Below, piece by piece: positions 1-64,000 of a DNA stretch of 64,000 nucleotides. The stretch spans positions 186,001 to 250,000 of the forward strand of contig NZ_RBCI01000008.1 in NCBI RefSeq assembly GCF_003628535.1. Reading direction: 5' to 3'. The DNA is from Flavisolibacter nicotianae. Lineage in GTDB: Bacteria > Bacteroidota > Bacteroidia > Chitinophagales > Chitinophagaceae. A program made the translations under genes and the position numbers. The notes beneath the pieces are model-generated. The model did no database searches. It saw only the letters and a program-made list of their open reading frames with translations, and was not told the DNA's origin. Numbering within the stretch: position 1 is the first letter of the stretch; each line of letters opens with the position of its first letter.

Positions 1-49
1 ACGCAGTGAGTTCAAAGAAGGGACGAAGGGCCTCGCTTCGTCCCCCAGA

Positions 50-78
50 TTGCAAGGGAAGCGAAACCTGTATCTTTG
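50..78 (+). promoter_or_regulatory. Bacteroidota-type promoter of the helicase gene
   Basis: TTG at 50-52 and TATCTTTG at 71-78, separated by 18 bases, match the TTG-N17-23-TAnnTTTG consensus of this phylum. The ATG at 82 lies only 3 bases after the -7 element, so the transcript probably starts at or next to the start codon. Confidence 0.65.
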
Positions 79-81
79 TTG

Positions 82-1410
82 ATGTCTAAAAGTCAATTCT
101 CCCCGGAATTCGTCCTCGCGAATTTGAATATAGAGGCCCTTAATGAAATGCAGGCCGTTACATTACAGGCCACTTCCCAACACAACAATATTGTTCTTCT
201 TTCTCCTACCGGCTCGGGAAAAACCCTGGCTTACCTGCTGCCTGCCCTTCGTGGTATGGATCGTTCCATTTCAAAAACGCAGGTGCTGGTTGTTGTGCCA
301 TCCCGGGAACTGGCCTTGCAGATAGAGCAGGTGTTCAAAGCAATGGGTACAGGCTTTAAAATAACCTGTTGCTATGGGGGACATAAACGGGAGATTGAAG
401 AAAACAACCTCGTTCAACCCCCGGCTTTGATTGTGGGCACACCCGGCAGAATAGGCGATCACCTGCGCCGGGGAAATATAAAAGCTGATGCGATTCACAC
501 CCTTGTGCTTGATGAATTTGATAAATCACTTGAACTCGGCTTCCAGGAGGAGATGGCTTTTATTGTTAACTCCTTGCCTTCTGTTAAGAAAAGGATACTG
601 ACATCGGCAACCGAAGCTGCAGACATACCCGCATTCATCGGTGCCACGGATGCCGAAACGCTGAATTTTTTACCGGAAGGAGGCGCGCCGTCCCAGGCCC
701 TCCAGATTCAAAAACTGCATTCACCGGAAAAAGACAAAATTGAAACGTTGTTCCGGTTGCTTTGCCATTTAGGAAACCGGTCTGCCGTTATTTTTTGCAA
801 CCACCGCGAAGCAGTGGAAAGAACAAGCAAACTGCTGGCGGAAAAAAGTATCATCAACACGTTTTATCACGGCGCTATGGAACAGCGGGACAGGGAAGTC
901 GCGCTGGCCAAATTCAGAAATGGCAGTGTGAATACGTTGGTCACCACCGATCTGGCAGCCCGTGGACTGGACATTCCCAATATCCGGTATATTATTCATT
1001 ATCACCTGCCCGATAAACAGGAAACATTTACCCATCGCAATGGAAGAACGGCAAGGATGACCGCCAGCGGAACGGCGATCCTGATTCTAAACGATGAAGA
1101 AAAAGTCCCGGCGTATATAACCCAGCCGGTAGAAGAAATTCAATTACCCGATGCGGCCCTTCTGCCTGAAAAGCCGAAATGGACGACACTCTTCATTGGC
1201 GCCGGCAAAAAAGACAAGGTAAATAAAGTAGACATCGTCGGGTTTTTGTCGAACCGCGGTGAATTGAAAAAAGAAGACATCGGGCTTATCGAAGTCAAGG
1301 ATTTCTTTTCGTTTGTGGCCGTTCGAAAAACAAAAGCAAGCCATGTGTTGCATCTGGTAAAGGAGCAAAAGATAAAAAATAAAAAGGTGCGTATCGACAT
1401 CGCCAAATAA
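82..1410 (+). CDS. DEAD-box ATP-dependent RNA helicase, DbpA-like
   Basis: A 442-residue RNA helicase that should unwind structured RNA, by family analogy during large-subunit ribosome assembly. Visible motifs are the Q motif near residue 24, Walker A SPTGSGKT (41-48), PSRELA (73-78), TPGR (120-123), motif II as DEFD (144-147) in place of DEAD, SAT (175-177) and HRNGRTAR near 320. The last 75 residues resemble the DbpA RNA-binding domain that targets 23S rRNA in E. coli. ATG 82 is chosen because the two TTG codons before it lie in or beside the promoter -7 box. It faces the RRM gene across a shared terminator. The family is clear; the 23S target is inference. Confidence 0.93.
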   Translation: MSKSQFSPEFVLANLNIEALNEMQAVTLQATSQHNNIVLLSPTGSGKTLAYLLPALRGMDRSISKTQVLVVVPSRELALQIEQVFKAMGTGFKITCCYGGHKREIEENNLVQPPALIVGTPGRIGDHLRRGNIKADAIHTLVLDEFDKSLELGFQEEMAFIVNSLPSVKKRILTSATEAADIPAFIGATDAETLNFLPEGGAPSQALQIQKLHSPEKDKIETLFRLLCHLGNRSAVIFCNHREAVERTSKLLAEKSIINTFYHGAMEQRDREVALAKFRNGSVNTLVTTDLAARGLDIPNIRYIIHYHLPDKQETFTHRNGRTARMTASGTAILILNDEEKVPAYITQPVEEIQLPDAALLPEKPKWTTLFIGAGKKDKVNKVDIVGFLSNRGELKKEDIGLIEVKDFFSFVAVRKTKASHVLHLVKEQKIKNKKVRIDIAK

Positions 1411-1583
1411 GGCGGAGGTGGGCGTCGCCATTTGATTAGTCTGCGACACGCCGATGAAGTAATTGCATTATTAAGCTGCACAGGAACCTGAAAAATCGAT
1501 CGGGAATGGGATCGTGATTGGGCGAGAAGTGCTGTTTCTTTGTCCTCCAGCAGCGAATAAATCGTATGCGGGTGGCTATAAAT

Positions 1584-1613
1584 ACAAAAGACCTAAAAAC
1601 TTAGGTCTTTTGT
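1584..1613. terminator. Bidirectional intrinsic terminator
   Basis: A perfect 13-bp stem (1584-1596 with 1601-1613) closes a 4-base loop, with A-rich and T-rich flanks on both sides. It lies between the converging helicase and RRM genes and can end both transcripts. Confidence 0.85.
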
Positions 1614-1635
1614 CCGTTTTACCGTGAAAAATGTA

Positions 1636-1944
1636 TCAGTATTTTTTTGTGTAACCGCTATTGTTGCTGCGGAACGGGCTAAAACTTGAAGAAGTCTTGT
1701 TTTCTTTGGGTTTGGCTTCCATCACCTTCACTGTCCTGCCTTCTACGGAAGCCTGGTCCAATTCGGCTATCGCTTTTTTGGCTGCTGAATCATCCGACAT
1801 TTCAACAAAACCAAATCCGCGGGAACGGTTGGTCTCTCTGTCCATAATGATTTTTGCTGAGGTAACTTCTCCATAAGGAGTGAAAAATTCGCGTAAGTCT
1901 TCATCCTGTACGTTGAAGCTTAAATTGGAAACATAAATGTTCAT
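1636..1944 (-). CDS. RNA-binding protein with a single RRM domain
   Basis: A 102-residue protein consisting of one RNA recognition motif followed by a basic Ser/Asn-rich tail. RNP2 is IYVSNL at residues 3-8 and RNP1 is RGFGFVEM near 41-48, both with the aromatic residues that stack on RNA bases. Such small RRM proteins are common in Bacteroidota and cyanobacteria and often respond to cold. The start is set at the ATG directly before NIYVSNL; a longer reading adds only 13 unconserved residues. The leader just upstream (1951 onward) carries A/T-rich heptamer repeats. Pairing with an RNA helicase across a shared terminator fits a role in RNA structure control, but that is inference. Confidence 0.9.
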   Translation of the reverse strand: MNIYVSNLSFNVQDEDLREFFTPYGEVTSAKIIMDRETNRSRGFGFVEMSDDSAAKKAIAELDQASVEGRTVKVMEAKPKENKTSSSFSPFRSNNSGYTKKY

Positions 1945-1950
1945 GATCTG

Positions 1951-1995
1951 AAAAATAAAAAATAAAAAATGTTGAGAAGGCAAGAAGTAAGAGAC
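1951..1995 (-). repeat. Heptamer-periodic tract in the RRM gene leader
   Basis: Reading the plus strand, words of 7 bases recur: AAAAATA twice, AAAAATG, then degenerate purine-rich heptamers. The tract sits directly before the RRM start codon. Only one arm is seen, without an inverted partner. It resembles the heptad tracts of the ribosomal spacers. Confidence 0.45.
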
Positions 1996-2100
1996 GAACT
2001 ACGATGCAGATAAAGCAGAATAATAAGTGATTACTGATGCGAGGCTCAAATTAGCCCGGTGAAGATAGGGTTTCTTCTTATATCCATTGCCAAAACTTTC

Positions 2101-2122
2101 ATAAAGAACGTTTGTTCTTTAT
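2101..2122. promoter_or_regulatory. Perfect 9-bp inverted repeat between divergent genes
   Basis: ATAAAGAAC (2101-2109) and its complement (2114-2122) surround a 4-base spacer. It lies in the divergent intergenic region between the RRM gene and the small gene at 2241, with no U-tract. It could be an operator or a leader hairpin; no regulator can be named. Confidence 0.35.
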
Positions 2123-2240
2123 TCGTTCAGGTGATTAAGGTTACCTTTCGGGAATTCCAATGAGCTTTCAGCAAACAGTCTAATCATTTCCCAAATTTTA
2201 TACTGCTCGCTTTCGTCTCAGGTCGCATTAAACATACATA

Positions 2241-2513
2241 ATGAGCATAGAAGATATTCAAAAGTTCCTTGACAACAAGACTTCGGCAGGTAATGAGTAC
2301 GTTAAGATAACCTTCAAGAAACGGAATCCGGTTTATGGTCTGTTTATCAGGGAGCATAGAGATTACGGAGATTTAAAATCAAAGAATTTCTGGCGCATTG
2401 TGCCGGAAAGCCAATTTGATGCTTATCACCAATCGAAAAATGTCGGCCTTGCTAAGATTTTCCAGGGCTCTGACTTTTCCAGGCTAACCTTGAGCAAGAA
2501 CATTGTTGAATAA
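2241..2513 (+). CDS. Small hypothetical protein, 90 residues
   Basis: I do not recognise this family. The 90-residue product is soluble, with no signal peptide or membrane segment. It begins with an amphipathic stretch, followed by a beta-rich basic middle containing an FKKRNPVYGLF segment, and ends with a short helix. The composition and the closed frame look like a real gene, and codon use is like that of its neighbours. It is divergent from the RRM gene and is followed by a long gene-poor stretch, so context gives no hint of function. Confidence 0.65.
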   Translation: MSIEDIQKFLDNKTSAGNEYVKITFKKRNPVYGLFIREHRDYGDLKSKNFWRIVPESQFDAYHQSKNVGLAKIFQGSDFSRLTLSKNIVE

Positions 2514-3240
2514 ACATTGCAGCCAAACTGACCGCGGCCTGTTTACTCATGATCTAAACAAAATCCATGTACATGCAAACGTGGATTAAATCCTTGCCTG
2601 TCATTAGGATTCTTTTAAAAAGAGCGATCCCTGAAGATCAAACGTTTCAATTGAAACGCACCGGACTTTCAAAAGTCAGCTGCCGTTCGCAAAAGCGGTC
2701 ATAAGTTTACCATTGGGTTTCGTAATGGCAAGGCCGACAGCAGCATTGGTTTGCCCGCGATCGCAAAAAATCTTTCTGCCGTTCTTTTGTTTGATCCCGC
2801 AGCGAACGAATTACGCAGGCAGAACGAGTACACGATTAGCTTTGAAGCAAAATGCCAACTGGCCCAAGGAAGGGTACAGTTCTTTTCCACGAAGCAGCAA
2901 GTCCCGCGGTTGAAAACCTTGCGGAATAACACTCCGGAAAACACAGCCCAAACGAATACCGTTCTTTCGAAGAAGGCATCGTCTCTTACTTATGGAACGT
3001 AGAATGATGAGCCTAAACTTTATTTTTTCGAATTTAAGCAGTCGCATTTGGGGCCAACGCTTCGTGATTCTTTTTTCGGCTTAGGGGAACACTCCTTTCG
3101 CAGAAGTGGCCCGGAATATTCACCGCTGCATAGTGGTCGTATTGTGATGGGGTAATGCCTCTGCACGCAATCAACGATTGCTTTGATGAAAAACAGTCCA
3201 GTACTGTCAACTGGAGGGAAAAACTGTTTCCTGCTAAAAC
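2514..3240. other. Gene-poor stretch of about 730 bases
   Basis: No convincing gene was found here. Short frames on both strands look random. It contains a perfect 16-base palindrome at 2643-2658 (CGTTTCAA and its complement). No RNA gene other than the adjacent tRNA could be recognised by eye; a remnant of a decayed gene is possible but unproven. Confidence 0.5.
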
Positions 3241-3278
3241 AGCGAAGCCTTCCGGTTGTTAACCTGGAAGGCTTCGCT
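3241..3278 (-). terminator. Strong hairpin downstream of tRNA-Lys
   Basis: A 13-bp stem (3241-3253 with 3266-3278) continues inward as a further 4 bp around one bulge. It lies just past the 3' end of tRNA-Lys on the minus strand and is followed there by GTTTT. The plus side carries a longer T run, so it may act both ways. Confidence 0.75.
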
Positions 3279-3286
3279 GTTTTTTG

Positions 3287-3359
3287 TGAACCCGCTGGGA
3301 CTCGAACCCAGGGCCCATACATTAAAAGTGTATTGCTCTACCAACTGAGCTACGAGTTC
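3287..3359 (-). tRNA. tRNA-Lys (anticodon UUU)
   Basis: Reading the minus strand gives a 73-nucleotide cloverleaf. The acceptor stem GAACTCG pairs with CGGGTTC through one G-U pair, the D stem is GCTC/GAGC, and the anticodon stem ATACA/TGTAT encloses the loop CTTTTAA with anticodon TTT. The T arm contains GGTTCGAGTCC, and the discriminator base is A. The terminal CCA is not encoded and must be added after transcription. Confidence 0.95.
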
Positions 3360-3433
3360 ATCCCGTTTTGTGATTGGGAGTGCAAAAATAAGGGGCGTGT
3401 TTATTGCTGCCAAACTTTTGCACAGATATTTTT

Positions 3434-4378
3434 TTAATTAATCAATTCCGTTTGGAGTTTCTGCATCATCTCCGTTTCGATCATCTTTTCGGCCAGCACG
3501 ATCATATTCTTGAACGCCTTTCCCTTGGAAATGCCATGGCCGATAATCACCGGCTTTGAAATCCCCAGTACGGCCGTTCCGCCGACATTCTCAAAATTAA
3601 AACGTTCAAAATATTCGTGGTTGATCTGTTTGCGGTGTGTGATTTCAAACAGACTCTCGGCCATTTTTAAAATGATATTGCCCGTGAAGCCATCACACAC
3701 AATCACATCGGCTTTGTCGATCAGGAGGTCCCTGCCTTCCACATTCCCCACGAAGTCGATGTGCCGGTTTTCTTTCAGCAGGGGATAGGTTGCCTGTGCC
3801 AGCAGGTTGCCCTTCCCTTCCTCCTCACCAATGTTCATCAGTGCCACCCGCGGGTTGTCGATACCCAGGATGGTTTGTGCATACACGGATCCCATGATGG
3901 CAAACTGGTTCAGGTGCTCGGGCTTGCAGTCGGAGTTCAGTCCCACATCGAGCAGCAGGCCGGTGCTGCCATTTTCTTTTGGGATGATGGTGGAGATCGT
4001 GGGCCGCAACACACCTTCCAGCGCCTTCAGCGAATACAAAGCACCAACCAGCATGGCACCGGTGTTGCCGGCACTGATAAAGGCATCGGTGCGGCCCCGT
4101 GCCAGCAGACCAAAGCCAACGGCGATGGACGACTGTTGCTTTTCTTTCAGCGCTTTGGTTGGCGATTCGTGCATATCAATTACCTGCGATGCATGCACGA
4201 CTGTATACGTCCCTTCGGGGAGCGGGTATTGAAGAAGCAACGGCGTAATCTTTTCTTCGTCACCAATCAAAACCACGTGTGCCGGGCTGTCTGTCTTTTC
4301 TGCAAAATATTCCTGTATGCCTTTAATAGCTTCGAGGGGAGCAAAATCGCCACCCATCATGTCAATGCCTATCTTCAT
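3434..4378 (-). CDS. plsX: Phosphate acyltransferase PlsX
   Basis: A 314-residue enzyme that converts acyl-ACP and phosphate into acyl-phosphate, the acyl donor for PlsY in the first step of membrane phospholipid synthesis. It acts peripherally at the inner face of the membrane. The N-terminus MKIGIDMMGGDFAP is the family hallmark, and segments such as SAGNTGAM and CDGFTGNI fit PlsX. Length is close to the usual 310-340 residues. It is the last gene of yceD-rpmF-plsX, 73 bases after rpmF. The fabH gene that often follows plsX is absent; tRNA-Lys comes next. Confidence 0.97.
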   Translation of the reverse strand: MKIGIDMMGGDFAPLEAIKGIQEYFAEKTDSPAHVVLIGDEEKITPLLLQYPLPEGTYTVVHASQVIDMHESPTKALKEKQQSSIAVGFGLLARGRTDAFISAGNTGAMLVGALYSLKALEGVLRPTISTIIPKENGSTGLLLDVGLNSDCKPEHLNQFAIMGSVYAQTILGIDNPRVALMNIGEEEGKGNLLAQATYPLLKENRHIDFVGNVEGRDLLIDKADVIVCDGFTGNIILKMAESLFEITHRKQINHEYFERFNFENVGGTAVLGISKPVIIGHGISKGKAFKNMIVLAEKMIETEMMQKLQTELIN

Positions 4379-4451
4379 GTTGGCCCAAAAATAAAAAATC
4401 CATTATCCCGCCGGTATGGGGGAGAATGGATGGTGCAAAAATCTTTTTTGC

Positions 4452-4643
4452 TTACTTGATCGGAGACGTTTCTGCAACGACCTGTCCTTTGTAGTACAGT
4501 TTTCCTTCGCTCACATGTGCGCGGTGACGAACATGGATCTCGCCGGTCGTCTTATCCGTAGAAAGCGTAGCCGCTACTGCTTTGTAGTGGGTTCTGCGCT
4601 TGGCACTTCTTTGTTGCGAATGTCTGCGTTTCGGATTTGGCAT
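4452..4643 (-). CDS. rpmF: 50S ribosomal protein bL32
   Basis: A 63-residue basic protein of the large ribosomal subunit. It starts MPNPKRRHS, has the typical basic SAKRRTHYKA helix and ends shortly after a KLYYKGQVV strand. The Cys pairs of zinc-binding L32 forms are absent, so this is the Cys-free type. It lies between yceD and plsX, the classic arrangement that couples ribosome and lipid synthesis, and is probably cotranscribed with yceD, 67 bases upstream. Confidence 0.97.
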   Translation of the reverse strand: MPNPKRRHSQQRSAKRRTHYKAVAATLSTDKTTGEIHVRHRAHVSEGKLYYKGQVVAETSPIK

Positions 4644-4710
4644 AACTCAGTTATTTAAATTCTACGTGTTTTGTTGTTTATATTCGCCGCTGTCGGCTGA
4701 AAGCCGATGG

Positions 4711-5256
4711 CTAATCTTCCAGGTTTTTAAATTTATCCAGTCCCTTCCACAAGGGATTGTCTTTTTCTTCCCCGGCCTGCCGCATCTTGTTCAGCACTTC
4801 GCGGGCTGCCGGATTACAGTAGGGGCCGTCCATGTTTTCGTACTCACATTCCTTTTGCGTCGGTATGCTCAGGTTGATGAATTCGTAAACCATGGGGGCG
4901 ACATTCAGGTGACTTTCACCACGGGAAATGTAGTACACGTCCGGATCTTCTTCCGTCTCGTTCATTTCTTCGGGGTTCTCCACAACTTTCACCGTCACCG
5001 TAAAGTCTTCGAACAGGTTCATGGGAAGGTTGGAATTGCAACGGTCGCACACCACTTTTACCGTGCCGCCTACCTGGAAACGCAACAGCATGAAACCGGT
5101 CGTTTTTTCCAGCAAAAGCTTCACCGTGGCGTTGCAGTCCCAAAAATCCTGTTCGCCGTAATCTTCAAAGAAACTGTTGGTAATCTCGTAATTGAACTCG
5201 TGAACACCCGGCTTAAGACCCACAAATGCAATCTCAAATTCACGCCTGCTGCTCAT
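4711..5256 (-). CDS. YceD/DUF177 family protein
   Basis: A 181-residue member of the YceD (DUF177) family, encoded almost universally next to rpmF. The family is linked to 23S rRNA metabolism in bacteria and plants. A CDRC pair near residue 80 and further cysteines near residues 150-160 (ECEYENMDGPYC) could bind a metal. The start ATG at 5256 precedes the conserved SSRREFEIAF segment; upstream in-frame codons lack similarity and cross the likely promoter (TACCTTCG on the minus strand at 5278-5285). It is the first gene of the yceD-rpmF-plsX operon. Confidence 0.88.
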   Translation of the reverse strand: MSSRREFEIAFVGLKPGVHEFNYEITNSFFEDYGEQDFWDCNATVKLLLEKTTGFMLLRFQVGGTVKVVCDRCNSNLPMNLFEDFTVTVKVVENPEEMNETEEDPDVYYISRGESHLNVAPMVYEFINLSIPTQKECEYENMDGPYCNPAAREVLNKMRQAGEEKDNPLWKGLDKFKNLED

Positions 5257-5277
5257 GACATTCGTTTTAAGAGTGTG

Positions 5278-5285
5278 CGAAGGTA
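5278..5285 (-). promoter_or_regulatory. Probable -7 element for yceD-rpmF-plsX
   Basis: TACCTTCG on the minus strand, one mismatch from TAnnTTTG, lies 21 bases before the yceD start. The same octamer precedes rpsL at 24184. No good TTG box was found at the right distance. Confidence 0.4.
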
Positions 5286-5348
5286 AAGGAAAACGCCTGA
5301 AATGCATTATTTTGAGCAAAGAATTTAACGAATTGCCCTGCAAAACCC

Positions 5349-6443
5349 ATGTTCAAAGCCCTCTTTCGTGACCGATACCTGATCCTGTTGCTGCTGGTCG
5401 CTGTCCTCCTTCGACTCTTTGCCCTGGACCAAAGTGGGGTGGAACGAATTTACACCGTTGGCGTTTACCCGGTGCTGTCGCGGATCTTCCGGGCAGTTTT
5501 TGGCTGGGTCCCATTCAGTGTTGGCGATGTCGTTTATTTTCTCGCCTTTGCCTGGCTGGTCTGGAAAACCTGGAAATTGGTGCTGGTGCTAAAACACAGG
5601 CGGGGAAGCAACCTTCTCTCCTGGGAGCTTTTTCGCAAATACCTGAAGCTCTCGCTGTTGGTCTATATCGTGTTTATGTCGTTGTGGGGGATGAACTACT
5701 ACCGGCAGGGGCTCCCCGCACAACTGGGTTTGAAAGTAGAGCACTATTCTGTGCAGGACCTGTTCGACGTAACAATGGTCCTGCAGCAGCGGCTAAACAG
5801 TTTTGCCGAAAAAGTAGACTCCGTACAGCGGCTGACCTTTAACCAAAACGATTTTTTGTTCCGAAGAGGTGAGGAAGCCTATCAAACGGCTCAGCGGCAG
5901 TATCCTTTCCTGGCCTATCGCCAGCCTTCGCTGAAGCCTTCGCTTTATACACCGGTGGGACATTGGTTTGGCTTTACGGGATACTACAATCCGTTTACCG
6001 CGGAGGCGCAACTGCGTACGACCATCCCGGTTTTCCTGAAGCCCTTTGTTATCTCGCATGAAATGGCGCACCAGTTGGGCTATGCCAAGGAGAATGAAGC
6101 CAGTTTTGTGGCCTACCTTACCTGCAAGGCCTCGGCCGACGTCAACTTTCTTTATTCGGCCTATTTCGAGCTTTACCGGGATGCGATATTTGAATGCCGG
6201 CTGACGCCGAACAAGGAGATCACGGAGCCGCTCCGCCGCAACATCCATCCCCGTGTACGGATCGATGCACACGACCTGCAGCTTTACCTGCTGCGCAATA
6301 AAAACTTCGTCGAACCATTTATGAGCGGCTTTTACGACCGCTACCTCAAATTCAATAACCAGCCCAAGGGAACGGCGACATACGACGAAGTCATTGCCTA
6401 CCTGATTGCCTACATGAAAAAATATGGGAAGGATGCGATCTAA
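5349..6443 (+). CDS. DUF3810 membrane-associated putative zinc metalloprotease
   Basis: A 364-residue protein of the DUF3810 family. Three hydrophobic segments (about residues 10-26, 55-75 and 98-115) anchor it in the membrane, followed by a soluble domain. That domain carries HEMAHQLG with the HExxH zinc signature (H237, E238, H241), and a KENEASF segment downstream could give a third ligand. It is presumably a cell-envelope peptidase; the substrate is unknown. It is divergent from yceD, and an approximate -7 box (TTATTTTG) lies at 5307-5314. TspO follows closely with its own promoter. Confidence 0.85.
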   Translation: MFKALFRDRYLILLLLVAVLLRLFALDQSGVERIYTVGVYPVLSRIFRAVFGWVPFSVGDVVYFLAFAWLVWKTWKLVLVLKHRRGSNLLSWELFRKYLKLSLLVYIVFMSLWGMNYYRQGLPAQLGLKVEHYSVQDLFDVTMVLQQRLNSFAEKVDSVQRLTFNQNDFLFRRGEEAYQTAQRQYPFLAYRQPSLKPSLYTPVGHWFGFTGYYNPFTAEAQLRTTIPVFLKPFVISHEMAHQLGYAKENEASFVAYLTCKASADVNFLYSAYFELYRDAIFECRLTPNKEITEPLRRNIHPRVRIDAHDLQLYLLRNKNFVEPFMSGFYDRYLKFNNQPKGTATYDEVIAYLIAYMKKYGKDAI

Positions 6444-6450
6444 CCGGCTT

Positions 6451-6458
6451 TAGCTTTG
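6451..6458 (+). promoter_or_regulatory. -7 promoter element of tspO
   Basis: TAGCTTTG matches TAnnTTTG exactly and ends 13 bases before the tspO ATG. No clear TTG box lies 17-23 bases upstream. Confidence 0.45.
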
Positions 6459-6471
6459 TTGAAAAGGTGGT

Positions 6472-6942
6472 ATGAAAAATTGGATGAAGCTTGTTATCAG
6501 TTTGGTGCTACCCCTGGCCGTTGGCGGCATTGCCGGCCTGTTTACGACCTCCGAAATCAGCGGATGGTTTCAAACCATCCGAAAACCGGCATGGCAGCCG
6601 CCCAACTGGGTGTTTGGCCCTGTTTGGACAGGGCTTTATATCCTGATGGGGATTGCGTTTTACCTGGTCTGGAAAAGCCCGGCACCGGCCAAAACAAAAC
6701 GAATGGCCGTCACACTGTGGATTATCCAACTGGTATTTAATTTTTTTTGGTCGTTCATCTTTTTCAAAAAACATCAGATCGATTGGGCGCTGGGAGAGAT
6801 CGTCATCCTCTGGTTTTTCATCCTGCTTACCATCCTGTCCTTTGGTCGCGTCAGCAAGCCGGCGGCCTGGCTAATGGTGCCTTATATCAGTTGGGTGACG
6901 TTTGCCACTCTCCTGACCCTGAACATCTACCAATTGAACTGA
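6472..6942 (+). CDS. tspO: TspO/MBR family tryptophan-rich sensory protein
   Basis: A 156-residue integral membrane protein with five predicted helices. It belongs to the TspO/peripheral benzodiazepine receptor family, which binds porphyrins and sterol-like ligands and affects tetrapyrrole and stress responses. Diagnostic features are the loop KPAWQPPNWVFGPVW (about residues 38-52) and the tryptophan-rich helices, including the FNFFWSFIFF segment. Length is typical. It stands 28 bases after the DUF3810 gene but has its own -7 box. The physiological ligand here is unknown. Confidence 0.93.
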   Translation: MKNWMKLVISLVLPLAVGGIAGLFTTSEISGWFQTIRKPAWQPPNWVFGPVWTGLYILMGIAFYLVWKSPAPAKTKRMAVTLWIIQLVFNFFWSFIFFKKHQIDWALGEIVILWFFILLTILSFGRVSKPAAWLMVPYISWVTFATLLTLNIYQLN

Positions 6943-6988
6943 GGCCAGGTAATGCATAGGGACGATTTGATTTTTACCAACGCCAAAC

Positions 6989-7450
6989 TCATTTATTCCA
7001 TTCCCACAGGCCCCATTTCAGGGTGTCGGGTAACGGGTAACCGCTTTGTTTCAGCGTCAGCAAAATTGCGCCGCGGTGATGCGATTCGTGGGAAATGAGG
7101 TACGAGATAAAAGGGAGTAAGCCCGCTTTGAACGAGGGAAGCCTGCCATCCTTTTCCCAACTGGTATGAATAACGTCTGCAATCTTTTCTGCTGATCTGA
7201 CAAAGGCTTGTGAAAGCGAGGAGAGGGTTAGCGCGGCGTCTTTGGGAAGAAGGAGGGATTTCTGGTAAATCGGCCTGGCCACGTGCTCAGTCCAGCTGAT
7301 GCGAACATTTTGCATGTGCGCCAACTGTGCGCCCACTGTGCGGCTCCTGGCTGTAAGTGACACTGCCAGTTGTGCTTCGGTGAGGTGTTGCAGCAACAAC
7401 AAATTTTTGGCGTTGTTGGTTTGCCATGCCTGCAGCAGCTGTTCTTTCAT
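6989..7450 (-). CDS. DinB/YfiT-like four-helix-bundle protein
   Basis: A 153-residue protein of the DinB superfamily, metal-binding four-helix bundles often used in thiol-dependent transfer or detoxification. Candidate metal ligands are the His of QLAHM (near residue 50) and the HESHH cluster (near residues 122-126), the typical spacing of the three-His site. The start ATG at 7450 precedes KEQLLQAW; upstream residues overlap the terminator region. It converges on tspO. The reaction cannot be predicted. Confidence 0.82.
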   Translation of the reverse strand: MKEQLLQAWQTNNAKNLLLLQHLTEAQLAVSLTARSRTVGAQLAHMQNVRISWTEHVARPIYQKSLLLPKDAALTLSSLSQAFVRSAEKIADVIHTSWEKDGRLPSFKAGLLPFISYLISHESHHRGAILLTLKQSGYPLPDTLKWGLWEWNK

Positions 7451-7473
7451 GGCGAAAGGTTTGGACAAAAAAA

Positions 7474-7493
7474 TCCCCCGCATCGGCGGGGGA
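7474..7493 (-). terminator. Intrinsic terminator of the DUF1573 pair
   Basis: An 8-bp GC-rich stem (TCCCCCGC at 7474-7481 with 7486-7493) with a 4-base loop is followed on the minus strand by a run of T. It lies 14 bases after the stop of the second DUF1573 gene and just before the DinB start. Confidence 0.85.
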
Positions 7494-7507
7494 CAGCTTG
7501 TTTTTTA

Positions 7508-7996
7508 TTATGACTTTTTGGTCTTCGTTTTCACCTTGGTCACTGTTTTCGCATTGGCGTCGGCAGCCGGTGTCGAAACCTTTGTTTCAGTGGTGGCTGC
7601 TGTTGCAAGACCTGATGCGTTGGCATCAACCACCTCGCCGGTGATCGTTACGACTTTGGGTTCGTTAACGCCGGCCAGTTTAATGTTCACGACCTTGTCA
7701 AAATGACCCATAGAAGCCGCATTGTACCCAACCTTCAGCTTGGACGTGCCACCCGGGGCAATCGGCTCTTTCGAAAACTCGGGAGTGGTGCAACCGCAAC
7801 CCGCCCAGGCGTTCTCAATCACTACGGGCTTGTCGGTGGTATTGGTAATCGTAAAAAACGTCGTTACCGGTACACCTTGCTTGATTTTGCCGAAATCGTA
7901 TTTGTCGGCGCTGACTTTGATAACGTCATCTGCTTTTTGTGCCATTGCGCTGAGGCCTGCCACAAAAGCCACAGCTAAGAAGAGGAGCTTTTTCAT
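7508..7996 (-). CDS. DUF1573 secreted protein, second of a tandem pair
   Basis: A 162-residue exported protein with a signal peptide (MKKLLFLAVAFVAGLSAMAQ) and one Ig-like DUF1573 domain containing the hallmark GCGCTTPEF. The C-terminus is a Thr/Lys/Ala-rich tail ending in KTKTKKS, suggesting a flexible linker or wall contact. The DUF1573 family, abundant in Bacteroidota, has no assigned activity. Its ATG overlaps the stop codon of the upstream paralogue (ATGA), so translation is probably coupled. Both have the same domain and are likely products of gene duplication. Confidence 0.88.
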   Translation of the reverse strand: MKKLLFLAVAFVAGLSAMAQKADDVIKVSADKYDFGKIKQGVPVTTFFTITNTTDKPVVIENAWAGCGCTTPEFSKEPIAPGGTSKLKVGYNAASMGHFDKVVNIKLAGVNEPKVVTITGEVVDANASGLATAATTETKVSTPAADANAKTVTKVKTKTKKS

Positions 7997-8424
7997 TGCA
8001 TTTGTTGTTTTAAAAAGTTGATAGAAGCATTGGAAGGAGCAGAGCCGGCAGGTGCCCGCCATACCTCTCCTTTTATTCGGATGAGTTTTGTGCTGTTTCC
8101 GTTGTATGTGACGGTCACTACTTTTTCAAAAGGACCTTCGGCAGCGGCATTGTACCCCACCCGGATCTTATCGGCTCCGCCGGCCGGGATCGGGTCTTTG
8201 CTCCATTCGGGGGTGGTACAGCCACAACTGGCCTGTACGTTATCGAGCTTAAGCGGAATGGCGCCCTTGTTGGCAATCTGGAAGACGTGGTACACCGGTT
8301 TTCCCTGTGGGATGGTGCCGAAGTTGTATTCCTGTTCCTTCACTTCCAACGCCTCGGTGGCCGTTTGTGCATGACCGGCAAAGGCGCAGGTCATCAAAAC
8401 AAAGAGGGTAAAAAGCTGTTTCAT
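7993..8424 (-). CDS. DUF1573 secreted protein, first of a tandem pair
   Basis: A 143-residue exported protein: signal peptide (MKQLFTLFVLMTCAFAGHAQ), then a single DUF1573 Ig-like domain with SCGCTTPEW. It is similar along its whole domain to the next gene (KxRVGYNAA and xFEKVV segments recur in both) but lacks the Lys-rich tail. The stop overlaps the next start by four bases. A -7 box lies 16 bases before the ATG. The function is unknown; it probably acts in the periplasm or at the cell surface. Confidence 0.88.
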   Translation of the reverse strand: MKQLFTLFVLMTCAFAGHAQTATEALEVKEQEYNFGTIPQGKPVYHVFQIANKGAIPLKLDNVQASCGCTTPEWSKDPIPAGGADKIRVGYNAAAEGPFEKVVTVTYNGNSTKLIRIKGEVWRAPAGSAPSNASINFLKQQMQ

Positions 8425-8440
8425 TTTTCAGGGTTGTGCT

Positions 8441-8448
8441 CAAAAATA
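8441..8448 (-). promoter_or_regulatory. -7 promoter element of the DUF1573 operon
   Basis: The minus strand reads TATTTTTG, an exact TAnnTTTG, 16 bases before the first DUF1573 start codon. No TTG box at the expected distance was recognised. Confidence 0.45.
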
Positions 8449-8607
8449 GCAGAAAGATTTTTGATCTGAAAGAGGCGGCGACAATTTAGCTTTTTTTAAC
8501 GGTGGAGGCACGCTGTACGGCCCGGAGTACAGAAAAGAGAGGTGCCCGGCCGGTGGCAGCAAAGGCCTGGTTTTTTGGCATTTCCTTAGCAACAAAACCC
8601 GAACCCC

Positions 8608-8615
8608 TATTTTTG
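8608..8615 (+). promoter_or_regulatory. -7 promoter element of the E1 gene, next to the start codon
   Basis: TATTTTTG fits TAnnTTTG and ends 4 bases before ATG 8620. Transcription would begin about at the A of the start codon, so the mRNA is likely leaderless. The upstream box is weak (TTAG 18 bases upstream). Confidence 0.5.
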
Positions 8616-8619
8616 CGCC

Positions 8620-11010
8620 ATGGAAAATTTCACGGAAGGAAGCCGGTCGTTGGAGCAACTGTCCTTTGATCATTTTCGCACCGAAGTGTTGTACGATTAC
8701 CGTATGGCGTGTGTCAGCCGCGAGGCCAGCCTGCTGGGGCGGAAAGAAGTGCTGACCGGTAAGGCCAAGTTTGGCATTTTCGGCGACGGGAAAGAGGTGG
8801 CGCAGGTGGCCATGGCCAAATTCTTCCAGCCGGGTGATTTCCGTGCAGGCTATTACCGCGATCAGACCTTTGCTTTTGCTATCGGGCAGGCAACCGTGCA
8901 GCAGTTCTTTTCCCAGCTTTATGCCGACCCCGACGTGAACAACGACCCTTTTAGCGCCGGCCGTCAAATGAGCTCGCATTTTGCTACCGCTTTTGTCGAC
9001 GAAAACGGCGAATGGCTGCCCCTGACGGAACGCAAAAACATCAGCGCCGACATTGCTCCCACAGCGGGACAGATGCCCCGCAGCCTGGGTTTGGCCTTTG
9101 CCTCGAAAACCTTCCGGAACGTCGAAAGCCTGAAACAGTTTACCCACCTTTCCGATAACGGCAACGAAGTTTGTTTTGTGACCATCGGTGATGCCTCCAC
9201 GTCGGAAGGGCATTTCTGGGAAACGATCAATGCGGCCGGTGTGCTGCAGGTGCCGCTTGCGGTTTTCGTGTGGGACGATGGCTACGGCATCTCGGTTCCG
9301 AAAAAATACCAAACCACCAAAGCCTCTATTTCCGATGCGCTGGCCGGCTTTCAAAAAGAAGACGGAACCAACGGATTCAACATTTATAAAGTAAAAGGCT
9401 GGGATTACGCCAGCCTTTGCGAGACCTTCGAGGAAGGCGTACGCTTGGCCCGCGAAACCCATACGCCGGTGCTGTTTCATGTAGAAGAAATCACGCAGCC
9501 GCAGGGTCACTCCACCTCCGGCAGCCATGAGCGTTATAAAACGGCCGACCGCCTGCAGTGGGAACGCGAATGGGACTGCATCCGCAAGATGCGGGAATGG
9601 ATCCTGTCAAATGCACTGGCAGTGGAAGAAGAACTGGAAGAACTGGAAGCCGAGGCCAAACGCCATGTCCGGGATGGCCGCACGGCAGCCTGGAACGATT
9701 ACCTTCAGCCGATCAAGACCCAGGTAGAAAAGGCCGTAGAACTGCTGAACGATGTGGCGTCGAAGGCGGATGGTTTTTCCAACGAGTTGCAGCCGCTGAT
9801 CAACGAACTTTCTTCTCTCCGCGAGCCCCTGCGGCGGGATATCATGCGGACGCTTCACACCGCGCTGGCAATTGTTGGGCAAAACGAAGCTGCTTTCTGG
9901 CTTAATGATTTTTACAAGGAGCTGCAGCAGCAAGCCCGGAACCTGTATAATACCTATCTGTATAACGAAGGACCCAAAAGTGCATTGAAAGTGCCGGAAG
10001 TAAAAGTGCGTTTTGCTGCCGACGCACCCACCGTCAATGGTTTTGAGGTGATCAACCACTATTTTGACGAGCTCTTCACGGCCAATCCCAAGGTCGTTGC
10101 CTTTGGCGAAGACCTTGGCAATATCGGCGACGTCAACCAGGGTTTTGCCGGTCTGCAGGCTAAACACGGCGAAAACCGCATTTTCGATACCGGCATCCGC
10201 GAACTGACCATCATGGGACAGGGCATCGGCCTGGCCGTACGCGGCCTGCGGCCCATTGCCGAAATCCAGTACCTGGATTACCTGCTTTATGGCCTGGAGC
10301 CACTCAGCGACGATGCGGCCACACTGCATTACCGGACCAACGGGCAGCAAAGTTGCCCGATCATTGTTCGAACAAGAGGTCACCGGCTCGAAGGCATCTG
10401 GCACAGCGGATCCCCCATGGGGATGGTGATCAACTCGCTTCGCGGCATGTGGGTCTGCGTACCCCGCAGCATGACGCAGGCTGTTGGCATGTACAATACC
10501 TTGTTGCGCAGCAACGACCCGGGCATTGTCATCGAAAGCCTCAACGGCTACCGCCTGAAGGAAAAACTACCGGCCAACCTGCTCGACTTCACCGTTCCGC
10601 TGGGTGTACCGGAAGTAGTTAAAGAAGGCCGGGATGTGACGGTGGTAAGCTACGGCTCTACGCTTCGCATTGTCGTTGAAGCGGCGCAGGCCCTTGAGAA
10701 GCAGGGAATTTCCTGCGAAGTGGTGGATGTGCAAACCTTGCTGCCCTTTGACCTGCACCATAAAATTCTTGACTCCCTGAAGAAGACCAGCCGCATTTTA
10801 TTTGTAGATGAGGACGTGCCGGGTGGCGCCACCGCTTACATGTTTCAACAGGTGATGGAAGGGCAGGGCGGTTACCGCTACCTGGATGCAGTGCCGCGAA
10901 CCCTGACCGCCAAAGCGCACCGTCCGCCCTATGGCAGCGACGGCGACTATTTCAGCAAGCCGAATGCGGAAGAAATCAAGACCGTCATCCGGCAAATGAT
11001 GGCAGAATAA
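8620..11010 (+). CDS. Fused alpha/beta E1 component of a 2-oxoacid dehydrogenase
   Basis: A 796-residue thiamine-diphosphate enzyme joining the E1 alpha and beta subunits in one chain. Residues 1-330 are alpha-like with the ThDP motif GDASTSEG...DDGYG (about 190-224). A helical linker covers roughly 330-470, and the beta-like transketolase half runs from about 475, with FGEDLG and the C-terminal transketolase domain. It should decarboxylate a 2-oxo acid, most likely a branched-chain one, and pass the acyl group to E2. No E2 or E3 gene is adjacent. Such fusions are usual in Bacteroidota. Substrate identity is inference. Confidence 0.92.
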   Translation: MENFTEGSRSLEQLSFDHFRTEVLYDYRMACVSREASLLGRKEVLTGKAKFGIFGDGKEVAQVAMAKFFQPGDFRAGYYRDQTFAFAIGQATVQQFFSQLYADPDVNNDPFSAGRQMSSHFATAFVDENGEWLPLTERKNISADIAPTAGQMPRSLGLAFASKTFRNVESLKQFTHLSDNGNEVCFVTIGDASTSEGHFWETINAAGVLQVPLAVFVWDDGYGISVPKKYQTTKASISDALAGFQKEDGTNGFNIYKVKGWDYASLCETFEEGVRLARETHTPVLFHVEEITQPQGHSTSGSHERYKTADRLQWEREWDCIRKMREWILSNALAVEEELEELEAEAKRHVRDGRTAAWNDYLQPIKTQVEKAVELLNDVASKADGFSNELQPLINELSSLREPLRRDIMRTLHTALAIVGQNEAAFWLNDFYKELQQQARNLYNTYLYNEGPKSALKVPEVKVRFAADAPTVNGFEVINHYFDELFTANPKVVAFGEDLGNIGDVNQGFAGLQAKHGENRIFDTGIRELTIMGQGIGLAVRGLRPIAEIQYLDYLLYGLEPLSDDAATLHYRTNGQQSCPIIVRTRGHRLEGIWHSGSPMGMVINSLRGMWVCVPRSMTQAVGMYNTLLRSNDPGIVIESLNGYRLKEKLPANLLDFTVPLGVPEVVKEGRDVTVVSYGSTLRIVVEAAQALEKQGISCEVVDVQTLLPFDLHHKILDSLKKTSRILFVDEDVPGGATAYMFQQVMEGQGGYRYLDAVPRTLTAKAHRPPYGSDGDYFSKPNAEEIKTVIRQMMAE

Positions 11011-11022
11011 AAACTTGCCGGC

Positions 11023-11637
11023 ATGTACTCAGGCTTTTTGAATTTGATCGACATACTGGGCACATTTGCATTTGCAGTCAGCGGTGTTTTTTCGGCGATG
11101 GAACGAAAACTGGACATCTTTGGCATCCTGATCATTTCGTTTGTGACCGCAATTGGCGGCGGCACCATCCGGGACATCCTGGTGGGCAATCTGCCGGTAA
11201 ACTGGCTGCACAACGATACGGCCATTTGGGTGATTTTGGCTTCCGCTCTTCTTACCATGGTTTTTGGCTCCTACTTCAAACACCTGAATACGTTCCTTTT
11301 TCTTTTTGATGCACTGGGATTGGGCTTGTTCACTATCGTTGGGCTGGAAATTGGCCTGAGGAAGGGCTTTGGCGCTGGCATTTGTATTGCGCTGGGCACC
11401 ATCTCGGCCTGCTTTGGCGGCGTGCTGCGGGATGTGCTGCTGAACAAAGTGCCGCTCATTTTCCAGAAGGAAATCTATGCGCTGGCCTGCATCCTCGGCG
11501 GCATTGCCTATTTTATGCTGAAGCGCACGGCGATCAACGGCGATGTGGTTACGGGGCTTTGCATCTTTCTGATCTTTTCTATCCGTATCATTGCCGTGAA
11601 ATTCCATTTATCGCTGCCGCAGATCACCGTAAAATAA
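11023..11637 (+). CDS. TRIC/UPF0126 family membrane channel protein
   Basis: A 204-residue membrane protein with about seven hydrophobic segments arranged as two UPF0126 repeats. Each repeat holds the glycine-rich motif: GGGTIRDILVG near residue 45 and GGVLRDVLLN near residue 132. Bacterial members are homologues of trimeric intracellular cation channels. It starts 12 bases after the E1 stop and ends 5 bases before phzF, so the three may be cotranscribed. Conducted ion and role are not known for this member. Confidence 0.88.
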   Translation: MYSGFLNLIDILGTFAFAVSGVFSAMERKLDIFGILIISFVTAIGGGTIRDILVGNLPVNWLHNDTAIWVILASALLTMVFGSYFKHLNTFLFLFDALGLGLFTIVGLEIGLRKGFGAGICIALGTISACFGGVLRDVLLNKVPLIFQKEIYALACILGGIAYFMLKRTAINGDVVTGLCIFLIFSIRIIAVKFHLSLPQITVK

Positions 11638-11642
11638 ACCGC

Positions 11643-12428
11643 ATGACGCTCCCCATTTACCAGGTTGATGCCTTTGCCGAATCTGTTTTCAAAGGAAACC
11701 CCGCTGCCATTGTTCCACTGGAAGATTGGCTGGACGATGCACTGATGCAGCAGATCGCGATGGAGAATAATTTAAGCGAGACCGCCTACTTTGTAAAGAC
11801 GGATTCCGGTTATCATATTCGCTGGTTTACGCCGGAATACGAAATCGACCTTTGCGGTCATGCGACGCTGGCTTCTGCCTATGTGATCAAAAATTTCCTG
11901 GAACCGCACGTGGCCGAAATCCATTTCACCACGCAAAAAGCCGGTGTGCTGAAAGCCGCCGCCAAAGACGGGATGTACACATTGGATTTCCCGTCCCGCC
12001 TGCCAGAAGCCTGTGCCATTCCAGACAAACTATTACCCAGCTTAGGCATCGGCAATGCAGTGGAAGTGCTTCGATCACGGGATTATTTTGTGGTCTTGCC
12101 CAATGAGGAGGCGGTGCGGAATTGCGAACCGGATTATACACTGATGAAGGAACTCGACACGATTGGCGTGATCGTAACAGCCAGAGGACACGAGGCCGAC
12201 GTGGTGTCGCGTTGCTTTTACCCCGGTGCCGGCATTCCCGAAGATCCCGTAACGGGTTCAGCACATTGCAACATCGTTCCTTACTGGAGCGAAAAGCTGG
12301 GCAAGACAAAACTGTTCTGCCAGCAGCTATCGGCCCGCGGCGGTGATTTGCATTGCGAACTGGCAGGAGACAGGGTACTGATGAGTGGAAAATGCGCTTT
12401 GTTCCTGCAAGGGGAAATCACCCTTTAG
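11643..12428 (+). CDS. PhzF family isomerase/epimerase-like protein
   Basis: A 261-residue PhzF-fold protein made of two similar halves. The family includes the phenazine isomerase and diaminopimelate-epimerase-like enzymes. Typical elements are VDAFAESVFKGNPAAIV at the start, the catalytic Glu in NNLSETAYF (near residue 45), and the EDPVTGSAHC segment in the second half. No other phenazine genes are present, so a phenazine role is not implied; the substrate is unknown. ATG 11643 follows the upstream stop by 5 bases. Confidence 0.9.
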   Translation: MTLPIYQVDAFAESVFKGNPAAIVPLEDWLDDALMQQIAMENNLSETAYFVKTDSGYHIRWFTPEYEIDLCGHATLASAYVIKNFLEPHVAEIHFTTQKAGVLKAAAKDGMYTLDFPSRLPEACAIPDKLLPSLGIGNAVEVLRSRDYFVVLPNEEAVRNCEPDYTLMKELDTIGVIVTARGHEADVVSRCFYPGAGIPEDPVTGSAHCNIVPYWSEKLGKTKLFCQQLSARGGDLHCELAGDRVLMSGKCALFLQGEITL

Positions 12429-12617
12429 TCGTCGGTATTCATGTTATGAGACCAGCCCGCTGTTGCAAGATCAGCCTTTGGATGCGAAACTTGAAGGGCT
12501 TTTATATTATTAGCGCTGGTGCAGGCGGTGAAAAGTAGTTGAATGGAAGATTTTCCAAGGCACTTGGGACTCCATTTTGATCGTTGGTTTTGACGTGATG
12601 GCGGGTGATCCTGCCGC

Positions 12618-13034
12618 TTAAAGATAACGGCTTTGCATACCGGGAGCGGGCAGCATACAGGTCTTCTTTTTTCCAAACCATTTATAACGGTTTCTTGCAA
12701 TGAAATTGTAAACCCCATCACGGATAAACGGTGGAACAATCCGGAACGCCTGTGTCCACTGCCAATACCAGGGTAGGTTGCTGCCAACACGCAAGGCTGC
12801 TGTCGAACGCCTGTACACTTTTCCGTTGTCCACCAAAATAAATGTGTCAAGGTTTTCTTTCGACAAACCGTATTGTGCCAGTAAAGCCTGACCGGCTTCC
12901 GACTGCAGCGCTGCAAAGCGGAAACGCTTTTTCTTATCCTGTTTGAGAAGGAAGTTCACCGTGCCGTTGCAAAAGTTGCAAACACCATCAAATAAGATTA
13001 CGGGCTGCTGTTGAACTGCGTTTGTCGATGGCAT
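12618..13034 (-). CDS. DCC-family thiol-disulfide oxidoreductase-like protein (DUF393)
   Basis: A 138-residue protein with the DUF393 signature DGVCNFCN near residue 15, a C-x-x-C pair expected at the N-terminus of a thioredoxin-like helix. Later landmarks are the FAALQSEAG segment, LVDNGKVYRRSTAAL and a C-terminal helix. Biochemical function is unproven for the family. The ATG at 13034 directly follows the T run of an intrinsic terminator (13040-13063) and the gene has its own -7 element at 13064-13071, so its mRNA would begin inside that hairpin. Confidence 0.87.
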   Translation of the reverse strand: MPSTNAVQQQPVILFDGVCNFCNGTVNFLLKQDKKKRFRFAALQSEAGQALLAQYGLSKENLDTFILVDNGKVYRRSTAALRVGSNLPWYWQWTQAFRIVPPFIRDGVYNFIARNRYKWFGKKKTCMLPAPGMQSRYL

Positions 13035-13039
13035 GAAAA

Positions 13040-13063
13040 AAGCATCCAAATTCCTGGATGCTT
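13040..13063 (-). terminator. Terminator of yebC abutting the DCC gene start codon
   Basis: AAGCATCCA (13040-13048) pairs perfectly with 13055-13063, and the minus strand continues with a T run. One base later the DCC-family ATG begins. Confidence 0.8.
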
Positions 13064-13071
13064 CAAAATTA
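13064..13071 (-). promoter_or_regulatory. -7 promoter element of the DCC gene
   Basis: The minus strand reads TAATTTTG, an exact TAnnTTTG, immediately upstream of the yebC terminator hairpin. Transcription would start within the left arm of that hairpin, so the new mRNA could not form the full terminator. Confidence 0.45.
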
Positions 13072-13116
13072 TGACTGGAATGGACAGTCATCGAAAAACT
13101 GTCATTCGTATGCTCA

Positions 13117-13839
13117 TCAGGCCAGGTTGTGAAAGACCTTCTGCACGTCTTCGTCCTGCTCCAGCTTGTCCACCAGTTTCAGCACTTCTTCTGCCTGTTC
13201 TTCCGAAAGTGATACTGTAGTGGTAGGAATCCATTCTACCTCGGCGCTTAGTGTTGCCAGGCCTTTTTCTTCCAGTGCTTTTTGCATGGCGCCAAAGTCG
13301 GTAAAGGCGCAACGCAAGACCAGTACGTCTTCACCATTTTCGCCGGTGCCTTCGCCCATTTCTTCCAGGCCGTGATCGATCAGCTCGAATTCCAGTTCTT
13401 CCGTATTCAAGCCTTCGGGATTCAATTTAAACGTTCCCATTTTTTTAAACTGAAAGGCCACGCTGCCGCTATTGCCCAACGCACCGCCGCCTTTGTTGAA
13501 AATTGATTTCACGTTGGCTACAGTACGGACATGGTTATCGGTGGCTGTTTCCACCAGTACCGCTACGCCGTGCGGGGCATAGCCTTCGTACAGGATTTCT
13601 TCGTAATCGGACGTATCCTTGCCCTGTGAACGCTTGATGGCGGCTTCCACGCGGTCCTTGGGCATGTTCACGCTTTTGGCGTTTTGCATGGCACGCCGGA
13701 GGGCCGGGTTGGTTGCCGGGTCGGGACCACCCGCTTTTACAGCGATCACGATTTCTTTGCCGACACGGGTAAACTGTTTGGCCATCCGGTCCCACCGGGC
13801 AAACATGGTACTTTTTCTAACTTCAAATATGCGACCCAT
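13117..13839 (-). CDS. yebC: YebC/PmpR family protein (TACO1-like)
   Basis: A 240-residue YebC family protein. Members were called transcriptional regulators and also act as translation factors for hard-to-translate motifs (TACO1 in mitochondria). Evidence: the N-terminal [19 protein letters not shown] region, the [15 protein letters not shown] segment, [12 protein letters not shown], and the [18 protein letters not shown] loop. The start ATG at 13839 gives the [11 protein letters not shown] lead; the Bacteroidota form carries this short extension. The leader contains a heptamer-repeat tract, with an exact -7 element at 13951-13958. The terminator lies at 13040-13063. Confidence 0.94.
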
Positions 13840-13842
13840 AAA

Positions 13843-13883
13843 AAGTTTACGATTTGATGTTTGTCGTTTGATGTTAAATGTAC
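13843..13883 (-). repeat. Heptamer-periodic tract in the yebC leader
   Basis: On the minus strand the words AACATCA, AACGACA, AACATCA and AATCGTA follow each other at a strict 7-base period and end 7-8 bases before the yebC start. No inverted partner arm was seen. The same kind of word occurs before rplP (38077-38100). Confidence 0.55.
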
Positions 13884-13950
13884 GTTTTGCGCTTCGGTAC
13901 CATTGCCTGGTAACCTCTCGCCGCTGTTCAATACGTACACTCAAGAGGCG

Positions 13951-13958
13951 CAAATGTA
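13951..13958 (-). promoter_or_regulatory. -7 promoter element of yebC
   Basis: TACATTTG on the minus strand fits TAnnTTTG exactly and implies a leader of about 108 bases that includes the heptamer tract. No well-spaced TTG box was found. Confidence 0.4.
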
Positions 13959-13972
13959 CTATTATGGCGCAA

Positions 13973-14005
13973 AAAAAAGCAGCTCACCGGAGGAGCTGCT
14001 TTTTT
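13973..14005. terminator. Bidirectional intrinsic terminator after the permease gene
   Basis: AGCAGCTC (13978-13985) pairs with 13993-14000, extended by A/T pairs on both sides, with a 7-base loop. It ends the APC permease transcript on the minus strand and could block plus-strand entry. Confidence 0.85.
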
Positions 14006-14020
14006 CATATGGCGTTTTGT

Positions 14021-15670
14021 TTATTTTTTAGTCAGCTTCATCGCATACAGTACGGCATGAATCGCCGCGAAAATCAGAGAGAAATAAAACAAACCGGTAT
14101 CTGAATCGTCAGCTTTCACCAGCGAGTGGTGAATAAAAGCGACTGCCGCCAGAAGCACAACCAGCACAAGACCGGTGCTCCCGATGATACGGTTGCTTCT
14201 GCCAAACGATGCCTTATCACCGCCGGAAAGCACACTTTTATGCATGCCGTACCAGGCATAGATATCAAAACCGATGATCATCCATACCAACAACCGGATC
14301 CAGGTATCCAGGGGCAAGAATACCATCATGAATAAACAGGTAAAGATGCCAAGGATTGGGATCAACGGCACCAGTGGTGTTTTGAACGCCCTGGGAATGT
14401 TGGGTTCATTTTTCCGTAACACCATCACGCCGATACAAACCAAAATGAAAGCAAACAGGGTACCGATGCTCGTCATTTCACCCACCACTCTTGCCGGAAC
14501 AAAAGCAGCGAATAAACTAACAAACAGCATGAACATAAAATTGCTTTTAAATGGCGTTCTGAATTTCGGGTGAACATCAGAAAAGACCTTTGGCAACAAA
14601 CCATCCCGGCTCATGCTATAGAATACCCGGCTTTGCCCCATCAGCATCACCAGGATAACCGACGAGTATCCGGCTAAAATCGCCACAATGATGGCTCGGT
14701 TCAACCAGGGATAATCCGGCGTGATCGTTCCGGCTGCAGTAGGCGTTCCCATGTGATCAATGGCTACGGCGACAGGGGCGATGCCGTCCTGTCCTTTGAA
14801 CGACGTGTAATTCGTGACACCCGTCATCACGTGGGCAAACAAAATATAAAGCACCGTGCAAATCGCCAGGGAGCCTAAAATTCCCCAGGGCATATCCCTT
14901 TTTGGGTTTTTTGCTTCCTGCGCTGCCGTGCTCACGGCGTCAAAACCGATATAGGCAAAGAACACAATGGCCGCTGCCCGGATGATGCCACTAAAGCCAT
15001 ATTCGCCAAACGTGCCTGTATTGTCCGGGATGTACGGCTTGTAATTGTCGTTGTTGATGTATTTCCAGCCTAAGAAAATAAAGACCAATACTACCGCCAC
15101 TTTCAGTGTAACGATAATCGCATTCACATACGCACTCTCTTTTGTTCCTTTTATAAGAAGTAAACTAACCAGGATCACGATAAAAACAGCAGGTAAGTTG
15201 ATTATCCCTCCGTCCCAGGGGCCCGTGGCAATGGCGGCGGGAAGGTGGATATCAAAGCCTTCCAAAAACTTTACCAGGTAACGGCTCCAGCTAATGCTAA
15301 CCGTTGCGGCTCCCACCGCATATTCCAATACTAGGTCCCAGCCGATGATCCATGCAATGAATTCGCCCATCGTTGCATAACTATACGTATACGCACTTCC
15401 GGCTACCGGGATCATGGACGCAAATTCGGCATAACACAAACCTGCAAAAGCACAGCCCAGGGCAGCAACGACAAAAGAAATGGTAATGGCAGGGCCGGCC
15501 TGGTTGGCGGCAGCACCGCCGGTAATGGAAAATAAACCCGCACCAATAATGGCACCAATTCCCAAAGCAATCAATCCGCCGACGCCAAGTGTTTTCTTGA
15601 GAGAGTGACCACCTTCATCTTGCGCTTCAGCCATCAAGCCGGCGATAGGTTTCTTTACAAATAAACTCAT
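14021..15670 (-). CDS. APC superfamily amino acid permease
   Basis: A 549-residue integral membrane transporter with about 12-14 helices. The first helix contains the APC hallmark IGAIIGAGLFSITG (near residues 38-51), followed by GPAITISFVVAALGCAFAGLCYAEFASMIP in two helices. It resembles the cationic amino acid transporter (CAT/YfnA) branch. It should import amino acids by proton symport or exchange; which ones is not visible. It has its own terminator and is divergent from the dicarboxylate symporter. Confidence 0.92.
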   Translation of the reverse strand: MSLFVKKPIAGLMAEAQDEGGHSLKKTLGVGGLIALGIGAIIGAGLFSITGGAAANQAGPAITISFVVAALGCAFAGLCYAEFASMIPVAGSAYTYSYATMGEFIAWIIGWDLVLEYAVGAATVSISWSRYLVKFLEGFDIHLPAAIATGPWDGGIINLPAVFIVILVSLLLIKGTKESAYVNAIIVTLKVAVVLVFIFLGWKYINNDNYKPYIPDNTGTFGEYGFSGIIRAAAIVFFAYIGFDAVSTAAQEAKNPKRDMPWGILGSLAICTVLYILFAHVMTGVTNYTSFKGQDGIAPVAVAIDHMGTPTAAGTITPDYPWLNRAIIVAILAGYSSVILVMLMGQSRVFYSMSRDGLLPKVFSDVHPKFRTPFKSNFMFMLFVSLFAAFVPARVVGEMTSIGTLFAFILVCIGVMVLRKNEPNIPRAFKTPLVPLIPILGIFTCLFMMVFLPLDTWIRLLVWMIIGFDIYAWYGMHKSVLSGGDKASFGRSNRIIGSTGLVLVVLLAAVAFIHHSLVKADDSDTGLFYFSLIFAAIHAVLYAMKLTKK

Positions 15671-15828
15671 AAATGTGAATTAGAATTTAGTTTTTTAAGC
15701 TCGTAAAATAAAGGAATAAATTAATTGCCTCTTCAATTCTTTGTATGATGAGTCGGTGCGCAAATCGCAAAACTTTCACCAATGCCTTTTTTTTACCGAT
15801 ATTCGGCCCTCGTTTATCAACCCTGCGT

Positions 15829-17085
15829 ATGAAGAAAGGAAACCGGCTGACGATCTATATTATTGCTGCGATGGTGTTGGGTGTTTTTGTCGGATACCTG
15901 GTGCACACGTCAACCGGTTCGGATTTTCAAACAACGTTTTCCAACAATATCAAACTTCTGAGCACCATTTTTATTCGCCTGGTGCAGATGATCATTGCGC
16001 CGCTGGTGTTTACCACCCTTGTCGTGGGCATTGCCAAACTGGGCGACCTGAAAACAGTGGGACGGGTAGGCGGCAAGGCCATCCTCTGGTTTGTCTCCGC
16101 TTCACTTGCATCGCTGTTGATTGGTTTGGTGCTGGTGAATTTTTTTCAACCGGGTAAATACATTGACCTCTCCCAGAAAGACGTGGCCAGCCTGACCGAC
16201 CTAGCCGGCAAACAAAAAAGCTTTTCCCTTCAAAACTTCGTAGAGCATGTGATCCCGAAAAGTTTCATCGAAGCGATGGCCAACAATGAAATTTTGCAGT
16301 TGGTGATCTTCTCCATTTTTTTTGGTGTGGCCGCAGCGGCTATCGGCAATTATACCAAGCCCCTGATCAAAGCCCTCGAAGTGGCCTCGCATGTGATCCT
16401 GAAAATGGTCAACTACGTGATGAACTTTGCGCCGGTGGGTGTGTTTGGTGCCATCGCTGCCGTGGTGGCGGCGAAAGGCCTGGGCATTTTTAATTTTTAC
16501 CTGAAATATTTCCTTTTCTTCCTGATGGGTATTGCGGTGCTGTGGGTGCTTTTACTGACGGTTGGTGGACTGATCCTTGGGTCGCGGCTGAAGGAATTGC
16601 TGAAGCGCATTGGCAGCCCGCTGCTGATTGCGTTCAGTACCACGAGCAGTGAAGCCGTCTTTCCCAAGCTGACCGAAGAACTGGAGCGTTTTGGCTGCCG
16701 CGACCGGATCGTTGCCTTCGTGTTGCCGCTGGGCTATTCGTTCAACCTGGATGGCAGCATGATGTATATGACTTTTGCGTCGCTGGCCATTGCCCAGGCG
16801 TATGGCGTGCACCTGCCGCTTGGCACGCAACTTACCATGTTATTGGTGCTGATGCTGACAAGCAAGGGAATTGCCGGTGTGCCACGGGCTTCGCTGGTGG
16901 TGGTGCTGGCTACCTGTGCCATGTTTAACATTCCGCCAGAAGGAGTTGCGCTAATATTGCCAATCGACCATTTTTGCGATATGTTTCGCACGGCCACCAA
17001 TGTAGTCGGTAATGCGCTTGCCACCAGTGTGGTAAGCAAGTGGGAAGGAGAGTTGGAACATGCAGAGACTGAACTGGCTGCCTGA
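15829..17085 (+). CDS. Dicarboxylate/amino acid:cation symporter (DAACS family)
   Basis: A 418-residue glutamate/C4-dicarboxylate transporter homologue (GltP/DctA/GltPh fold). It shows IRLVQMIIAPLVFTTLVVGI in TM3, the serine-rich re-entrant loop STTSSEAVFPKL (near residue 265), and NLDGSMMYMTFASLAIAQ, corresponding to TM7 NxDGT with a Ser in place of Thr. A second hairpin and substrate-binding TM8 (ILPIDHFCDMFRTATNVVGN) follow. It is thought to import glutamate, aspartate or succinate with Na+ or H+. The ATG at 15829 (MKKGNRL) is chosen over upstream in-frame ATGs because the latter add a non-conserved segment. Confidence 0.92.
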   Translation: MKKGNRLTIYIIAAMVLGVFVGYLVHTSTGSDFQTTFSNNIKLLSTIFIRLVQMIIAPLVFTTLVVGIAKLGDLKTVGRVGGKAILWFVSASLASLLIGLVLVNFFQPGKYIDLSQKDVASLTDLAGKQKSFSLQNFVEHVIPKSFIEAMANNEILQLVIFSIFFGVAAAAIGNYTKPLIKALEVASHVILKMVNYVMNFAPVGVFGAIAAVVAAKGLGIFNFYLKYFLFFLMGIAVLWVLLLTVGGLILGSRLKELLKRIGSPLLIAFSTTSSEAVFPKLTEELERFGCRDRIVAFVLPLGYSFNLDGSMMYMTFASLAIAQAYGVHLPLGTQLTMLLVLMLTSKGIAGVPRASLVVVLATCAMFNIPPEGVALILPIDHFCDMFRTATNVVGNALATSVVSKWEGELEHAETELAA

Positions 17086-17124
17086 TCCGGCAAGTTTTGA
17101 AAAACAGAAAATCCATTTCAATCA

Positions 17125-17823
17125 ATGACATATTTGCTCGACATCGTGCTATTAAGCGGCGGAATTATTAACCGGCTAATCGAATGGATTTTGAGCAACG
17201 GCGGGTTGTTCGTTCTGCTTTTTGTGGTCTTTGCCGAAACCGGCTTGTTCGTGGGTTTTTTCCTGCCCGGCGATTCGCTGCTTTTTGCAGCCGGCATTTA
17301 CCTCCGCACCTTCCCGGAAGGTTTTTACCATTTGCACTACCTGGTTGTTGTGCTGCTGATCATCCTGGCTTCCACCCTTGGCAACATGGCGGGATTTTGG
17401 TTTGGACAGCGCACCGGGCCGCATTTTTTCAACCGGAAGGACAGCTTTTTTTTCAAGAAAAAACATCTGTACCGGGCCAAGGAATTTTACGACCAGTATG
17501 GAAAGTCCACCGTTTTCTTGGCGAAATTTCTGCCGGTGATCCGCACGTTTGCCCCCATCGTGGCCGGTATCGTTAGGATGAACGCCGCGGAGTTCATGGT
17601 CTACAACCTGCTGGGCAGTGCAGCCTGGGTGTTGTCGATGGTGCTGGGCGGCTATTTTTTGGAGCAGTGGGTGCACCGGCAGTTTGGCATCAGCCTCACC
17701 GATTATATTGAACTGATCGCGATCGGCATTATCCTGATTACCACCCTGCCTGTTTTGTACAAGCTGTTTTTTACCAAAAGTGCATCGAACTCCGACCAGA
17801 AAAAAAATCCACCCACTGTTTAA
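17125..17823 (+). CDS. DedA family membrane protein
   Basis: A 232-residue DedA/SNARE-associated family protein. Members flip undecaprenyl phosphate or phospholipids. The diagnostic parts are the E-x-G-LFVGFFLPGD (near residues 40-53) half-helix hairpin and FLAKFLPVIRTFAPIVAG (near residues 132-149), with the essential Arg and Pro. About five hydrophobic segments are seen. It lies 39 bases after the symporter and 3 bases before the MFS gene, suggesting an operon of three membrane proteins. Confidence 0.92.
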   Translation: MTYLLDIVLLSGGIINRLIEWILSNGGLFVLLFVVFAETGLFVGFFLPGDSLLFAAGIYLRTFPEGFYHLHYLVVVLLIILASTLGNMAGFWFGQRTGPHFFNRKDSFFFKKKHLYRAKEFYDQYGKSTVFLAKFLPVIRTFAPIVAGIVRMNAAEFMVYNLLGSAAWVLSMVLGGYFLEQWVHRQFGISLTDYIELIAIGIILITTLPVLYKLFFTKSASNSDQKKNPPTV

Positions 17824-17826
17824 TGT

Positions 17827-19071
17827 ATGAAGCCAACGATTGCGCCTTCCCGCCGCACACAAAGCGTCTTCAGCCTGGCCGTTCTTGTTGCGGCACTGGG
17901 TTATTTTGTTGATATCTACGACCTGTTACTGTTTAGCATTATCCGTGTTCCCAGCCTGACTTCACTGGGTTTGACCAAAGAGCAGATCACTATCGACGGC
18001 GAAAGCATCATAAGCTGGCAGATGGCGGGGCTGCTGATTGGCGGAATTATCTGGGGTGTCATGGGTGACAAGCGGGGCCGCCTGAGTGTCTTGTTTGGCT
18101 CCATCATCCTGTACTCACTGGCCAATATCGGGAATGGGTTTGTGCATACCGTTGAGCAATACAAACTCGTTCGGTTTATCGCCGGCCTGGGTTTGGCGGG
18201 AGAACTGGGTGCCGGCATTACACTGGTATCGGAGCTGACTCCAAAAGAAAAGCGCGGCGTGGCAACTTCTCTTGTTGCCGGCATCGGGCTGACCGGCGCC
18301 ATCGTGGCCTTTGTCATGAAACAGAACTTTGACTGGCGCACCTGCTATTTCATTGGCGGCGGCCTGGGCTTGCTCCTGCTGCTGCTGCGTATTTCCGTTT
18401 TTGAATCGGGTATGTTTCACGAGGTCAAAAAGCTGGAAGTGGAGCGGGGAAACCTGCTTATGTTTTTCACCAACGGCAACCGTTTCAGGCGATACCTGAT
18501 GGGCATACTCATTGGCCTGCCCACCTGGTACGTGATCGGCGTGATGGTGACCTTCTCCGGTGAGTTTGCCGAGAAAATGGGCATTACAGAAAAAGTCGAC
18601 CCGGGAAAGGCCATCATGTATGCCTATGCCGGGATTTCGGCAGGCGATATCCTGGTCGGGTTGATCAGCCAGTGGTTCCGGAGCCGCAAAAAAGCCTTGT
18701 TTTTGTTCTATGGCCTTACCATCATTTTTATGGTCCTGTTCTTTACCACGCAGTGGAACGGCACGGCCAGCCGAATGTACTGGATCTGCGCAGGCCTTGG
18801 ATTCAGCACGGGCTTTTGGGCCATTTTTGTGACCATGGCGGCCGAGCAGTTTGGCACCAACCTGCGGGCAACGGCCGCCACCACCATTCCCAACATGGTG
18901 CGGGGCATGTTGACCGTTTTTATTCTCCCGCTGTTCAAAGTACTGCGTACTGCCACCGATTATTACACCGGCGGCTGGATGACGGCTGTTGTGATCATGG
19001 TCATTACGATCATTGCGGCGCTGCTGTCCAAAGAGAGTTTTCACAAGGACCTGAATTTTGTGGAAACCTAA
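17827..19071 (+). CDS. Major facilitator superfamily transporter
   Basis: A 414-residue MFS permease with about 12 helices. The A-motif GVMGDKRGRL lies between TM2 and TM3 (near residues 77-86), and R-x-x-x-G-x-G-x-A-G-E-L in TM4 (IAGLGLAGELGAG) is typical of sugar or organic-acid carriers such as the metabolite:H+ symporters. The second half repeats the pattern (FRSRKKALF). Only 3 bases separate it from the DedA gene. Substrate unknown. Confidence 0.9.
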   Translation: MKPTIAPSRRTQSVFSLAVLVAALGYFVDIYDLLLFSIIRVPSLTSLGLTKEQITIDGESIISWQMAGLLIGGIIWGVMGDKRGRLSVLFGSIILYSLANIGNGFVHTVEQYKLVRFIAGLGLAGELGAGITLVSELTPKEKRGVATSLVAGIGLTGAIVAFVMKQNFDWRTCYFIGGGLGLLLLLLRISVFESGMFHEVKKLEVERGNLLMFFTNGNRFRRYLMGILIGLPTWYVIGVMVTFSGEFAEKMGITEKVDPGKAIMYAYAGISAGDILVGLISQWFRSRKKALFLFYGLTIIFMVLFFTTQWNGTASRMYWICAGLGFSTGFWAIFVTMAAEQFGTNLRATAATTIPNMVRGMLTVFILPLFKVLRTATDYYTGGWMTAVVIMVITIIAALLSKESFHKDLNFVET

Positions 19072-19229
19072 TTCCACTGCAATCTCCCTGAAGTTTCGTT
19101 TTACGGCATTCCCCGTTCCGTGCTTTTCTTTGCACGGGATTGGCGGACCGGCAGGCAGGTTTCTATCGTGAAAAAGCCGGCCAAAACGTAGGTATACCGC
19201 TTCCCTATAAAAACGAGCAGAGACGACGA

Positions 19230-20291
19230 ATGAGCACTGAAATAACCGATACAGCCATGGCCCCACTTCAGCAGGAAAAGCGAATTAAGTTTTTGGTTAT
19301 CCGCTTTTCTTCCATTGGCGATATTGTGCTGACCACGCCTGTTGTGCGTTGCTTGAAAAAGCAGGTGCCGGGCGCCGAGATCCATTACCTGATCAAACCG
19401 CAATTCCGGATGGTGATGGAGCCCAACCCGTACATCGACAAGCTTCATTTGCTCCAGGCCGACTGGGACGCCATGATAGAGGAACTGAAGGCGGAACGCT
19501 TCGATTACATCATCGACCTGCATCATAACCTCCGCACCCTACGGGTAAAAAATGCCCTGAAGGTGCCGTCCTATTCGTTCAACAAGCTCAATATCGAGAA
19601 ACTCATTTTCGTCAAGCTGAAGTGGAACGTGATGCCGAAGGTGCACATCATCGACCGTTACATGGAAACCGTGGCGCCGTTTGGCGTGTACAACGACGGG
19701 GAAGGCATGGATTATTTCATCCCGGAAAAAGACAGGGTTCCGCTGAGCGATATCCCGCACTCGCATCATGCCGGGTTTATTTCCATTGTTATTGGCGCTT
19801 CCTTTTACACCAAGAAACTGCCGGTGGACAAATTGCAGGAGCTGTGCAAAAAAATCAATCACCCGATCATTCTTTTGGGTGCCAAAGAAGAGCGGGAAGA
19901 GGGCGACGCCATCGCTTCGGTTGATCCGGTAAAAGTGTACAACGCCTGCGGGAAGTTTTCCCTGCACGAAAGCGCCGACCTGGTGCGCCAGTCCAAGGTG
20001 GTGATTGCGCATGATACAGGGCTTATGCACATTGCCGCTGCCTTGCGAAAGCCGGTCATCGCCGTCTGGGGCAGCACGACGCCTTCGTTTGGCATGGTGC
20101 CCTATTATGGAAAAAATTACCTCCAGCGAAACCCCGCACCGTACGACGACGTGCAGGTGCTTAAACTTTGGTGCCGTCCCTGCACCAAGATCGGCCGGCA
20201 CAAATGCCCGCAGGGGCATTTCAAATGCATGAAGCAGATTTCGATCGATGCTATCGTGGCAAACGTAGAAAAGAGGCTGCGGCAATCGTAA
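19230..20291 (+). CDS. Glycosyltransferase family 9 (heptosyltransferase-like)
   Basis: A 353-residue GT-B glycosyltransferase of family 9, which transfers heptose or related sugars onto lipid A-core or other envelope glycans. It shows the N-terminal IRFSSIGDIVLTTPVVR (near residues 23-39), a SKVVIAHDTGLMHIAAAL nucleotide-sugar site (near residues 255-272), and W-GSTTPS afterward. A Cys-rich segment CRPCTKIGRHKCPQGHFKCM near the C-terminus fits the family. ATG 19230 is chosen because the upstream extension is not family-like. It is isolated from other LPS genes. Confidence 0.9.
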   Translation: MSTEITDTAMAPLQQEKRIKFLVIRFSSIGDIVLTTPVVRCLKKQVPGAEIHYLIKPQFRMVMEPNPYIDKLHLLQADWDAMIEELKAERFDYIIDLHHNLRTLRVKNALKVPSYSFNKLNIEKLIFVKLKWNVMPKVHIIDRYMETVAPFGVYNDGEGMDYFIPEKDRVPLSDIPHSHHAGFISIVIGASFYTKKLPVDKLQELCKKINHPIILLGAKEEREEGDAIASVDPVKVYNACGKFSLHESADLVRQSKVVIAHDTGLMHIAAALRKPVIAVWGSTTPSFGMVPYYGKNYLQRNPAPYDDVQVLKLWCRPCTKIGRHKCPQGHFKCMKQISIDAIVANVEKRLRQS

Positions 20292-20301
20292 AGGAATTTT
20301 T

Positions 20302-20309
20302 TATATTTG
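20302..20309 (+). promoter_or_regulatory. -7 promoter element of the PAS gene
   Basis: TATATTTG fits TAnnTTTG and lies 40 bases upstream of the PAS gene start. No clear TTG box was found. Confidence 0.35.
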
Positions 20310-20349
20310 GTAACGACTGCCCCTTTCCTGCCAACCCAATTATTGGAAT

Positions 20350-20742
20350 ATGGCCTACGCTATAGAACTGATCCTGAACCGCCAGATTGCCGACTGCCTT
20401 GCCATCCCTGTTTTTATTACAGATACGGAAGGCAACCTTCTTTTCTATAACGAACCCGCTGAAGAAATTTTGGGTAAGCGATACGAGGATACCGGCGAGA
20501 TGGCGGTAGACGAATGGTCGACCGTATTTAAAAACAAGGATGAAAATGGTGAGGTCCTGCCGCCTGCCGAACTGCCGCTGGTGAAGACCTTGACAAATCA
20601 GCAGCCCTATCACAAAACATTTTGGATTGAAAGCCTGCAGGGGCGGGCCGAACGTATTTCGGTGACCTCGTATCCCATTATCGGCCGTTCGGGGAAGTTT
20701 TTAGGAGCCGTGGCTATTTTCTGGCGTCCAACCGAAGAATGA
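20350..20742 (+). CDS. Single-domain PAS protein
   Basis: A 130-residue protein consisting of one PAS domain (about residues 8-128). It begins LNRQIADCLAIPVFITDTEGNLLFYNEPAEEILG and ends with the SVTSYPIIGRSGKFLGAVAIFW beta sheet. No output domain is attached, so it must signal through a partner. Its stop overlaps the start of the following metallo-beta-lactamase gene by four bases (ATGA), pointing to coupled translation and a shared task. Cofactor or ligand is unknown. Confidence 0.85.
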   Translation: MAYAIELILNRQIADCLAIPVFITDTEGNLLFYNEPAEEILGKRYEDTGEMAVDEWSTVFKNKDENGEVLPPAELPLVKTLTNQQPYHKTFWIESLQGRAERISVTSYPIIGRSGKFLGAVAIFWRPTEE

Positions 20743-21572
20743 ACATTACCATACATGGTGTTCGTGGCTCCATACCCACGACGACCCTGGAAACAAAAAA
20801 GTATGGTGGCAATACCTCTTGCGTAGAAGTGGAAGCCGACGGGTGGCGCCTGGTACTGGATGCCGGAAGCGGCATGCAACACATTCATGCCGGCAATGGC
20901 TTTCGCAACAACCGGGTCGATATCCTGCTGACCCACCTGCACATCGATCATATCCAGGGCCTGGGTTTCTTCAAACCGCTTTTCAACCCCGAATCGGAAA
21001 TCCATATCTGGGGACCTGCCAGCAAAACACAAAGTCTTCGTGCCCGGCTGGGCCGTTATTTTTCACCACCGCTTTTTCCCGTTTACTTTCGTAATCTGAC
21101 CTGCAAACTGGTCCTTCACGAAGTGGACGACAGCTCGTTTGCCATTGGTCCGTTTCATATCGAATCCTGCCATATTATGCATCCCGGTCCCACGCTGGGT
21201 TTCCGGGTTCGGCACCAGCGGGGAACGCTGGCCTACCTGCCGGACCATGAGCCAGCGCTGGGACGCGACGGCCTGTTGCATGATGTAAAATGGTTGTCGG
21301 GAAGCGACCTGGCAAAGGAGGCCGACCTGTTGTTGCACGATGCCCAGTACACGCCGGAAGAGTACAAGGATCGCGTCGGATGGGGGCATAGCTCGCTTAC
21401 GGACGCTTTGGAATATGCCGCTTTAACAGGAGTAAAAAAACTGCTGCTAACCCACCACGATCCCCTTCGATCGGACGAAGAACTGGAAAAAGCATTCAGG
21501 CACCTCCAGGAAACAACGTCGTATCAATTTCCCTATGCGCTAGCTTACGAAGGGCTGGCCATTCAATTGTGA
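20739..21572 (+). CDS. MBL-fold metallo-hydrolase
   Basis: A 277-residue metallo-beta-lactamase-fold enzyme. The metal motif THLHIDH (residues 65-71) supplies three ligands. Further ligands are expected at H-IMHPGPT (near residue 150), D in LPDHEP (near residue 169), and H of LTHHDP (near residue 233). MNITIHGVRGS at the start and GGNTSCVEV are typical of the RNase Z-like/phosphodiesterase-like branch. It is translationally coupled to a PAS protein, so it may be the output of a sensory pair. Substrate unknown, perhaps a phosphodiester. Confidence 0.9.
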   Translation: MNITIHGVRGSIPTTTLETKKYGGNTSCVEVEADGWRLVLDAGSGMQHIHAGNGFRNNRVDILLTHLHIDHIQGLGFFKPLFNPESEIHIWGPASKTQSLRARLGRYFSPPLFPVYFRNLTCKLVLHEVDDSSFAIGPFHIESCHIMHPGPTLGFRVRHQRGTLAYLPDHEPALGRDGLLHDVKWLSGSDLAKEADLLLHDAQYTPEEYKDRVGWGHSSLTDALEYAALTGVKKLLLTHHDPLRSDEELEKAFRHLQETTSYQFPYALAYEGLAIQL

Positions 21573-21599
21573 TTTGCTCCCTGCGGCGAAGTAAAAATA

Positions 21600-21627
21600 C
21601 TCATTCCGCCCGGCGGGCAAAATGAGC
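21600..21627. terminator. Possible terminator hairpin after the MBL gene
   Basis: CTCATT and AATGAG enclose an inner GCCC/GGGC stem around 21600-21627, 30 bases past the MBL stop and before the convergent Hsp20 gene. No long T run follows, so the call is tentative. Confidence 0.4.
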
Positions 21628-21677
21628 ATTAGCAACCTTGCACGATTATGGCCGGCCAGGCTTTACTTTTTTCAATG

Positions 21678-22118
21678 TTACTGGATCTGAATCATTCTTG
21701 GCGGCTTTTGCTTTGCTTCTTCCCGCTTGGGGATCCGCAGTTGCAAAAGGCCGTTTTCGTATTTGGCATTGATCTGGTCCACATCCACTACGTTTTTCGG
21801 CAGGGTAAACGTGCGTTGGAAAGATTGGTAGCTGAATTCACGCCGCGTGTACCGTTCATCTTCTCTTTCCTGGTTTTGCCAGTCGCTGCGAATGGTGAGG
21901 TTGTTGCCATCCAGCTCCACGCTAAAGTTTTCCTTTTGCATACCCGGTGCAGCCATTTCAACTTCAAAGCTGTCGGCTGTTTCTTTGATGTTGACAGCGG
22001 GAATGGTAGTGTTGGTGGATGAATTGTTGTCTAACCCCCAGTTGAGCAGATCTTTGGTAAAAAAATCGTCGAAGAGGTTAGTCATTGCCGGAAATTGGTT
22101 CCATCTGAATTGTGACAT
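21678..22118 (-). CDS. Hsp20/alpha-crystallin small heat shock protein
   Basis: A 146-residue small heat shock chaperone that holds unfolding proteins. The alpha-crystallin domain covers about residues 40-135: PAVNIKETADSFEVEMAAPGM begins it, VELDGNNLTIR lies in the middle, and ENGLLQLRIPK is the conserved A-x-x-x-n-GvL element. The C-terminal I-x-I anchor appears as MIQIQ. Start ATG 22118 (MSQFRW) has a GGAGG tract 7 bases upstream, an unusual clear Shine-Dalgarno site here; ATG 22130 is an alternative. Confidence 0.93.
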   Translation of the reverse strand: MSQFRWNQFPAMTNLFDDFFTKDLLNWGLDNNSSTNTTIPAVNIKETADSFEVEMAAPGMQKENFSVELDGNNLTIRSDWQNQEREDERYTRREFSYQSFQRTFTLPKNVVDVDQINAKYENGLLQLRIPKREEAKQKPPRMIQIQ

Positions 22119-22189
22119 AGTGACCTCCATTTTAGCGTTAGGAATATGGGTTAACAGCTCCTCTTTTTCAACTCTGGTACCAAATAAAA

Positions 22190-22212
22190 AATGCTGAAAA
22201 ATTTTCAGCATT
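22190..22212 (-). terminator. Terminator of the acidic protein gene
   Basis: An 11-bp near-perfect A/T-rich hairpin (22190-22200 with 22202-22212, centre unpaired) is followed on the minus strand by TTTTTTATTT. It ends the transcript of the gene at 22275 and lies in the Hsp20 upstream region. Confidence 0.75.
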
Positions 22213-22274
22213 CTTGAATCATTGACACAACGGGCCTGCAAAAATTTCAATCCCTCCCACTATCTACTATCTGC

Positions 22275-22853
22275 CTATGCCCCGGTCCTGTTCTCGTTCG
22301 GCTGGTCCCTGTCCGTGTCTTCCACGCTGTAGTCCCTGTTTTCTTCATCGTCCATAGCATCAGACTGCGGGCCTTCCTGCTCGGTGTCGGTATCGAGGTC
22401 GGAGGCCGACAGGCGTTGTCCTTCGCCAAAGCTTTCTTCATTCAGGGGCTCACCCTGGAAGTCCACATTGTCCATGCGGGCCTGCCGCAGGTTGTCTTCG
22501 TCGCGGGTTGGCATATAGGTCGTGTCGCGGAGGGCCTGTAATTCATCAGGTCGCACGTCGGCGTCGTTGCCGGAACTGAATCCGCGGCTGTCGTCGCGTT
22601 CAAAAATACTGTCGCCTTCTTCGTCCGAGGAGGACGCGGTGGTATCGGCCATTTCCCCGATTGAAGGTGCGTTGACAAATTCCTGTCCCGGTATATCTTT
22701 TACATCCGGCAGGTTGATGGTGGTTTCTTCCGGTTGCAGTTTTTTGCTGTCCTCCGGGCTGTCGGGAAGGTCGCCGGGAATGGACGACCGCCCTTCAAGT
22801 TTGTTCATATTCATGTCCCTTTCGTTTGCGGGATTTGTTCTTTCCGTTGCCAT
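22275..22853 (-). CDS. Acidic, probably disordered hypothetical protein
   Basis: A 192-residue protein rich in Asp, Glu, Ser, Asn and Pro and almost without hydrophobic runs, so it is likely intrinsically disordered. No domain is recognised. It has no signal peptide. Residues 25-60 contain PDSPEDSKKLQPEE and LPDVKDIPGQEF, and the C-terminal half is strongly acidic, ending in a run of D/E/R/N. A short heptamer-periodic tract (CACTATC TACTATC on the plus strand) follows its stop, near 22255. It lies beside Hsp20 and could be stress related, but this is a guess from position. Confidence 0.7.
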   Translation of the reverse strand: MATERTNPANERDMNMNKLEGRSSIPGDLPDSPEDSKKLQPEETTINLPDVKDIPGQEFVNAPSIGEMADTTASSSDEEGDSIFERDDSRGFSSGNDADVRPDELQALRDTTYMPTRDEDNLRQARMDNVDFQGEPLNEESFGEGQRLSASDLDTDTEQEGPQSDAMDDEENRDYSVEDTDRDQPNENRTGA

Positions 22854-22972
22854 AAAAAAGTCTTTCCCTGCATGCTTAAAATTTTATGCCCGGTCTGGCA
22901 ACCGCACCGGAGCGGGTCCCTGGCACCGATTGCTTCGGCATCAAATTGGAGGCGAGGTTAAAAACAGCCTTT

Positions 22973-23200
22973 ATGAGCAAATACAGTTTCAAAACGAACA
23001 TCAATTGCATTGGCTGCGCCTCCCAGATCAAGCCACACCTGGACAAACTGGAGCAGGAAGGACAGATCAAACACTGGCAGGTTCATCTCACCGACCCCGA
23101 TCATACGCTGGAAATTGAAACGAGCAAGCTGGCGCTGGAGCAAGTGCAACTCTATGTGGAAAATGCCGGTTTTAAGGCCGTTCCTAAGGAGCAGGCCTAA
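22973..23200 (+). CDS. HMA-type metal-binding or chaperone-like small protein
   Basis: A 75-residue protein with the ferredoxin-like heavy-metal-associated fold. The metal site is NCIGC (C12 and C15) in the loop after strand 1, which keeps C-x-x-C but has Asn instead of the usual Met before the first Cys. It should bind Cu(I) or a similar soft metal. Start ATG 22973 puts the metal loop at the usual distance; upstream codons look unrelated. No P-type ATPase is nearby. Confidence 0.82.
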   Translation: MSKYSFKTNINCIGCASQIKPHLDKLEQEGQIKHWQVHLTDPDHTLEIETSKLALEQVQLYVENAGFKAVPKEQA

Positions 23201-23205
23201 GACTT

Positions 23206-24024
23206 TTATGCCTGGTTATAGGTTGAATGGAACAATCCCATTAGTTTTCGGGTGACAGGATTTCGTGCAAATATTTTGTCGTCGATTTGGGCAACCGGAA
23301 GAATTTGCTTGGTGGTGCTGGTGATGAAAGCCTCCTTTGCCGTTTGAATTTCTGCCAGGCCTACCGGTCTTTCTTCCACCTGGAAATATTCTTTGGCCAG
23401 GTCCAGCACTTTTTTCCGGGTGACGCCGGATAAGATGTTTTCCGACGGTGTAACAACGCGGTCATCGGCTGTGACCAGGAAAAAATTGCTGCGGGGGCAT
23501 TCGCTGATGAAACCGTTGTGGTGATAGAGGATATCGTCTGCTCCCTGGACAGCCCGTTGGGGCTGCAACCAAATGGCCATGAGGTAGTCGATCGACTTGA
23601 TATGCGGCAATTGCCGTTGATAAGAGTAGGTGAGGAGCCGGATGCCTTTGTCCAACTGGCTGGCCGGGGGTGGCGTAAAACTGTGCTGGGAGACCAGGAA
23701 ATTTGGCTGGCCAATGTTGAAGCCGTCTTCAGAATATCCCCCCGAAAGGCTAAGCCGAATGCCCGTACCTGGCAGATCGTTTTTCTGCACCAGGTCAAGA
23801 ACGATGTCGTTCAATTCTTTTTTTGGGGTAGGCAAGGGGAGATGCAGTCCTTCTGCCGACCGGTTGAACCGGTCGAGGTGGTCATCCAGGAACAGCGGCT
23901 TAGACCCCGCCAGACGGAAGAAATCAAAAACGCCATACCCTCGTTGAAACGAAAGGTCACGGAAATGCAGCATCGCTTTCTCTTCTGCCACGAACGAGTC
24001 GTTCAGGAAAACCCATTTTGCCAT
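23206..24024 (-). CDS. Class IV (branched-chain/D-amino-acid type) aminotransferase
   Basis: A 272-residue PLP enzyme of fold type IV, the group of branched-chain and D-alanine aminotransferases and aminodeoxychorismate lyase. It shows FRDLSFQRGYGVFDFFR near the start, the catalytic Lys in HIKSIDYL (near residue 143), and E-C-P-R-S-N-F-F for phosphate binding, with SGVTRKKVLDLA after it. The member type cannot be fixed from sequence alone. It faces the HMA gene with 5 bases between stops. A -7 box ends 7 bases before ATG 24024. Confidence 0.9.
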   Translation of the reverse strand: MAKWVFLNDSFVAEEKAMLHFRDLSFQRGYGVFDFFRLAGSKPLFLDDHLDRFNRSAEGLHLPLPTPKKELNDIVLDLVQKNDLPGTGIRLSLSGGYSEDGFNIGQPNFLVSQHSFTPPPASQLDKGIRLLTYSYQRQLPHIKSIDYLMAIWLQPQRAVQGADDILYHHNGFISECPRSNFFLVTADDRVVTPSENILSGVTRKKVLDLAKEYFQVEERPVGLAEIQTAKEAFITSTTKQILPVAQIDDKIFARNPVTRKLMGLFHSTYNQA

Positions 24025-24031
24025 AGAAAGG

Positions 24032-24039
24032 CAAAAGTA
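24032..24039 (-). promoter_or_regulatory. -7 promoter element of the aminotransferase gene
   Basis: The minus strand reads TACTTTTG, an exact TAnnTTTG, only 7 bases before the start codon. The mRNA would be almost leaderless. Confidence 0.5.
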
Positions 24040-24183
24040 AAAAGGCGAAATTCAAAAGGGCTATCAAAACATTTGAACCTTATTTTTAGGTTTCACTTTC
24101 GGATTTTGCCTTTGTTATTGCCAACAAACTTCTAAAATCTGAAAAAAAAGTCAAACCGCTTTCCCATTCTCAAATCTTTCCCC

Positions 24184-24191
24184 TACCTTCG
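24184..24191 (+). promoter_or_regulatory. -7 promoter element of rpsL
   Basis: TACCTTCG, one mismatch from TAnnTTTG, lies 24 bases before rpsL ATG. A TTTC about 20 bases upstream may be the weak distal box. Confidence 0.5.
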
Positions 24192-24215
24192 CCGTCCCAA
24201 AATTTAAGGTTCGTA

Positions 24216-24623
24216 ATGCCTACTATACAACAATTAGTACGTAAAGGAAGAGAGATCATTCGTGCAAAAAGCAAGTCAAGAGCGCTGGACGCTTGTCCGC
24301 AGCGCCGCGGTGTTTGTACCCGTGTGTACACAACCACGCCAAAGAAGCCGAACTCAGCTCTCCGCAAAGTTGCCAAAGTTCGTTTGACCAATAAAGTGGA
24401 GGTCATTGCCTACATCCCTGGTGAAGGCCACAACCTGCAGGAGCACTCGATCGTCCTGATCCGCGGTGGTCGTGTAAAGGATCTGCCGGGTGTACGTTAC
24501 CATATCGTACGCGGTTCTCTGGATACGGCCGGTGTAAAAGACCGCAAGAAGAGCCGTTCCAAGTACGGTACCAAGAAGGAAAAAGCCGGTGCAAAAGGTG
24601 CGCCTGCAAAAGGAAAGAAATAG
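24216..24623 (+). CDS. rpsL: 30S ribosomal protein uS12
   Basis: A 135-residue ribosomal protein of the decoding centre, where it controls tRNA selection and is the target of streptomycin resistance mutations. [13 protein letters not shown], the [19 protein letters not shown] loop (about residues 39-57, with the wild-type Lys) and [24 protein letters not shown] are all present. The C-terminal Lys/Ala-rich tail is longer than in E. coli. First gene of a short rpsL-rpsG transcript. Confidence 0.98.
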
Positions 24624-24709
24624 TTTTTCGTAATACCGGCCGCAATACAGAGTAAAGTTTTAATACTTGAAGACATTCTGCCGTTGCGGTGACTTAAAAA
24701 TTAAACTAC

Positions 24710-25177
24710 ATGCGTAAAGCACAAGCCAAAAAACTTCCCCTCGCCCCGGATCCCCGTTACAACGACAAACTGGTGACCCGTTTTGTGAACAACATTATGT
24801 GGGAAGGAAAGAAAAGCGTTGCCTTTGATATCTTCTACAACGCCCTGGAAAGAGTTTCGAAAATAACCGGTGAAGAAGGTTATGAAATCTGGCGCAAAGC
24901 CCTGGCCAATGTAACACCAGCCGTGGAAGTACGCAGCCGTCGTATCGGTGGTGCCACCTTCCAGATCCCGTCTGAAGTTCGCCAGGACAGGAAGATTTCC
25001 CTGAGCATTAAATGGCTGATCCGCTACAGCCGCGAAAGAAACGGTCGCAGCATGGCTGATAAGCTGGCCAACGAAATCGTTGCCGCTGCCAAGGGTGAAG
25101 GCGCCGCTTTCAAAAAGAAAGAAGATACCCACCGTATGGCCGAAGCCAACAAGGCTTTCGCTCACTTCAAAGTCTAA
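24710..25177 (+). CDS. rpsG: 30S ribosomal protein uS7
   Basis: A 155-residue primary binder of the 16S rRNA 3' major domain. [46 protein letters not shown] and the C-terminal [13 protein letters not shown] match the family. It follows rpsL after 86 bases. A strong terminator comes right after it, so fusA, which normally follows, is a separate transcription unit here. Confidence 0.98.
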
Positions 25178-25200
25178 GGAACATCGGTTCTATAAATGAA

Positions 25201-25225
25201 AATATCCCGCTTCTGGCGGGATATT
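25201..25225. terminator. Bidirectional terminator after rpsG
   Basis: AATATCCCGC (25201-25210) pairs with GCGGGATATT (25216-25225) around a 5-base loop, followed by a T run on the plus strand and an A-rich flank on the other. It separates rpsG from the Lys/Ala-rich gene on the minus strand. Confidence 0.9.
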
Positions 25226-25251
25226 TTTTTATGTCTCGTTCTTTCTTGTTT

Positions 25252-26003
25252 TTAGGAGGCAGAACCCGGATTCTCTTCGCCTTCACCGTTGGTTGGGCCA
25301 CCGGCAATGCCGCTGTCAAATACATCGGTCGAAGGTGTCGTGATACCTTCCGGCGTTTGCGAGCCCGTGGCAAAATCAGAACCTTCGTAAGAGCCGCCCG
25401 TACCGCCGGTCATGCCACCAATAGGTAAGGTCGATTCATTGCTGCTACGGCGGCTTGCGCCTTTCTTGGCTGCGCTGCTGCGTGTGCTTTTTGAAGGCGA
25501 TCCTGCGCTCTTCTTTGTTGCTGATCCGCTTCTGGTTGCGGAAGAACCACCGCTACGGGTTGCGCTACGGCCACCGCTTGTGCTTTTTACGGCTGTTTTT
25601 GTTGCGCTTTTCGATGCACTTGAACTTGCTTTTTTGGCTGCACCTTTGGCTGCGCCGCCCTTCGACATCATGCCGCCTTTCTTGGCTGCTGTTTTCTTCG
25701 CAGCACCTTTGGCAGAGGATTTAGACGCAGATTTGGAAGCGCCGCCTTTTTTGGCTTTGGAAGCACCACCTTTTTTAGCGGCTCCCTTTGAGGAGGCACT
25801 GCTTTTTTTGGCTGCACCTTTGGCTGCGCCGCCCTTCGACATCATGCCGCCTTTCTTGGCTGCTGTTTTCTTCGCAGCACCTTTGGCAGAGGATTTAGAC
25901 GCAGATTTGGAAGCGCCGCCTTTTTTGCACCACCTTTTTTAGCGGCTCCCTTCGAGGAGGCACTGCTTTTTTTAGGGGCTGCTTTTTTTGTTGCTTTTGC
26001 CAT
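25252..26003 (-). CDS. Lys/Ala/Ser-rich histone-like repeat protein with an internal frame break
   Basis: The gene begins MAKATKKAAPKKSSASSKG and encodes a very basic Lys/Ala/Gly/Ser repeat protein like bacterial histone H1 or AlgP-type nucleoid proteins, with a neutral C-terminal tail from about residue 190. Frame 0 ends after 53 residues (TGA at 25844-25842). A -1 shift at the A AAA AAG heptamer (25926-25920) opens a continuous frame to the stop at 25252, giving 250 residues. The break comes from a 10-base loss in the first copy of a 174-base repeat. It may be programmed frameshifting, a recent disabling mutation, a phase-variable state or a sequence error. A downstream in-frame ATG at 25845 would give 197 residues. 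It sits between rpsG and fusA. Confidence 0.6.
25636..25973 (-). repeat. 174-base in-frame tandem duplication
   Basis: Bases 25636-25809 and 25810-25973 are near-identical copies. The unit is 174 bases, 58 codons, so copy number does not alter the frame. The copy nearer the gene start lacks 10 bases (GGCTTTGGAA after the T run ending at 25926), which does. A few point differences show that the duplication is not a simple assembly echo. Confidence 0.85.
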
Positions 26004-26476
26004 GTTTAATGGGTTTTAAGTAAGGGTTAATAAATATCCGTAATGAAATTACGAATGATAAATTATTTGCAAAAATTGTGCACACCTATTTTTTGCTTCT
26101 GCAAGACTGTCTTCATGTGAATCTGCGAAGGAAGTTGACAGGTGCAATGCAAACGCATGCATGGGAAATGTGCGCTGCGTCTGCGTCGCAGGTCGTTCTA
26201 ACTGGTTTGCTTATGCTACTCGTGCTTCGACCTGCGCAATCGCAGCGTGTGAAAAATGTCATCCGAAATTTTCTGGTAGAGTTGCAACATGCCGTGTCGT
26301 TCTTTTGTTTGTTTCTTTTCACACCATCCGTAAGTACTTTAGAATAGTGATTGTTGGACTTTGTTTTTTTACGTCCTTGTTTACAGCGACCGTTCAAGAG
26401 TGCTTTCCTGCACCAAACAGAAGGCGCCGGATTTCAACCGGATTTAATCTAGGGTTAACGATTTTGGCCCTTTTCT
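26004..26476. other. Intergenic region before fusA, about 470 bases
   Basis: No gene is evident. The part near 26010-26100 is A/T-rich and may hold the promoter of the repeat-protein gene. Short frames on the plus strand (26078-26347, 26161-26595) look like chance reading of non-coding DNA. Confidence 0.5.
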
Positions 26477-26510
26477 TTTGCCGGATTTCAGGGCTAAACG
26501 CTTACCTTTG
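26477..26510 (+). promoter_or_regulatory. Promoter of fusA
   Basis: TTTG at 26477-26480 and TACCTTTG at 26503-26510 are separated by 22 bases, a good match to the phylum consensus. The leader would be about 22 bases. fusA therefore has its own promoter instead of using that of rpsL. Confidence 0.65.
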
Positions 26511-26536
26511 CGCTCCAAATTCAATTTTAATCAATC

Positions 26537-28684
26537 ATGGCAGACTTAAGATTTCAACGCAACTTTGGTATCGCCGCCCACATCGATGCGGGTAAGACGA
26601 CCACTACAGAGCGTATTTTGCGCTATACCGGCATGATCCACAAGATTGGTGAGGTGCATGACGGGGCTGCTACAACCGACTGGATGGAGCAGGAAAAAGA
26701 AAGAGGGATTACCATTACCTCTGCGGCGGTAAGCTGCCAGTGGAATTTCCCTACTGTATTAGGTAAGGCAACTCCCGATACAAAAAAATACTATTTCAAC
26801 ATTATCGATACTCCGGGTCACGTGGACTTTACCGTAGAAGTAGAGCGTTCCATGCGTGTACTGGATGGCCTGATTGCCCTGTTTTCTGCGGTTGATGGTG
26901 TAGAGCCTCAATCGGAAACCGTATGGCGCCAGGCAAACCGTTACCGTGTACCGCGGATCGGTTTCGTCAACAAAATGGACCGCCAGGGTGCCGACTTTTT
27001 GATGGTGGTAAACCAGGTAAAAGAAATGCTGGGTGCGAAAGCCGTTCCCCTGCAGCTTCCGATCGGCGCTGAAGATGATTTCAAAGGCGTGGTTGACCTG
27101 ATCAAAATGAAGGGCATCGTTTGGCACATGGAAACAGAAGGAATGACGTTCGACGAGATCGCTATCCCTGCTGACATGGTGGACGAAGTAAACGAGTGGA
27201 GACAAAACCTGATTGAAGCCGTTGCTGAATACGATGACAAGTTGCTGGAGAAATTCTTCGACGATCCGAGCACAATTACGGAAGCCGAAGTGCACGAAGC
27301 GATCCGCAAAGCAACCATCGACCTGAGCATCGTTCCAATGATGTGCGGTTCTTCTTTCAAAAATAAAGGTGTACAAACGGCACTGGATGCTGTTTGCCGC
27401 TACCTGCCTTCTCCGGTTGATATTGAAGCCGTAACAGGTACAGATCCCAACACAGGTGAGGAAATCACGCGGAAACCGGATGCCAAAGAACCTTTTGCAG
27501 CCCTGGCCTTCAAGATCATGACTGACCCGTTCGTTGGTCGCCTGGCCTTCTTCCGGGCTTATTCTGGCCACCTCGATGCCGGTTCATACGTACTGAACGT
27601 ACGCAGCGGTAAGAAGGAGCGGATCAGCCGTATCATGAAGATGTTTGCCAACAAACAAAACCCGATCGACTTCATCGAGGCTGGTGATATTGGTGCAGCG
27701 GTTGGTTTCAAAGAAATCAAAACCGGTGATACCCTTTGCGACGAGAACCACCCGATCACGCTGGAGAACATGTTCATCCCGGAGCCGGTGATCTCTATCG
27801 CCATTGAGCCGAAAACGCAGGCCGACGTTGACAAAATGGGTATGGCCATTGCAAAGCTGATTGAAGAAGATCCGACACTGCGTGTAAAAACAGATGAAGA
27901 TACAGGCCAGACCGTGTTGAGCGGTATGGGTGAATTGCACCTGGAGATCATCGTTGACCGTATGCGTCGCGAATTTAAAGTAGAAGTAAACCAGGGTGCT
28001 CCCCAGGTTGCCTATAAAGAAGCATTCAACACAACTGTCGAACACCGTGAAGTGCTGAAAAAGCAGTCGGGTGGTCGTGGTAAGTTTGCCGATATCGTCT
28101 TCAACCTCGGACCGGTTGATGCTGATTGGAAAGAAGCAAACCCGGACAAGAATTTCCAGTTCGTGAACGATATCTTCGGTGGTTCCATTCCGAAAGAATT
28201 CATCACGCCAATCCAGAAAGGCTTCGAAGCGTCGATGGGTACCGGTGTGCTGGCCTCTTACCCGGTTGACAACATGAAAGTGCGCATTTTTGATGGTTCG
28301 TTCCACCAGGTTGACTCGGACGCCATGTCGTTCGAACTTTGCGCCAAGCAAGGTTTCCGCGAAGCGGCAAGAAAAGCAAAACCTGTTTTGCTGGAGCCGA
28401 TCATGAAAGTGGAAGTGCTGACTCCTGACCAGTACATGGGTGATGTTACCGGTGACCTGAACCGTCGTCGCGGTATGATGGAAGGTATGGATACCCGTGC
28501 AGGCGTACAGGTGATCAAGGCCAAAGTTCCGCTGAGCGAAATGTTTGGTTATGTAACCCAACTGCGTTCGCTGTCTTCCGGTCGTGCATCGTCTACGATG
28601 GAGTTCTCTCACTACTCTCCGGCTCCGAACAACATCGCTGAAGAAGTGATCGCGAAGAGCAAGGGCAAAGTGAGCGCTGAATAA
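26537..28684 (+). CDS. fusA: Elongation factor G
   Basis: A 715-residue GTPase that moves tRNAs and mRNA through the ribosome. The GTP site is visible: AHIDAGKT (residues 14-21), the switch region [14 protein letters not shown] (91-95) and NKMD (145-148). Domains II-V follow, with the domain IV segment starting near [12 protein letters not shown] and ending in the [19 protein letters not shown] element. It is closest to housekeeping EF-G. It has its own promoter and terminator. tuf, commonly near, is not in the window. Confidence 0.98.
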
Positions 28685-28703
28685 GAATTGGTATTCTCGA
28701 AAT

Positions 28704-28735
28704 AAAAATCCCGTCGGGCAACTGACGGGATTTTT
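28704..28735 (+). terminator. Intrinsic terminator of fusA
   Basis: AAAAATCCCGTC (28704-28715) pairs with GACGGGATTTTT (28724-28735) around an 8-base loop and is followed by a T-rich stretch, 20 bases past the fusA stop. Confidence 0.9.
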
Positions 28736-28946
28736 TATTGAAAAAAAATCTAATTAGAAACAGCATGCAACCGTTTAGGCATTGATTTTGTCTTTGAGTC
28801 AAGATAATTGCCCCTCTTCATACTGGCCGTTACTGGCCTATGAAAAACACCAACCGGGTCAATTGTCCTGCGGGCTCTTCGGAGCCCATTTTCACGTTCT
28901 TTAACATTGGCACCATCCTTGCCCGTGACAGGAAAATTTTTCTGTC

Positions 28947-29738
28947 ATGAAAACTAAACGTTTCCTCGTATTGGCTGCTGCAGCTACCGTTTTCTCTTTT
29001 TATGCTTGTTCCAAAAATGATGTTTCCTCCGGCGATGGCAAAGCCCACATGCAGGTGGCGCTGACCGATGGCCCGGGCAATTATGATGAAGTGAACATCG
29101 ACGTGCAGGATATCCGCATCAATTATTCAAACGATACCGCAAACGGCTGGGTAAGCCTGAATGGCGTAAAAACCGGCAGTTACGATATCCTGCGGCTGGC
29201 CAACGGGAAAGATACCGTACTGGCCGATGCGCAGATCAACACCGGCCGCATCGAACAAATCCGTCTCATTTTGGGCGATAACAATTTTGTGCGGGTCAAC
29301 GGGCAAACAATTAAACTCCAAACGCCCAGTGCACAACAATCCGGGCTGAAACTGAATATCCACCAGGATGTAAACGAAGGCGTGACGTACAAACTGTTGA
29401 TGGACTTTGATGCATCCCGTTCAATCGTTCAGACCGGGAATGGAAAATACCTATTGAAGCCGGTGATCCGCACAACCCTGGAAGCCATCGGCGGCAGTGT
29501 ACGTGGTTTTGTAACGCCGGATAGTATTGCCACAGCCGTTTATGCTTTGCAGGGAACCGATACGGTAGCCGGAACGCATACCGTGAGCGGTGCCTACATG
29601 CTGAAAGGGTTGAATGCAGGTTCCTATTCACTGGCCTTTGTGCCTGGCAACAGCACATTCAAGTCGCAGACAAAAGCAGGTGTCAACGTAACCGTGAACA
29701 ATGTGACTGTCGTGGATACTGTGCATTTGGTACAGTAA
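28947..29738 (+). CDS. DUF4382 domain lipoprotein
   Basis: A 263-residue lipoprotein: signal peptide ending in FYAC with Cys 21 as lipidation site, then a DUF4382 domain (about residues 33-165) with the VALTDGPGNYDEVNIDVQDI start. A C-terminal carboxypeptidase-regulatory-like beta domain follows (about 180-263). DUF4382 proteins are surface or periplasmic proteins of unknown function, common in Bacteroidota. It stands alone between two terminators, inside the gap between fusA and rpsJ, where no gene is usually found. Confidence 0.87.
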   Translation: MKTKRFLVLAAAATVFSFYACSKNDVSSGDGKAHMQVALTDGPGNYDEVNIDVQDIRINYSNDTANGWVSLNGVKTGSYDILRLANGKDTVLADAQINTGRIEQIRLILGDNNFVRVNGQTIKLQTPSAQQSGLKLNIHQDVNEGVTYKLLMDFDASRSIVQTGNGKYLLKPVIRTTLEAIGGSVRGFVTPDSIATAVYALQGTDTVAGTHTVSGAYMLKGLNAGSYSLAFVPGNSTFKSQTKAGVNVTVNNVTVVDTVHLVQ

Positions 29739-29758
29739 GATGTTTTTTTACAATAGAG

Positions 29759-29782
29759 AAGGCCGGCTTTGTAGCCGGCCTT
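29759..29782. terminator. Bidirectional terminator
   Basis: AAGGCCGGCT (29759-29768) pairs perfectly with 29773-29782 across TTGT, followed by a T run. It lies between the convergent DUF4382 and LPG-synthase-type genes. Confidence 0.92.
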
Positions 29783-29822
29783 TTTTATAACGATGCCTTT
29801 CGGCCATTATTTGGGAATTCGT

Positions 29823-30734
29823 TTACGGTGATTGTTTGGAGGGTGTCATTCCCTGCAGCGGATCGTGAAAGACGAAATAGGCGCCCCAGGCAGCGCCAGC
29901 CACGCTGCTCAGGTAAAAAAGAAGGCTGATGATGACGGCAACATGCGGATCGATATGAAAATAGGTGGCGCCTTCGGCAAACACGACTTCCCTTGTGCCC
30001 AGCCCTCCGCCCAGTGAAAGCGGCAGGACCGAAACGACCGAGGCAAAAAGAAAGATAAACACCCATTCCTTGCCATTTGCAGTGATGTGCAGGGCCGATA
30101 AAATCAGGTAGATGCCCCCCACCTGGATGGCCTGCACGACAAGACCCCAGAAAAACGTGGGCAGAAAGCCGGGAAGAAAATCGGTGAAAAATTTTGCAAT
30201 CGTAAAATACAAAGCCGCAATGGCGAGCAGGCATCCGCCAACCAATACCAGGTCGTACGTTTTATTGTCAAACACAATTACGCCGTAAATACAAAGCAGA
30301 ACACCCAGGCCAAGCAAGCCGCTGAACCGGTCGAGCAGTACGGCAGCACTGGTTTTTCGATAGGATGCACCAAACCGCTTGTTCAGCACAACCACTTTGT
30401 AAGCATCGCCACTGATAGATCCCGGTAGAAAAAGATTGTAGAACATGCCGAGCCAGTAAAGCTTGATGTTTTGCCACTGCGGCAGATGGAGGCTGATATT
30501 TTGAAAGTAGATGTTGAGCCGGTAAGCGGCCACCAGTTTTGAAAGAATGTAGGCCAAAACTGCCAACACGAAAAAGGCCCAATTGGCTGTTTGCAGGGCA
30601 TCGAATGCTTTGCCGAAATCAATCTTCCGGGAGATATACCAAAAACAAAGAACAGTAATCACGATCTTGACAAGCAACTTCACCAGTTTCTTCGTCCTCG
30701 ATTCTTTTTTTTCAGGGGTGATCTCTGTCGGCAT
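29823..30734 (-). CDS. Lysylphosphatidylglycerol synthase-type transmembrane protein (UPF0104)
   Basis: A 303-residue membrane protein with about eight helices, of the LPG_synthase_TM (UPF0104/AglD) family. Members flip lipids or stand beside glycan-lipid enzymes. Landmarks are the FYNLFLPGSISGDAYKVVVL segment (near residues 98-117) with its conserved SxxGDxxK, RFSGLLGLG, and PLSLGGGLGTREVVFAEG near residue 240. There is no soluble lysyl-transferase domain, so it is not an MprF itself. It is divergent from the beta-helix gene, 47 bases apart. Confidence 0.85.
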   Translation of the reverse strand: MPTEITPEKKESRTKKLVKLLVKIVITVLCFWYISRKIDFGKAFDALQTANWAFFVLAVLAYILSKLVAAYRLNIYFQNISLHLPQWQNIKLYWLGMFYNLFLPGSISGDAYKVVVLNKRFGASYRKTSAAVLLDRFSGLLGLGVLLCIYGVIVFDNKTYDLVLVGGCLLAIAALYFTIAKFFTDFLPGFLPTFFWGLVVQAIQVGGIYLILSALHITANGKEWVFIFLFASVVSVLPLSLGGGLGTREVVFAEGATYFHIDPHVAVIISLLFYLSSVAGAAWGAYFVFHDPLQGMTPSKQSP

Positions 30735-30781
30735 TCATTAAATTTAGCGCTCACAAAAGCGGTGCAAGTAAAACGAAAAGG

Positions 30782-32941
30782 ATGAATAAAAAAATAGGAT
30801 GGCTCGTTTTCCTGTTGCTGATATGTTTCTCGGTTCAGGCGCAGGTAATGCTTCATCGAGGCATGACCATCACCCGGTCGGCAACAATCAAAAAGGGGGT
30901 GTATGCATTGAATGGTTTCGACAGTTTGACCAAGAGTGCCATCGTAATTATGGGAGACAATATCACCGTCGATTTCAATCATGCGGTGTTGCGGGGAAGC
31001 TCCACCAAAAAGAACCCGGATGAATTTTACGGCGTGGCGGTTCTGATCAAAGGCGGGAAAAACATTACGATCAAAAACCTGACAGCCAGGGGCTATAAAG
31101 TTGCCGTGCTGGCCCGTAATGTTGAAGGGCTGAAAATCGAAAACTGCGATTTCAGTTATAATTACCGGCAGCGCCTTAATAGCACGCAGGAGAAAGAAGA
31201 CATTTCCGACTGGCTGAGCCATCACCACAACGAAAACGACGAATGGCTTCGCTACGGGGCTGCTATTTACTTAAAGGGGTGCAACGGCGCCGTGATTTCT
31301 GGCAACAAAGTTACCGGCGGTCAAAACGCCCTGCTGATGACGGCCTGCGTTGGCGCCATGATCTACAACAACGATTTTTCGTATAATTCAGGATTGGGCC
31401 TGGGCTTTTATCGCAGTAGCTACAACAAGGTACTGCATAACCGTCTAAACTTTAATGTGCGTGGCTATAGCCATGGGGTGTATAACAGGGGACAGGATAG
31501 TGCCGGCATCCTGGTTTATGAGCAAAGCAGCGGCAACCTGTTTTTTAAAAACTCCGTTACGCACAGCGGCGACGGCTTTTTCTTATGGGCGGGCCAGTCG
31601 ACCATGGACACGGGACAGGGCGGCTGCAACGACAATCAACTTCTCTTCAACGACTTTTCCTATTCACCCACCAATGGTGTTGAAGTAACGTTTAGCCGCA
31701 ACATCATTGCTCACAACCGGATTTACGAATGTGATCATGGGGTGTGGGGCGGATACAGTTTCCACTCGGCCATTGCCGATAACCAATTTCGCAACAACCG
31801 CGTTGCCATTGCCATCGAACATGGGCAGCACAACGAGATTACTGGCAATACTTTCCTGGAGAACAAAGAGGCCATTAAAATTTGGTCGCGGCCACAGCAG
31901 CCTTTGGATTGGGGCTATGCAAAATTCCGCGATACGCGAAGCGTGGACTACACGATCGGTACCAACAATTTCAGCCGCAACGGAACAGTCTTTGACCTGC
32001 AGCGGACCGATAGCCTGGCCATTTTTGACAACGTCTATTCCGAAAACGCGAAACAATACAACAAAGACAGTACGGTTACCAACCTAGACAGTGTGCCGCA
32101 ACGGGTTTACGATACCGCAGCATTCGACTACAGCCTGCCAAATGGAATGGATGCTTTTAAAGGAAACGGCAAGCTGGCGGGACGCAAAAACATTCGCATG
32201 ACAGAATGGGGACCTTATGATTATGGCTACCCGATTCTTTGGAATTCGAATCCAACCGATACGGCAGGCAAAATGGAATTTGACGTGTTTGGTCCCAGGG
32301 GTAAATGGAAGATCGTTTCGGTGAAAGGAGCGGTAGATTACCAGGCGGCAGGCGACAGCTTTCCCGGTAAACTCAGGATAACCAAAAAAGCAGGAGCGAA
32401 GCATGACATTGTTGTTACGGCCGAATACCGCGGGCCGGCATTTACCGATGTGTTTGGAAACCGGGTGGCAGCAAACCGGCCATACCGCTTCCAATTCAAA
32501 AAGTTTTTTCAGCCTATACCGTTTACGGTAAAATGGTTTGCCTTTGATAGTGCCAGTAACCCGGTCAAAAAGGAAACATTGAAAAACCTGGAAACACAAC
32601 AACCCATCAAGGTAGAATCTGTGGACAGGCTTGACTACGCCTGGTGGAGTGGAATCAAAACGAAGGACAGTTCGTACCAGCAGTTTCTGACTATCGCCGA
32701 GGGTAAGGCCGAGATGGACAAAGGCCTCTACGAGCTGAGCGTTACCTGGGACGATGCCGTAAGGGTATATATTGATGGAAAGCTGGTGATCGATGAATGG
32801 GAGCCGTCGAAGTATACATTCGACGAGGCGCCAAACAGGAGGGTGGGCATTAACCTCGGCGGATGGCATCGCTTCAGGATTGAGCATGCCAACCTCCACG
32901 GTTTTGCGACCTTAAGCCTGAAACTGGCCAAGAAGAATTGA
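30782..32941 (+). CDS. Secreted right-handed parallel beta-helix protein with PA14-like C-terminus
   Basis: A 719-residue exported protein. A signal peptide (about residues 1-20, cleavage after VQA) precedes a right-handed parallel beta-helix of PbH1 coils covering about residues 60-420, with repeated N-x-I/F-x-x-N rungs (ENCDFSYN, YNNDFSYNSG, HNRIYECDHG, NTFLENKEA). A middle linker leads to a C-terminal beta sandwich (about 580-719) with LSVTWDDAVRVYIDGKLVIDEW, a PA14-like carbohydrate-binding fold. It may cleave or bind a polysaccharide. Divergent from a lipid-flippase-type protein. Confidence 0.87.
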   Translation: MNKKIGWLVFLLLICFSVQAQVMLHRGMTITRSATIKKGVYALNGFDSLTKSAIVIMGDNITVDFNHAVLRGSSTKKNPDEFYGVAVLIKGGKNITIKNLTARGYKVAVLARNVEGLKIENCDFSYNYRQRLNSTQEKEDISDWLSHHHNENDEWLRYGAAIYLKGCNGAVISGNKVTGGQNALLMTACVGAMIYNNDFSYNSGLGLGFYRSSYNKVLHNRLNFNVRGYSHGVYNRGQDSAGILVYEQSSGNLFFKNSVTHSGDGFFLWAGQSTMDTGQGGCNDNQLLFNDFSYSPTNGVEVTFSRNIIAHNRIYECDHGVWGGYSFHSAIADNQFRNNRVAIAIEHGQHNEITGNTFLENKEAIKIWSRPQQPLDWGYAKFRDTRSVDYTIGTNNFSRNGTVFDLQRTDSLAIFDNVYSENAKQYNKDSTVTNLDSVPQRVYDTAAFDYSLPNGMDAFKGNGKLAGRKNIRMTEWGPYDYGYPILWNSNPTDTAGKMEFDVFGPRGKWKIVSVKGAVDYQAAGDSFPGKLRITKKAGAKHDIVVTAEYRGPAFTDVFGNRVAANRPYRFQFKKFFQPIPFTVKWFAFDSASNPVKKETLKNLETQQPIKVESVDRLDYAWWSGIKTKDSSYQQFLTIAEGKAEMDKGLYELSVTWDDAVRVYIDGKLVIDEWEPSKYTFDEAPNRRVGINLGGWHRFRIEHANLHGFATLSLKLAKKN

Positions 32942-33155
32942 TCGTGATTCTTTCCTTAGCGCAGTCAGGAGCGATCTGTTCTATTTAAAGTAAATCGCCT
33001 TCGCGAACCTGGAAAGCTCCAATCTTCTAAGAATCTTGGCCGACCTGGGCAATTGAGTTTACCCTAAGATTTGCCTTTTTTTACCCAAAGCCGGTCGCCG
33101 CCTGCCCATTTCCGGTTGCTTTAGGCCTTTCTTCACAAAAAAACTTTTGTCTTTC

Positions 33156-33186
33156 TTTGTGCATATGAAATGATCCCCTACTTTTG
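33156..33186 (+). promoter_or_regulatory. Promoter of the S10-spc operon
   Basis: TTTG at 33156-33159 and TACTTTTG at 33179-33186, 19 bases apart, match the Bacteroidota consensus exactly. Transcription would start near 33190, right at the foot of the hairpin at 33191-33208. Confidence 0.75.
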
Positions 33187-33190
33187 CACT

Positions 33191-33208
33191 CCCATTGTAA
33201 AAAATGGG
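33191..33208 (+). promoter_or_regulatory. 5'-terminal hairpin of the S10 operon leader
   Basis: CCCATT (33191-33196) pairs with AATGGG (33203-33208) around a 6-base loop at the predicted 5' end of the mRNA, 8 bases before rpsJ ATG. It could stabilise the transcript or be a simple control site. Confidence 0.45.
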
Positions 33209-33216
33209 AATCGATT

Positions 33217-33522
33217 ATGTCACAACGAATCAGAATTAAACTTCAGTCTTACGACCACAACCTGGTAGACAAATCAGCAGAGAAAATTGTTAAGACTGTT
33301 CGTAGCACCGGCGCCGTAGTTACAGGTCCAATTCCTCTGCCTACCCGCAAGAAGATCTTTACCGTGTTGCGTTCACCCCACGTGAACAAAAAGAGCCGCG
33401 AACAGTTCCAGTTGGCCACTCACAAGCGCCTGCTGGATATCTACACTTCTTCTTCAAGAACCGTAGATGCCCTGTCGAAGCTGGATTTGCCCTCTGGTGT
33501 TGAGGTTGAAATCAAAGCGTAA
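33217..33522 (+). CDS. rpsJ: 30S ribosomal protein uS10
   Basis: A 101-residue ribosomal protein of the 30S head that also pairs with NusB in antitermination. [21 protein letters not shown] and [29 protein letters not shown] are family hallmarks. ATG 33217 is set by this N-terminus; an upstream ATG would lie in the promoter. First gene of the S10-spc operon. A 295-base spacer before rplC is unusually long. Confidence 0.98.
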
Positions 33523-33817
33523 AAGAAGTCCTTACCAAAGGCAAGCAGTTCTTATAAAACCATTTCTCATCTCTCAACCGAATCCCGTTTTCCGGGAAGC
33601 GAAAAAAGAGCTCTGAAACAAAATGCGGGTAAAACCGCACATTACATATAAACAAGCCCTTCGAGGTTTGTTTGTCGCCGGTACTTCTGAAGCCGCCACG
33701 AGCGGACCGCGTAAAGCGAGATAAAAGAAAAGGTCGGATGATGAACCAGGATTGAAGACCCAACTATACCAATGGGTCTGTCTTGCACAACCTTGCGGGG
33801 ATTAAACCGCAAAACAA
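33523..33817. other. Long rpsJ-rplC spacer, 295 bases
   Basis: It contains no gene and no terminator with a T run. Short inverted pieces exist (for example CCCG...CGGG near 33585-33600). It does not show the 7- or 8-base periodicity of the later spacers. It could house a leader for L4-type autoregulation placed after rpsJ, but nothing decisive is visible. Confidence 0.4.
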
Positions 33818-34435
33818 ATGAAAGGTATCATTGGTAAAAAAATTGGGATGACCAGCGTCTTCGATCCGAGCGGCAAACAAACCGCTTGTACGATTATCGA
33901 AGCTGGTCCTTGCGTCGTTACGCAAGTCAAGACACAGGACACAGACGGCTACAGCGCTATCCAGGTAGCCTTCGGCGACAAGAAAGACAAACACGCCACT
34001 GCAGCAGAAAAAGGACACTTCTCCAAGGCCAGCACTCCGGCTAAGAAATTTGTAAAGGAATTTCGCAACTCTTCTCTCGACAAAAATATTGGTGACACCA
34101 TCACAGTAGACATCTTCGCCGAAGGCGAAAAAGTCGAGGTTGTCGGTACCACAAAAGGTAAAGGCTTCCAGGGTGTTGTTAAGCGCCACGGATTTAGTGG
34201 TGTGGGTGAAGCTTCTCACGGTCAGCACGACCGTCAAAGAGCTCCGGGTTCGATCGGTGGTTCGTCTTACCCTTCCCGTGTATTCAAAGGCATGCGCATG
34301 GCCGGCCGTATGGGTACCGACCGTGTAAAGGTGAAAGGCCTGAAGATCGTTAAGATTTTCCCTGAGAAAAATTTCATTTTGGTAAGTGGTTCAGTTCCGG
34401 GCCATAATGGTTCAATCGTTTTAATCCAGAAATAG
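33818..34435 (+). CDS. rplC: 50S ribosomal protein uL3
   Basis: A 205-residue large-subunit protein reaching toward the peptidyl transferase centre. [16 protein letters not shown] begins it, and the [17 protein letters not shown]-type loop appears as [19 protein letters not shown] (about residues 132-150). The end, [19 protein letters not shown], is typical. Only 55 bases lie before rplD, with a 9-bp hairpin starting just past the stop. Confidence 0.98.
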
Positions 34436-34456
34436 GGACACGCCGCTGGCGTGTCC
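34436..34456 (+). other. Hairpin right after the rplC stop codon
   Basis: GGACACGCC (34436-34444) pairs with GGCGTGTCC (34448-34456) over a 3-base loop. No T run follows, so it is not a classic terminator; it may be a processing or pausing site inside the operon. Confidence 0.55.
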
Positions 34457-34490
34457 GTACGGATAAGCCAGTGATAAAATAAAAATTATC

Positions 34491-35129
34491 ATGCAAGTAA
34501 AAGTATTCAACATACAAGGACAAGAAACAGGTAGAACTGTTGAGCTTCCTGAAGAAATCTTTGGTATCGAGCCAAACGACCACGCCATTTACCTTGCTGT
34601 AAAGCAATACCTGGCAGCCCAGCGCCAGGGTACACACAAAGTAAAAACCCGTGCCGAAGTGCAAGGTGCCAGCCGCAAACTGCACAAGCAAAAAGGTACC
34701 GGTGGCTCTCGTAAGGGCAACATTCGTAACCCGCTGTACAAAGGTGGTGGTACTATCTTCGGTCCCAAGCCGCACAAGTACGAAGTCAAGCTGAACCGCA
34801 AGGTGAAAGACCTGGCGAAAATGTCAGCCCTTGCGCACAAGGCAAAGGAAAATGCGATCGTCATCGTTGAAGATGTAACCCTGGATGCACCGAAGACAAA
34901 AACCTTTGCCGGTATCCTGAACAGCCTGAAGGTAGGCGAGAAGAAGAGCATTTTTGTTCTTCCGGAATACAACGAAAACGTATACGTATCGAGCCGCAAC
35001 ATTCCGTCAGTATTGACCACGTTGCTGAGCGATGTAAATACCTACGATATCGTGAATTCCGAAGTGCTGGTATTGACCGAAGGCGCTGCCAAGATCTTTG
35101 CCGGTAACGAGGAAGAAGCTGCAGCTTAA
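34491..35129 (+). CDS. rplD: 50S ribosomal protein uL4
   Basis: A 212-residue protein lining the exit tunnel. The extended loop is visible as RQGTHKVKTRAEVQGASRKLHKQKGTGGSRKGNIRNP (about residues 45-82), with the KGTGGSR motif. In enterobacteria L4 represses the S10 operon; whether it does so here is unknown. Followed by an octamer-periodic spacer of 79 bases before rplW. Confidence 0.97.
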   Translation: MQVKVFNIQGQETGRTVELPEEIFGIEPNDHAIYLAVKQYLAAQRQGTHKVKTRAEVQGASRKLHKQKGTGGSRKGNIRNPLYKGGGTIFGPKPHKYEVKLNRKVKDLAKMSALAHKAKENAIVIVEDVTLDAPKTKTFAGILNSLKVGEKKSIFVLPEYNENVYVSSRNIPSVLTTLLSDVNTYDIVNSEVLVLTEGAAKIFAGNEEEAAA

Positions 35130-35138
35130 GCCAACTAT

Positions 35139-35201
35139 GAAAATTTGAAAATGGCCGGTTCGTTCCTTTTCAAATTTTCAAATTTCTAAATTTTCAAATT
35201 T
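35139..35201 (+). repeat. Octamer-periodic inverted repeat, rplD-rplW spacer
   Basis: Left arm 35139-35151 and right arm 35167-35179 form a perfect 13-bp stem over a 15-base loop. The right side continues as words of 8 bases (TTTTCAAA repeated, with one TTTCTAAA) to about 35201, seven bases before the rplW ATG. Confidence 0.85.
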
Positions 35202-35208
35202 TTTTCAG

Positions 35209-35508
35209 ATGAGACCTTCTGAAGTATTAATAAAACCCATCCTAACCGAAAAGGCAAACGGCCAGCAGGAAAGCCTGCGCCGCTATGCTTTCAAGGTAGC
35301 CCGTAAAGCCAACAAGCTGGAAATCAAGAAAGCTGTTGAAGCCGTTTACGGTGTAACAATCGTTGATGTCAACACAATTGTGGTTCCTGGTAAAAACAAA
35401 ACCCGCTACACTAAAAAAGGTTTTGTACAAGGACAAAAATCGGCTTACAAGAAAGCGCTGGTAACAGTTGCCGAAGGCGAAACAATTGATCTTTACTCGA
35501 ACATCTAA
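35209..35508 (+). CDS. rplW: 50S ribosomal protein uL23
   Basis: A 99-residue protein at the tunnel exit and the docking site for trigger factor and SRP. VLIKPILTEKAN at the start and YAFKVARKANKLEIKKAVEAVYGVTIVDVNTI in the middle fit the family. Start ATG follows the octamer tract. The 84-base spacer to rplB is built of heptamers. Confidence 0.96.
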   Translation: MRPSEVLIKPILTEKANGQQESLRRYAFKVARKANKLEIKKAVEAVYGVTIVDVNTIVVPGKNKTRYTKKGFVQGQKSAYKKALVTVAEGETIDLYSNI

Positions 35509-35509
35509 G

Positions 35510-35555
35510 AAGTAGAAAGACAAAAGACCAACTTTTGACTTTTGAATTTTGACTT
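35510..35555 (+). repeat. Heptamer-periodic inverted repeat, rplW-rplB spacer
   Basis: The left array (35510-35530) has AAGxxxx words, and the right array (35531-35555) reads CTTTTGA, CTTTTGA, ATTTTGA, CTT at period 7. The 25 bases 35531-35555 occur identically at 44261-44285 before secY. Confidence 0.8.
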
Positions 35556-35592
35556 AAAAAGAATGGCCCGCAAGGCCGCAAAAATTGCAAAC

Positions 35593-36432
35593 ATGGCACT
35601 AAGAAAATACAAACCCATTACAGCCGGTACTCGTTGGAGAATTGGCAATGCATATGCTGAGATCACAACAGACACGCCGGAAAAATCTTTGCTCGAGTCA
35701 AAGAAAGGTTCCGGTGGTCGTAACTCCTCTGGTCGCAGAGCGATGCGTTACATCGGTGGCGGTAACAAGAATGCGTATCGTATCATCGATTTCAAGCGGG
35801 ATAAAAAAGAAATCCCTGCAAAGGTGGCAACCATCGAGTACGATCCGAACCGTACGGCGTTCATCGCCCTGCTGAATTATGCAGACGGTGAAAAGCGTTA
35901 CATCCTTTGCCCGCAAGGTCTGCAGGTGGGAATGACGGTTGTCAGCGGCGAAGCCGTGGCGCCTGAACTGGGTAATACGCTCCAGTTGAAAAATATGCCG
36001 TTGGGTACTGTGGTTCACAACATCGAAATGCAGCCTGGCCAGGGTGGTAAAATTGCCCGCTCTGCCGGTTCTTCTGCGCAGTTGTCGAACAAAGAAGAGA
36101 AGTATGCTGTATTGAAAATGCCGAGTGGCGAATTGCGCAAAGTATTGATTAATTGTCATGCAACAGTCGGCGTTGTTTCCAACTCGGATCACCAGCTCCA
36201 GTCAATGGGTAAAGCCGGTCGCAACCGTTGGAAAGGGATCAAGCCAAGAAACCGTGGTGTTGCCATGAACCCTGTGGATCACCCGATGGGTGGTGGTGAA
36301 GGTAAAGCCTCCGGTGGCCAGCCTCGCAGCAGAAACGGCCAATACTCTCGTGGGTTGAAAACACGCACCAAGGGTAAAGGAAGCGACAAGCTGATCATCC
36401 AGCGTAAGAATGGTTCCAAACTGGCGAAATAA
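35593..36432 (+). CDS. rplB: 50S ribosomal protein uL2
   Basis: A 279-residue primary rRNA-binding protein needed for subunit joining and peptidyl transfer. [16 protein letters not shown] begins it, GRNSSGR and the GGGxK region are present, and the C-terminal [12 protein letters not shown] loop (near residues 225-236) with the critical His is intact. ATG 35593 is chosen since the conserved protein starts there; upstream in-frame codons run into the heptamer tract. rpsS follows after 34 bases with no repeat tract. Confidence 0.97.
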
Positions 36433-36466
36433 TCAATCTTTTAACATCAGTAATTCGAAATAACAC

Positions 36467-36736
36467 ATGGCTCGTTCAATTAAAAAAGGTCCTTACGTAG
36501 CAGCTCATTTAGAAGATAAAGTTGTTGCGATCAATGACGGTAAAACAAAAAGAGGTGTGATTAAAACCTGGAGCCGTCGTTCGACAATCACTCCTGATTT
36601 TGTTGGTCACACGTTCGCTGTACACAACGGGAACAAATTCATTCCTGTGTATGTAACAGAGTTCATGGTTGGTCACAAGCTCGGCGAGTTTGCACCTACC
36701 CGTAACTTCAAAGGACACTCAAGTAAAAAAGGATAA
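36467..36736 (+). CDS. rpsS: 30S ribosomal protein uS19
   Basis: An 89-residue head protein that contacts the A-site tRNA and S13. [43 protein letters not shown] and [15 protein letters not shown] are all characteristic. The 86-base spacer after it carries a heptamer inverted repeat. Confidence 0.98.
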
Positions 36737-36740
36737 AACA

Positions 36741-36812
36741 GTTTTGAGTTTAACGTTTAGAGTTTTGAGTGAAGTACACGAAACTCAAAACTCAAGACCC
36801 AAAACACCAAAC
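36741..36812 (+). repeat. Heptamer-periodic inverted repeat, rpsS-rplV spacer
   Basis: The left array (36741-36772) uses GTTTxxx words at period 7 and the right array (36780-36812) their complement. The inner parts 36760-36770 and 36783-36793 form a perfect 11-bp stem over 12 bases. The array ends 10 bases before the rplV ATG. Confidence 0.85.
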
Positions 36813-36822
36813 AAGATATAAA

Positions 36823-37161
36823 ATGGAAGCAGTAGCAAAACTGAGAAATTACCCGACATCGCCCCGTAAAATGCGCCTCCTGGCCGATTTGATCCGTGGC
36901 ATGCAAGTAGAAAAGGCCCTGGCGGTTCTGGAGCACAATCCAAAACACCCGGCGGTGCCTATGCGTAAACTGGTGCTGAGTGCCATCAGCAACTGGAAGC
37001 AGAAAAACGAAGGTGGTGACGAGGGTTCTCTGTATGTAAAAACCATCTTCGTTGATGGTGCCAGAACGCTGAAGCGCATGCGTCCCGCTCCGCAAGGTCG
37101 TGGTTACCGCGTTCGCAAAAGAAGCAATCACGTCACTGTCATTGTAGACGCAAAACCTTAA
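36823..37161 (+). CDS. rplV: 50S ribosomal protein uL22
   Basis: A 112-residue protein whose beta hairpin lines the exit tunnel, a site of macrolide resistance. [28 protein letters not shown] is the conserved N-terminal helix region, and [26 protein letters not shown] is the hairpin. ATG 36823 is selected; an earlier in-frame ATG would translate the heptamer tract. rpsC follows after 26 bases. Confidence 0.97.
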
Positions 37162-37187
37162 TTCAAAATCGTACATAAAATATAATC

Positions 37188-37991
37188 ATGGGTCAAAAAG
37201 CAAATCCGATTGGTAACAGGTTAGGTATCATCCGCGGATGGGAATCTAACTGGTATGGCAACAAGAAAGACTTTGCCAACAAACTGATTGAGGATAACAA
37301 AATCAGAACGTATCTGAATGCCCGTATCAATAAAGGTGGTATCTCCAAGATCGTGATTGAGCGTACGCTTGGAAAACTGATCATCACCATCCATACGTCA
37401 AAGCCTGGTATCATCATCGGAAAAGGTGGTGGCGAGGTTGATCGTGTGAAAGAAGAATTGAAGAAGCTGACCGGTAAGGAAGATGTTCAGATCAACATTC
37501 TCGAGATCCGTCGTCCTGAACTGGATGCAATGATCGTTGGCGATACCATTGCCCGCCAGATCGAAAACCGCATCAACTTTAAGCGTGCCACGAAGATGGC
37601 GATTGCTTCTGCTCTCCGCATGGGTGCCGAAGGAATTAAAGTGCAGCTGAGCGGACGCCTGGGCGGTGCGGAGATTGCCCGTAGCGAAAAGTTCATGCAA
37701 GGTCGTGTTCCCCTGCATACATTCCGGATGGACATTGATTATGCAAACGTTTTTGCGCAAACTGTATACGGAAAGATCGGTATCAAAGTATGGATCTGCC
37801 GTGGTGAGGTATTGGCAAAGCGTGACCTGAACCCCAATATCATCGGCGGAAAAGAAGGCGGTGAAATGGGCGGAAGAAGAGATAACCGTGGTGATTTCGG
37901 TCGTCGCGATGACAGAGGTGAGCGCCGTGGTGGCGGTGGCGATCGCAGAGGCGGTGGCCGTCAGGGCGGACAAGGTGGTGGACGCCGATAA
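37188..37991 (+). CDS. rpsC: 30S ribosomal protein uS3 with an RGG-rich tail
   Basis: A 267-residue protein at the mRNA entry tunnel. [18 protein letters not shown], the KH domain [18 protein letters not shown] (about residues 69-86) and [11 protein letters not shown]-type end are present. The last 45 residues form an Arg/Gly/Asp-rich low-complexity tail ([20 protein letters not shown] and more), longer than usual and typical of RNA-binding RGG regions. The 114-base spacer to rplP is heptameric. Confidence 0.96.
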
Positions 37992-38100
37992 GAGCCGCAA
38001 GCTGCCAGCCATAAGCTGGAAACGAGGAACAGTACAAAAATTGTAAAGACAGGTTTTAGTTGAAGGTTTTACCACGAACTACAAACCACAAACGATAAAC
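37992..38100 (+). repeat. Heptamer-periodic tracts, rpsC-rplP spacer
   Basis: The left array (37992-38025) uses AGCxxxx words (AGCCGCA, AGCTGCC, AGCCATA, AGCTGGA). The right array (38077-38100) uses AACxxxx words (AACTACA, AACCACA, AACGATA). The two are not complements, so this spacer appears to be a mosaic of two different word families. Confidence 0.65.
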
Positions 38101-38105
38101 AAGTT

Positions 38106-38528
38106 ATGTTACAGCCGAAAAGAACAAAGCACAGAAAGATGCAGAAAGGTCGCATGAAAGGCGACGCGAAAAGAGGCACAACCATCTCTTTCGGTTCTTA
38201 TGCATTGAAAGCTTTGGAAGACCATTGGATTACTGACCGCCAGATCGAAGCTGCCCGTCAGGCCCTGACCCGTCACATGAAGCGTGAAGGGAACGTGTGG
38301 ATCCGTATTTTCCCAGACAAGCCGATCACCAACAAACCTGCAGAGGTGCGTATGGGTAAAGGTAAGGGTAACCTGGAGTACTGGGCTGCCGTGGTAAAAC
38401 CCGGTCGCATCATCTTCGAAATTGATGGTGTATCGGAAGAAGTGGCACAGGGCGCCCTGAAACTGGCAGCCGGTAAACTGCCTATTGCAACAAAATTCAT
38501 CAAGCGTCACGACCTGGCTGAAGCTTAA
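38106..38528 (+). CDS. rplP: 50S ribosomal protein uL16
   Basis: A 140-residue protein at the A-site tRNA elbow. [51 protein letters not shown] and [20 protein letters not shown] are standard. The C-terminus lacks insertions. The 98-base spacer to rpmC is an octameric inverted repeat. Confidence 0.98.
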
Positions 38529-38530
38529 TT

Positions 38531-38618
38531 AATGTGATAATGTGAAAATATGAAAATGTGAAAATGGCTTGAACCATCTCTTCATTTTCAAATTTTCAAA
38601 TTTTCGAATTTTCAAATT
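38531..38618 (+). repeat. Octamer-periodic inverted repeat, rplP-rpmC spacer
   Basis: Left arm 38531-38566 (words AATGTGAT, AATGTGAA, AATATGAA, AATGTGAA) and right arm 38583-38618 (words such as AATTTTCA) are inverted complements at 30 of 36 positions by hand alignment, over a 16-base loop. The arm ends 8 bases before the rpmC ATG. Confidence 0.88.
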
Positions 38619-38626
38619 ACAATACA

Positions 38627-38833
38627 ATGTCAAAGACAGTTGATTTCAAAAAAAGCATTCAGGCGCTGAGCGTGGAAGACTTAACTGCCCGTATTCAGGA
38701 AGATGAGCTGCGTTTAAAGAAGCTTGAATTTGCACACGCTATTTCTCCGTTGGAAAACCCAATGAACATCCGCAACCTGCGCAGAGAAGTGGCCCGTTTG
38801 AAAACTGAATTAAAAAAGAAACAACAAGGTTAA
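38627..38833 (+). CDS. rpmC: 50S ribosomal protein uL29
   Basis: A 68-residue two-helix protein near the tunnel exit. The helices are ALSVEDLTARIQEDELRLKKLEFAHAI and NPMNIRNLRREVARLKTELKKKQ, with the N-I-R-x-x-R signature. Next is rpsQ after a 71-base heptameric spacer. Confidence 0.95.
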   Translation: MSKTVDFKKSIQALSVEDLTARIQEDELRLKKLEFAHAISPLENPMNIRNLRREVARLKTELKKKQQG

Positions 38834-38837
38834 TAAC

Positions 38838-38898
38838 AGCTACAAGCTGTTAGCTACGAGCCGCAAGCTTGTAGCTTGAAGCTAGAAGCTAAAAGCTT
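38838..38898 (+). repeat. Heptamer-periodic inverted repeat, rpmC-rpsQ spacer
   Basis: The left array (38838-38868) is AGCTACA, AGCTGTT, AGCTACG, AGCCGCA, AGC. The right array (38869-38898) is its complement-type, built from TAGCTTC-like words at the same period. It ends 6 bases before the rpsQ ATG. Confidence 0.85.
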
Positions 38899-38904
38899 AA
38901 ATAT

Positions 38905-39174
38905 ATGGCTGAAGCAACAACAACAAGAAATTTACGGAAAGAAAGAATTGGTGTGGTTACCAGCAACAAGATGAACAAAACCATCACTGTTGCCGTAGAG
39001 CGTAAGGTAAAGCACCCAATCTATGGTAAATTCATTAAAAAGACGACCCGGTTTCATGCGCACGACGAAAAGAACGAAGCGAGCATCGGTGACGTTGTCC
39101 GCATTCATGAAACCCGTCCGCTGAGCAAAACTAAGCGTTGGAGACTGGTAGAGATTGTCGAGAAAGTGAAGTAA
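38905..39174 (+). CDS. rpsQ: 30S ribosomal protein uS17
   Basis: An 89-residue primary 16S-binding OB-fold protein. [33 protein letters not shown] and [22 protein letters not shown] are the family core. rplN follows after 135 bases of heptameric spacer. Confidence 0.97.
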
Positions 39175-39178
39175 GAAA

Positions 39179-39308
39179 AGCTGCAGGCTATTAGCGACAA
39201 GCCACAAGCTTTGAGCTACATAAAGCAGGCAGTTAGTATAATAATAATGATTTTAAAACAGTAGGAGGCAGGCTTGCAGCTTGCAGCCTGAAGCTAAAAG
39301 CTAAATAA
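39179..39308 (+). repeat. Heptamer-periodic inverted repeat, rpsQ-rplN spacer
   Basis: The left array (39179-39220) is AGCTGCA, GGCTATT, AGCGACA, AGCCACA, AGCTTTG. The right array (39268-39308) is GCAGGCT, TGCAGCT, TGCAGCC, TGAAGCT, AAAAGCT. The 47-base centre has no period. It shares the AGC word family with the spacer before rpsQ. Confidence 0.8.
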
Positions 39309-39309
39309 A

Positions 39310-39678
39310 ATGATCCAGCAAGAATCTCGTTTGGCCGTAGCGGATAACAGTGGTGCGAAAGAAGTACTGTGTATCCGTGTATTGGGAAACAGTGGTCAGC
39401 GCTACGCCGGCGTAGGCGATAAAATTGTGGTGACGGTAAAGGATGCCATCCCTGCCGGTGGTATTAAGAAAGGTACCGTTGCAAAAGCGGTAATCGTTCG
39501 CACAAAGAACAAATTGCGTCGCAAAGACGGATCTTATATCCGTTTCGATGATAACGCGGTTGTGATCCTGAACGCCGCCGACGAGCCAAGAGGTACCCGT
39601 ATTTTCGGCCCTGTTGCCCGTGAGCTCCGCGATAAAGGCTACATGAAGATTATTTCTCTGGCACCGGAAGTGCTGTAA
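39310..39678 (+). CDS. rplN: 50S ribosomal protein uL14
   Basis: A 122-residue beta-barrel protein at the subunit interface. [40 protein letters not shown] and [29 protein letters not shown] match exactly the expected pattern and length. The 150-base spacer to rplX contains heptamers and an inner hairpin. Confidence 0.98.
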
Positions 39679-39769
39679 ACGTGAGACGAGAAACGTTAAA
39701 CGTGAAACCGGAGGAACTCTCAAATTGTCGTTAACTCCGGTCTTCCGTTTCACCTTTCCCGCTTCACTT
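39679..39769 (+). repeat. Heptamer-periodic inverted repeat, rplN-rplX spacer
   Basis: The left array (39679-39712) is ACGTGAG, ACGAGAA, ACGTTAA, ACGTGAA. The right array (39745-39769) has GTTTCAC, CTTTCCC, GCTTCAC. An inner CCGGAG/CTCCGG stem (39709-39714 with 39735-39740) closes the loop. The same word family precedes the ECF sigma gene at 57527. Confidence 0.8.
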
Positions 39770-39828
39770 AATTAATTTTGCAAACTCCTCCTCCCGTTGG
39801 AATGGGAGGGAAAAAGGAACCATAAAAA

Positions 39829-40158
39829 ATGAAGACAAGATTTAAACCCAAGTACAACATCCGCAAAGGCGACCAGGTGGTTGTGATTGCCGGAGATGAC
39901 AAGGACCTGAAAAAGCCTCGCGAGGTGAAAGAGGTGCTGGTGGAAGATGGTAAAGTGATTGTAGACGGTGTGAATATCATCACCAAGCACACAAAACCTT
40001 CTGCGCAAAATACCAAAGGCGGTATCGTGAAGAAAGAAGCTCCCATCGCTATCTCCAACGTGATGCTGTGGGACGGCAAGCAAGCCACCAAGGTAAAGCG
40101 TGAAGTAAAAGACGATAAAAAAGTTCGTATATCTAAAAAATCTGGAGGGATCATCTAA
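39829..40158 (+). CDS. rplX: 50S ribosomal protein uL24
   Basis: A 109-residue assembly-initiating protein with a KOW motif ([20 protein letters not shown], about residues 10-29). [19 protein letters not shown] and the [10 protein letters not shown] segment follow. Its TAA stop shares one base with the rplE start (TAATG), so the two are translationally coupled. Confidence 0.97.
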
Positions 40159-40727
40159 TGGCTACGAAAACTAAAGTAACTCCAAGATTAAAGGAAAAAT
40201 ATGCCAACGAAGTGGCACCGGCATTGCAGAAGCGGTTTAACTACAAATCCTTCATGCAGGTTCCCCGTTTGGAAAAGATCTCTATCAACCGTGGTGTGAA
40301 CGGTGCGGTGAATGACAAGAAGTTGGTAGACATTGCTCTTGAAGAATTGTCAACCATCAGCGGTCAGAAAGCGGTTGCGACAATGTCAAAAAAAGACATT
40401 TCGAACTTTAAGCTGCGTAAGAACATGCCGATTGGTGCAAAAGTTACGCTGCGCGGTGAAAAGATGTATGAATTCCTGGATCGTTTGATCTCCGTTGCGC
40501 TTCCCCGTGTACGCGATTTCAAAGGGGTAAACGAGAAGTCATTCGATGGTCGCGGTAACTACACCATGGGTGTAACCGAGCAGATCATCTTCCCGGAGAT
40601 CGATATCGACAAAGTGAGTCGTATCACCGGTATGGACATCACGTTTGTTACCAGTGCTCAAAATGACGAAGAAGCATACGAGCTGTTGAAAGAACTGGGT
40701 ATGCCTTTCAAAAATGTCAAAAAATAA
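40158..40727 (+). CDS. rplE: 50S ribosomal protein uL5
   Basis: A 189-residue protein that binds 5S rRNA in the central protuberance. [22 protein letters not shown]-like N-terminus, the [34 protein letters not shown] core and [19 protein letters not shown] are present. It overlaps rplX by one base. The 88-base spacer to rpsN is octameric. Confidence 0.98.
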
Positions 40728-40729
40728 TG

Positions 40730-40805
40730 AGCAAATGTGAAAATGAGAAAATGTGCAAATGAAACAGCCATTTTCAAGTTTTTCAAATTTTCAAATTTTC
40801 AAATT
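40730..40805 (+). repeat. Octamer-periodic inverted repeat, rplE-rpsN spacer
   Basis: The left array (40730-40761) is AGCAAATG, TGAAAATG, AGAAAATG, TGCAAATG. The right array (40769-40805) is made of AATTTTCA words with one 9-base step. The loop is short. It shares its word family with the rplD-rplW and rplP-rpmC spacers. Confidence 0.85.
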
Positions 40806-40815
40806 AAAATAAACT

Positions 40816-41085
40816 ATGGCTAAAGAATCAGTAAAGGCCAGACAACGTAAAAGAGAGAGAATGGTCGCACAGTTTGCTGAAAAAAGAGAAGCACTGAAAG
40901 CTGCCGGCGATTGGAAAGCATTGGATGCCTTGCCAAAAAACTCTTCGAAAGTGCGTTTGAAAAACCGTTGCCAGATGACCGGCCGTCCCCGTGGTTACAG
41001 CCGTTATTTCGGTATCTCCCGTGTGGCACTGCGCGACATGGCGTTGAACGGTACCATTCCAGGCTTGAAGAAAGCAAGCTGGTAA
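40816..41085 (+). CDS. rpsN: 30S ribosomal protein uS14, zinc-free type
   Basis: An 89-residue head protein. [19 protein letters not shown] and the C-terminal [39 protein letters not shown] are typical of the long C- form, which lacks the two CxxC zinc pairs of the short form. rpsH follows after a 139-base heptameric spacer. Confidence 0.98.
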
Positions 41086-41091
41086 GAAAAA

Positions 41092-41172
41092 GGTTTGCGT
41101 TTAGTGTTTTAAGCTTTGGGTTAGTCAAAGTTTGAAACATGCACTAAACACAAGACACAAAACTTTAAACAA
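41092..41172 (+). repeat. Heptamer-periodic inverted repeat, rpsN-rpsH spacer
   Basis: The left array (41092-41124) is GTTTGC, GTTTAGT, GTTTTAA, GCTTTGG, GTTAGT. The right array (41142-41172) is the complement-type ACTAAAC, ACAAGAC, ACAAAAC, TTTAAAC. It belongs to the GTTTxxx family of the rpsS-rplV and rpsE-rpmD spacers. Confidence 0.8.
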
Positions 41173-41224
41173 CTTAAAACATCCAATTGCTCCGGGTGAA
41201 CCGGGGTGTAGGAGGACAATAAAC

Positions 41225-41623
41225 ATGGTAACAGATCCTATTGCAGATTTTTTGACAAGAATTCGTAATGCGCAAATGGCCGGTCACCGCATCGTGGAAA
41301 TCCCTGCGTCGAACCTGAAAAAGCGTATGACTGAAATTTTGTACAACCAGGGTTATATTCTGAAATACAAATTCGAAGACGATAACAAGCAAGGCGTGAT
41401 CAAGATTGCCTTGAAATACGATGCCGCCACCAAGCAACCCGCCATCCAATCGCTGGAACGAGTAAGCCGCCCGGGTCTGCGTACCTATGCGAAGCCTGCC
41501 GAGTTCCGTCGTGTGAAAAACGGCCTGGGTATTGCGATCGTTTCTACGTCGAAGGGCGTTTTGACCGACAAGGAAGCAAAAGCACAAAACGTAGGTGGCG
41601 AGGTTCTTTGCTACATCTACTAA
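41225..41623 (+). CDS. rpsH: 30S ribosomal protein uS8
   Basis: A 132-residue platform protein that binds helix 21 of 16S rRNA and in E. coli regulates the spc operon. [19 protein letters not shown] is the N-terminal hallmark and the C-terminal [33 protein letters not shown] is intact. ATG 41225 follows GGAGGACAATAAAC, so it has a Shine-Dalgarno-like tract; upstream in-frame codons run through the repeat. Confidence 0.97.
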
Positions 41624-41624
41624 G

Positions 41625-41720
41625 CGTTGCCAGCTAAAGTTGCAGATACATTAAGCCGAGACTATACTAGGCTGACCGGTCGGCAACGTAAAACATAAAA
41701 CTTCATACTTAAAACTTTTT
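41625..41720 (+). repeat. Long-range hairpin and one-armed heptamer tract, rpsH-rplF spacer
   Basis: CGTTGCC (41625-41631) pairs with GGCAACG (41682-41688), enclosing 50 bases. After it come AAAACAT, AAAACTT, CATACTT, AAAACTT at period 7 (about 41691-41718) with no inverted array. It is a variant of the general spacer plan. Confidence 0.6.
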
Positions 41721-41725
41721 AGAAC

Positions 41726-42280
41726 ATGTCTCGTATAGGTAAAGCCCCAATTACAGTTCCCAGCGGTGTTACGGTTACCGTCGGAAAAGACAACGTGGTT
41801 TCTGTAAAAGGTCCGAAAGGCCAGTTGCAGGAAACAATTGACCGTGATATTACCGTGGAAGTGAAAGATGGTACCATCAATATCACTCGACCCACCGACC
41901 AAATCCGTCACCGTGCCCTGCATGGTTTGTCAAGAGCCCTTGTTGCCAACATGGTAAAAGGCGTGACAGAAGGCTACACAAAAAAGCTTGAACTGATTGG
42001 TGTGGGTTTCAAAGCTGCCAATACCGGAAATGTACTGGACCTGGCTTTGGGTTACTCGCACAACATCATCTTCGAAGTTCCAAACGAACTGAAAGTGGCT
42101 ACCGAACAGTTGAAAGGTCAAAACCCAACTATCACACTGGAAAGCACTGACCGCCAGCTGCTCGGTGCAGTTGCCGCGAAGATCCGCAGCCTGCGCAAGC
42201 CTGAGCCGTACAAAGGAAAAGGTGTGCGTTATGTTGGCGAAATCGTACGCAAGAAAGCCGGTAAAGCTGCTGGTAAATAA
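41726..42280 (+). CDS. rplF: 50S ribosomal protein uL6
   Basis: A 184-residue protein near the GTPase centre with two similar domains. MSRIGKAPITVPSGVTV, TRPTDQIRHRALHGLSRALVANMVKGV and the C-terminal RKPEPYKGKGVRYVGEIVRKKAGKA signature are clear. The 107-base spacer to rplR is heptameric. Confidence 0.98.
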   Translation: MSRIGKAPITVPSGVTVTVGKDNVVSVKGPKGQLQETIDRDITVEVKDGTINITRPTDQIRHRALHGLSRALVANMVKGVTEGYTKKLELIGVGFKAANTGNVLDLALGYSHNIIFEVPNELKVATEQLKGQNPTITLESTDRQLLGAVAAKIRSLRKPEPYKGKGVRYVGEIVRKKAGKAAGK

Positions 42281-42353
42281 ATTTGAAATTTCTTATTTGA
42301 GATTTGCGATTGGAGTTTTCCAATTTCAAATCTCAAACTTCAAACATCAAATC
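42281..42353 (+). repeat. Heptamer-periodic inverted repeat, rplF-rplR spacer
   Basis: The left array starts at the rplF stop: ATTTGAA, ATTTCTT, ATTTGAG, ATTTGCG, ATTGGAG (42281-42315). The right array (42322-42353) is AATTTCA, AATCTCA, AACTTCA, AACATCA. Hand alignment gives about 23 of 32 paired positions over a 6-base loop. Confidence 0.85.
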
Positions 42354-42387
42354 ATTCACGGCAGAATCGTGAATTAAATACAGAAAA

Positions 42388-42747
42388 ATGAGAACAAGCG
42401 CAAAAACAACAAGAAGGCAGAACATCCGCTACCGCATCCGTAGAAAGATTGCCGGTACTGCACAAAAGCCCCGTCTGTCTGTTTTCCGTAGCAATAAGGA
42501 CATCTACGTTCAGTTGATCGATGACGATGCAGCCGTAACTATCGCTGCCGCCTCTTCGAGGGACAAGGACATTGCTGCCCAGGCAGGAAATAAAAGCGAA
42601 AAGGGCAAACTGGTAGGCCAGGCCATTGCCCGCAAAGCAAAAGACCTCGGTATCGAGAACGTGGTATTTGATCGCAGCGGTTACCTGTATCATGGCCGTG
42701 TAAAGTCTGTCGCTGACGGCGCAAGAGAAGGTGGACTGGTATTCTAA
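42388..42747 (+). CDS. rplR: 50S ribosomal protein uL18
   Basis: A 119-residue 5S rRNA-binding protein. [36 protein letters not shown] and the [22 protein letters not shown] end are diagnostic. The N-terminus is basic. rpsE follows after only 30 bases, a spacer without repeat arrays. Confidence 0.97.
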
Positions 42748-42777
42748 TTTTTAACTACGTAATTACGAAATAATAAA

Positions 42778-43296
42778 ATGGCAAAAGCAATTTTAAACAG
42801 AGTAAAAGCAGGCGACCTTGAACTGAAAGAAAAGGTAGTTGCTATCAATCGTGTAGTCAAAACTACCAAAGGCGGTCGTACGTTCTCTTTCTCTGCACTG
42901 GTGGTAGTGGGCAACGAAAACGGTGTTGTTGGCCACGGCCTCGGTAAAGCCAAAGAAGTACAGGAAGCAATTACCAAAGGAATTGAAGATGCAAAGAAAA
43001 ATCTCATCAAGGTTCCGGTAATGCACGGTACAATCCCCCACGACCAGTTGGCTAAAGTTGGCGCTGCGAAAGTCCTGATTAAGCCTGCCGCTCACGGTAC
43101 GGGTGTGATCGCCGGAGGTTCAATGCGTGCTGTGCTGGAGAGCGCCGGTGTAACCGACGTACTGGCAAAGTCACTGGGATCTGCCAACCCGCACAACGTG
43201 GTAAAGGCAACCTTTGAAGCCTTGGCTCTTTTGCGTGAACCGATCTCTGTTTCCAAAACAAGAAGGGTTGCGTTGAAGAAAGTATTTAACGGATAA
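42778..43296 (+). CDS. rpsE: 30S ribosomal protein uS5
   Basis: A 172-residue protein at the mRNA entry with roles in decoding accuracy. [31 protein letters not shown] and [32 protein letters not shown] are family cores. The spectinomycin loop (VKTTKGGR) is standard. The spacer to rpmD is a heptamer inverted repeat. Confidence 0.98.
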
Positions 43297-43301
43297 GAAA
43301 A

Positions 43302-43375
43302 GTTTAGAGTTTAGAGTTTTAAGTTTTGAGTTGGTCAAAACCTCAACCTTAAACACTAAACCCAAAACCTTAAAC
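43302..43375 (+). repeat. Heptamer-periodic inverted repeat, rpsE-rpmD spacer
   Basis: The left array (43302-43334) is GTTTAGA, GTTTAGA, GTTTTAA, GTTTTGA, GTTGG. The right array (43341-43375), read on the minus strand, is again GTTTxxx words. It belongs to the same word family as the rpsS-rplV spacer 6.5 kb away. Confidence 0.85.
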
Positions 43376-43383
43376 TACTTACA

Positions 43384-43566
43384 ATGAAAAAGATAAGAAT
43401 AACTTTAGTCAAAAGCCCAATCGACAGACCCGAGCGTCAGAAACTGACCTTGCAGGCCCTGGGTTTAAATAAGTTGAACGCTTCGAAAGAAGTGGAAGCC
43501 ACTCCGCAGATCCTTGGCATGGTGCGCAAAGTTGAGCACATGATCAGCGTAGAAGACGTCGCATAA
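43384..43566 (+). CDS. rpmD: 50S ribosomal protein uL30
   Basis: A 60-residue protein. KKIRITLVKSPIDRPERQKLTLQALGL followed by ATPQILGMVRKVEHMISVEDV is the full family pattern. Some bacteria lack rpmD; it is present here in its normal place between rpsE and rplO. Confidence 0.96.
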   Translation: MKKIRITLVKSPIDRPERQKLTLQALGLNKLNASKEVEATPQILGMVRKVEHMISVEDVA

Positions 43567-43569
43567 ATT

Positions 43570-43643
43570 ATTTGAATGATAAGTGTTGAATGTTGAATTA
43601 ATGAGTAGTTCCATTCAACATTTATCATTCAGCATTTAACATC
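43570..43643 (+). repeat. Heptamer-periodic inverted repeat, rpmD-rplO spacer
   Basis: The left array (43570-43602) contains TGAATGA, TAAGTGT, TGAATGT, TGAATTA. The right array (43612-43643) is CATTCAA, CATTTAT, CATTCAG, CATTTAA. Bases 43578-43592 and 43612-43626 pair at 14 of 15 positions. Confidence 0.87.
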
Positions 43644-43692
43644 ATTCTTAAAGCGAGGGGAGAAGAACCCCGTAAGTAAAAATCAATCAAAG

Positions 43693-44142
43693 ATGAAACT
43701 ACACAATTTGCGTCCTGCTAAAGGCGCCGTTCACAAAGAGAAAAGATTAGGTCGTGGTGAAGCTTCCGGACATGGTGGCACATCAACAAAAGGTAACAAG
43801 GGTGGCCAGAGCCGTGCAGGTTACAAGCGCAAGCGTGCCCATGAAGGTGGCCAGATGCCGATCCAACGTCGTGTTCCGAAGCGTGGCTTCAAAAACCCCG
43901 ATCGTATCGAATACAAAGTGTTCAACCTTGGACAAATTGAGCAACTGCAGGAAAAATATGGTTTGCAGGAATTTTCTCTTGAAAACCTGTACACCAACGG
44001 CCTCATTAACCAGACTGACAGGGTAAAAGTGCTCGGAAACGGAGAATTGAAATCAAAGCTCACCTTCAAAGTGAACGCAATCAGCGAAAAAGCCAAGCAA
44101 GCGATCGAAGCCGTTGGCGGTAGCGTTGAAATCGTGAAGTAA
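43693..44142 (+). CDS. rplO: 50S ribosomal protein uL15
   Basis: A 149-residue late-assembly protein. MKLHNLRPAKGAVHKEKRLGRGEASGHGGTSTKGNKGGQSRAG shows the Gly-rich N-terminal extension that threads through rRNA, and RRVPKRGFKNP is conserved. The 159-base spacer before secY is the longest repeat-bearing one. Confidence 0.97.
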   Translation: MKLHNLRPAKGAVHKEKRLGRGEASGHGGTSTKGNKGGQSRAGYKRKRAHEGGQMPIQRRVPKRGFKNPDRIEYKVFNLGQIEQLQEKYGLQEFSLENLYTNGLINQTDRVKVLGNGELKSKLTFKVNAISEKAKQAIEAVGGSVEIVK

Positions 44143-44196
44143 ATTGTCTTATATTGCAAGGCACCGTAAATGTCTTGCATTTAAATGCTATTGAAA

Positions 44197-44290
44197 AAAA
44201 AGTCAAAGGTAAAAAAACAGAGTTCAAAAGGGTTTTCGCAAGCCACCCAACCTCATTTTTACTTTTGACTTTTGAATTTTGACTTCAAAT
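44197..44290 (+). repeat. Heptamer-periodic inverted repeat, rplO-secY spacer
   Basis: The left array (44197-44232) is built of AAAxxxx words and the right array (44255-44290) of CTTTTGA words. Bases 44261-44285 are identical to 35531-35555 before rplB. The array ends 11 bases before the secY GTG. Confidence 0.85.
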
Positions 44291-44301
44291 AATTCTCTTC
44301 T

Positions 44302-45645
44302 GTGAAAAATTTAATTAAGACCTTAAAAAACATCTGGAGCATAGAGGAACTGCGCAGCAAAATCCTTTACACCCTGCTCCTGTTGTTTATCTATCGTGTC
44401 GGTACGCATATCGTGTTGCCCGGTGTGAATCCGGAAGGACTGACCCGTGTGGCCGAACAAACAAAGAGCAACGGTATCCTGGGCCTGATCAACACGTTTG
44501 CAGGTGGTGCCTTTTCACAGGCATCCATTTTTGCATTGGGTATCATGCCTTACATCTCCGCGTCGATCTTTGTTCAGTTAATGACCGTTCTGGTTCCACA
44601 ATTCCAGAAGATGCAGAAAGAAGGTGAGAGCGGCCGTAAGAAAATCAACCAATGGACCCGTTACCTGACCGTTGCGGTGACCATGGTTCAGGCTTCTGCT
44701 TATGTAGCCTACCTGCGCCAGATCACCGGTCAGGCCGGAGGTATCCTGCCTTCGTATATCGATTATTTCTGGTTGTCGACCGTTGTTATCCTGACGGCCG
44801 GTACGATGTTCGTTATGTGGTTGGGTGAAAAGATCACGGACAAGGGATTGGGCAACGGTACGTCGCTGATCATCATGATCGGTATCCTGGCCCGCCTACC
44901 GCAGTCGTTCATGCAGGAACTGGGAAGCAAGTCAACCCGTTCCGGTTTGATCCTGCTTTTCATCGTTGAAATCGCTATCCTCATTGCCATCATCATGGGA
45001 TGTATCATGCTGGTGCAAGGTGTTCGCAAAATACCGGTTAACTATGCCAAGCAGATTGTTGGTAACCGCCAGTTTGGTGGTGCCCGCCAGTTCCTGCCCA
45101 TTAAGGTAAACAGTGCCGGTGTTATGCCGATCATCTTCGCGCAGGCTGTTTTGTTCCTGCCCACGTTGTTCAACCTGACTGGCACAGCAACCGGTACCGG
45201 TATTGCCAGCATGTTCCAGGATCACTCGAATGTTGGGTATATGATCGTTTACGCGGTGGTTGTAATTGGATTTACTTTCCTTTACACAGCCCTGATCTTT
45301 AACCCCAAACAAATCGCCGACAACCTGAAGCAGAACAATGGTTTCATCCCGGGTGTAAAGCCAGGTCAGCCAACAGCCGACTATATCGGTGGCATTATGG
45401 ATAAGATCACGCTGCCCGGCGCCATCCTGTTGGCACTGGTTGGTATTCTTCCCGGTATTGCACAACGCCTTGGTGTTCAGCCGAGCTTCTCCACATTTTT
45501 TGGAGGTACTTCGCTGTTGATCATGGTGGGTGTCATCCTCGACACGCTTCAGCAAATTGAAACACAATTGCTGATGCGTCAGTACGATGGTTTGATGAAG
45601 AGCGGCCGTATCCAGGGCAGAACTGTAACCCAGGCTTCTTACTAA
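44302..45645 (+). CDS. secY: Preprotein translocase subunit SecY
   Basis: A 447-residue channel of the Sec machinery with ten transmembrane helices. RSKILYTLLLLFIYRVGTHIVLPG forms the start of TM1, ALGIMPYISASIFVQLMTVL is TM2, and GLGNGTSLIIMIGILARLP and the GGTSLLIMVGVILDTLQQIE end are conserved. The start codon is GTG at 44302. Signal recognition particle- and SecA-contact loops are normal. A terminator follows, closing the S10-spc operon. Confidence 0.97.
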   Translation: MKNLIKTLKNIWSIEELRSKILYTLLLLFIYRVGTHIVLPGVNPEGLTRVAEQTKSNGILGLINTFAGGAFSQASIFALGIMPYISASIFVQLMTVLVPQFQKMQKEGESGRKKINQWTRYLTVAVTMVQASAYVAYLRQITGQAGGILPSYIDYFWLSTVVILTAGTMFVMWLGEKITDKGLGNGTSLIIMIGILARLPQSFMQELGSKSTRSGLILLFIVEIAILIAIIMGCIMLVQGVRKIPVNYAKQIVGNRQFGGARQFLPIKVNSAGVMPIIFAQAVLFLPTLFNLTGTATGTGIASMFQDHSNVGYMIVYAVVVIGFTFLYTALIFNPKQIADNLKQNNGFIPGVKPGQPTADYIGGIMDKITLPGAILLALVGILPGIAQRLGVQPSFSTFFGGTSLLIMVGVILDTLQQIETQLLMRQYDGLMKSGRIQGRTVTQASY

Positions 45646-45673
45646 GAAGACACGTATAAACTTTTTACAAATC

Positions 45674-45703
45674 AAAACCTGGTGAGACATCTTACCGGGT
45701 TTT
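45674..45703 (+). terminator. Intrinsic terminator after secY
   Basis: AAAACCTGGT (45674-45683) pairs with ACCGGGTTTT (45694-45703), with one T-G pair and a 10-base loop, followed by a T run. It ends the long operon. Confidence 0.85.
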
Positions 45704-45716
45704 TTTGTCAATGCCA

Positions 45717-45800
45717 TCAGCTTTCTGTCATCGGCTACCTATAAAATTTCATTTTCCGGTAGTTTTAAACCGAAAGACAGCGGCTGGTAACTGAAAGCGC
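45717..45800 (+). repeat. Heptamer-periodic inverted repeat upstream of map
   Basis: The left part (45717-45741) reads CAGCTTT, CTGTCAT, CGGCTAC. The right part (45770-45800), read on the minus strand, gives GCTTTCA, GTTACCA, GCCGCTG, TCTTTCG. A central ACC...GGT pair closes the loop. Periodicity is weaker than in the operon but of the same type. Confidence 0.5.
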
Positions 45801-45806
45801 AAGATT

Positions 45807-46607
45807 ATGATTCATTATAAGAACGAAGAACAAATTGAACTGATGCGGCACAGTGCTTTGCAAGTGAGCAAAACATTGACCGAAACTGCCAAAATTCTAA
45901 AGCCCGGGTTAAAGACGATCGATATCGATGGCTTCATCGGCACTGTGATCAAGGACCTCGGTGGCAAGCCGTCGTTTTTGCATTACCACGGCTATCCCTT
46001 CAATTCCTGCATTTCCGTAAACGATGTCGTGGTGCATGGTTTTCCGGGGAAATACGAGTTGAAAGAAGGGGATATTGTTTCTATTGACGTTGGTGTATTT
46101 AAAAACGGCTATCATGGCGATCATGCTTACACATTTATGATTGGCCGTCCATCGGATGAGGTGATCAAGCTGGTAAAAATTACCAAGGAGTCGTTGTACA
46201 AAGGCATTGAAAAAGCCGTGGCCGGCAATCGGATCGGTGATATTTCCTTTGCCATCCAGGAACATACCGAAAAAAAGAATGGCTATGGTGTGGTGAGAGA
46301 ATTAGTTGGCCATGGTCTTGGCAAAAGCATGCACGAAGATCCGCAGGTTCCGAACTATGGCAAACGTGGTTCAGGTCCGGTCATGAAAGAAGGGCTGGTG
46401 ATTGCCATCGAGCCCATGATCAACCTGGGCAAAAAAGAGGTGTATACTGAAGACGACGGTTGGACCGTCCGCACAAAAGATGGCAAGCCTTCCGTACACT
46501 TTGAACACGATGTTTGCGTTAAGAAGGGAAAAGCCGATGTTCTTTCCAATTATACCGAAATTGAGAAGGCTGAGAAAGAAAACGGCAATCTTTTTGCTGA
46601 CTACTGA
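45807..46607 (+). CDS. map: Methionine aminopeptidase, type I
   Basis: A 266-residue metalloenzyme that removes the initiator methionine. The five metal ligands of the pita-bread fold can be traced: Asp in SIDVGVF (near residue 94), Asp in HGDHAYTF (near 105), His in GHGLGKSMHEDPQVPN (near 171), Glu in AIEPM (near 203) and Glu in VHFEHDVCV (near 234). Placement next to secY is usual, but the infA-rpmJ-rpsM-rpsK-rpsD-rpoA-rplQ block does not follow. Confidence 0.96.
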   Translation: MIHYKNEEQIELMRHSALQVSKTLTETAKILKPGLKTIDIDGFIGTVIKDLGGKPSFLHYHGYPFNSCISVNDVVVHGFPGKYELKEGDIVSIDVGVFKNGYHGDHAYTFMIGRPSDEVIKLVKITKESLYKGIEKAVAGNRIGDISFAIQEHTEKKNGYGVVRELVGHGLGKSMHEDPQVPNYGKRGSGPVMKEGLVIAIEPMINLGKKEVYTEDDGWTVRTKDGKPSVHFEHDVCVKKGKADVLSNYTEIEKAEKENGNLFADY

Positions 46608-46623
46608 GCCGCAGAAAAAGACA

Positions 46624-47256
46624 ATGCTTATGAAAAATTGTTTGCTGTTCCTGGCAGCAATCTTCTTTTTGACCGAGAGCCGTGCGCAGTCCGATACAGC
46701 AGTAGTGTCGCCTGTGCCATTAACGGTTTTCCAGGTGCAGGCGGTCGACAAAGTGGTTTTGCTGAAATGGTCTATCCAGGAAACAGAGGATTTTAAGAGT
46801 TTCGACATCGAGCGGTCGGAGGACGGAATCAATTTCACCAAGGTGGGGAGCAAACTTGCTATCAGCAAAGGCAGCAATGCCGACTATGATTTTGTCGATG
46901 CCACACCAAAACAAAACGTTTCTCTGCGGTACCGGTTGAAATTGATTTCAAAAGACGGGATCAGTGTGTATTCCGATTTGAAGGAAGCCAGGGTCAGCGA
47001 AATGCAGATCGTGGTTCGCTTAAAGCAAAACCCTGTGCGGAACAACATCGAGGTAGAACTGACTGCAGCATCAGCCAGGCAGGCTTCGCTAACCGTGGTA
47101 TCGCAGAATGGCCTGCAGGTCGCAACACAAACATTTCGTTTATCAACCGGTATCAACCAGCTTTCGCTTTCTGCCCAATCCCTGCTGCAGGGGCTTTACC
47201 AGCTGGTGGTTGAAGCCGGATCAGAAAGAAAAACACTTTCCTTCATTAAAGAATAA
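46624..47256 (+). CDS. Secreted protein with a type IX secretion C-terminal domain
   Basis: A 210-residue exported protein. A signal peptide (cleavage after SRAQ, about residue 23) leads to a fibronectin-like region (about 35-125) with VVLLKWSIQETEDFKSFDIERSEDG, a motif widespread in T9SS cargo. The C-terminal 80 residues form the type A sorting domain, starting near LKQNPVRNNIEVEL and ending KTLSFIKE. ATG 46624 and ATG 46630 are both possible. The protein is small for T9SS cargo and carries no enzyme domain. Confidence 0.8.
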   Translation: MLMKNCLLFLAAIFFLTESRAQSDTAVVSPVPLTVFQVQAVDKVVLLKWSIQETEDFKSFDIERSEDGINFTKVGSKLAISKGSNADYDFVDATPKQNVSLRYRLKLISKDGISVYSDLKEARVSEMQIVVRLKQNPVRNNIEVELTAASARQASLTVVSQNGLQVATQTFRLSTGINQLSLSAQSLLQGLYQLVVEAGSERKTLSFIKE

Positions 47257-48486
47257 ATGCGCAAACAACTGGTTGTGATTGGCGGTGGTGCCGGTGGCTT
47301 GTTCTGCGCCGTCAATGCGGCGAGAATGAATCCTGGCCTGCAGGTAACCATCGTAGAAAAAACATCCAAATTACTTTCCAAGGTCAGGGTTTCTGGCGGT
47401 GGCCGGTGCAATGTCACCCACGCTCTTTTTGACATTGCGGAGATGAGCAAACGCTACCCCCGCGGACAAAATTTCGTCAAGAAAACCTTTCATCAATTCT
47501 TTACAACCGATACCATCAACTGGTTCGAGCAACGCGGCGTTAAGATGAAAGCCGAAAAGGACGGCCGCATGTTTCCTGTTACCGATTCTTCGCAAACCAT
47601 TATTGATTGCCTGCTGCAGGAAGCCAACCTGTATGGTGTTGATATTCGCATGAATGCAGACGTAAGAGAGTTAACAGTCGGCAGCCGGCAGTTTTCCGTA
47701 AAGTTTCAAAGCGGTGAACAAATTCAGGCCGATTTTGTGTGCCTGGCAACTGGAGGTTATCCCAAGGCATCCATGTTCGACTGGCTGCAAAATCTTGGGC
47801 ACAGTTTTGCCGCCCCCGTTCCCTCGCTGTTTACCTTCAATTTGCCCAAGCATCCCATTACGGCGTTGATGGGCGTAAGCGTGGAAACGGCGAGAGTAAA
47901 AATCGAAGGCAGCAAGCTGGTGGAAGAAGGACCTGTTCTTATCACCCATTGGGGCCTGAGTGGTCCGGCTGTTTTGCGTTTGAGCGCATGGGGTGCAAGA
48001 GAACTGGAACAAAAACAGTACACCTTCAAACTGCACCTGAACTGGCTTCCCGATGCCAATGAACAAAGCCTGAAAGAATCATTCAGCGAAATCCGCAAAC
48101 TGCATGCGGCTAAAAAAATCAGCAATCACAACTTTGGTTTGCCCAACAGGCTATGGCATTTTCTGCTGGAACAATCGGGGGTGAAAGAAGATCTGCGTTT
48201 TGCCGACCTGCCTGCAAAAACCGAAAATGCACTCATCCGGAACCTGGTTGATTTTGTCGTAGACGTTAAAGGCAAAACCACCTTCAAGGAAGAATTCGTA
48301 ACGGCCGGGGGTATTAACGTATCCGAAGTGGATCCCAACACCCTGATGAGCCGCAAAGTGCCGAATCTTTTTTTTGCAGGCGAAGTGCTGGATGTCGATG
48401 GCATCACCGGTGGCTTCAATTTTCAGCATGCCTGGACCAGCGGGTGGATTGCTGCTAAAAGCATCAGTGCACTAGCAGAAGGGTGA
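47257..48486 (+). CDS. YhiN/HI0933-family flavoprotein
   Basis: A 409-residue NAD(P)/FAD-dependent oxidoreductase of the HI0933 (BaiN/YhiN) family. The Rossmann motif GGGAGGLFCAVNAA (residues 8-21), the family signature KVRVSGGGRCNVTHA (near 45-58) and the C-terminal NLFFAGEVLDVDGITGGFNFQHAWTSGWIAA are unambiguous. The natural substrate is not known. It begins directly after the previous stop with no spacer. Confidence 0.92.
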   Translation: MRKQLVVIGGGAGGLFCAVNAARMNPGLQVTIVEKTSKLLSKVRVSGGGRCNVTHALFDIAEMSKRYPRGQNFVKKTFHQFFTTDTINWFEQRGVKMKAEKDGRMFPVTDSSQTIIDCLLQEANLYGVDIRMNADVRELTVGSRQFSVKFQSGEQIQADFVCLATGGYPKASMFDWLQNLGHSFAAPVPSLFTFNLPKHPITALMGVSVETARVKIEGSKLVEEGPVLITHWGLSGPAVLRLSAWGARELEQKQYTFKLHLNWLPDANEQSLKESFSEIRKLHAAKKISNHNFGLPNRLWHFLLEQSGVKEDLRFADLPAKTENALIRNLVDFVVDVKGKTTFKEEFVTAGGINVSEVDPNTLMSRKVPNLFFAGEVLDVDGITGGFNFQHAWTSGWIAAKSISALAEG

Positions 48487-48616
48487 AAGATTTCTCTCTT
48501 GTAAGAAAGCCCTGGATCCCTGAGGAAATTATCTCCCTGCCAATTTACCATGGCCGGGGTTTGCACCATTTTGATTAATGCTCCATTTTCGTTCGGTTAG
48601 AGATCAGCTCTTCTAA

Positions 48617-48952
48617 TCACGGGAGGCTGTCGCCGGGAAAGCTCATGATGGGAAGAATCTCGTACGTGAAAATTTCTTCGCGGATGGCCGGATCATCCTT
48701 CATGCGTTCGTGAACAGTTGCTTCATCTGCATTGAAAATACCGATGCCGACGATATCGCTTTCTTTCGTCACAGGGGCGACGATGGAGAGCAATCCTTCT
48801 GCCCGCAGGCGGAAGTTGCTTCGTCCGTGTTCCCAAATAATTGATTGCAAATCCTCCCGGTTAAGATTCGGTCCGGGCTTCAACAGGAGCAAGGAATATC
48901 CTTTCGTTTTCGCTAGCATCTGCTGCATGAATTCGTCTGTGATCGGTTGCAT
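48617..48952 (-). CDS. YCII-related domain protein
   Basis: A 111-residue protein with the YciI-like ferredoxin fold (about residues 5-105). The segment SLLLLKPGPNLNREDLQSIIWEHGRSNFRLRAEGLLSIVAPV contains the H-x-R-x-x-x-R-L type pattern, and ADEATVHERMKDDPAI is the helix typical of the family. The reaction is unknown for most YciI proteins. ATG 48952 (MQPITDEF) is preferred to upstream in-frame starts. Confidence 0.85.
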   Translation of the reverse strand: MQPITDEFMQQMLAKTKGYSLLLLKPGPNLNREDLQSIIWEHGRSNFRLRAEGLLSIVAPVTKESDIVGIGIFNADEATVHERMKDDPAIREEIFTYEILPIMSFPGDSLP

Positions 48953-49449
48953 GGTGGTTTGTTTATGTTGTTCGCTTGAAGATAATTTCCTTTTTTGCAG
49001 GGAAGAAAAACGGCAAGACAACACTTCCGTTTCTCTTCCCGGCGCATTTTGGGTGGCAATGGTATTAAAAATTATCATATCGCATAACTGGCTGATCCGC
49101 AGCGTTGCTGTTGAGTTTGCACAGAAAAAACGTTTGTTGAGAAAACTGTGTTGTTGTAATTTTAGATGCGGATTGTTCTTGAGGAAACTGGCTGTGTGCT
49201 TCGCCTAACATCGTAATCGCTTCATCGTATGTTTGGAAAGCAAGATATCACCAACCTGCCTTTTTTATCAGAGATTGCTACCCCTCTATCCTCCACTGAT
49301 TCCATCTTTGATAATTCTTCAATTTCCTGCTTGCTGACGCTATCGTTGTGGCAATATGATGCCTGCTTTTTGTTGTTGCCTGCGTAGGGTGCAGGCAATC
49401 TTTCCCGGCAGTCCGTTGTTTTTATTTCTTACATCTTAAATCAATTGTT
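48953..49449. other. Intergenic region of about 500 bases
   Basis: No gene or clear structure is visible. It separates the YciI gene (minus) from the serine protease gene (plus) and should hold both promoters, but no exact TTG / TAnnTTTG pair was found. Confidence 0.4.
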
Positions 49450-50448
49450 ATGGCACCAAGAATGATTGACACACCCCAGCAGCCAACTGTAGAAACGCCT
49501 CCTGTCTCTAACGACGCTGTCGTAAAACAACGACCAGCTGAAGCAACCGCCGCCGGTGCAACTGAAGTGGAAGAAGTGGAGGGAGGATTTGTATTGCTCA
49601 ACCCCAACGATGTAGACAAAGAAGTTTCCAGCTTGCCTACTGAAGCATTTGAAGAAGATGCAATGATAACACTCGAAGAGGCCGGCTACGAAGGCATTGT
49701 AACTGAAGAAGAGCCGCTCGATGCCCTGTTTGCGAGTTACAGCGAATTGCTGCCAAAGGCAAGAGAGCTCGCAGAAGTGATCATTGGTCCCGACAACCGC
49801 GTACGGATCCTGAACACAACAATTTATCCCTGGCGGGCCGTTTGTGCGCTGAAGATCACAGCACAGGATAACTCCCGCTGGATCGGGACCGGTTGGTTGA
49901 TCTCTCCCCGTACGGTCATCACTGCCGGCCACTGCGTATTCATGCACGATCACGGCGGATGGGCAAAAAGTATTGAAGTCATCCCGGGTCTCAACGATGC
50001 GGCACGGCCCTATAAATCCGGTGCGACCAACAACCTACGGAGCGTATTGGGATGGACCCAGAGCAAGAACAGGAACTATGATTACGGTGCTATCATTTTA
50101 CCGCAATCCTACCGGCCGGGTGCCACAACTGGTGTATTCGGGTTTGGCGTAAAGGACGATGCATACCTACGGAATTCTATTCTAAACCTTTCCGGCTATC
50201 CCGGCGATAAAGGCGGCAACCAGCAGTGGTTTATGGCCCTGCGAACAAAGTCTGTTTCTGCACGGGTAATCACCTATGACATCGATACGTTTGGCGGCCA
50301 AAGCGGTGCGCCTGTTTGGATCAAAGTTGGCAATACCCGTACGGCTGTGGGCATTCACACGAATGGTGCCGCTACAGGGAATTCTGCCACCCGCATCGTA
50401 CAGCCGGTATTCAACAATTTACAGGCATGGAAAAACCAGGGCTTGTAA
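49450..50448 (+). CDS. Trypsin-like serine protease (S1/V8 type) without a signal peptide
   Basis: A 332-residue chymotrypsin-fold peptidase. The catalytic triad is visible: His 161 in ITAGHCV, Asp 211 in NYDYGAIIL and Ser 285 in FGGQSGAPVW, the last resembling V8-like glutamyl endopeptidases. Residues 1-115 form an acidic, probably disordered pro-region with Pro/Thr at the start. No N-terminal signal peptide is seen, so export would need another route, or the enzyme acts inside. The oxyanion loop is intact, so the enzyme should be active. Confidence 0.88.
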   Translation: MAPRMIDTPQQPTVETPPVSNDAVVKQRPAEATAAGATEVEEVEGGFVLLNPNDVDKEVSSLPTEAFEEDAMITLEEAGYEGIVTEEEPLDALFASYSELLPKARELAEVIIGPDNRVRILNTTIYPWRAVCALKITAQDNSRWIGTGWLISPRTVITAGHCVFMHDHGGWAKSIEVIPGLNDAARPYKSGATNNLRSVLGWTQSKNRNYDYGAIILPQSYRPGATTGVFGFGVKDDAYLRNSILNLSGYPGDKGGNQQWFMALRTKSVSARVITYDIDTFGGQSGAPVWIKVGNTRTAVGIHTNGAATGNSATRIVQPVFNNLQAWKNQGL

Positions 50449-50477
50449 GCCCTTTGCCGGGAGCAGGGACCTTTCAA

Positions 50478-50792
50478 ATGGCCCTGCTCTTTTTTATTTT
50501 TTTGATTTTGCAGGCCTGTACTTCAAACAACAACCACATGGAAACGAGAACAACCGTCAAGGGTATCCTGCATGATGCATCCGGCAGGCCGGTAAGTAAT
50601 GCCATCGTGATGATTGCGCAAGGCAGTCATTCGCATCACGACATTGCGTCGGTTACCAATGACAGCGGCGAGTTTTACCTGTCCGACATCGTGGTGCCCG
50701 GCGATTATGTTTTGCTGATCAAAACTGACAGTGGTTCCAAACAACAACCGGTTTCGCTTTCCGGTAATGAGCAGATTCAATTACAGTATTGA
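50478..50792 (+). CDS. Carboxypeptidase-regulatory-like lipoprotein
   Basis: A 104-residue lipoprotein. The signal peptide MALLFFIFLILQAC ends in the lipobox LQAC, followed by one carboxypeptidase regulatory-like (transthyretin-like) beta sandwich with GILHDASGRPVSNAIVMI and GEFYLSDIVVPGDYVLLI. ATG 50478 is chosen for the signal peptide; in-frame ATG 50427 precedes it but overlaps the protease end. It starts 29 bases after the protease stop and is probably cotranscribed. Confidence 0.82.
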   Translation: MALLFFIFLILQACTSNNNHMETRTTVKGILHDASGRPVSNAIVMIAQGSHSHHDIASVTNDSGEFYLSDIVVPGDYVLLIKTDSGSKQQPVSLSGNEQIQLQY

Positions 50793-51138
50793 GACAGCTT
50801 TTGGTGTTGCACTAGCCCCTTGCCGGCACCAAGCCGTGTTCGCAAAAGAGGATATGATTGCAAGCGAATTTTGTTTGCCATTGCTGAACGGTAACTGTCA
50901 TTCCGCTCGTCGATACCTTTTCCTTCCCTCATGCGTCAGGAACCTATTTTATCTCGCAAAGATGGGTTGGCATTTTTGCGCTTCGCGAATCACAGTTTCA
51001 AAACCAGGGTGTTCATTTTCTTGCACATCCGGAGTGATAAACTGCTGAAATCATCTATCTTCAGAGTGAATGCAAGGGCGTATTGAACGCTGTCCCGGAA
51101 AGATTGTCGGAATGCTCCTATGCAAAAAAATCAAAGCA
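50793..51138. other. Intergenic region of about 345 bases
   Basis: No gene is supported. A TATCTTCA (one or two mismatches from the -7 consensus) lies near 51055, upstream of the deacetylase start. Confidence 0.35.
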
Positions 51139-52134
51139 ATGTCACTGCGCATTTTACTACTGCTGCTTTTTGCTTTTCAATTGGGAAAAGCGCAAACAAC
51201 CGATTCGACGTATGCAGAACGGTTGGGCTTTCCTAAAGGAGCCAAAGTTTTGATCCTGCATGTGGACGATGCAGGAATGAGTTATGATTCCAACGAAGGC
51301 GCTGTTGCCGCTTTAACTAAAGGCGTGGCCACCTCGTGCAGCGTGATGATGCCCTGTCCGTGGGTGCCGGCTTTTTTACGTTTTTTAAAAGAGCATCCTT
51401 CTATTGATGCGGGCCTTCACCTCACGCTGACATCGGAATGGAAAGACTACCGCTGGGGACCACTGGCCGGAAAGCCGGCCGTTCCCGGCCTTGTAGATAC
51501 TGCAGGGGATTTCTGGGCTTCGGTAGAAGAGGTGGCGGAACATGCATCCGCCGAGGAGGTAGATAAGGAAATGCGGGCACAGTTGCAGCGGGCAGAGCGT
51601 ATGGGATTTCAGCCAACCCATCTCGATACGCACATGGGCACTGTTTACGCAACGCCGGTTTTCCTGGAGCGCTATGTGCGGCTCGGGATTGAAAAAAAAA
51701 TTCCGGTGATGTTGCCCGGCGGTCACGCCACGCTGATCCAGGCGCAAACCCATTTTTCCAACGAACAGATTCAGCAAATTCGCAACATCGGGAAACTGTT
51801 GTGGAATGCAGGGCTGCCCGTGCTGGACGATTTGCACAATGACAGCTATGGTTGGAAGGTGCCCGGAGCCATCGCCGGCGATGACAAGAAACTACAGGCC
51901 TTCAAAACGCAAAAATATAGGGAGGCGATCCGGATGCTGAAGCCGGGAATTACCATGATGATCATGCACTGCACCGCGCCGACAGACGTATTCCCGTACA
52001 TTAGCGACAGCGGCCCCGTTCGAAAAGGAGACCTGCTGGCCATGCTTGACCCGGCCCTTAAAAAGGCCATTCAAACGGAGGGAATTATTCTAACGACCTG
52101 GCGTGAACTGAAACAGCGAAGAGCGCAGCATTGA
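51139..52134 (+). CDS. Secreted ChbG/YdjC-family carbohydrate deacetylase
   Basis: A 331-residue exported enzyme of the YdjC/ChbG deacetylase family, which removes acetyl groups from chitin- or other amino-sugar oligomers. It shows signal peptide MSLRILLLLLFAFQLGKAQ, HVDDAGM (near residue 40) with metal-binding Asp, DAGLHLTL (near 93) and HLDTHMGT (near 160). The extra N-terminal ATGs at 51070 and 51112 would lengthen the n-region; 51139 gives the best signal peptide. Actual substrate unknown. It stands alone. Confidence 0.87.
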   Translation: MSLRILLLLLFAFQLGKAQTTDSTYAERLGFPKGAKVLILHVDDAGMSYDSNEGAVAALTKGVATSCSVMMPCPWVPAFLRFLKEHPSIDAGLHLTLTSEWKDYRWGPLAGKPAVPGLVDTAGDFWASVEEVAEHASAEEVDKEMRAQLQRAERMGFQPTHLDTHMGTVYATPVFLERYVRLGIEKKIPVMLPGGHATLIQAQTHFSNEQIQQIRNIGKLLWNAGLPVLDDLHNDSYGWKVPGAIAGDDKKLQAFKTQKYREAIRMLKPGITMMIMHCTAPTDVFPYISDSGPVRKGDLLAMLDPALKKAIQTEGIILTTWRELKQRRAQH

Positions 52135-52220
52135 TCGGTTCAAAGATCTTTTGCGGCTTAATGCATCGTTGCCTGAGATCTTGAAAAATGAGACTGCAAA
52201 TTGTGGAAAGCTGGCCAGTA

Positions 52221-52844
52221 TTAATGAAACCGGTAAGAGGACAGCGTCGCTTCGAAGCTCCTGTAAAAATTCTGGCCGGATGCTTTTCGTTTGTAGGAGA
52301 CCTGCCGGCTTAGGCCAATGCCTGGTTTCAGGTCCAGCTCCAAATACGAGGTCATCACACCTTTTTCCCAATTGTTGATGGTTACATGGTTTGTCTGCGC
52401 CGTGTCTAATGATAATGCGGCTGCTGATGCAATGCATTCCTGCTTCTGATCACCGAAGGTTTCGGAAAAAAGAACTTCCCCTTCCTGGGTGGGTTGCCTG
52501 AAAATTGCCAGTTCATGATCCGAACTGTCGGAGTAAGCATATACGGCTGATTCTTCTGAACGTAAAAAGGGAAAAGTTTCGGTCGTGGAATTGCGCCAGC
52601 TAAGTTGGTAATAGAGTTTCTTCTCTTTTCGCAGCGTTGTTGTAACGATCAGTGTATCGGCAAAGCTGCTTTTCAGGGTGCCATCTTCAAAATAGGCGCT
52701 CCTGTTGTAGATCCACATGTTGCCCATCGCAAGTGGCCATACTTGCCTGGGGGGCTCGGGCTCCGCTGGTGGTTTGCCAGCTTCTTTTTGGCAGGCGCAG
52801 ATCACGAAGGTGGCCAACAGCACGAAAAAGTACGTTTTCTTCAT
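52221..52844 (-). CDS. Hypothetical lipoprotein, 207 residues
   Basis: I do not recognise the family. It has a lipoprotein signal (MKKTYFFVLLATFVICAC, lipid on Cys 18), a Pro/Glu-rich linker PPAEPEPPRQVWPL, and a domain starting MGNMWIYNRSAYF, a pattern often found at the start of Bacteroidota lipoproteins with a beta fold. No catalytic motif is evident. It is convergent with the deacetylase gene. Confidence 0.75.
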   Translation of the reverse strand: MKKTYFFVLLATFVICACQKEAGKPPAEPEPPRQVWPLAMGNMWIYNRSAYFEDGTLKSSFADTLIVTTTLRKEKKLYYQLSWRNSTTETFPFLRSEESAVYAYSDSSDHELAIFRQPTQEGEVLFSETFGDQKQECIASAAALSLDTAQTNHVTINNWEKGVMTSYLELDLKPGIGLSRQVSYKRKASGQNFYRSFEATLSSYRFH

Positions 52845-53260
52845 GGCTAGTGAAATGAATTTAAGTAGTGTCATGGGTATTCACAAAGCCAACAGTTGAT
52901 GTTGTAAATGTTCGGAGAGGTTCAACGAAGAATAAAGGAGATTTGGCAAGACGAAACTAAAAAAATGTACATCAAGTACAAAAAATTACACTTAAAAAAT
53001 ATTTTATTTATCCTGCAATTGTGCGAGTTCGTTAATGATGTTCTTCTATTGCAGATGAATCGGAAAGGGTGAACCAGTCATTCATATGGTGATTTATCGG
53101 TTAGTTACACAAGTGAGAACGTTGCGAGGCTATTGGAGCCTGGTTCGTTAAAACAGCTGCCTACTTCAATACACGGTCAGGAATAAGGCCCTGGGATTTT
53201 TACTGAAAAAAAGTGGATTTACTTGGTAGAAACCCTCTTTCATATACAAGGGTTAAACCT
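52845..53260. other. Intergenic region of about 415 bases
   Basis: It is A/T-rich between 52960 and 53020 and divergent to both sides. The T9SS-cargo promoter sits at its right end. No gene is seen. Confidence 0.4.
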
Positions 53261-53268
53261 TATTTTTG
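53261..53268 (+). promoter_or_regulatory. -7 promoter element of the T9SS cargo gene
   Basis: TATTTTTG fits TAnnTTTG exactly; TTTC lies 20 bases upstream as a poor distal box. It excludes starts before 53268 and leaves a leader of about 37 bases to ATG 53309. Confidence 0.5.
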
Positions 53269-53308
53269 GCTGTTAAATCTGCCTATGGGAAACACGCAAA
53301 TCTTGCTT

Positions 53309-54421
53309 ATGAGAAACACGTATTTGCCTCGTACTTTTCTTTCCGCGCTGTTGTTGGCATCCAGCCTTTTTCTCCACGCACAATCCGGCACATCCGACGG
53401 TACATACAATTTCAGTGCTCTTGGCGCTGAAAACAGCGGCGGCACGGGTTTCCGAAAACAGGGTGATAAGTTCAAGGTCAGCAATGTTTTTACGCAGGAC
53501 CGGACAACCATGTACGCCAATGATGCTACACCGGGTGCAACCGAAACTGTTATCATCAAGGCCGAAGGCGGCACAAAAAATAAAACCTTTACGTTCAAAG
53601 ATCTGAGTTTACGCAACTTTGGACAAAACACCACGTTGGACGTCTTCACCGTTACGCTCCGCAACTACTATGGTGTGGAAATCGGGCGGCTGACACTGGC
53701 TTCCCCGCAATCACTGGACGTTTATGCGACCGCCATTTCATCCTTTGCTTTTTCCGTTCCTTTTCCGTCTGGCGGATTTGCCGACGTTTCAGAAATACAA
53801 ATTGACTTTCACTACGCGGATGCCGGAATTGCCCCCGACGAGATGACCTTTAACAACATCTCCATTGCCAATGTATCGAATGCTGTTCCCCTTCCGCTTA
53901 CGCTGGTAGAATTTACGGCCAGGAAAGAAGGGACGGGTGTGCGGGTACACTGGGTAACAGCCAACGAGCAAAACGTAGATAAGCACGTGATAGAGCACAG
54001 CACGGACGGTATCCGCTTTGCACCGATTGCCAGTTTCCCGGGACAAAAAAACCTCGCTACCGGATCGAACTACTCGTATTTTCATGCGCAGCCCGAGAGC
54101 GGGAAAAACTACTACCGGTTGAAAGAAGTGGATGTTGACGGCAGCGAAAGAAGCTATGTGGTGAGGACCGTTGACTTTGCGAAAAGTGCAGTCACAGTAT
54201 CCGGTTCCATTCATGGATCGGTTGTCATCAAGGGGCTCAGTGCGGGTCCTTATGCGCTGGAGATAGCTGATATGAGCGGGCAGGTAGTGCTGAAGAATAA
54301 AATAGCGAATGTTTCCGGCGATTACCTTTTGCCGCTGCCAGCCACTTTCTCCCACGGAACCTATATCATTTCACTTTCTGGAAACGGCGTTTCTCTGGCA
54401 CAAAAGATCCTGCTGCAATAA
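53309..54421 (+). CDS. Secreted protein with a type IX secretion C-terminal domain
   Basis: A 370-residue exported protein. After a signal peptide (to about residue 25, LHAQ) comes a beta-sandwich region (about 30-190), then a fibronectin-like segment with LTLVEFTARKEGTGVRVHWVTANEQN, a common pattern before T9SS domains, and a C-terminal type A sorting domain of about 80 residues ending SLAQKILLQ. No enzymatic site is seen; likely a surface or matrix protein. ATG 53285 is an alternative start. It is convergent with icd across a strong terminator. Confidence 0.8.
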   Translation: MRNTYLPRTFLSALLLASSLFLHAQSGTSDGTYNFSALGAENSGGTGFRKQGDKFKVSNVFTQDRTTMYANDATPGATETVIIKAEGGTKNKTFTFKDLSLRNFGQNTTLDVFTVTLRNYYGVEIGRLTLASPQSLDVYATAISSFAFSVPFPSGGFADVSEIQIDFHYADAGIAPDEMTFNNISIANVSNAVPLPLTLVEFTARKEGTGVRVHWVTANEQNVDKHVIEHSTDGIRFAPIASFPGQKNLATGSNYSYFHAQPESGKNYYRLKEVDVDGSERSYVVRTVDFAKSAVTVSGSIHGSVVIKGLSAGPYALEIADMSGQVVLKNKIANVSGDYLLPLPATFSHGTYIISLSGNGVSLAQKILLQ

Positions 54422-54463
54422 CAGGCTCGTTACGGAGCTACCTGCTGTCAAATGAAAGAAATG

Positions 54464-54488
54464 AAAAGCCCCGCATCGCGGGGCTTTT
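54464..54488. terminator. Bidirectional terminator between the T9SS gene and icd
   Basis: AAAAGCCCCGC (54464-54474) pairs with GCGGGGCTTTT (54478-54488) over a 3-base loop; both flanks suit termination in each direction. Confidence 0.92.
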
Positions 54489-54508
54489 GAGATAATCGCT
54501 ATCGATTT

Positions 54509-55753
54509 TTATGCGCCAACGGTGGCTGCCATTTTCTTTTTCAGATTCTCGTCGATTGCGTCGAGGAATTCTTCGGTGTAGAGGTAATCCTTGCCGTGTT
54601 CGGCCTTCGACTTGATGGTCAGTGCCAGGTCTTTGGTCATCTTGCCGCTTTCCACTGTTTCGATGCAGACTGCTTCCAGAGCGTTGCAGAAATCAATCAA
54701 TTCCTGGTTGTTATCCAGTTTGCCGCGGAAGGCCAGGCCTCTTGTCCAGGCAAAAATGGATGCGATCGGGTTGGTAGAGGTTGGGTTGCCTTTCTGGTGT
54801 TCGCGGTAGTGCCGTGTCACGGTACCATGGGCTGCTTCCGCTTCCATTGTTTGTCCGTCAGGCGTTACCAGCACCGAGGTCATTAAACCCAACGACCCAA
54901 AGCCCTGTGCAACCGAATCGCTTTGTACATCGCCATCGTAGTTTTTACAGGCCCAGACAAAGCCGCCGTTCCATTTCATCGCACTGGCGACCATGTCATC
55001 AATCAGGCGGTGTTCGTAGGTGATGCCGGCCTGCTTGAATTTGTCGGCAAATTCCGCTTCGAACACTTCCTGGAAAATGTCTTTGAAACGGCCGTCGTAT
55101 TTTTTCAGGATCGTGTTCTTGGTACTCATGTACAGCGGCCAGCCTTTTTGCAGGGCCATGTTCATGCAACTGCGGGCAAAGCCACGGATGCTCTCGTCGG
55201 TATTGTACATGGCCAGCGCCACGCCACCTTCGCCCTTGTACTGGTATACTTCGTACTCCTGTTTGGTGCCATCCTCGCCTTCAAAGGTGATGGTCAGTTT
55301 TCCTTTTCCTTTCACCACGAAATCCGTAGCCCGGTACTGGTCGCCAAACGCATGGCGGCCAACCACGATGGGGCGGTCCCAGGTAGTTACCAGGCGGGGA
55401 ATGTTGTTGATAACGATCGGCTCGCGGAAAACCGTTCCGTCCAGGATATTCCGGATGGTGCCGTTGGGGCTCTTCCACATCTGCTTCAGGTTAAATTCTT
55501 TTACCCGTGCTTCGTCCGGCGTAATCGTTGCGCATTTGATACCCACACCATACTGGCGAATGGCATTGGCGGCATCTATTGTTACCTGGTCGTTGGTCTG
55601 GTCGCGATACTCAACGCCGAGGTCAAAATATTTAATGTCAACGTCTATGTAGGGAAGGATAAGTTTGTCCTTGATAAATTTCCAGATTATTCGCGTCATT
55701 TCGTCGCCATCCAGCTCTACTACGGGATTGGCCACTTTGATTTTTTTTGTCAT
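54509..55753 (-). CDS. icd: NADP-dependent isocitrate dehydrogenase, eukaryotic-like type
   Basis: A 414-residue TCA-cycle enzyme converting isocitrate to 2-oxoglutarate and CO2 with NADPH formation. It begins [24 protein letters not shown], the start of the type II (mitochondrial/IDP-like) branch and not the E. coli icd type. [20 protein letters not shown] and the [22 protein letters not shown] loop (near residues 305-322) are conserved. Both boxes of its promoter are visible at 55786-55819. Confidence 0.97.
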
Positions 55754-55785
55754 AAGACCAGCGATTTTTTTTAAAAAATAATGCG

Positions 55786-55819
55786 CAAAACTAAGGGTTT
55801 CGTGTAGTTGTAGAACAAA
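55786..55819 (-). promoter_or_regulatory. Promoter of icd
   Basis: On the minus strand TTTG (55819-55816) and TAGTTTTG (55793-55786) are 22 bases apart. The leader to ATG 55753 would be about 29 bases. Confidence 0.65.
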
Positions 55820-55862
55820 AATACCGTATGTTTATAGTAGAGCTACTATTAATGCTCCTTCT

Positions 55863-56504
55863 ATGGAACCGCTTGAACTCTTTTTGAGCTTCCTGAATAA
55901 ATTCATTCCACTCCAAACAGATGAATTTTATTCGAAGATTGTTCCTTTCATCGAAGTGCGGACAATCAAGAAAAAAGAAGTGGTGACGCGTATCGGTGAG
56001 GCGGAAAACTATATCAACTTCATTGGTACCGGATTGTTACGGAAATACTTTGTCAAGGATGGCGGTGAAATCATTACCCAAATCTCCCGGGAAGGGCAGA
56101 TCATTCATTCGCAAGAGTCTTTCTACAGCCGTTCGCCTTCGGAATATTGCATCGATGCCATCGAAACTTCCACCTTGCTTTCCATCAGCTACGATAAACT
56201 CGAAACCATCTTTTCTTCCGGTGCAGCCATGGAGCGACTGGGCCGTCTGATCGTGACGTATATGATGGTGCTGAACGAACGCTGGCAAATGAGTCTGCTG
56301 AAGCTGTCGCCCCGCGAACGATTCCTGGATTTCGTCCAGAAAAATTCCGAGCTGATGCAACGGGTGCCGCAGAAATACCTTGCGTCTTTGCTCAACATCC
56401 AACCCGAGACGTTCAGCCGCTTTAAACATTTGCTTAAAACGCCACCCGCTCATCCGACAAGGGGAGTGGCATCGCAGGATTTTTCGCAGGGCAACGCTTT
56501 TTAA
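55863..56504 (+). CDS. Crp/Fnr-family transcription regulator
   Basis: A 213-residue regulator. The N-terminal half (about residues 15-130) is a cyclic-nucleotide-binding-type beta barrel, and the C-terminal part includes a helix-turn-helix with SPRERFLDFVQKNSELMQRVPQKYLASLLNIQPETFSRFKHLL. The barrel shows no complete cAMP pocket signature, so the effector may differ. This type is common as single-gene regulators in Bacteroidota, sometimes of oxygen or stress response. Divergent from icd by 109 bases; whether it controls icd is not known. Confidence 0.88.
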   Translation: MEPLELFLSFLNKFIPLQTDEFYSKIVPFIEVRTIKKKEVVTRIGEAENYINFIGTGLLRKYFVKDGGEIITQISREGQIIHSQESFYSRSPSEYCIDAIETSTLLSISYDKLETIFSSGAAMERLGRLIVTYMMVLNERWQMSLLKLSPRERFLDFVQKNSELMQRVPQKYLASLLNIQPETFSRFKHLLKTPPAHPTRGVASQDFSQGNAF

Positions 56505-56588
56505 CCAGAACGTCACGTCCAAAAAAATTCTTTGAATGGCAGGTGGTGAAACTGCAGGCACCGCGAAAAGCCATTTTGTCGCTGCGTT

Positions 56589-56948
56589 TTATTTACCCGT
56601 TCTGTAAATAACGATGAAGGCGATGATAACCATCAGCAGGATCATTACGATGGCCAGCAGGAGCCAGGGTTCGATCCTGACGTCGCGCCGGATTCGCCTG
56701 CTTTTTTTACGGGCTGTTTTTTTCTTGAGATCGCGGTTTAACTGCTCAACAAGATCGGAAATGTGGTTTTTGTCCGGAATGGTCTGCAACCCTTCCATGG
56801 CCTCGGACTCAAAAGGATCGTCGAGCAGATTCTTTTCCACGGCATTTTGCTCTTCATCCGTCAGGTGTCCCTGCAGGTATTTCAGCAGCGTTTCCTGGTC
56901 AACTTCAGAGTGCAAATTGGATAATATGTCTTTCAACTTTTCGTTCAT
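56589..56948 (-). CDS. Single-helix membrane protein, candidate anti-sigma partner
   Basis: A 119-residue protein with an N-terminal helical domain (about residues 1-75: LLKYLQGHLTDEEQNAVEKNLLDDPFESEAMEGL, like an anti-sigma zinc-domain region but without the Cys/His ligands), a basic KKKTARKKSRRIRR segment and one C-terminal transmembrane helix (about 92-114). Its ATG overlaps the stop of the ECF sigma gene (ATGA), as expected for an anti-sigma factor. The periplasmic part is nearly absent. Function as anti-sigma factor is inferred from position. Confidence 0.75.
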   Translation of the reverse strand: MNEKLKDILSNLHSEVDQETLLKYLQGHLTDEEQNAVEKNLLDDPFESEAMEGLQTIPDKNHISDLVEQLNRDLKKKTARKKSRRIRRDVRIEPWLLLAIVMILLMVIIAFIVIYRTGK

Positions 56949-57523
56949 GATCTCCGTTGCCTCTTTTCTTTCAATTTTTTTTCCAAAAGTATTTTCAAGT
57001 TACGCTTTCCGTTTTGAATGTAGCTTTTTACCTGCATCAGCGAGTAGCCGGTTTGGTCGGCGATCTGCTGGTAACTTTTCTTCTGCAGGTAGAACAGCGT
57101 GACGCTGACTTTCTGTTCAGCATTGAGATCCCCGATTGCTTCTTCCAGCAACTCATAGGTTTGTTCGTTTTGCAGCAGGTCGTGCCGGTCGGTTTCATTG
57201 TGCGCAATGTTGCTTTTTTCAGACAGCTCTTTTACATTCTTGTCTTTTTCCCGCAGCCGCATCAGGCAGTGGTTCTTTGCCACCATGTATAGCCAACTCT
57301 TGAAGTAGTCGATTTTGTATTTCGGCACTTCGGTCAATACCTTCAGGAAAATCTGCTGCACGCAATCTTTCGCTTCGGTTTCATCTTTCAGGTATTTCAT
57401 GCACAAACCCAGTAGCAGAAGGGTATACCGCTGCAGCAGGATACCCACCCATTCCTGGTTGCTGTCGGCATAAAAATGCTCCAGAAGCTCGTTGTCGGTC
57501 ATATGGTTGTATCGGTCGGCCAT
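56945..57523 (-). CDS. ECF-type RNA polymerase sigma factor
   Basis: A 192-residue extracytoplasmic function sigma-70 factor. Region 2 covers about residues 25-95 (YLKDETEAKDCVQQIFLKVL, and SWLYMVAKNHCLMRLR), region 4 about 130-185 (LNAEQKVSVTLFYLQKKSYQQIADQTGYSLMQVKSYIQNGKRNL). It should direct RNA polymerase to a specific promoter set; its targets are unknown. It is coupled to the membrane protein that follows. Its leader and the divergent NlpC/P60 leader hold a heptamer inverted repeat (57527-57620). Confidence 0.94.
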   Translation of the reverse strand: MADRYNHMTDNELLEHFYADSNQEWVGILLQRYTLLLLGLCMKYLKDETEAKDCVQQIFLKVLTEVPKYKIDYFKSWLYMVAKNHCLMRLREKDKNVKELSEKSNIAHNETDRHDLLQNEQTYELLEEAIGDLNAEQKVSVTLFYLQKKSYQQIADQTGYSLMQVKSYIQNGKRNLKILLEKKLKEKRQRRS

Positions 57524-57526
57524 GGT

Positions 57527-57620
57527 ACGTGAAACAGCAAACGTGAGACGCGAGACAGGAGAAACTTTTTATTTTATTTGAACTCCTGCTTCACGGTTGA
57601 CATTTTATTTCTCCCGTTTG
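57527..57620. repeat. Heptamer-periodic inverted repeat upstream of the ECF sigma gene
   Basis: The left array (57527-57565) is ACGTGAA, ACAGCAA, ACGTGAG, ACGCGAG, ACAGGAG, AAAC at strict period 7. The right array (57581-57620) is its complement-type. It shares the ACGTGAx family with the rplN-rplX spacer 18 kb away and lies outside any ribosomal operon. Confidence 0.82.
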
Positions 57621-57672
57621 ATAATAAGATGCAATGCCTGCAAATTTGCATAATCAAAACGGTATAATTTTC

Positions 57673-58452
57673 ATGCAGTCTGCCATTTGTTTATTATCGG
57701 TTGTTCCCATGCGCAAAGAGCCTTCGCACTGCAGCGAGATGGTGAGCCAGGTCCTGTTTGGCGAATATGTGACGCTGGGAGAGGAGAAAGAGGACTTTGT
57801 ATTTGTTACCTGCCAGTCTGATGGCTACCAGGGCTGGGTTCAGGCAAACCAACTGACAACGGTTGCAGACGAGCAGGTGTTGACCACTTCGGAATATATC
57901 GGTGTGTTTACCCAGGAAGTTTTCGTCAATGGGCGCCGCCGTCTGATGCCGTTTGCCATTCCCGTTTATTCTTCGGGAAAGCCGGGAGACCCGTTGCATT
58001 TTGGTAACCAGCAGGTCAGCTACAAGGTATCGGGTACGGCCGTTTGGAACAGCAACAGCAAAGGGTTTTCCAAACCAAATTTGGACGCCATCATCCAGGT
58101 GTTTCTGGACACACCTTATCTCTGGGGCGGTAAATCAATCTATGGCATCGACTGCAGCGGTTTTGCACAACAGGTGTTCAAACTTTTTGGGCTGCCACTT
58201 TTGCGGGATGCCTACCTGCAGGCAGAACAAGGCACAGAAGTAAAAAGCCTGAAAGATGCACGCCTGGGTGACCTGGTTTTTTTCCAAAACGAGAAAGGCA
58301 GAATCATGCACGTGGGTATTTTGCTGGAGAACAAGGAAATTGTTCATGCATCAGGCAAAGTGCGCATCGATACGATAGACGAGGAGGGAATTTTCAATCG
58401 GGAGACCGGGAAGCGTACGCACCGGTTTCACTCCATCAGAAGATTTTTTTGA
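57673..58452 (+). CDS. NlpC/P60-family peptidase with SH3-like domains
   Basis: A 259-residue cell-wall hydrolase of the C40 family, cutting peptidoglycan stem peptides. SH3-type domains fill about residues 1-130. The catalytic domain has Cys 161 in YGIDCSGF, His 213 in IMHVGILL and His 225 in IVHASG. No signal peptide is obvious, though it starts with a hydrophobic MQSAICLLSVVPM; it resembles the gamma-D-glutamyl-L-diamino-acid endopeptidases of YkfC type, which are cytosolic in peptide recycling. It overlaps the convergent TauE gene by 17 bases. Confidence 0.92.
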   Translation: MQSAICLLSVVPMRKEPSHCSEMVSQVLFGEYVTLGEEKEDFVFVTCQSDGYQGWVQANQLTTVADEQVLTTSEYIGVFTQEVFVNGRRRLMPFAIPVYSSGKPGDPLHFGNQQVSYKVSGTAVWNSNSKGFSKPNLDAIIQVFLDTPYLWGGKSIYGIDCSGFAQQVFKLFGLPLLRDAYLQAEQGTEVKSLKDARLGDLVFFQNEKGRIMHVGILLENKEIVHASGKVRIDTIDEEGIFNRETGKRTHRFHSIRRFF

Positions 58453-58864
58453 AACCCCGGGCCAACAGGTCAATGAAGTCGAATCCCAGCATCTTGAAAC
58501 CGGTATAAAAAAGGACAACCGCGAAAATGCGTTTTAGCGCCGCTTCCGAAATGGCGAGGGCAATCTTACTGCCCACAAAACCGCCTAGTAGAAAGGCAAC
58601 AGCCATGATACCGACGACTTTTATATCGATCAGTCCTTTTTGATAATAATTAAATACGGCCAGAATACCGATCGGCAGCAACAGGAGTCCCAATGATGTT
58701 CCCTGGGCCTCCTTTTGTGTAAAGCCCAGGAAAAACACCAGTGCGGGAACGATGATGATGCCGCCACCCACACCGATCATACCACTTAAAATACCTGCCA
58801 GTAATCCAATGATGGAAAGCAGCAAGATCAAATGCATCGTCATGGGTGTCGGTTTTTTTTGCAT
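58436..58864 (-). CDS. Half-size TauE/SafE family membrane protein
   Basis: A 142-residue protein with four hydrophobic segments, equal to one of the two repeats of TauE/SafE exporters (about 250 residues). The first helix holds IIGLLAGILSGMIGVGGGIIIVPALVFF with the G-x-G-G-G motif, and the second part has GTSLGLLLLPIG and GGFVGSKIALAI. It probably dimerises to form the full carrier. It starts 3 bases after the pyrophosphatase stop, so the two form an operon. The transported anion is unknown. Confidence 0.87.
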   Translation of the reverse strand: MQKKPTPMTMHLILLLSIIGLLAGILSGMIGVGGGIIIVPALVFFLGFTQKEAQGTSLGLLLLPIGILAVFNYYQKGLIDIKVVGIMAVAFLLGGFVGSKIALAISEAALKRIFAVVLFYTGFKMLGFDFIDLLARGFKKIF

Positions 58865-58867
58865 GAA

Positions 58868-59419
58868 TTATGCAAAGGTCATTTTGTAATGCGAAATGGC
58901 TTCGTTGATGATTTTATACGCTTCTTCCTTGTTCTGGAAATTTTCAATCTGCACCTGCTTATTTTCAAGCGCCTTGTATTGCTCGAAATAATTACGCAAT
59001 TCACTGATGAAGTGCGGGGGCAGTTCTTCAATGGACGTAATGTGGTTCACGGAAGGGTCTTTGGTTGCAACGGCAATGATCTTGTCGTCGTGTTCGCCAC
59101 TGTCAATCATCTGCATATTGCCTACGACGGTTGCTTCCACCAGGCAAAGCGGTTGAATGCTTTGTGAGCACAGCACCAGGATATCGAGCGGATCGCCGTC
59201 CCAGCCCAGGGTTTGCGGAATAAATCCATAATTGACGGGGTAATGAAACGAGGAGTAGATCACCCGGTCCAGGATCAGCAGGCCGGTTTCTTTGTCAATT
59301 TCATATTTGGTTCTGGATCCCTGCGAAATCTCAATCATTCCCATCACTCTCTGCGGTGCATCCTCTCCATACGAAGCGCCGTGCCAGGGGTGTAATACTT
59401 GTGTTGTTCGTGTTTTCAT
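58868..59419 (-). CDS. ppa: Inorganic pyrophosphatase, family I
   Basis: A 183-residue Mg-dependent enzyme that hydrolyses pyrophosphate and so drives biosynthetic reactions. The family signature DGDPLDILVL (near residues 88-97) gives the metal-binding Asp residues, and FHYPVNYGFIPQTLGWDGDP precedes it. The C-terminus KIINEAISHYKMTFA matches. ATG 59419 is chosen; the upstream in-frame stretch has no similarity. First gene of a two-gene unit with the half TauE. Confidence 0.95.
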   Translation of the reverse strand: MKTRTTQVLHPWHGASYGEDAPQRVMGMIEISQGSRTKYEIDKETGLLILDRVIYSSFHYPVNYGFIPQTLGWDGDPLDILVLCSQSIQPLCLVEATVVGNMQMIDSGEHDDKIIAVATKDPSVNHITSIEELPPHFISELRNYFEQYKALENKQVQIENFQNKEEAYKIINEAISHYKMTFA

Positions 59420-59724
59420 GCTCAAAAAATTTAAATCCGTATTCTCGGCTGCTAAGCCCAAACTAACTTTTGCAAAGGTGTAAAGAAAAAGACGAAAAAG
59501 ATTCCGGTTTCTTCGTTTGCCAATTTCCGAATGCAAGAATGAAACAGACTGTAAATCCCTTGCCAAAATCGGGCATGGAAGTTCAGGCAATGCGCGACCG
59601 GCCGGAAAAAAGTGGCTAATGGCGCATGCTAAATGCCATCGTCACAAGGATTCCTGTTTCAAATGCGAGGCAGCCACCGGCAGAAAGCACATGCAAAGCG
59701 CTGCCATCAACAACCGGGCAAGGC

Positions 59725-60153
59725 TCACTGTGTGATCGTGGTTTGCGGAAAAGAATACTTCAGGTCAATCAGCCAGTCGTCTCCGACCTTTACGGCTTTG
59801 ACAGAATCTTTTTTGTTTTTGAACGAATTGGAATACACAACCACCGAGGCGGTATCGTTGAGCTTTTTGGTTTCATGCACCCGGATGGAAGATTGCCGGT
59901 ATCCTCTCTGTTCGGTTACATCGTTGTTGTGCAAATAGGCCCGTTCCAGGTTGTCGAGAAGCTGTACGTTGGAAGAATCGGGCAGGATCAGCTTGCGGGC
60001 CTGTTTATAGTTTCCGTCCAGTGCACTGCGGATGAACATGCGGGCTGCATCCACGTCGTTCTCCGGCTTGCCGGTCGCGTTTTCCGTGTCGGAACTATTG
60101 GTGCAGGCCCAGGCAAGTGGCAGAAGGAGACAAATGGAAAGGAGTTTTTTCAT
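59725..60153 (-). CDS. Small lipoprotein (DUF4878-like)
   Basis: A 142-residue lipoprotein with signal MKKLLSICLLLPLAWAC (Cys 17) and a nuclear-transport-factor-2-like alpha+beta domain: DAARMFIRSALDGNYKQARKLI, then a beta sheet ending VKAVKVGDDWLIDLKYSF. This layout resembles DUF4878 or lumazine-binding-like lipoproteins; the assignment is by eye. A -7 box ends 5 bases before the ATG, so its mRNA may be leaderless. Confidence 0.8.
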   Translation of the reverse strand: MKKLLSICLLLPLAWACTNSSDTENATGKPENDVDAARMFIRSALDGNYKQARKLILPDSSNVQLLDNLERAYLHNNDVTEQRGYRQSSIRVHETKKLNDTASVVVYSNSFKNKKDSVKAVKVGDDWLIDLKYSFPQTTITQ

Positions 60154-60158
60154 CGGTC

Positions 60159-60166
60159 CAAAGCTA
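60159..60166 (-). promoter_or_regulatory. -7 promoter element of the small lipoprotein gene
   Basis: TAGCTTTG on the minus strand fits TAnnTTTG and ends 5 bases before ATG 60153. No TTG box is clear. Heptamer-like words (GATTTAG, ATATTGG, GATAGTG, GATATTC) lie just upstream at 60174-60208. Confidence 0.5.
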
Positions 60167-60257
60167 AAGGGAGATTTAGATATTGGGATAGTGGATATTC
60201 GACATTTAAAAGTGGACAGTTTCCTTATTATCTGAAGCAGAAGCTGATGAAATTAAA

Positions 60258-60281
60258 AAGTGCCTTATTTCTAAGGCACTT
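60258..60281 (-). terminator. Intrinsic terminator after phoH
   Basis: AAGTGCCTTA (60258-60267) pairs with 60272-60281 over TTTC; a T run follows on the minus strand. It lies 26 bases after the phoH stop. Confidence 0.88.
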
Positions 60282-60306
60282 CCACGTTCATTTGTTCTGT
60301 CAGTTA

Positions 60307-61344
60307 CTATTCTCTTTCCCGGTCCCTTTCGCGATAGTATTCCCTTCTTTCGCGGCGCTCTTTCTTTTCGGCTTCCTCGAGTTCCATTTCGCGTTGGTTC
60401 TCTTTGTCGTACGCCTTCAGGATCGCCTTTACCAGTTTGTGACGTACCACGTCTTCTTCATCCAGTTCAATATAACCGATGCCGTCAATGTTGCGCAGGA
60501 TCTTACTCGCCTTGGCCAAACCGCTTTTCTGGTTTTTCGGCAGGTCCACCTGGGTCAGGTCACCCGTGATAATGGCCTTCGCATTGGCGCCGATACGGGT
60601 GAGGAACATTTTCAATTGCAGGTCGGTAGCGTTTTGCGCTTCGTCCAGGATAATGAAGCAATTGTCCAGTGTCCGTCCACGCATGTAGGCCAGCGGTGCG
60701 ATCTCGATGGTACGAGTACTCATGTAGTAGCCCAGCTTATCGGCGGGGATCATGTCATCCAGCGCATCGTACAGGGGGCGCAGGTATGGGTCGATCTTTT
60801 CCTTGAGGTCACCGGGTAGAAAACCGAGGCTTTCGCCGGCTTCTACCGCGGGGCGGGTGAGAATGATCTTTTTCACGCCTTTGTTTTTCAGTGCCCTGAC
60901 AGCCATGGCAACGGCCGTGTAAGTTTTACCCGTACCGGCAGGCCCGATAGCAAATACGACGTCGTTTTTTTCGGCTGCCGTCACAAGGCGTTTCTGGTTG
61001 GCCGTACGGGCCCGAACCGTTTTGCCGTTGGGACCAAAAACCAAAATGTCGTTCGGGTTCCGCTCCACAAAATTGTCGACGGTCTCGGCATCGTCGCCAC
61101 CTAAAATCTGTTCAAAATAATTTTCGCTCATGTGACCATTTCTTTCTAAGTATTGCACAATGAGGTCAATCTTTTCTTTGGCCCCGTCTACCTGTTCGGG
61201 AGCACCGCTCAGTTTCAGTTGCGTACCCCGGGAAAGAATTTTCAGGAGGGGAAATTTGCGCTTCAGAATGTCCAGTTTACCATTATTTACACCAAAGAAC
61301 TCTATAGGATTAACCGTTTCAAGGTTGATGATTGTTTCTCTCAA
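60307..61344 (-). CDS. phoH: PhoH-family ATPase
   Basis: A 345-residue PhoH/YbeZ-type protein, an ATPase linked to RNA metabolism. The N-terminus includes a KH-like segment (about residues 20-65). The P-loop is GPAGTGKT (134-141), Walker B is IILDEAQN (near 232), and the TGDLTQVDLP motif (near 262) is typical. A C-terminal Arg/Glu-rich tail (about residues 318-345) is unusual and highly charged. ybeY is not adjacent. The start at 61344 gives MRETIINLETVNP. Confidence 0.93.
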   Translation of the reverse strand: MRETIINLETVNPIEFFGVNNGKLDILKRKFPLLKILSRGTQLKLSGAPEQVDGAKEKIDLIVQYLERNGHMSENYFEQILGGDDAETVDNFVERNPNDILVFGPNGKTVRARTANQKRLVTAAEKNDVVFAIGPAGTGKTYTAVAMAVRALKNKGVKKIILTRPAVEAGESLGFLPGDLKEKIDPYLRPLYDALDDMIPADKLGYYMSTRTIEIAPLAYMRGRTLDNCFIILDEAQNATDLQLKMFLTRIGANAKAIITGDLTQVDLPKNQKSGLAKASKILRNIDGIGYIELDEEDVVRHKLVKAILKAYDKENQREMELEEAEKKERRERREYYRERDRERE

Positions 61345-61810
61345 TTCCAGTAAAATTTAATTTTCAAAATCCGTTTCGCGTACGGTTGGCGTTTGCTGGT
61401 GTAGCAAGTTTTCAAGACGACAATTTAGCACATCTGATGGTCTTAAACCGCCGTTTCTTGTACACAGAATGATAATTAAAAAATAGTGCCATTTATTCGG
61501 ACTTGCAAAGGATTTACCGCAAAAAGTAATGAACGAATGTTAATAAAATAAATGGCAGCCGGTTTAGGTTTTGTAAACATTAATTGCTATCGTTTTCATG
61601 GTCCAGAATCGATTCTGCCCAATGACGGAACTCCTTTTTTCAACGCCTTGAACCTTTGTTAACAATCGACAGCTTTTCGGTGAGCTGATCTCCCGGTCCA
61701 TCCGGTTGCCTGCCTTACCGTCAAAAACGCCACCCGTTTATTTGATCTTGAACGTGCAGAATTGTCACAGGCATCTTGTCATTCTAAAAAAGAAATGTAG
61801 GGAGCAAAAG
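61345..61810. other. Intergenic region of about 465 bases
   Basis: Both neighbours are on the minus strand, so it is the leader/promoter region of phoH and the downstream end of the TonB receptor transcript. No gene or exact promoter was recognised. Confidence 0.4.
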
Positions 61811-61836
61811 AAAGCCCCTCTTGCAGGAGGGGCTTT
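61811..61836 (-). terminator. Intrinsic terminator of the TonB receptor gene
   Basis: AAAGCCCCTC (61811-61820) pairs with GAGGGGCTTT (61827-61836) over a 6-base loop; the minus strand continues CTTTTG. It lies 20 bases past the receptor stop. Confidence 0.82.
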
Positions 61837-61856
61837 TACTGTCCTGAAACCGAATC

Positions 61857-63998
61857 TTAAAACCGGATATTCAGGCCAAGTGTCCACGTGGTTCCTGCCA
61901 TAGGATAATAATAGTTTTCTGTTGTCAGGGTTGTGTTATACAAATAACTGTAGGTATAGCCCGTGGGCTCATATTTCTTGTCGAAAACATTGTTCACCTG
62001 GAAAATGATGTCGGCATTCTTCAGCGCACCTTTTTGCAATGCATATGCAAGACGTACATCTTCGGTAAAATAGGGATTGAGCTTTCGGCCTTCGTTGCTG
62101 GTGTTGTCCAGGTATTGTTTGCCGACATATTTGCTCAGGAGATCAACCGTAAAATGCCGGAAAGGCGTGGCGGTTACCGTGGCTGCACCAATCGCAGACG
62201 GGGAGAAGGATATGTCGGTTTCCTTATAAAGGTTCGACTTTTGTCCCCCGTTGTCGTAATCGTCGTAAAACTCCCGGAAATTTTTCACTTTGTTCCGGCT
62301 CAGGGTAAGATTGGCTGATGCCTTGAGCCAGCGGGCAATGGCTGCCCCTCCCTGCAACTCAATCCCCATGCGATAACTTTCGTCGATGTTCGTCCTGGTG
62401 TAGGAGCCGACATCGTTAATTTTACCGGTCAGCACCAGCTGATCTTTGTACTTCATGTAATAAAACGTTGCACCTACACTGGCTTTTTTCCCCTTGCTCT
62501 CCCATCCCAGTTCCACATCGTTCAACCGCTCCGGTCTTGGCTGTTCGTTGGGCGAGGCTTCAAAATCATCCCGGTTTGGTTCCTTGTTGGCAATGCCGTA
62601 CGAGCCAAAGACCGTCAGGTTATTTTTGTGATAGGTCAGGCCGGCTTTGGGATTAAAGAATGTGTTGGTCTTATTCACTGCAATCCCCGGGTTGTAATCG
62701 AAACCATTAATGGCGTAGTTGACGCGGCGCACCTGGAAGTCGGTAAAGAACTGCAAGTCTTTGGCCAGGTCCTGTTGCCACTTCAGGTACACATTGCCGT
62801 CCTTTTTCTTTGCATCATTCAAATAATACTGACTGTTGCCATTGATGCCTTTTTCGGCCCAGATGACCTTGCCGAAATGGTCGCCAAGATAGCTGGTGAC
62901 GGCGCCGCCCAGCGTCAGTTGGGTCTTGTCTTTAGCATAGTGCAGCGAGAAGATGTCGCCGTAATAATCATTGTCCAGCCAGCGCTGGCGCACCAGGTCG
63001 GACGCAGTGATCACCGTGCTGCCGTTAGTCACGTTTTGCAGACCGTAATCTGTATAGGTTTGGTCGGCCTTGTATTCTTCGTAATAGCCCTTGCCTTTTA
63101 CATAAAACAGGCCTGTGTTGAAGATCAACCTGGGTGAGAGCTGCTGCGTCAGGAACAACTGGTAGTGGGTCTGCGTATAGTTGTCTGTCTGGTTTTCGTA
63201 CGGCGTTCCCGGCTTTTCCATTCCGGCATAATTGATCCGGCGGTTGGTTTTCAGGTCCGCCTCCGACACGCCATACCAGGCCTGGTAGGTTTTCTCCCGG
63301 CCTGAAAACGTTGTAAAGCGAAGGGTAGTCTTCTCTTTTACATAGGCAGTGGAGAAATAATATGATTTCAGATTGCTCTTGGCGCGGTCGACATAGCCAT
63401 CGCTGCTGATCCGGGAGAGGCGCAGATCGGTCACAAAATTTTTCCCCCACATACCCGTGCCCAGCCTGATGGTGTTTTTAAGAGTGTTGAACGAACCGTA
63501 GCTATTGTTGCTTTCGAAATATGGCTGTTTGTTCACTTCGTTCGTACTGAGGTTGATGGTTCCGCCAAAAGCGCCGGGTCCATTGGACGAAGTGCCGACG
63601 CCGCGCTGGATTTGGATGCTGTTGACAGAAGAAAGCAGGTCGGGCAGGTCGACAAAATAGGTGCCATTGCTTTCTGCATCGTTAAAGGGCACGCCGTTGA
63701 TCGTAACGTTGATCCGGGTAGCATCCGTTCCCCGGATCCGGATGCCGGTGTAACCAACCCCGTTTCCCGCATCGGAATTTACCACGACGGACGGTGTCTG
63801 GTTCAGCACAAAGGGAAGATCCTGTCCGAGGTTCTTCTTTTCGATTTCCTTTTTGTTCAAATTGGTTTTTGCAAATGGTGCAGTAGCACTTGCCCTGATG
63901 GTTTTCACTTCCACCGGCTCCAGGTCGGTGGTGTCTTTTTGCTGTGCAATGGATGAAATGCTGGCGGTCACGCCAAGAAAAAGTAGAATCCTTTTCAT
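61857..63998 (-). CDS. TonB-dependent outer membrane receptor
   Basis: A 713-residue outer-membrane beta-barrel transporter. A signal peptide (about residues 1-18) leads to the plug domain (about 45-165): NQTPSVVVNSDAGNGVGYTGIRIRGTD, then INGVPFNDAES and VDLPDLLSSVNSIQIQRGVGTSSNGPGAFGGTINL. The rest forms 22 strands, ending LGLNIRF with the terminal Phe needed for outer-membrane insertion. There is no N-terminal carboxypeptidase-like extension, so it is not a SusC type. Substrate, perhaps an iron complex or cofactor, is unknown. Start at the window edge. Confidence 0.93.
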   Translation of the reverse strand: MKRILLFLGVTASISSIAQQKDTTDLEPVEVKTIRASATAPFAKTNLNKKEIEKKNLGQDLPFVLNQTPSVVVNSDAGNGVGYTGIRIRGTDATRINVTINGVPFNDAESNGTYFVDLPDLLSSVNSIQIQRGVGTSSNGPGAFGGTINLSTNEVNKQPYFESNNSYGSFNTLKNTIRLGTGMWGKNFVTDLRLSRISSDGYVDRAKSNLKSYYFSTAYVKEKTTLRFTTFSGREKTYQAWYGVSEADLKTNRRINYAGMEKPGTPYENQTDNYTQTHYQLFLTQQLSPRLIFNTGLFYVKGKGYYEEYKADQTYTDYGLQNVTNGSTVITASDLVRQRWLDNDYYGDIFSLHYAKDKTQLTLGGAVTSYLGDHFGKVIWAEKGINGNSQYYLNDAKKKDGNVYLKWQQDLAKDLQFFTDFQVRRVNYAINGFDYNPGIAVNKTNTFFNPKAGLTYHKNNLTVFGSYGIANKEPNRDDFEASPNEQPRPERLNDVELGWESKGKKASVGATFYYMKYKDQLVLTGKINDVGSYTRTNIDESYRMGIELQGGAAIARWLKASANLTLSRNKVKNFREFYDDYDNGGQKSNLYKETDISFSPSAIGAATVTATPFRHFTVDLLSKYVGKQYLDNTSNEGRKLNPYFTEDVRLAYALQKGALKNADIIFQVNNVFDKKYEPTGYTYSYLYNTTLTTENYYYPMAGTTWTLGLNIRF

Positions 63999-64000
63999 TT

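Follow-up and report, generated by a model that had tools for sequence, protein, structure and literature searches.

Inverted arrays of 7- and 8-base words in the S10-spc spacers of Flavisolibacter and in the intergenic DNA of related bacteria

The S10-spc operon and its spacers

The window analyzed here, a stretch of 64,000 nucleotides from Flavisolibacter nicotianae (Flavisolibacter/Flaviaesturariibacter), carries an S10-spc ribosomal protein operon whose longer spacers, between 35130 and 44301 on the + strand, are occupied by degenerate tandem words. A preliminary description had placed such words in nearly every long spacer, at a step of 7 bases or, in rplD-rplW, rplP-rpmC, and rplE-rpsN, of 8, and this step is borne out against dinucleotide shuffles: of the 16 spacers that are 50 bases or longer, 13 reach z = 3.8–7.1 at lag 7 or 8, with lag 8 dominant in the three named (z 4.2, 6.6, and 5.3, respectively). 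Pooled over the window, autocorrelation likewise exceeds that of the shuffles at lag 7 (z 14.4), lag 8 (5.9), and lag 14 (10.2), stands at 2.8 at lag 9, and lies at about -1 to 0 at lags 10–13. Among the 16 spacers measuring 40 bases or more, 11 attain a local-segment score S of at least 14, the threshold for calling a period-7/8 array. Two long spacers, rpsH-rplF and rplO-secY, fall short of the described pattern, with a whole-spacer lag-7 z of just 1.8. The spacers rplB-rpsS, rplV-rpsC, rplX-rplE (length 0), rplC-rplD, and rpsJ-rplC are free of arrays, as claimed; rplR-rpsE, with 30 bases and a lag-8 z of 3.4, is too short for judgment.

Two-armed period-8 arrays lie in rplD-rplW (35130..35208; GAAAATTT... 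/ TTTTCAAA...; S 20; fold z -2.4), in rplP-rpmC (38529..38626; GTGAAAAT / TTTTCAAA; S 23; fold z -4.3), which has related elements at about 18 other sites of its own genome, and in rplE-rpsN (40728..40815; S 19; fold z only -0.7). Inverted period-7 arrays of the form GTTTnnn / nnnAAAC are found in rpsS-rplV (36737..36822; lag-7 z 5.9; S 19; fold z -4.6) and rpsE-rpmD (43297..43383; z 5.6; S 19; fold z -1.7), and AAACnnn recurs in the 3' part of the period-7 array of rpsC-rplP (37992..38105; z 4.3; S 13). The word AGCTnnn forms an array in rpmC-rpsQ (38834..38904; z 7.1; S 23; fold z -3.4) and arms flanking a long loop in rpsQ-rplN (39175..39309; z 4.3; S 17). As rplB starts at 35593 (MALRKYKP), the rplW-rplB spacer spans 35509..35592; it holds a period-7 array, ACTTTTGACTTTTGAATTTTGACTT, with a short 5' arm (z 4.5, computed on 35509-35563; S 15; fold z -2.5). 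In rplO-secY (44143..44301), period-7 arms (AAAGTCAAA / ACTTTTGACTTTTGA) enclose a long loop; the whole-spacer lag-7 signal is not significant, with S 17 and a fold z of -3.4 (44152-44301).

Arrays had been expected to end 5–15 bases before the next start codon, but this is not always the case, as a leader element conserved among congeners intervenes in four spacers. These are rplN-rplX (39679..39828; arms AACGTGA / TTTCACC; lag-7 z 3.8; S 13; fold z -3.5), rpsN-rpsH (41086..41224; inverted; z 3.9; S 10; fold z -3.8), rplF-rplR (42281..42351; inverted, ATTTGAG / CAAATCT; whole-spacer z 5.5 and fold z -6.0; S 24), and rpmD-rplO (43567..43692; inverted, a near-perfect hairpin; z 3.8; S 12; fold z -6.5), all with period-7 arrays. 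The leader hairpin of rplN-rplX (CTCCCGTTGGAATGGGAG) is common to the window and the loci L081 and L082, while the array upstream of it is present with a similar loop in L081 and absent from L082. The borderline rpsH-rplF spacer (41624..41725; S 14) has a conserved leader element followed by a weak period-7 tail. The rplR leader hairpin (42352..42376, + strand; N6-GGCAGNATC-N6'), which is conserved and separate from the arrays, occurs at 39 of 85 loci, with covariation in all six pairs and 93% of cells paired, and serves as an RNA-level contrast to the arrays.

The layout was described as mostly inverted, and 10 of the 13 lag-positive spacers do have an inverted-repeat score above that of every one of 20 shuffles, the exceptions being rplW-rplB, rpsC-rplP, and rpsQ-rplN; that of rpsH-rplF is also within its shuffles. 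Folding z-scores of 17 spacers range from +0.5 to -6.5, being weak in rplE-rpsN (-0.73) despite its two visible arms. A search of positions 30000-50000 with Rfam 15 covariance models (E <= 0.1) returned no family above its gathering score: its single match, at 38534-38616 of the - strand, was to a microRNA family and reached 34.3 bits where 90.8 are required. Intrinsic terminators are not over-represented in 34400-46000 (16 terminator-like sites, 16.1 in shuffles), and none of the three on the + strand falls within an array spacer.

Genomic distribution and vocabulary

The arrays are not a device specific to the S10-spc operon, as they extend beyond 35130..44301, genome-wide, and occupy co-directional, convergent, and divergent gaps in 2.4 Mb of a congener. 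At S of at least 14, the intergenic DNA of this 2.4 Mb gives 111 arrays at lag 7 and 39 at lag 8, with harmonics at lag 14 (47) and lag 16 (16) and no more than 2 at any of the remaining lags between 4 and 15; the arrays end a median of 14 bases upstream of the next start. What does remain of the proposed tie to operon spacers is one of density. In the congener, arrays occur in 7 of 15 S10-spc gaps, in 5 of 11 gaps of other ribosomal, ATPase, NADH dehydrogenase, and suc operons, and in 88 of 863 elsewhere, so that housekeeping operons, whose "highly expressed" status is assigned by gene identity, are enriched both with S10-spc (12/26; p 5e-6) and without it (5/11; p 0.003). On the window contig, 11 of 16 S10-spc gaps and 2 of 71 other co-directional gaps carry arrays (p 1e-8). 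A link to codon bias in the congener is weak in co-directional gaps (p 0.035; quartiles 16, 27, 20, and 31 of 200), absent from convergent gaps (p 0.94), and opposite in direction in divergent gaps (p 0.08).

Lag 7 is seen in 35 of 78 testable relatives, and the arrays constitute a class of dispersed foldback-like intergenic elements of Chitinophagaceae and some relatives. Their vocabulary is large: 155 lag-7 segments yield 97 different consensus words, with a mean per-phase conservation of 0.77 and with conserved positions that tend to adjoin within the word. Of 60 genomes belonging to the order, 3 carry the AGCT word at period 7, 2 carry its reversed control TCGA at that period, and none carries AGCT at period 6 or 9. 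Matches of at least 40 bits between different spacers across genera number 139, against 11 for reversed and 1 for unit-shuffled sequences. One arm is identical at 37 of 37 positions in different spacers of L045 and L082. In the one same-genome family examined (12 elements), the two arms keep an identity of 0.71 and 0.79 from locus to locus (shuffled 0.56 and 0.62), while the loops, at 0.44, do not differ from their shuffles (0.43). One pair of elements is alike over 101 bases, loop included. Exact one-way arrays exist in small number (e.g., G003 3202129 and C64:125-378).

Array states at orthologous S10-spc spacers are unrelated between two congeners (table 2, 2 / 8, 4; p 0.60). In two congeners the rpsS-rplV spacer is 28 bases long and has no array. 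By eye, occupied and empty orthologous spacers differ in array presence with no clear target-site duplication. In one case, rplP-rpmC, the word has changed in both arms together (window TTTTCAAA, L082 TTATCAAA).

Arms, mismatches, and RNA-level function

Translation control, mRNA processing or stability, and a mutational process had all been put forward as roles. The mutational alternative fits best because array stems show no G-U preference, arrays stand in convergent and divergent gaps, 7- and 8-base duplications are in excess, and orthologous states are unrelated; fixed arm polarity and housekeeping enrichment would also suit function. The arrays resemble the trace of a DNA copying process more than they do an RNA control device.

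At the RNA level, a foldback transcript might block exonucleases, guide RNase III-type processing, or shield the next start region from upstream ribosomes. The position of the arrays between stop and start codons, their enrichment in housekeeping operons, the folding z-scores as low as -6.5, and a polarity that places the G-poor arm ahead of start codons are all consistent with such a function. Tolerance of G-U over A-C mismatches, expected of functional RNA hairpins, is nevertheless absent from array stems: GU:AC counts are 62:77 in hairpins scoring at least 20 from 168 S10-spc array spacers and 32:55 in the arrays of the congener, whereas equally scored hairpins from 584 non-array S10-spc spacers give 38:11. 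In the congener, however, the non-array control hairpins are themselves not GU-biased over 2.4 Mb (47:39; 27:15 in the first 1.2 Mb). Two arms are, moreover, as usual in convergent (13/16) and divergent (17/21) as in co-directional (69/101) array gaps of up to 300 bases, although convergent gaps without arrays carry hairpins too (median score 20). Together with the unrelated orthologous states and the two array-less rpsS-rplV spacers, these observations make an RNA-level function rather unlikely.

Origin of the arrays and related systems

The preferred reading, tentative and held at slightly under even chances, is that these dispersed foldback-like arrays are made and homogenized by slippage and template switching at the DNA level, favored in highly transcribed ribosome-free gaps. 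Arrays would grow and stay uniform through slippage by one unit (7 or 8 bases) during DNA synthesis, their arms would be matched by template switching between them (quasi-palindrome correction), and occasional copying from locus to locus would spread them. Such events would be promoted by intense transcription where ribosomes leave the transcript uncovered, and tolerated in gaps because these are non-coding; the foldback would be a by-product that lengthens spacers and not a cistron-by-cistron control element. Exact intergenic tandem duplications exceed expectation at 7 bases (137 observed, 17 expected), 8 bases (25, 6), and the harmonic 14 (6, 0), and are near it at 4–6 and 9–13 bases. The match rate between units falls from 0.72 to 0.63, 0.55, and 0.45 at distances of one to four units, in agreement with local duplication. 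Inverted arms homogenized at the DNA level are known from quasi-palindrome template-switch mutations (PMC3820800, PMC8794818; see also PMC7202029), which in yeast were seen only under high transcription (PMC3820800), and template switching is reported to create and maintain hairpins (PMC8794818). Those mutations are a class without a 7/8-base step, whereas the arrays are a standing family.

Several observations sit less easily with this reading. Slippage that starts from random seeds leaves the cross-genus vocabulary unaccounted for, and the slippage and template-switch model offers no explanation for arm polarity, which is fixed, the left arm being G-rich and the right arm C-rich, in convergent gaps too (14:0 and 11:1). 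Unit for unit, the two arms are only modestly more complementary than when their units are permuted (26.8 versus 23.9, with only 16 of 168 array spacers beating all 20 unit permutations), which is less than recent template switching alone would leave. A bolder form of the preferred reading, possible although on balance doubtful, is that Bacteroidota host a self-propagating DNA process, linked to transcription, by which foldbacks of 7/8-base words are written into the ribosome-free gaps of busy operons, each written word seeding copies in its own arm, the opposite arm, and other loci, so that word families might last as long as a bacterial family has existed and need no transposase, as a bacterial counterpart of template-switch-driven foldback elements.

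Ordinary heptanucleotide simple-sequence repeats, produced by neutral polymerase slippage with inverted arms arising from chance or drift, would also account for the excess of 7-base duplications, and a heptamer excess is reported from several bacteria (PMC4692102, PMC4679880), for which slippage by a polymerase-sized step has been proposed (Mrazek and co-workers 2007, as cited there). The arrays resemble such repeats in having 7-base tandem units above shuffles. They are, however, degenerate, two-armed, and inverted, with period 7 or 8 and many words, and near-exact one-direction copies are not the rule; the inverted arms strain this explanation, as do the cross-genus vocabulary and the clustering in housekeeping operons, and it is improbable. 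MacGregor (2015, PMC4679880) describes TAACTGA direct repeats in Beggiatoaceae, Cyanobacteria, and five Bacteroidetes, and, beside them, repeats of other heptamers in Gramella, Aequorivita, and Elizabethkingia. Like the present arrays, the TAACTGA repeats are heptamers in gaps adjoining start codons, some within ribosomal-protein operons, but as portrayed there they consist of one fixed word in nearly all direct orientation. TAACTGA is absent from both strands of the S10-spc spacers of the window and from the 40 of the 97 consensus words listed. Cyanobacterial STRR are likewise tandem heptamers between genes, but are not known to be inverted.

Selection for a restricted vocabulary recognized by a putative DNA- or RNA-binding factor with a 7–8 base footprint would suit the words shared by several genera, including the 37/37 arm, and the contiguity of conserved positions, but 97 words in 155 segments and a word that differs from species to species at one and the same spacer are a misfit with one specificity, leaving this decidedly improbable. 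REP/REPIN elements are dispersed extragenic inverted doublets with a variable loop, all of which the arrays share, but the arrays have no single REP core and repeat units of 7/8 bases internally. Movement of such doublets by a RAYT (Y1_Tnp) transposase, for which the dispersal through many gaps, the pair alike over 101 bases, and the Y1_Tnp matches of 9 among 12 genomes might be cited, is very improbable: each genome has many word families, and S10-spc arrays (L089, L088) occur in two genomes without a Y1_Tnp match, G004, which is only 79% complete, and G005 (100% complete, 90 contigs). Eukaryotic foldback (FB) elements have long inverted arms of short subrepeats and unrelated loops; the arrays have such arms of direct subrepeats and heterogeneous loops, but are far shorter and bacterial, and neither a transposase nor a clear duplication of the target was seen with them.

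If the arrays act at the RNA level instead, the most important operons of Bacteroidota would share an intercistronic element that is general and does not depend on any particular word. If the DNA-level process holds, it would warn annotators that a stable intercistronic hairpin is not always a regulatory RNA, and the bacterial preference for tandem repeats of 7 bases, an old question, would become testable. It would also account for the long ribosomal-operon spacers of these bacteria, and across an entire bacterial family the DNA between genes would preserve a natural record of template switching linked to transcription.

Arrays in the S10-spc spacers

The genome that holds the window is 6.09 Mb in size, and the nearest named relatives of the L5 protein encoded in the window are those of Flavisolibacter longurius and Flaviaesturariibacter aridisoli (Chitinophagaceae). 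Genes from rplC to secY were located by translation and tblastn. The preliminary description placed degenerate tandem words with a step of 7 or 8 bases in the spacers from rplD to secY (window 35130..44301), and this is borne out in 13 of the 16 window spacers of at least 50 bases, where the signal at lag 7 or 8 stands above dinucleotide shuffles (z 3.8-7.1). Pooled over the window, lag 7 reaches a z of 14.4 and lag 14 one of 10.2, with 5.9 for lag 8, 2.8 for lag 9, and values of about -1 to 0 for lags 10-13. The inverted layout that was also described holds in part: the inverted score exceeds the best of 20 shuffles in 10 of the 13 signal-bearing spacers and fails to do so in the remaining three. 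The array spacers do fold stably as RNA (z down to -6.5), as is expected of any inverted repeat.

The same operon carries the signal in relatives. The lag tests covered spacers of at least 50 (or 40) bases. A testable spacer is present in 78 of 80 named loci; pooled lag-7 z is at least 4 in 35 of these, including loci of Segetibacter, Parafilimonas, Paraflavitalea, and Chitinophaga, and Siphonobacter, at 3.9, lies slightly below the threshold. At lags 9-13 none of the 78 loci reaches a pooled z of 4, at lag 5 one does and at lag 6 two do, and in several other Bacteroidota the S10-spc spacers are short and without lag signal.

Among nine congener loci, one orthologous spacer may carry an array, an array of another word, or nothing. 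The rpsS-rplV spacer displays GTTTnnn, AATTCAT, AAGTGAT, and other words, and is only 28 bases long in two congener species. In rplN-rplX, the arms and a similar loop are common to the window and congener locus L081 and are missing from congener locus L082. The two-armed rplP-rpmC array occurs, among these nine loci and the window, in the window and L082 only. There the word (TTTTC vs TTATC) differs in almost every unit of either arm, a concerted change seen in this single pair. Array states of S10-spc spacers in the window and in a sampled congener genome (G003) are unrelated ([[2,2],[8,4]], p 0.60).

Distribution beyond the operon

The G003 sample comprised 2.4 Mb, in which a purpose-made gene finder placed 2068 genes. 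Gaps of up to 600 bases were covered, and for hairpins those of up to 300 bases. Intergenic regions with local segments scoring S>=14 number 111 at lag 7 and 39 at lag 8, with harmonics at lag 14 (47 regions) and lag 16 (16 regions), and 0-2 regions at each remaining lag from 4 to 15. Exact intergenic tandem duplications are likewise in excess at 7 bases (137 observed vs 17 expected) and 8 bases (25 vs 6), with a harmonic at 14 bases (6 vs 0), and the excess extends outside arrays (57 vs 15 and 11 vs 5 for 7 and 8 bases, respectively). Within arrays, the match rate drops as unit distance grows. Raw counts for coding DNA, taken without shuffle control, are lag-7 segments at S>=16 in 9/970 genes and 150 exact 7-base duplications in 2.09 Mb. 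In another genome (G055), contigs C1, C6, C9, and C38 contain long AGCTCAT heptamer arrays (47 pattern matches in total), several of them about 140 bases apart on C38.

An operon-only distribution was suggested by the first 1.2 Mb of G003 (co-directional gaps 48/332, convergent 4/71, divergent 3/75, p 0.0017) and is rejected at 2.4 Mb, where arrays occupy 105/908 co-directional, 17/218 convergent, and 26/295 divergent gaps (p 0.12 and 0.20); for gaps of 40-199 bases the counts are 90/679, 11/176, and 12/155. The tie to operon spacers claimed earlier is partly right: arrays are present in all gap classes, and an enrichment in housekeeping gaps takes the place of an operon restriction. G003 arrays fall in 7/15 S10-spc gaps vs 98/893 (p 0.0007). 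For an unbiased test, housekeeping genes were picked independently from Escherichia coli, with 40 of 58 query proteins mapped (tufA and tufB both to a single gene at 28%). Gaps with housekeeping genes on both sides outside S10-spc carry arrays in 5/11 cases vs 88/863 at S>=14 (p 0.003) and in 8/11 vs 126/863 at S>=12 (p 3e-5); with S10-spc included the count is 12/26 (p 5e-6). Codon bias shows only a weak trend with arrays. On the window contig, S10-spc gaps carry arrays in 11/16 cases, against 2/71 for the remaining co-directional gaps, 1/27 for convergent ones, and 0/19 for divergent ones. Neighbor pairs found conserved in G003 have arrays in 12/25 cases vs 0/62 for other pairs; the latter are those for which the 2.4 Mb sampled, about half of the 5.1-Mb G003 genome, showed no conserved pair, with reciprocal matches for 78/210 genes. 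A BLAST search of the window's genome with S10-spc as query (E<=1) returned 64 matches, self included. Gene neighbors were read for 15 of these loci, and by Pfam (30 proteins) 9 of the 15 belong to gene groups for ribosomal proteins, ATPase, NADH dehydrogenase, or biotin carboxylase, a set biased by having been found through likeness to S10-spc arrays.

G003 gaps also contain a dispersed repeat that is not an array (copies at 2021869, 2026716, 2314833, 2053755, 3305795, and 1859383). Its copies span about 190-240 bases, are 75-100% alike, and have GGCCCATCCC and GGGATGGGCC at their ends.

Words, arms, and leader stems

A RAYT/REPIN mobile element seems unlikely: of 12 genomes searched, 9 have a Y1_Tnp match, and two whose S10-spc spacers carry arrays have none, one of them being 79% complete. 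A one-word binding site does not fit the many different consensus words among lag-7 segments. Exact word searches, which matched 1/247 and 2/147 genomes, are too strict for mapping word families. The rplP-rpmC element recurs at about 18 places beyond S10-spc (counted from the BLAST list), and 12 elements of this type have arms alike and loops unlike across loci. In G003, 123/148 array regions are BLAST-linked to another region with the low-complexity filter off, and one pair is alike across 101 bases, its nested arms built of two words and its loops resembling each other. Another dispersed repeat has the core GTGCGACGCAAC and is sometimes located within an array loop (G003 gaps, including the element at 2655952, and locus L232). 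When S10-spc arrays of other genera were compared with arrays of the window's genus, a first count over all spacers (186 real, 14 reversed, 5 unit-shuffled) had as top match a conserved leader of the same spacer. Recounted for different spacers only, matches of at least 40 bits number 139, 11, and 1, given by 48, 5, and 1 of 109 arrays. Such sharing implies that words were copied from one locus to another, inherited, or kept as a vocabulary by selection, three readings that are inseparable here. If one arm has its units permuted, the inverted score still reaches 23.9 (26.8 unpermuted); therefore, most arm complementarity stems from the shared word.

Stems kept as RNA should favor G-U over A-C mismatches. 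Both were scored alike in alignments of hairpins scoring at least 20. S10-spc array hairpins (168 spacers) have 62 G-U vs 77 A-C, non-array hairpins (584 spacers) 38 vs 11; G003 array hairpins have 32 vs 55 (p 0.018, opposite to the RNA expectation), and G003 non-array hairpins 47 vs 39, not significant. The two sets were not summed, as G003 S10-spc spacers are common to both; near-identical loci L056/L059 and L017/L038 were counted twice, and L082 and L086, duplicates of L001 and L002, were left out of pooled hairpin and leader counts. Intrinsic terminators are not indicated, terminator-like sites in 34400-46000 being at shuffle expectation and those on the + strand lying outside array spacers.

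The rplF-rplR spacer has a small hairpin (window 42352-42376) in which a covarying stem of 6 bp carries the loop GGCAGNATC. It recurs in 39/85 loci, mostly 19-24 bases upstream of the rplR (L18) start, and in 6/84 also before rplX. Among members selected for at least three pairs adjoining the loop, 93% of cells are paired, all six pairs have changed on both sides, and covariation is 0.875 vs 0.319 shuffled. Such behavior is what a stem kept as RNA should show. Rfam gave no match in the window stretch searched, and the hairpin looks like an undescribed ribosomal-protein leader. Array arms, unlike the non-array S10-spc hairpins, have no G-U preference, so their complementarity looks like a DNA-level property, and RNA helix selection on them gains no support from the mismatch counts. 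Other conserved leaders precede rplO (GCGAGGGG, rpmD-rplO spacer, 32/84 loci), rplF (ACATTAAGC, rpsH-rplF spacer, 25/85), and rpsH (GTAGGAGG, rpsN-rpsH spacer, 13/85). A near-perfect G+C-rich hairpin, GGACACGCCGCTGGCGTGTCC (window 34436-34456), lies immediately 3' of rplC in an array-free spacer.

Proposed slippage and template switching

Within gaps, arrays on the left side are mostly G-rich, and those on the right side mostly C-rich: 14 to 0 and 11 to 1 on the two sides of convergent gaps, 17 to 4 and 16 to 8 in divergent gaps, and 67 to 13 on the right of co-directional gaps, with the left mixed (41 to 36). Array-free gaps have a similar, weaker skew. Because it is present on both strands, this polarity points to foldback geometry rather than transcription, and slippage with template switching offers no good explanation for it.

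A heptamer excess is already known, with polymerase slippage proposed (PMC4692102; PMC4679880), and TAACTGA repeats in some ribosomal operons and other heptamer repeats in some Bacteroidetes are reported (PMC4679880). The repeats described there consist of a single word and are almost entirely direct, whereas the present arrays have many words and inverted arms; no inverted 7- or 8-base Bacteroidota arrays are described among the top-ranked open-licence literature. Hairpins can be created and maintained by template switching (PMC8794818), and arm-homogenizing quasi-palindrome mutations are associated with transcription in yeast (PMC3820800).

Of the roles the preliminary description had offered, those acting through a selected RNA stem lack G-U support, and a mutational origin fares better. 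The arrays would be built by slippage of one unit together with template switching from one inverted arm to the other, and transcription would favor both. This reading fits the exclusive step of 7 or 8 bases and the tandem-duplication excess at that step, similarity that declines as units lie farther apart, paired arms that show no G-U preference, the joint change of word in both arms, and the high density in housekeeping operons. That such a process operates in these genomes and is transcription-dependent is an inference.
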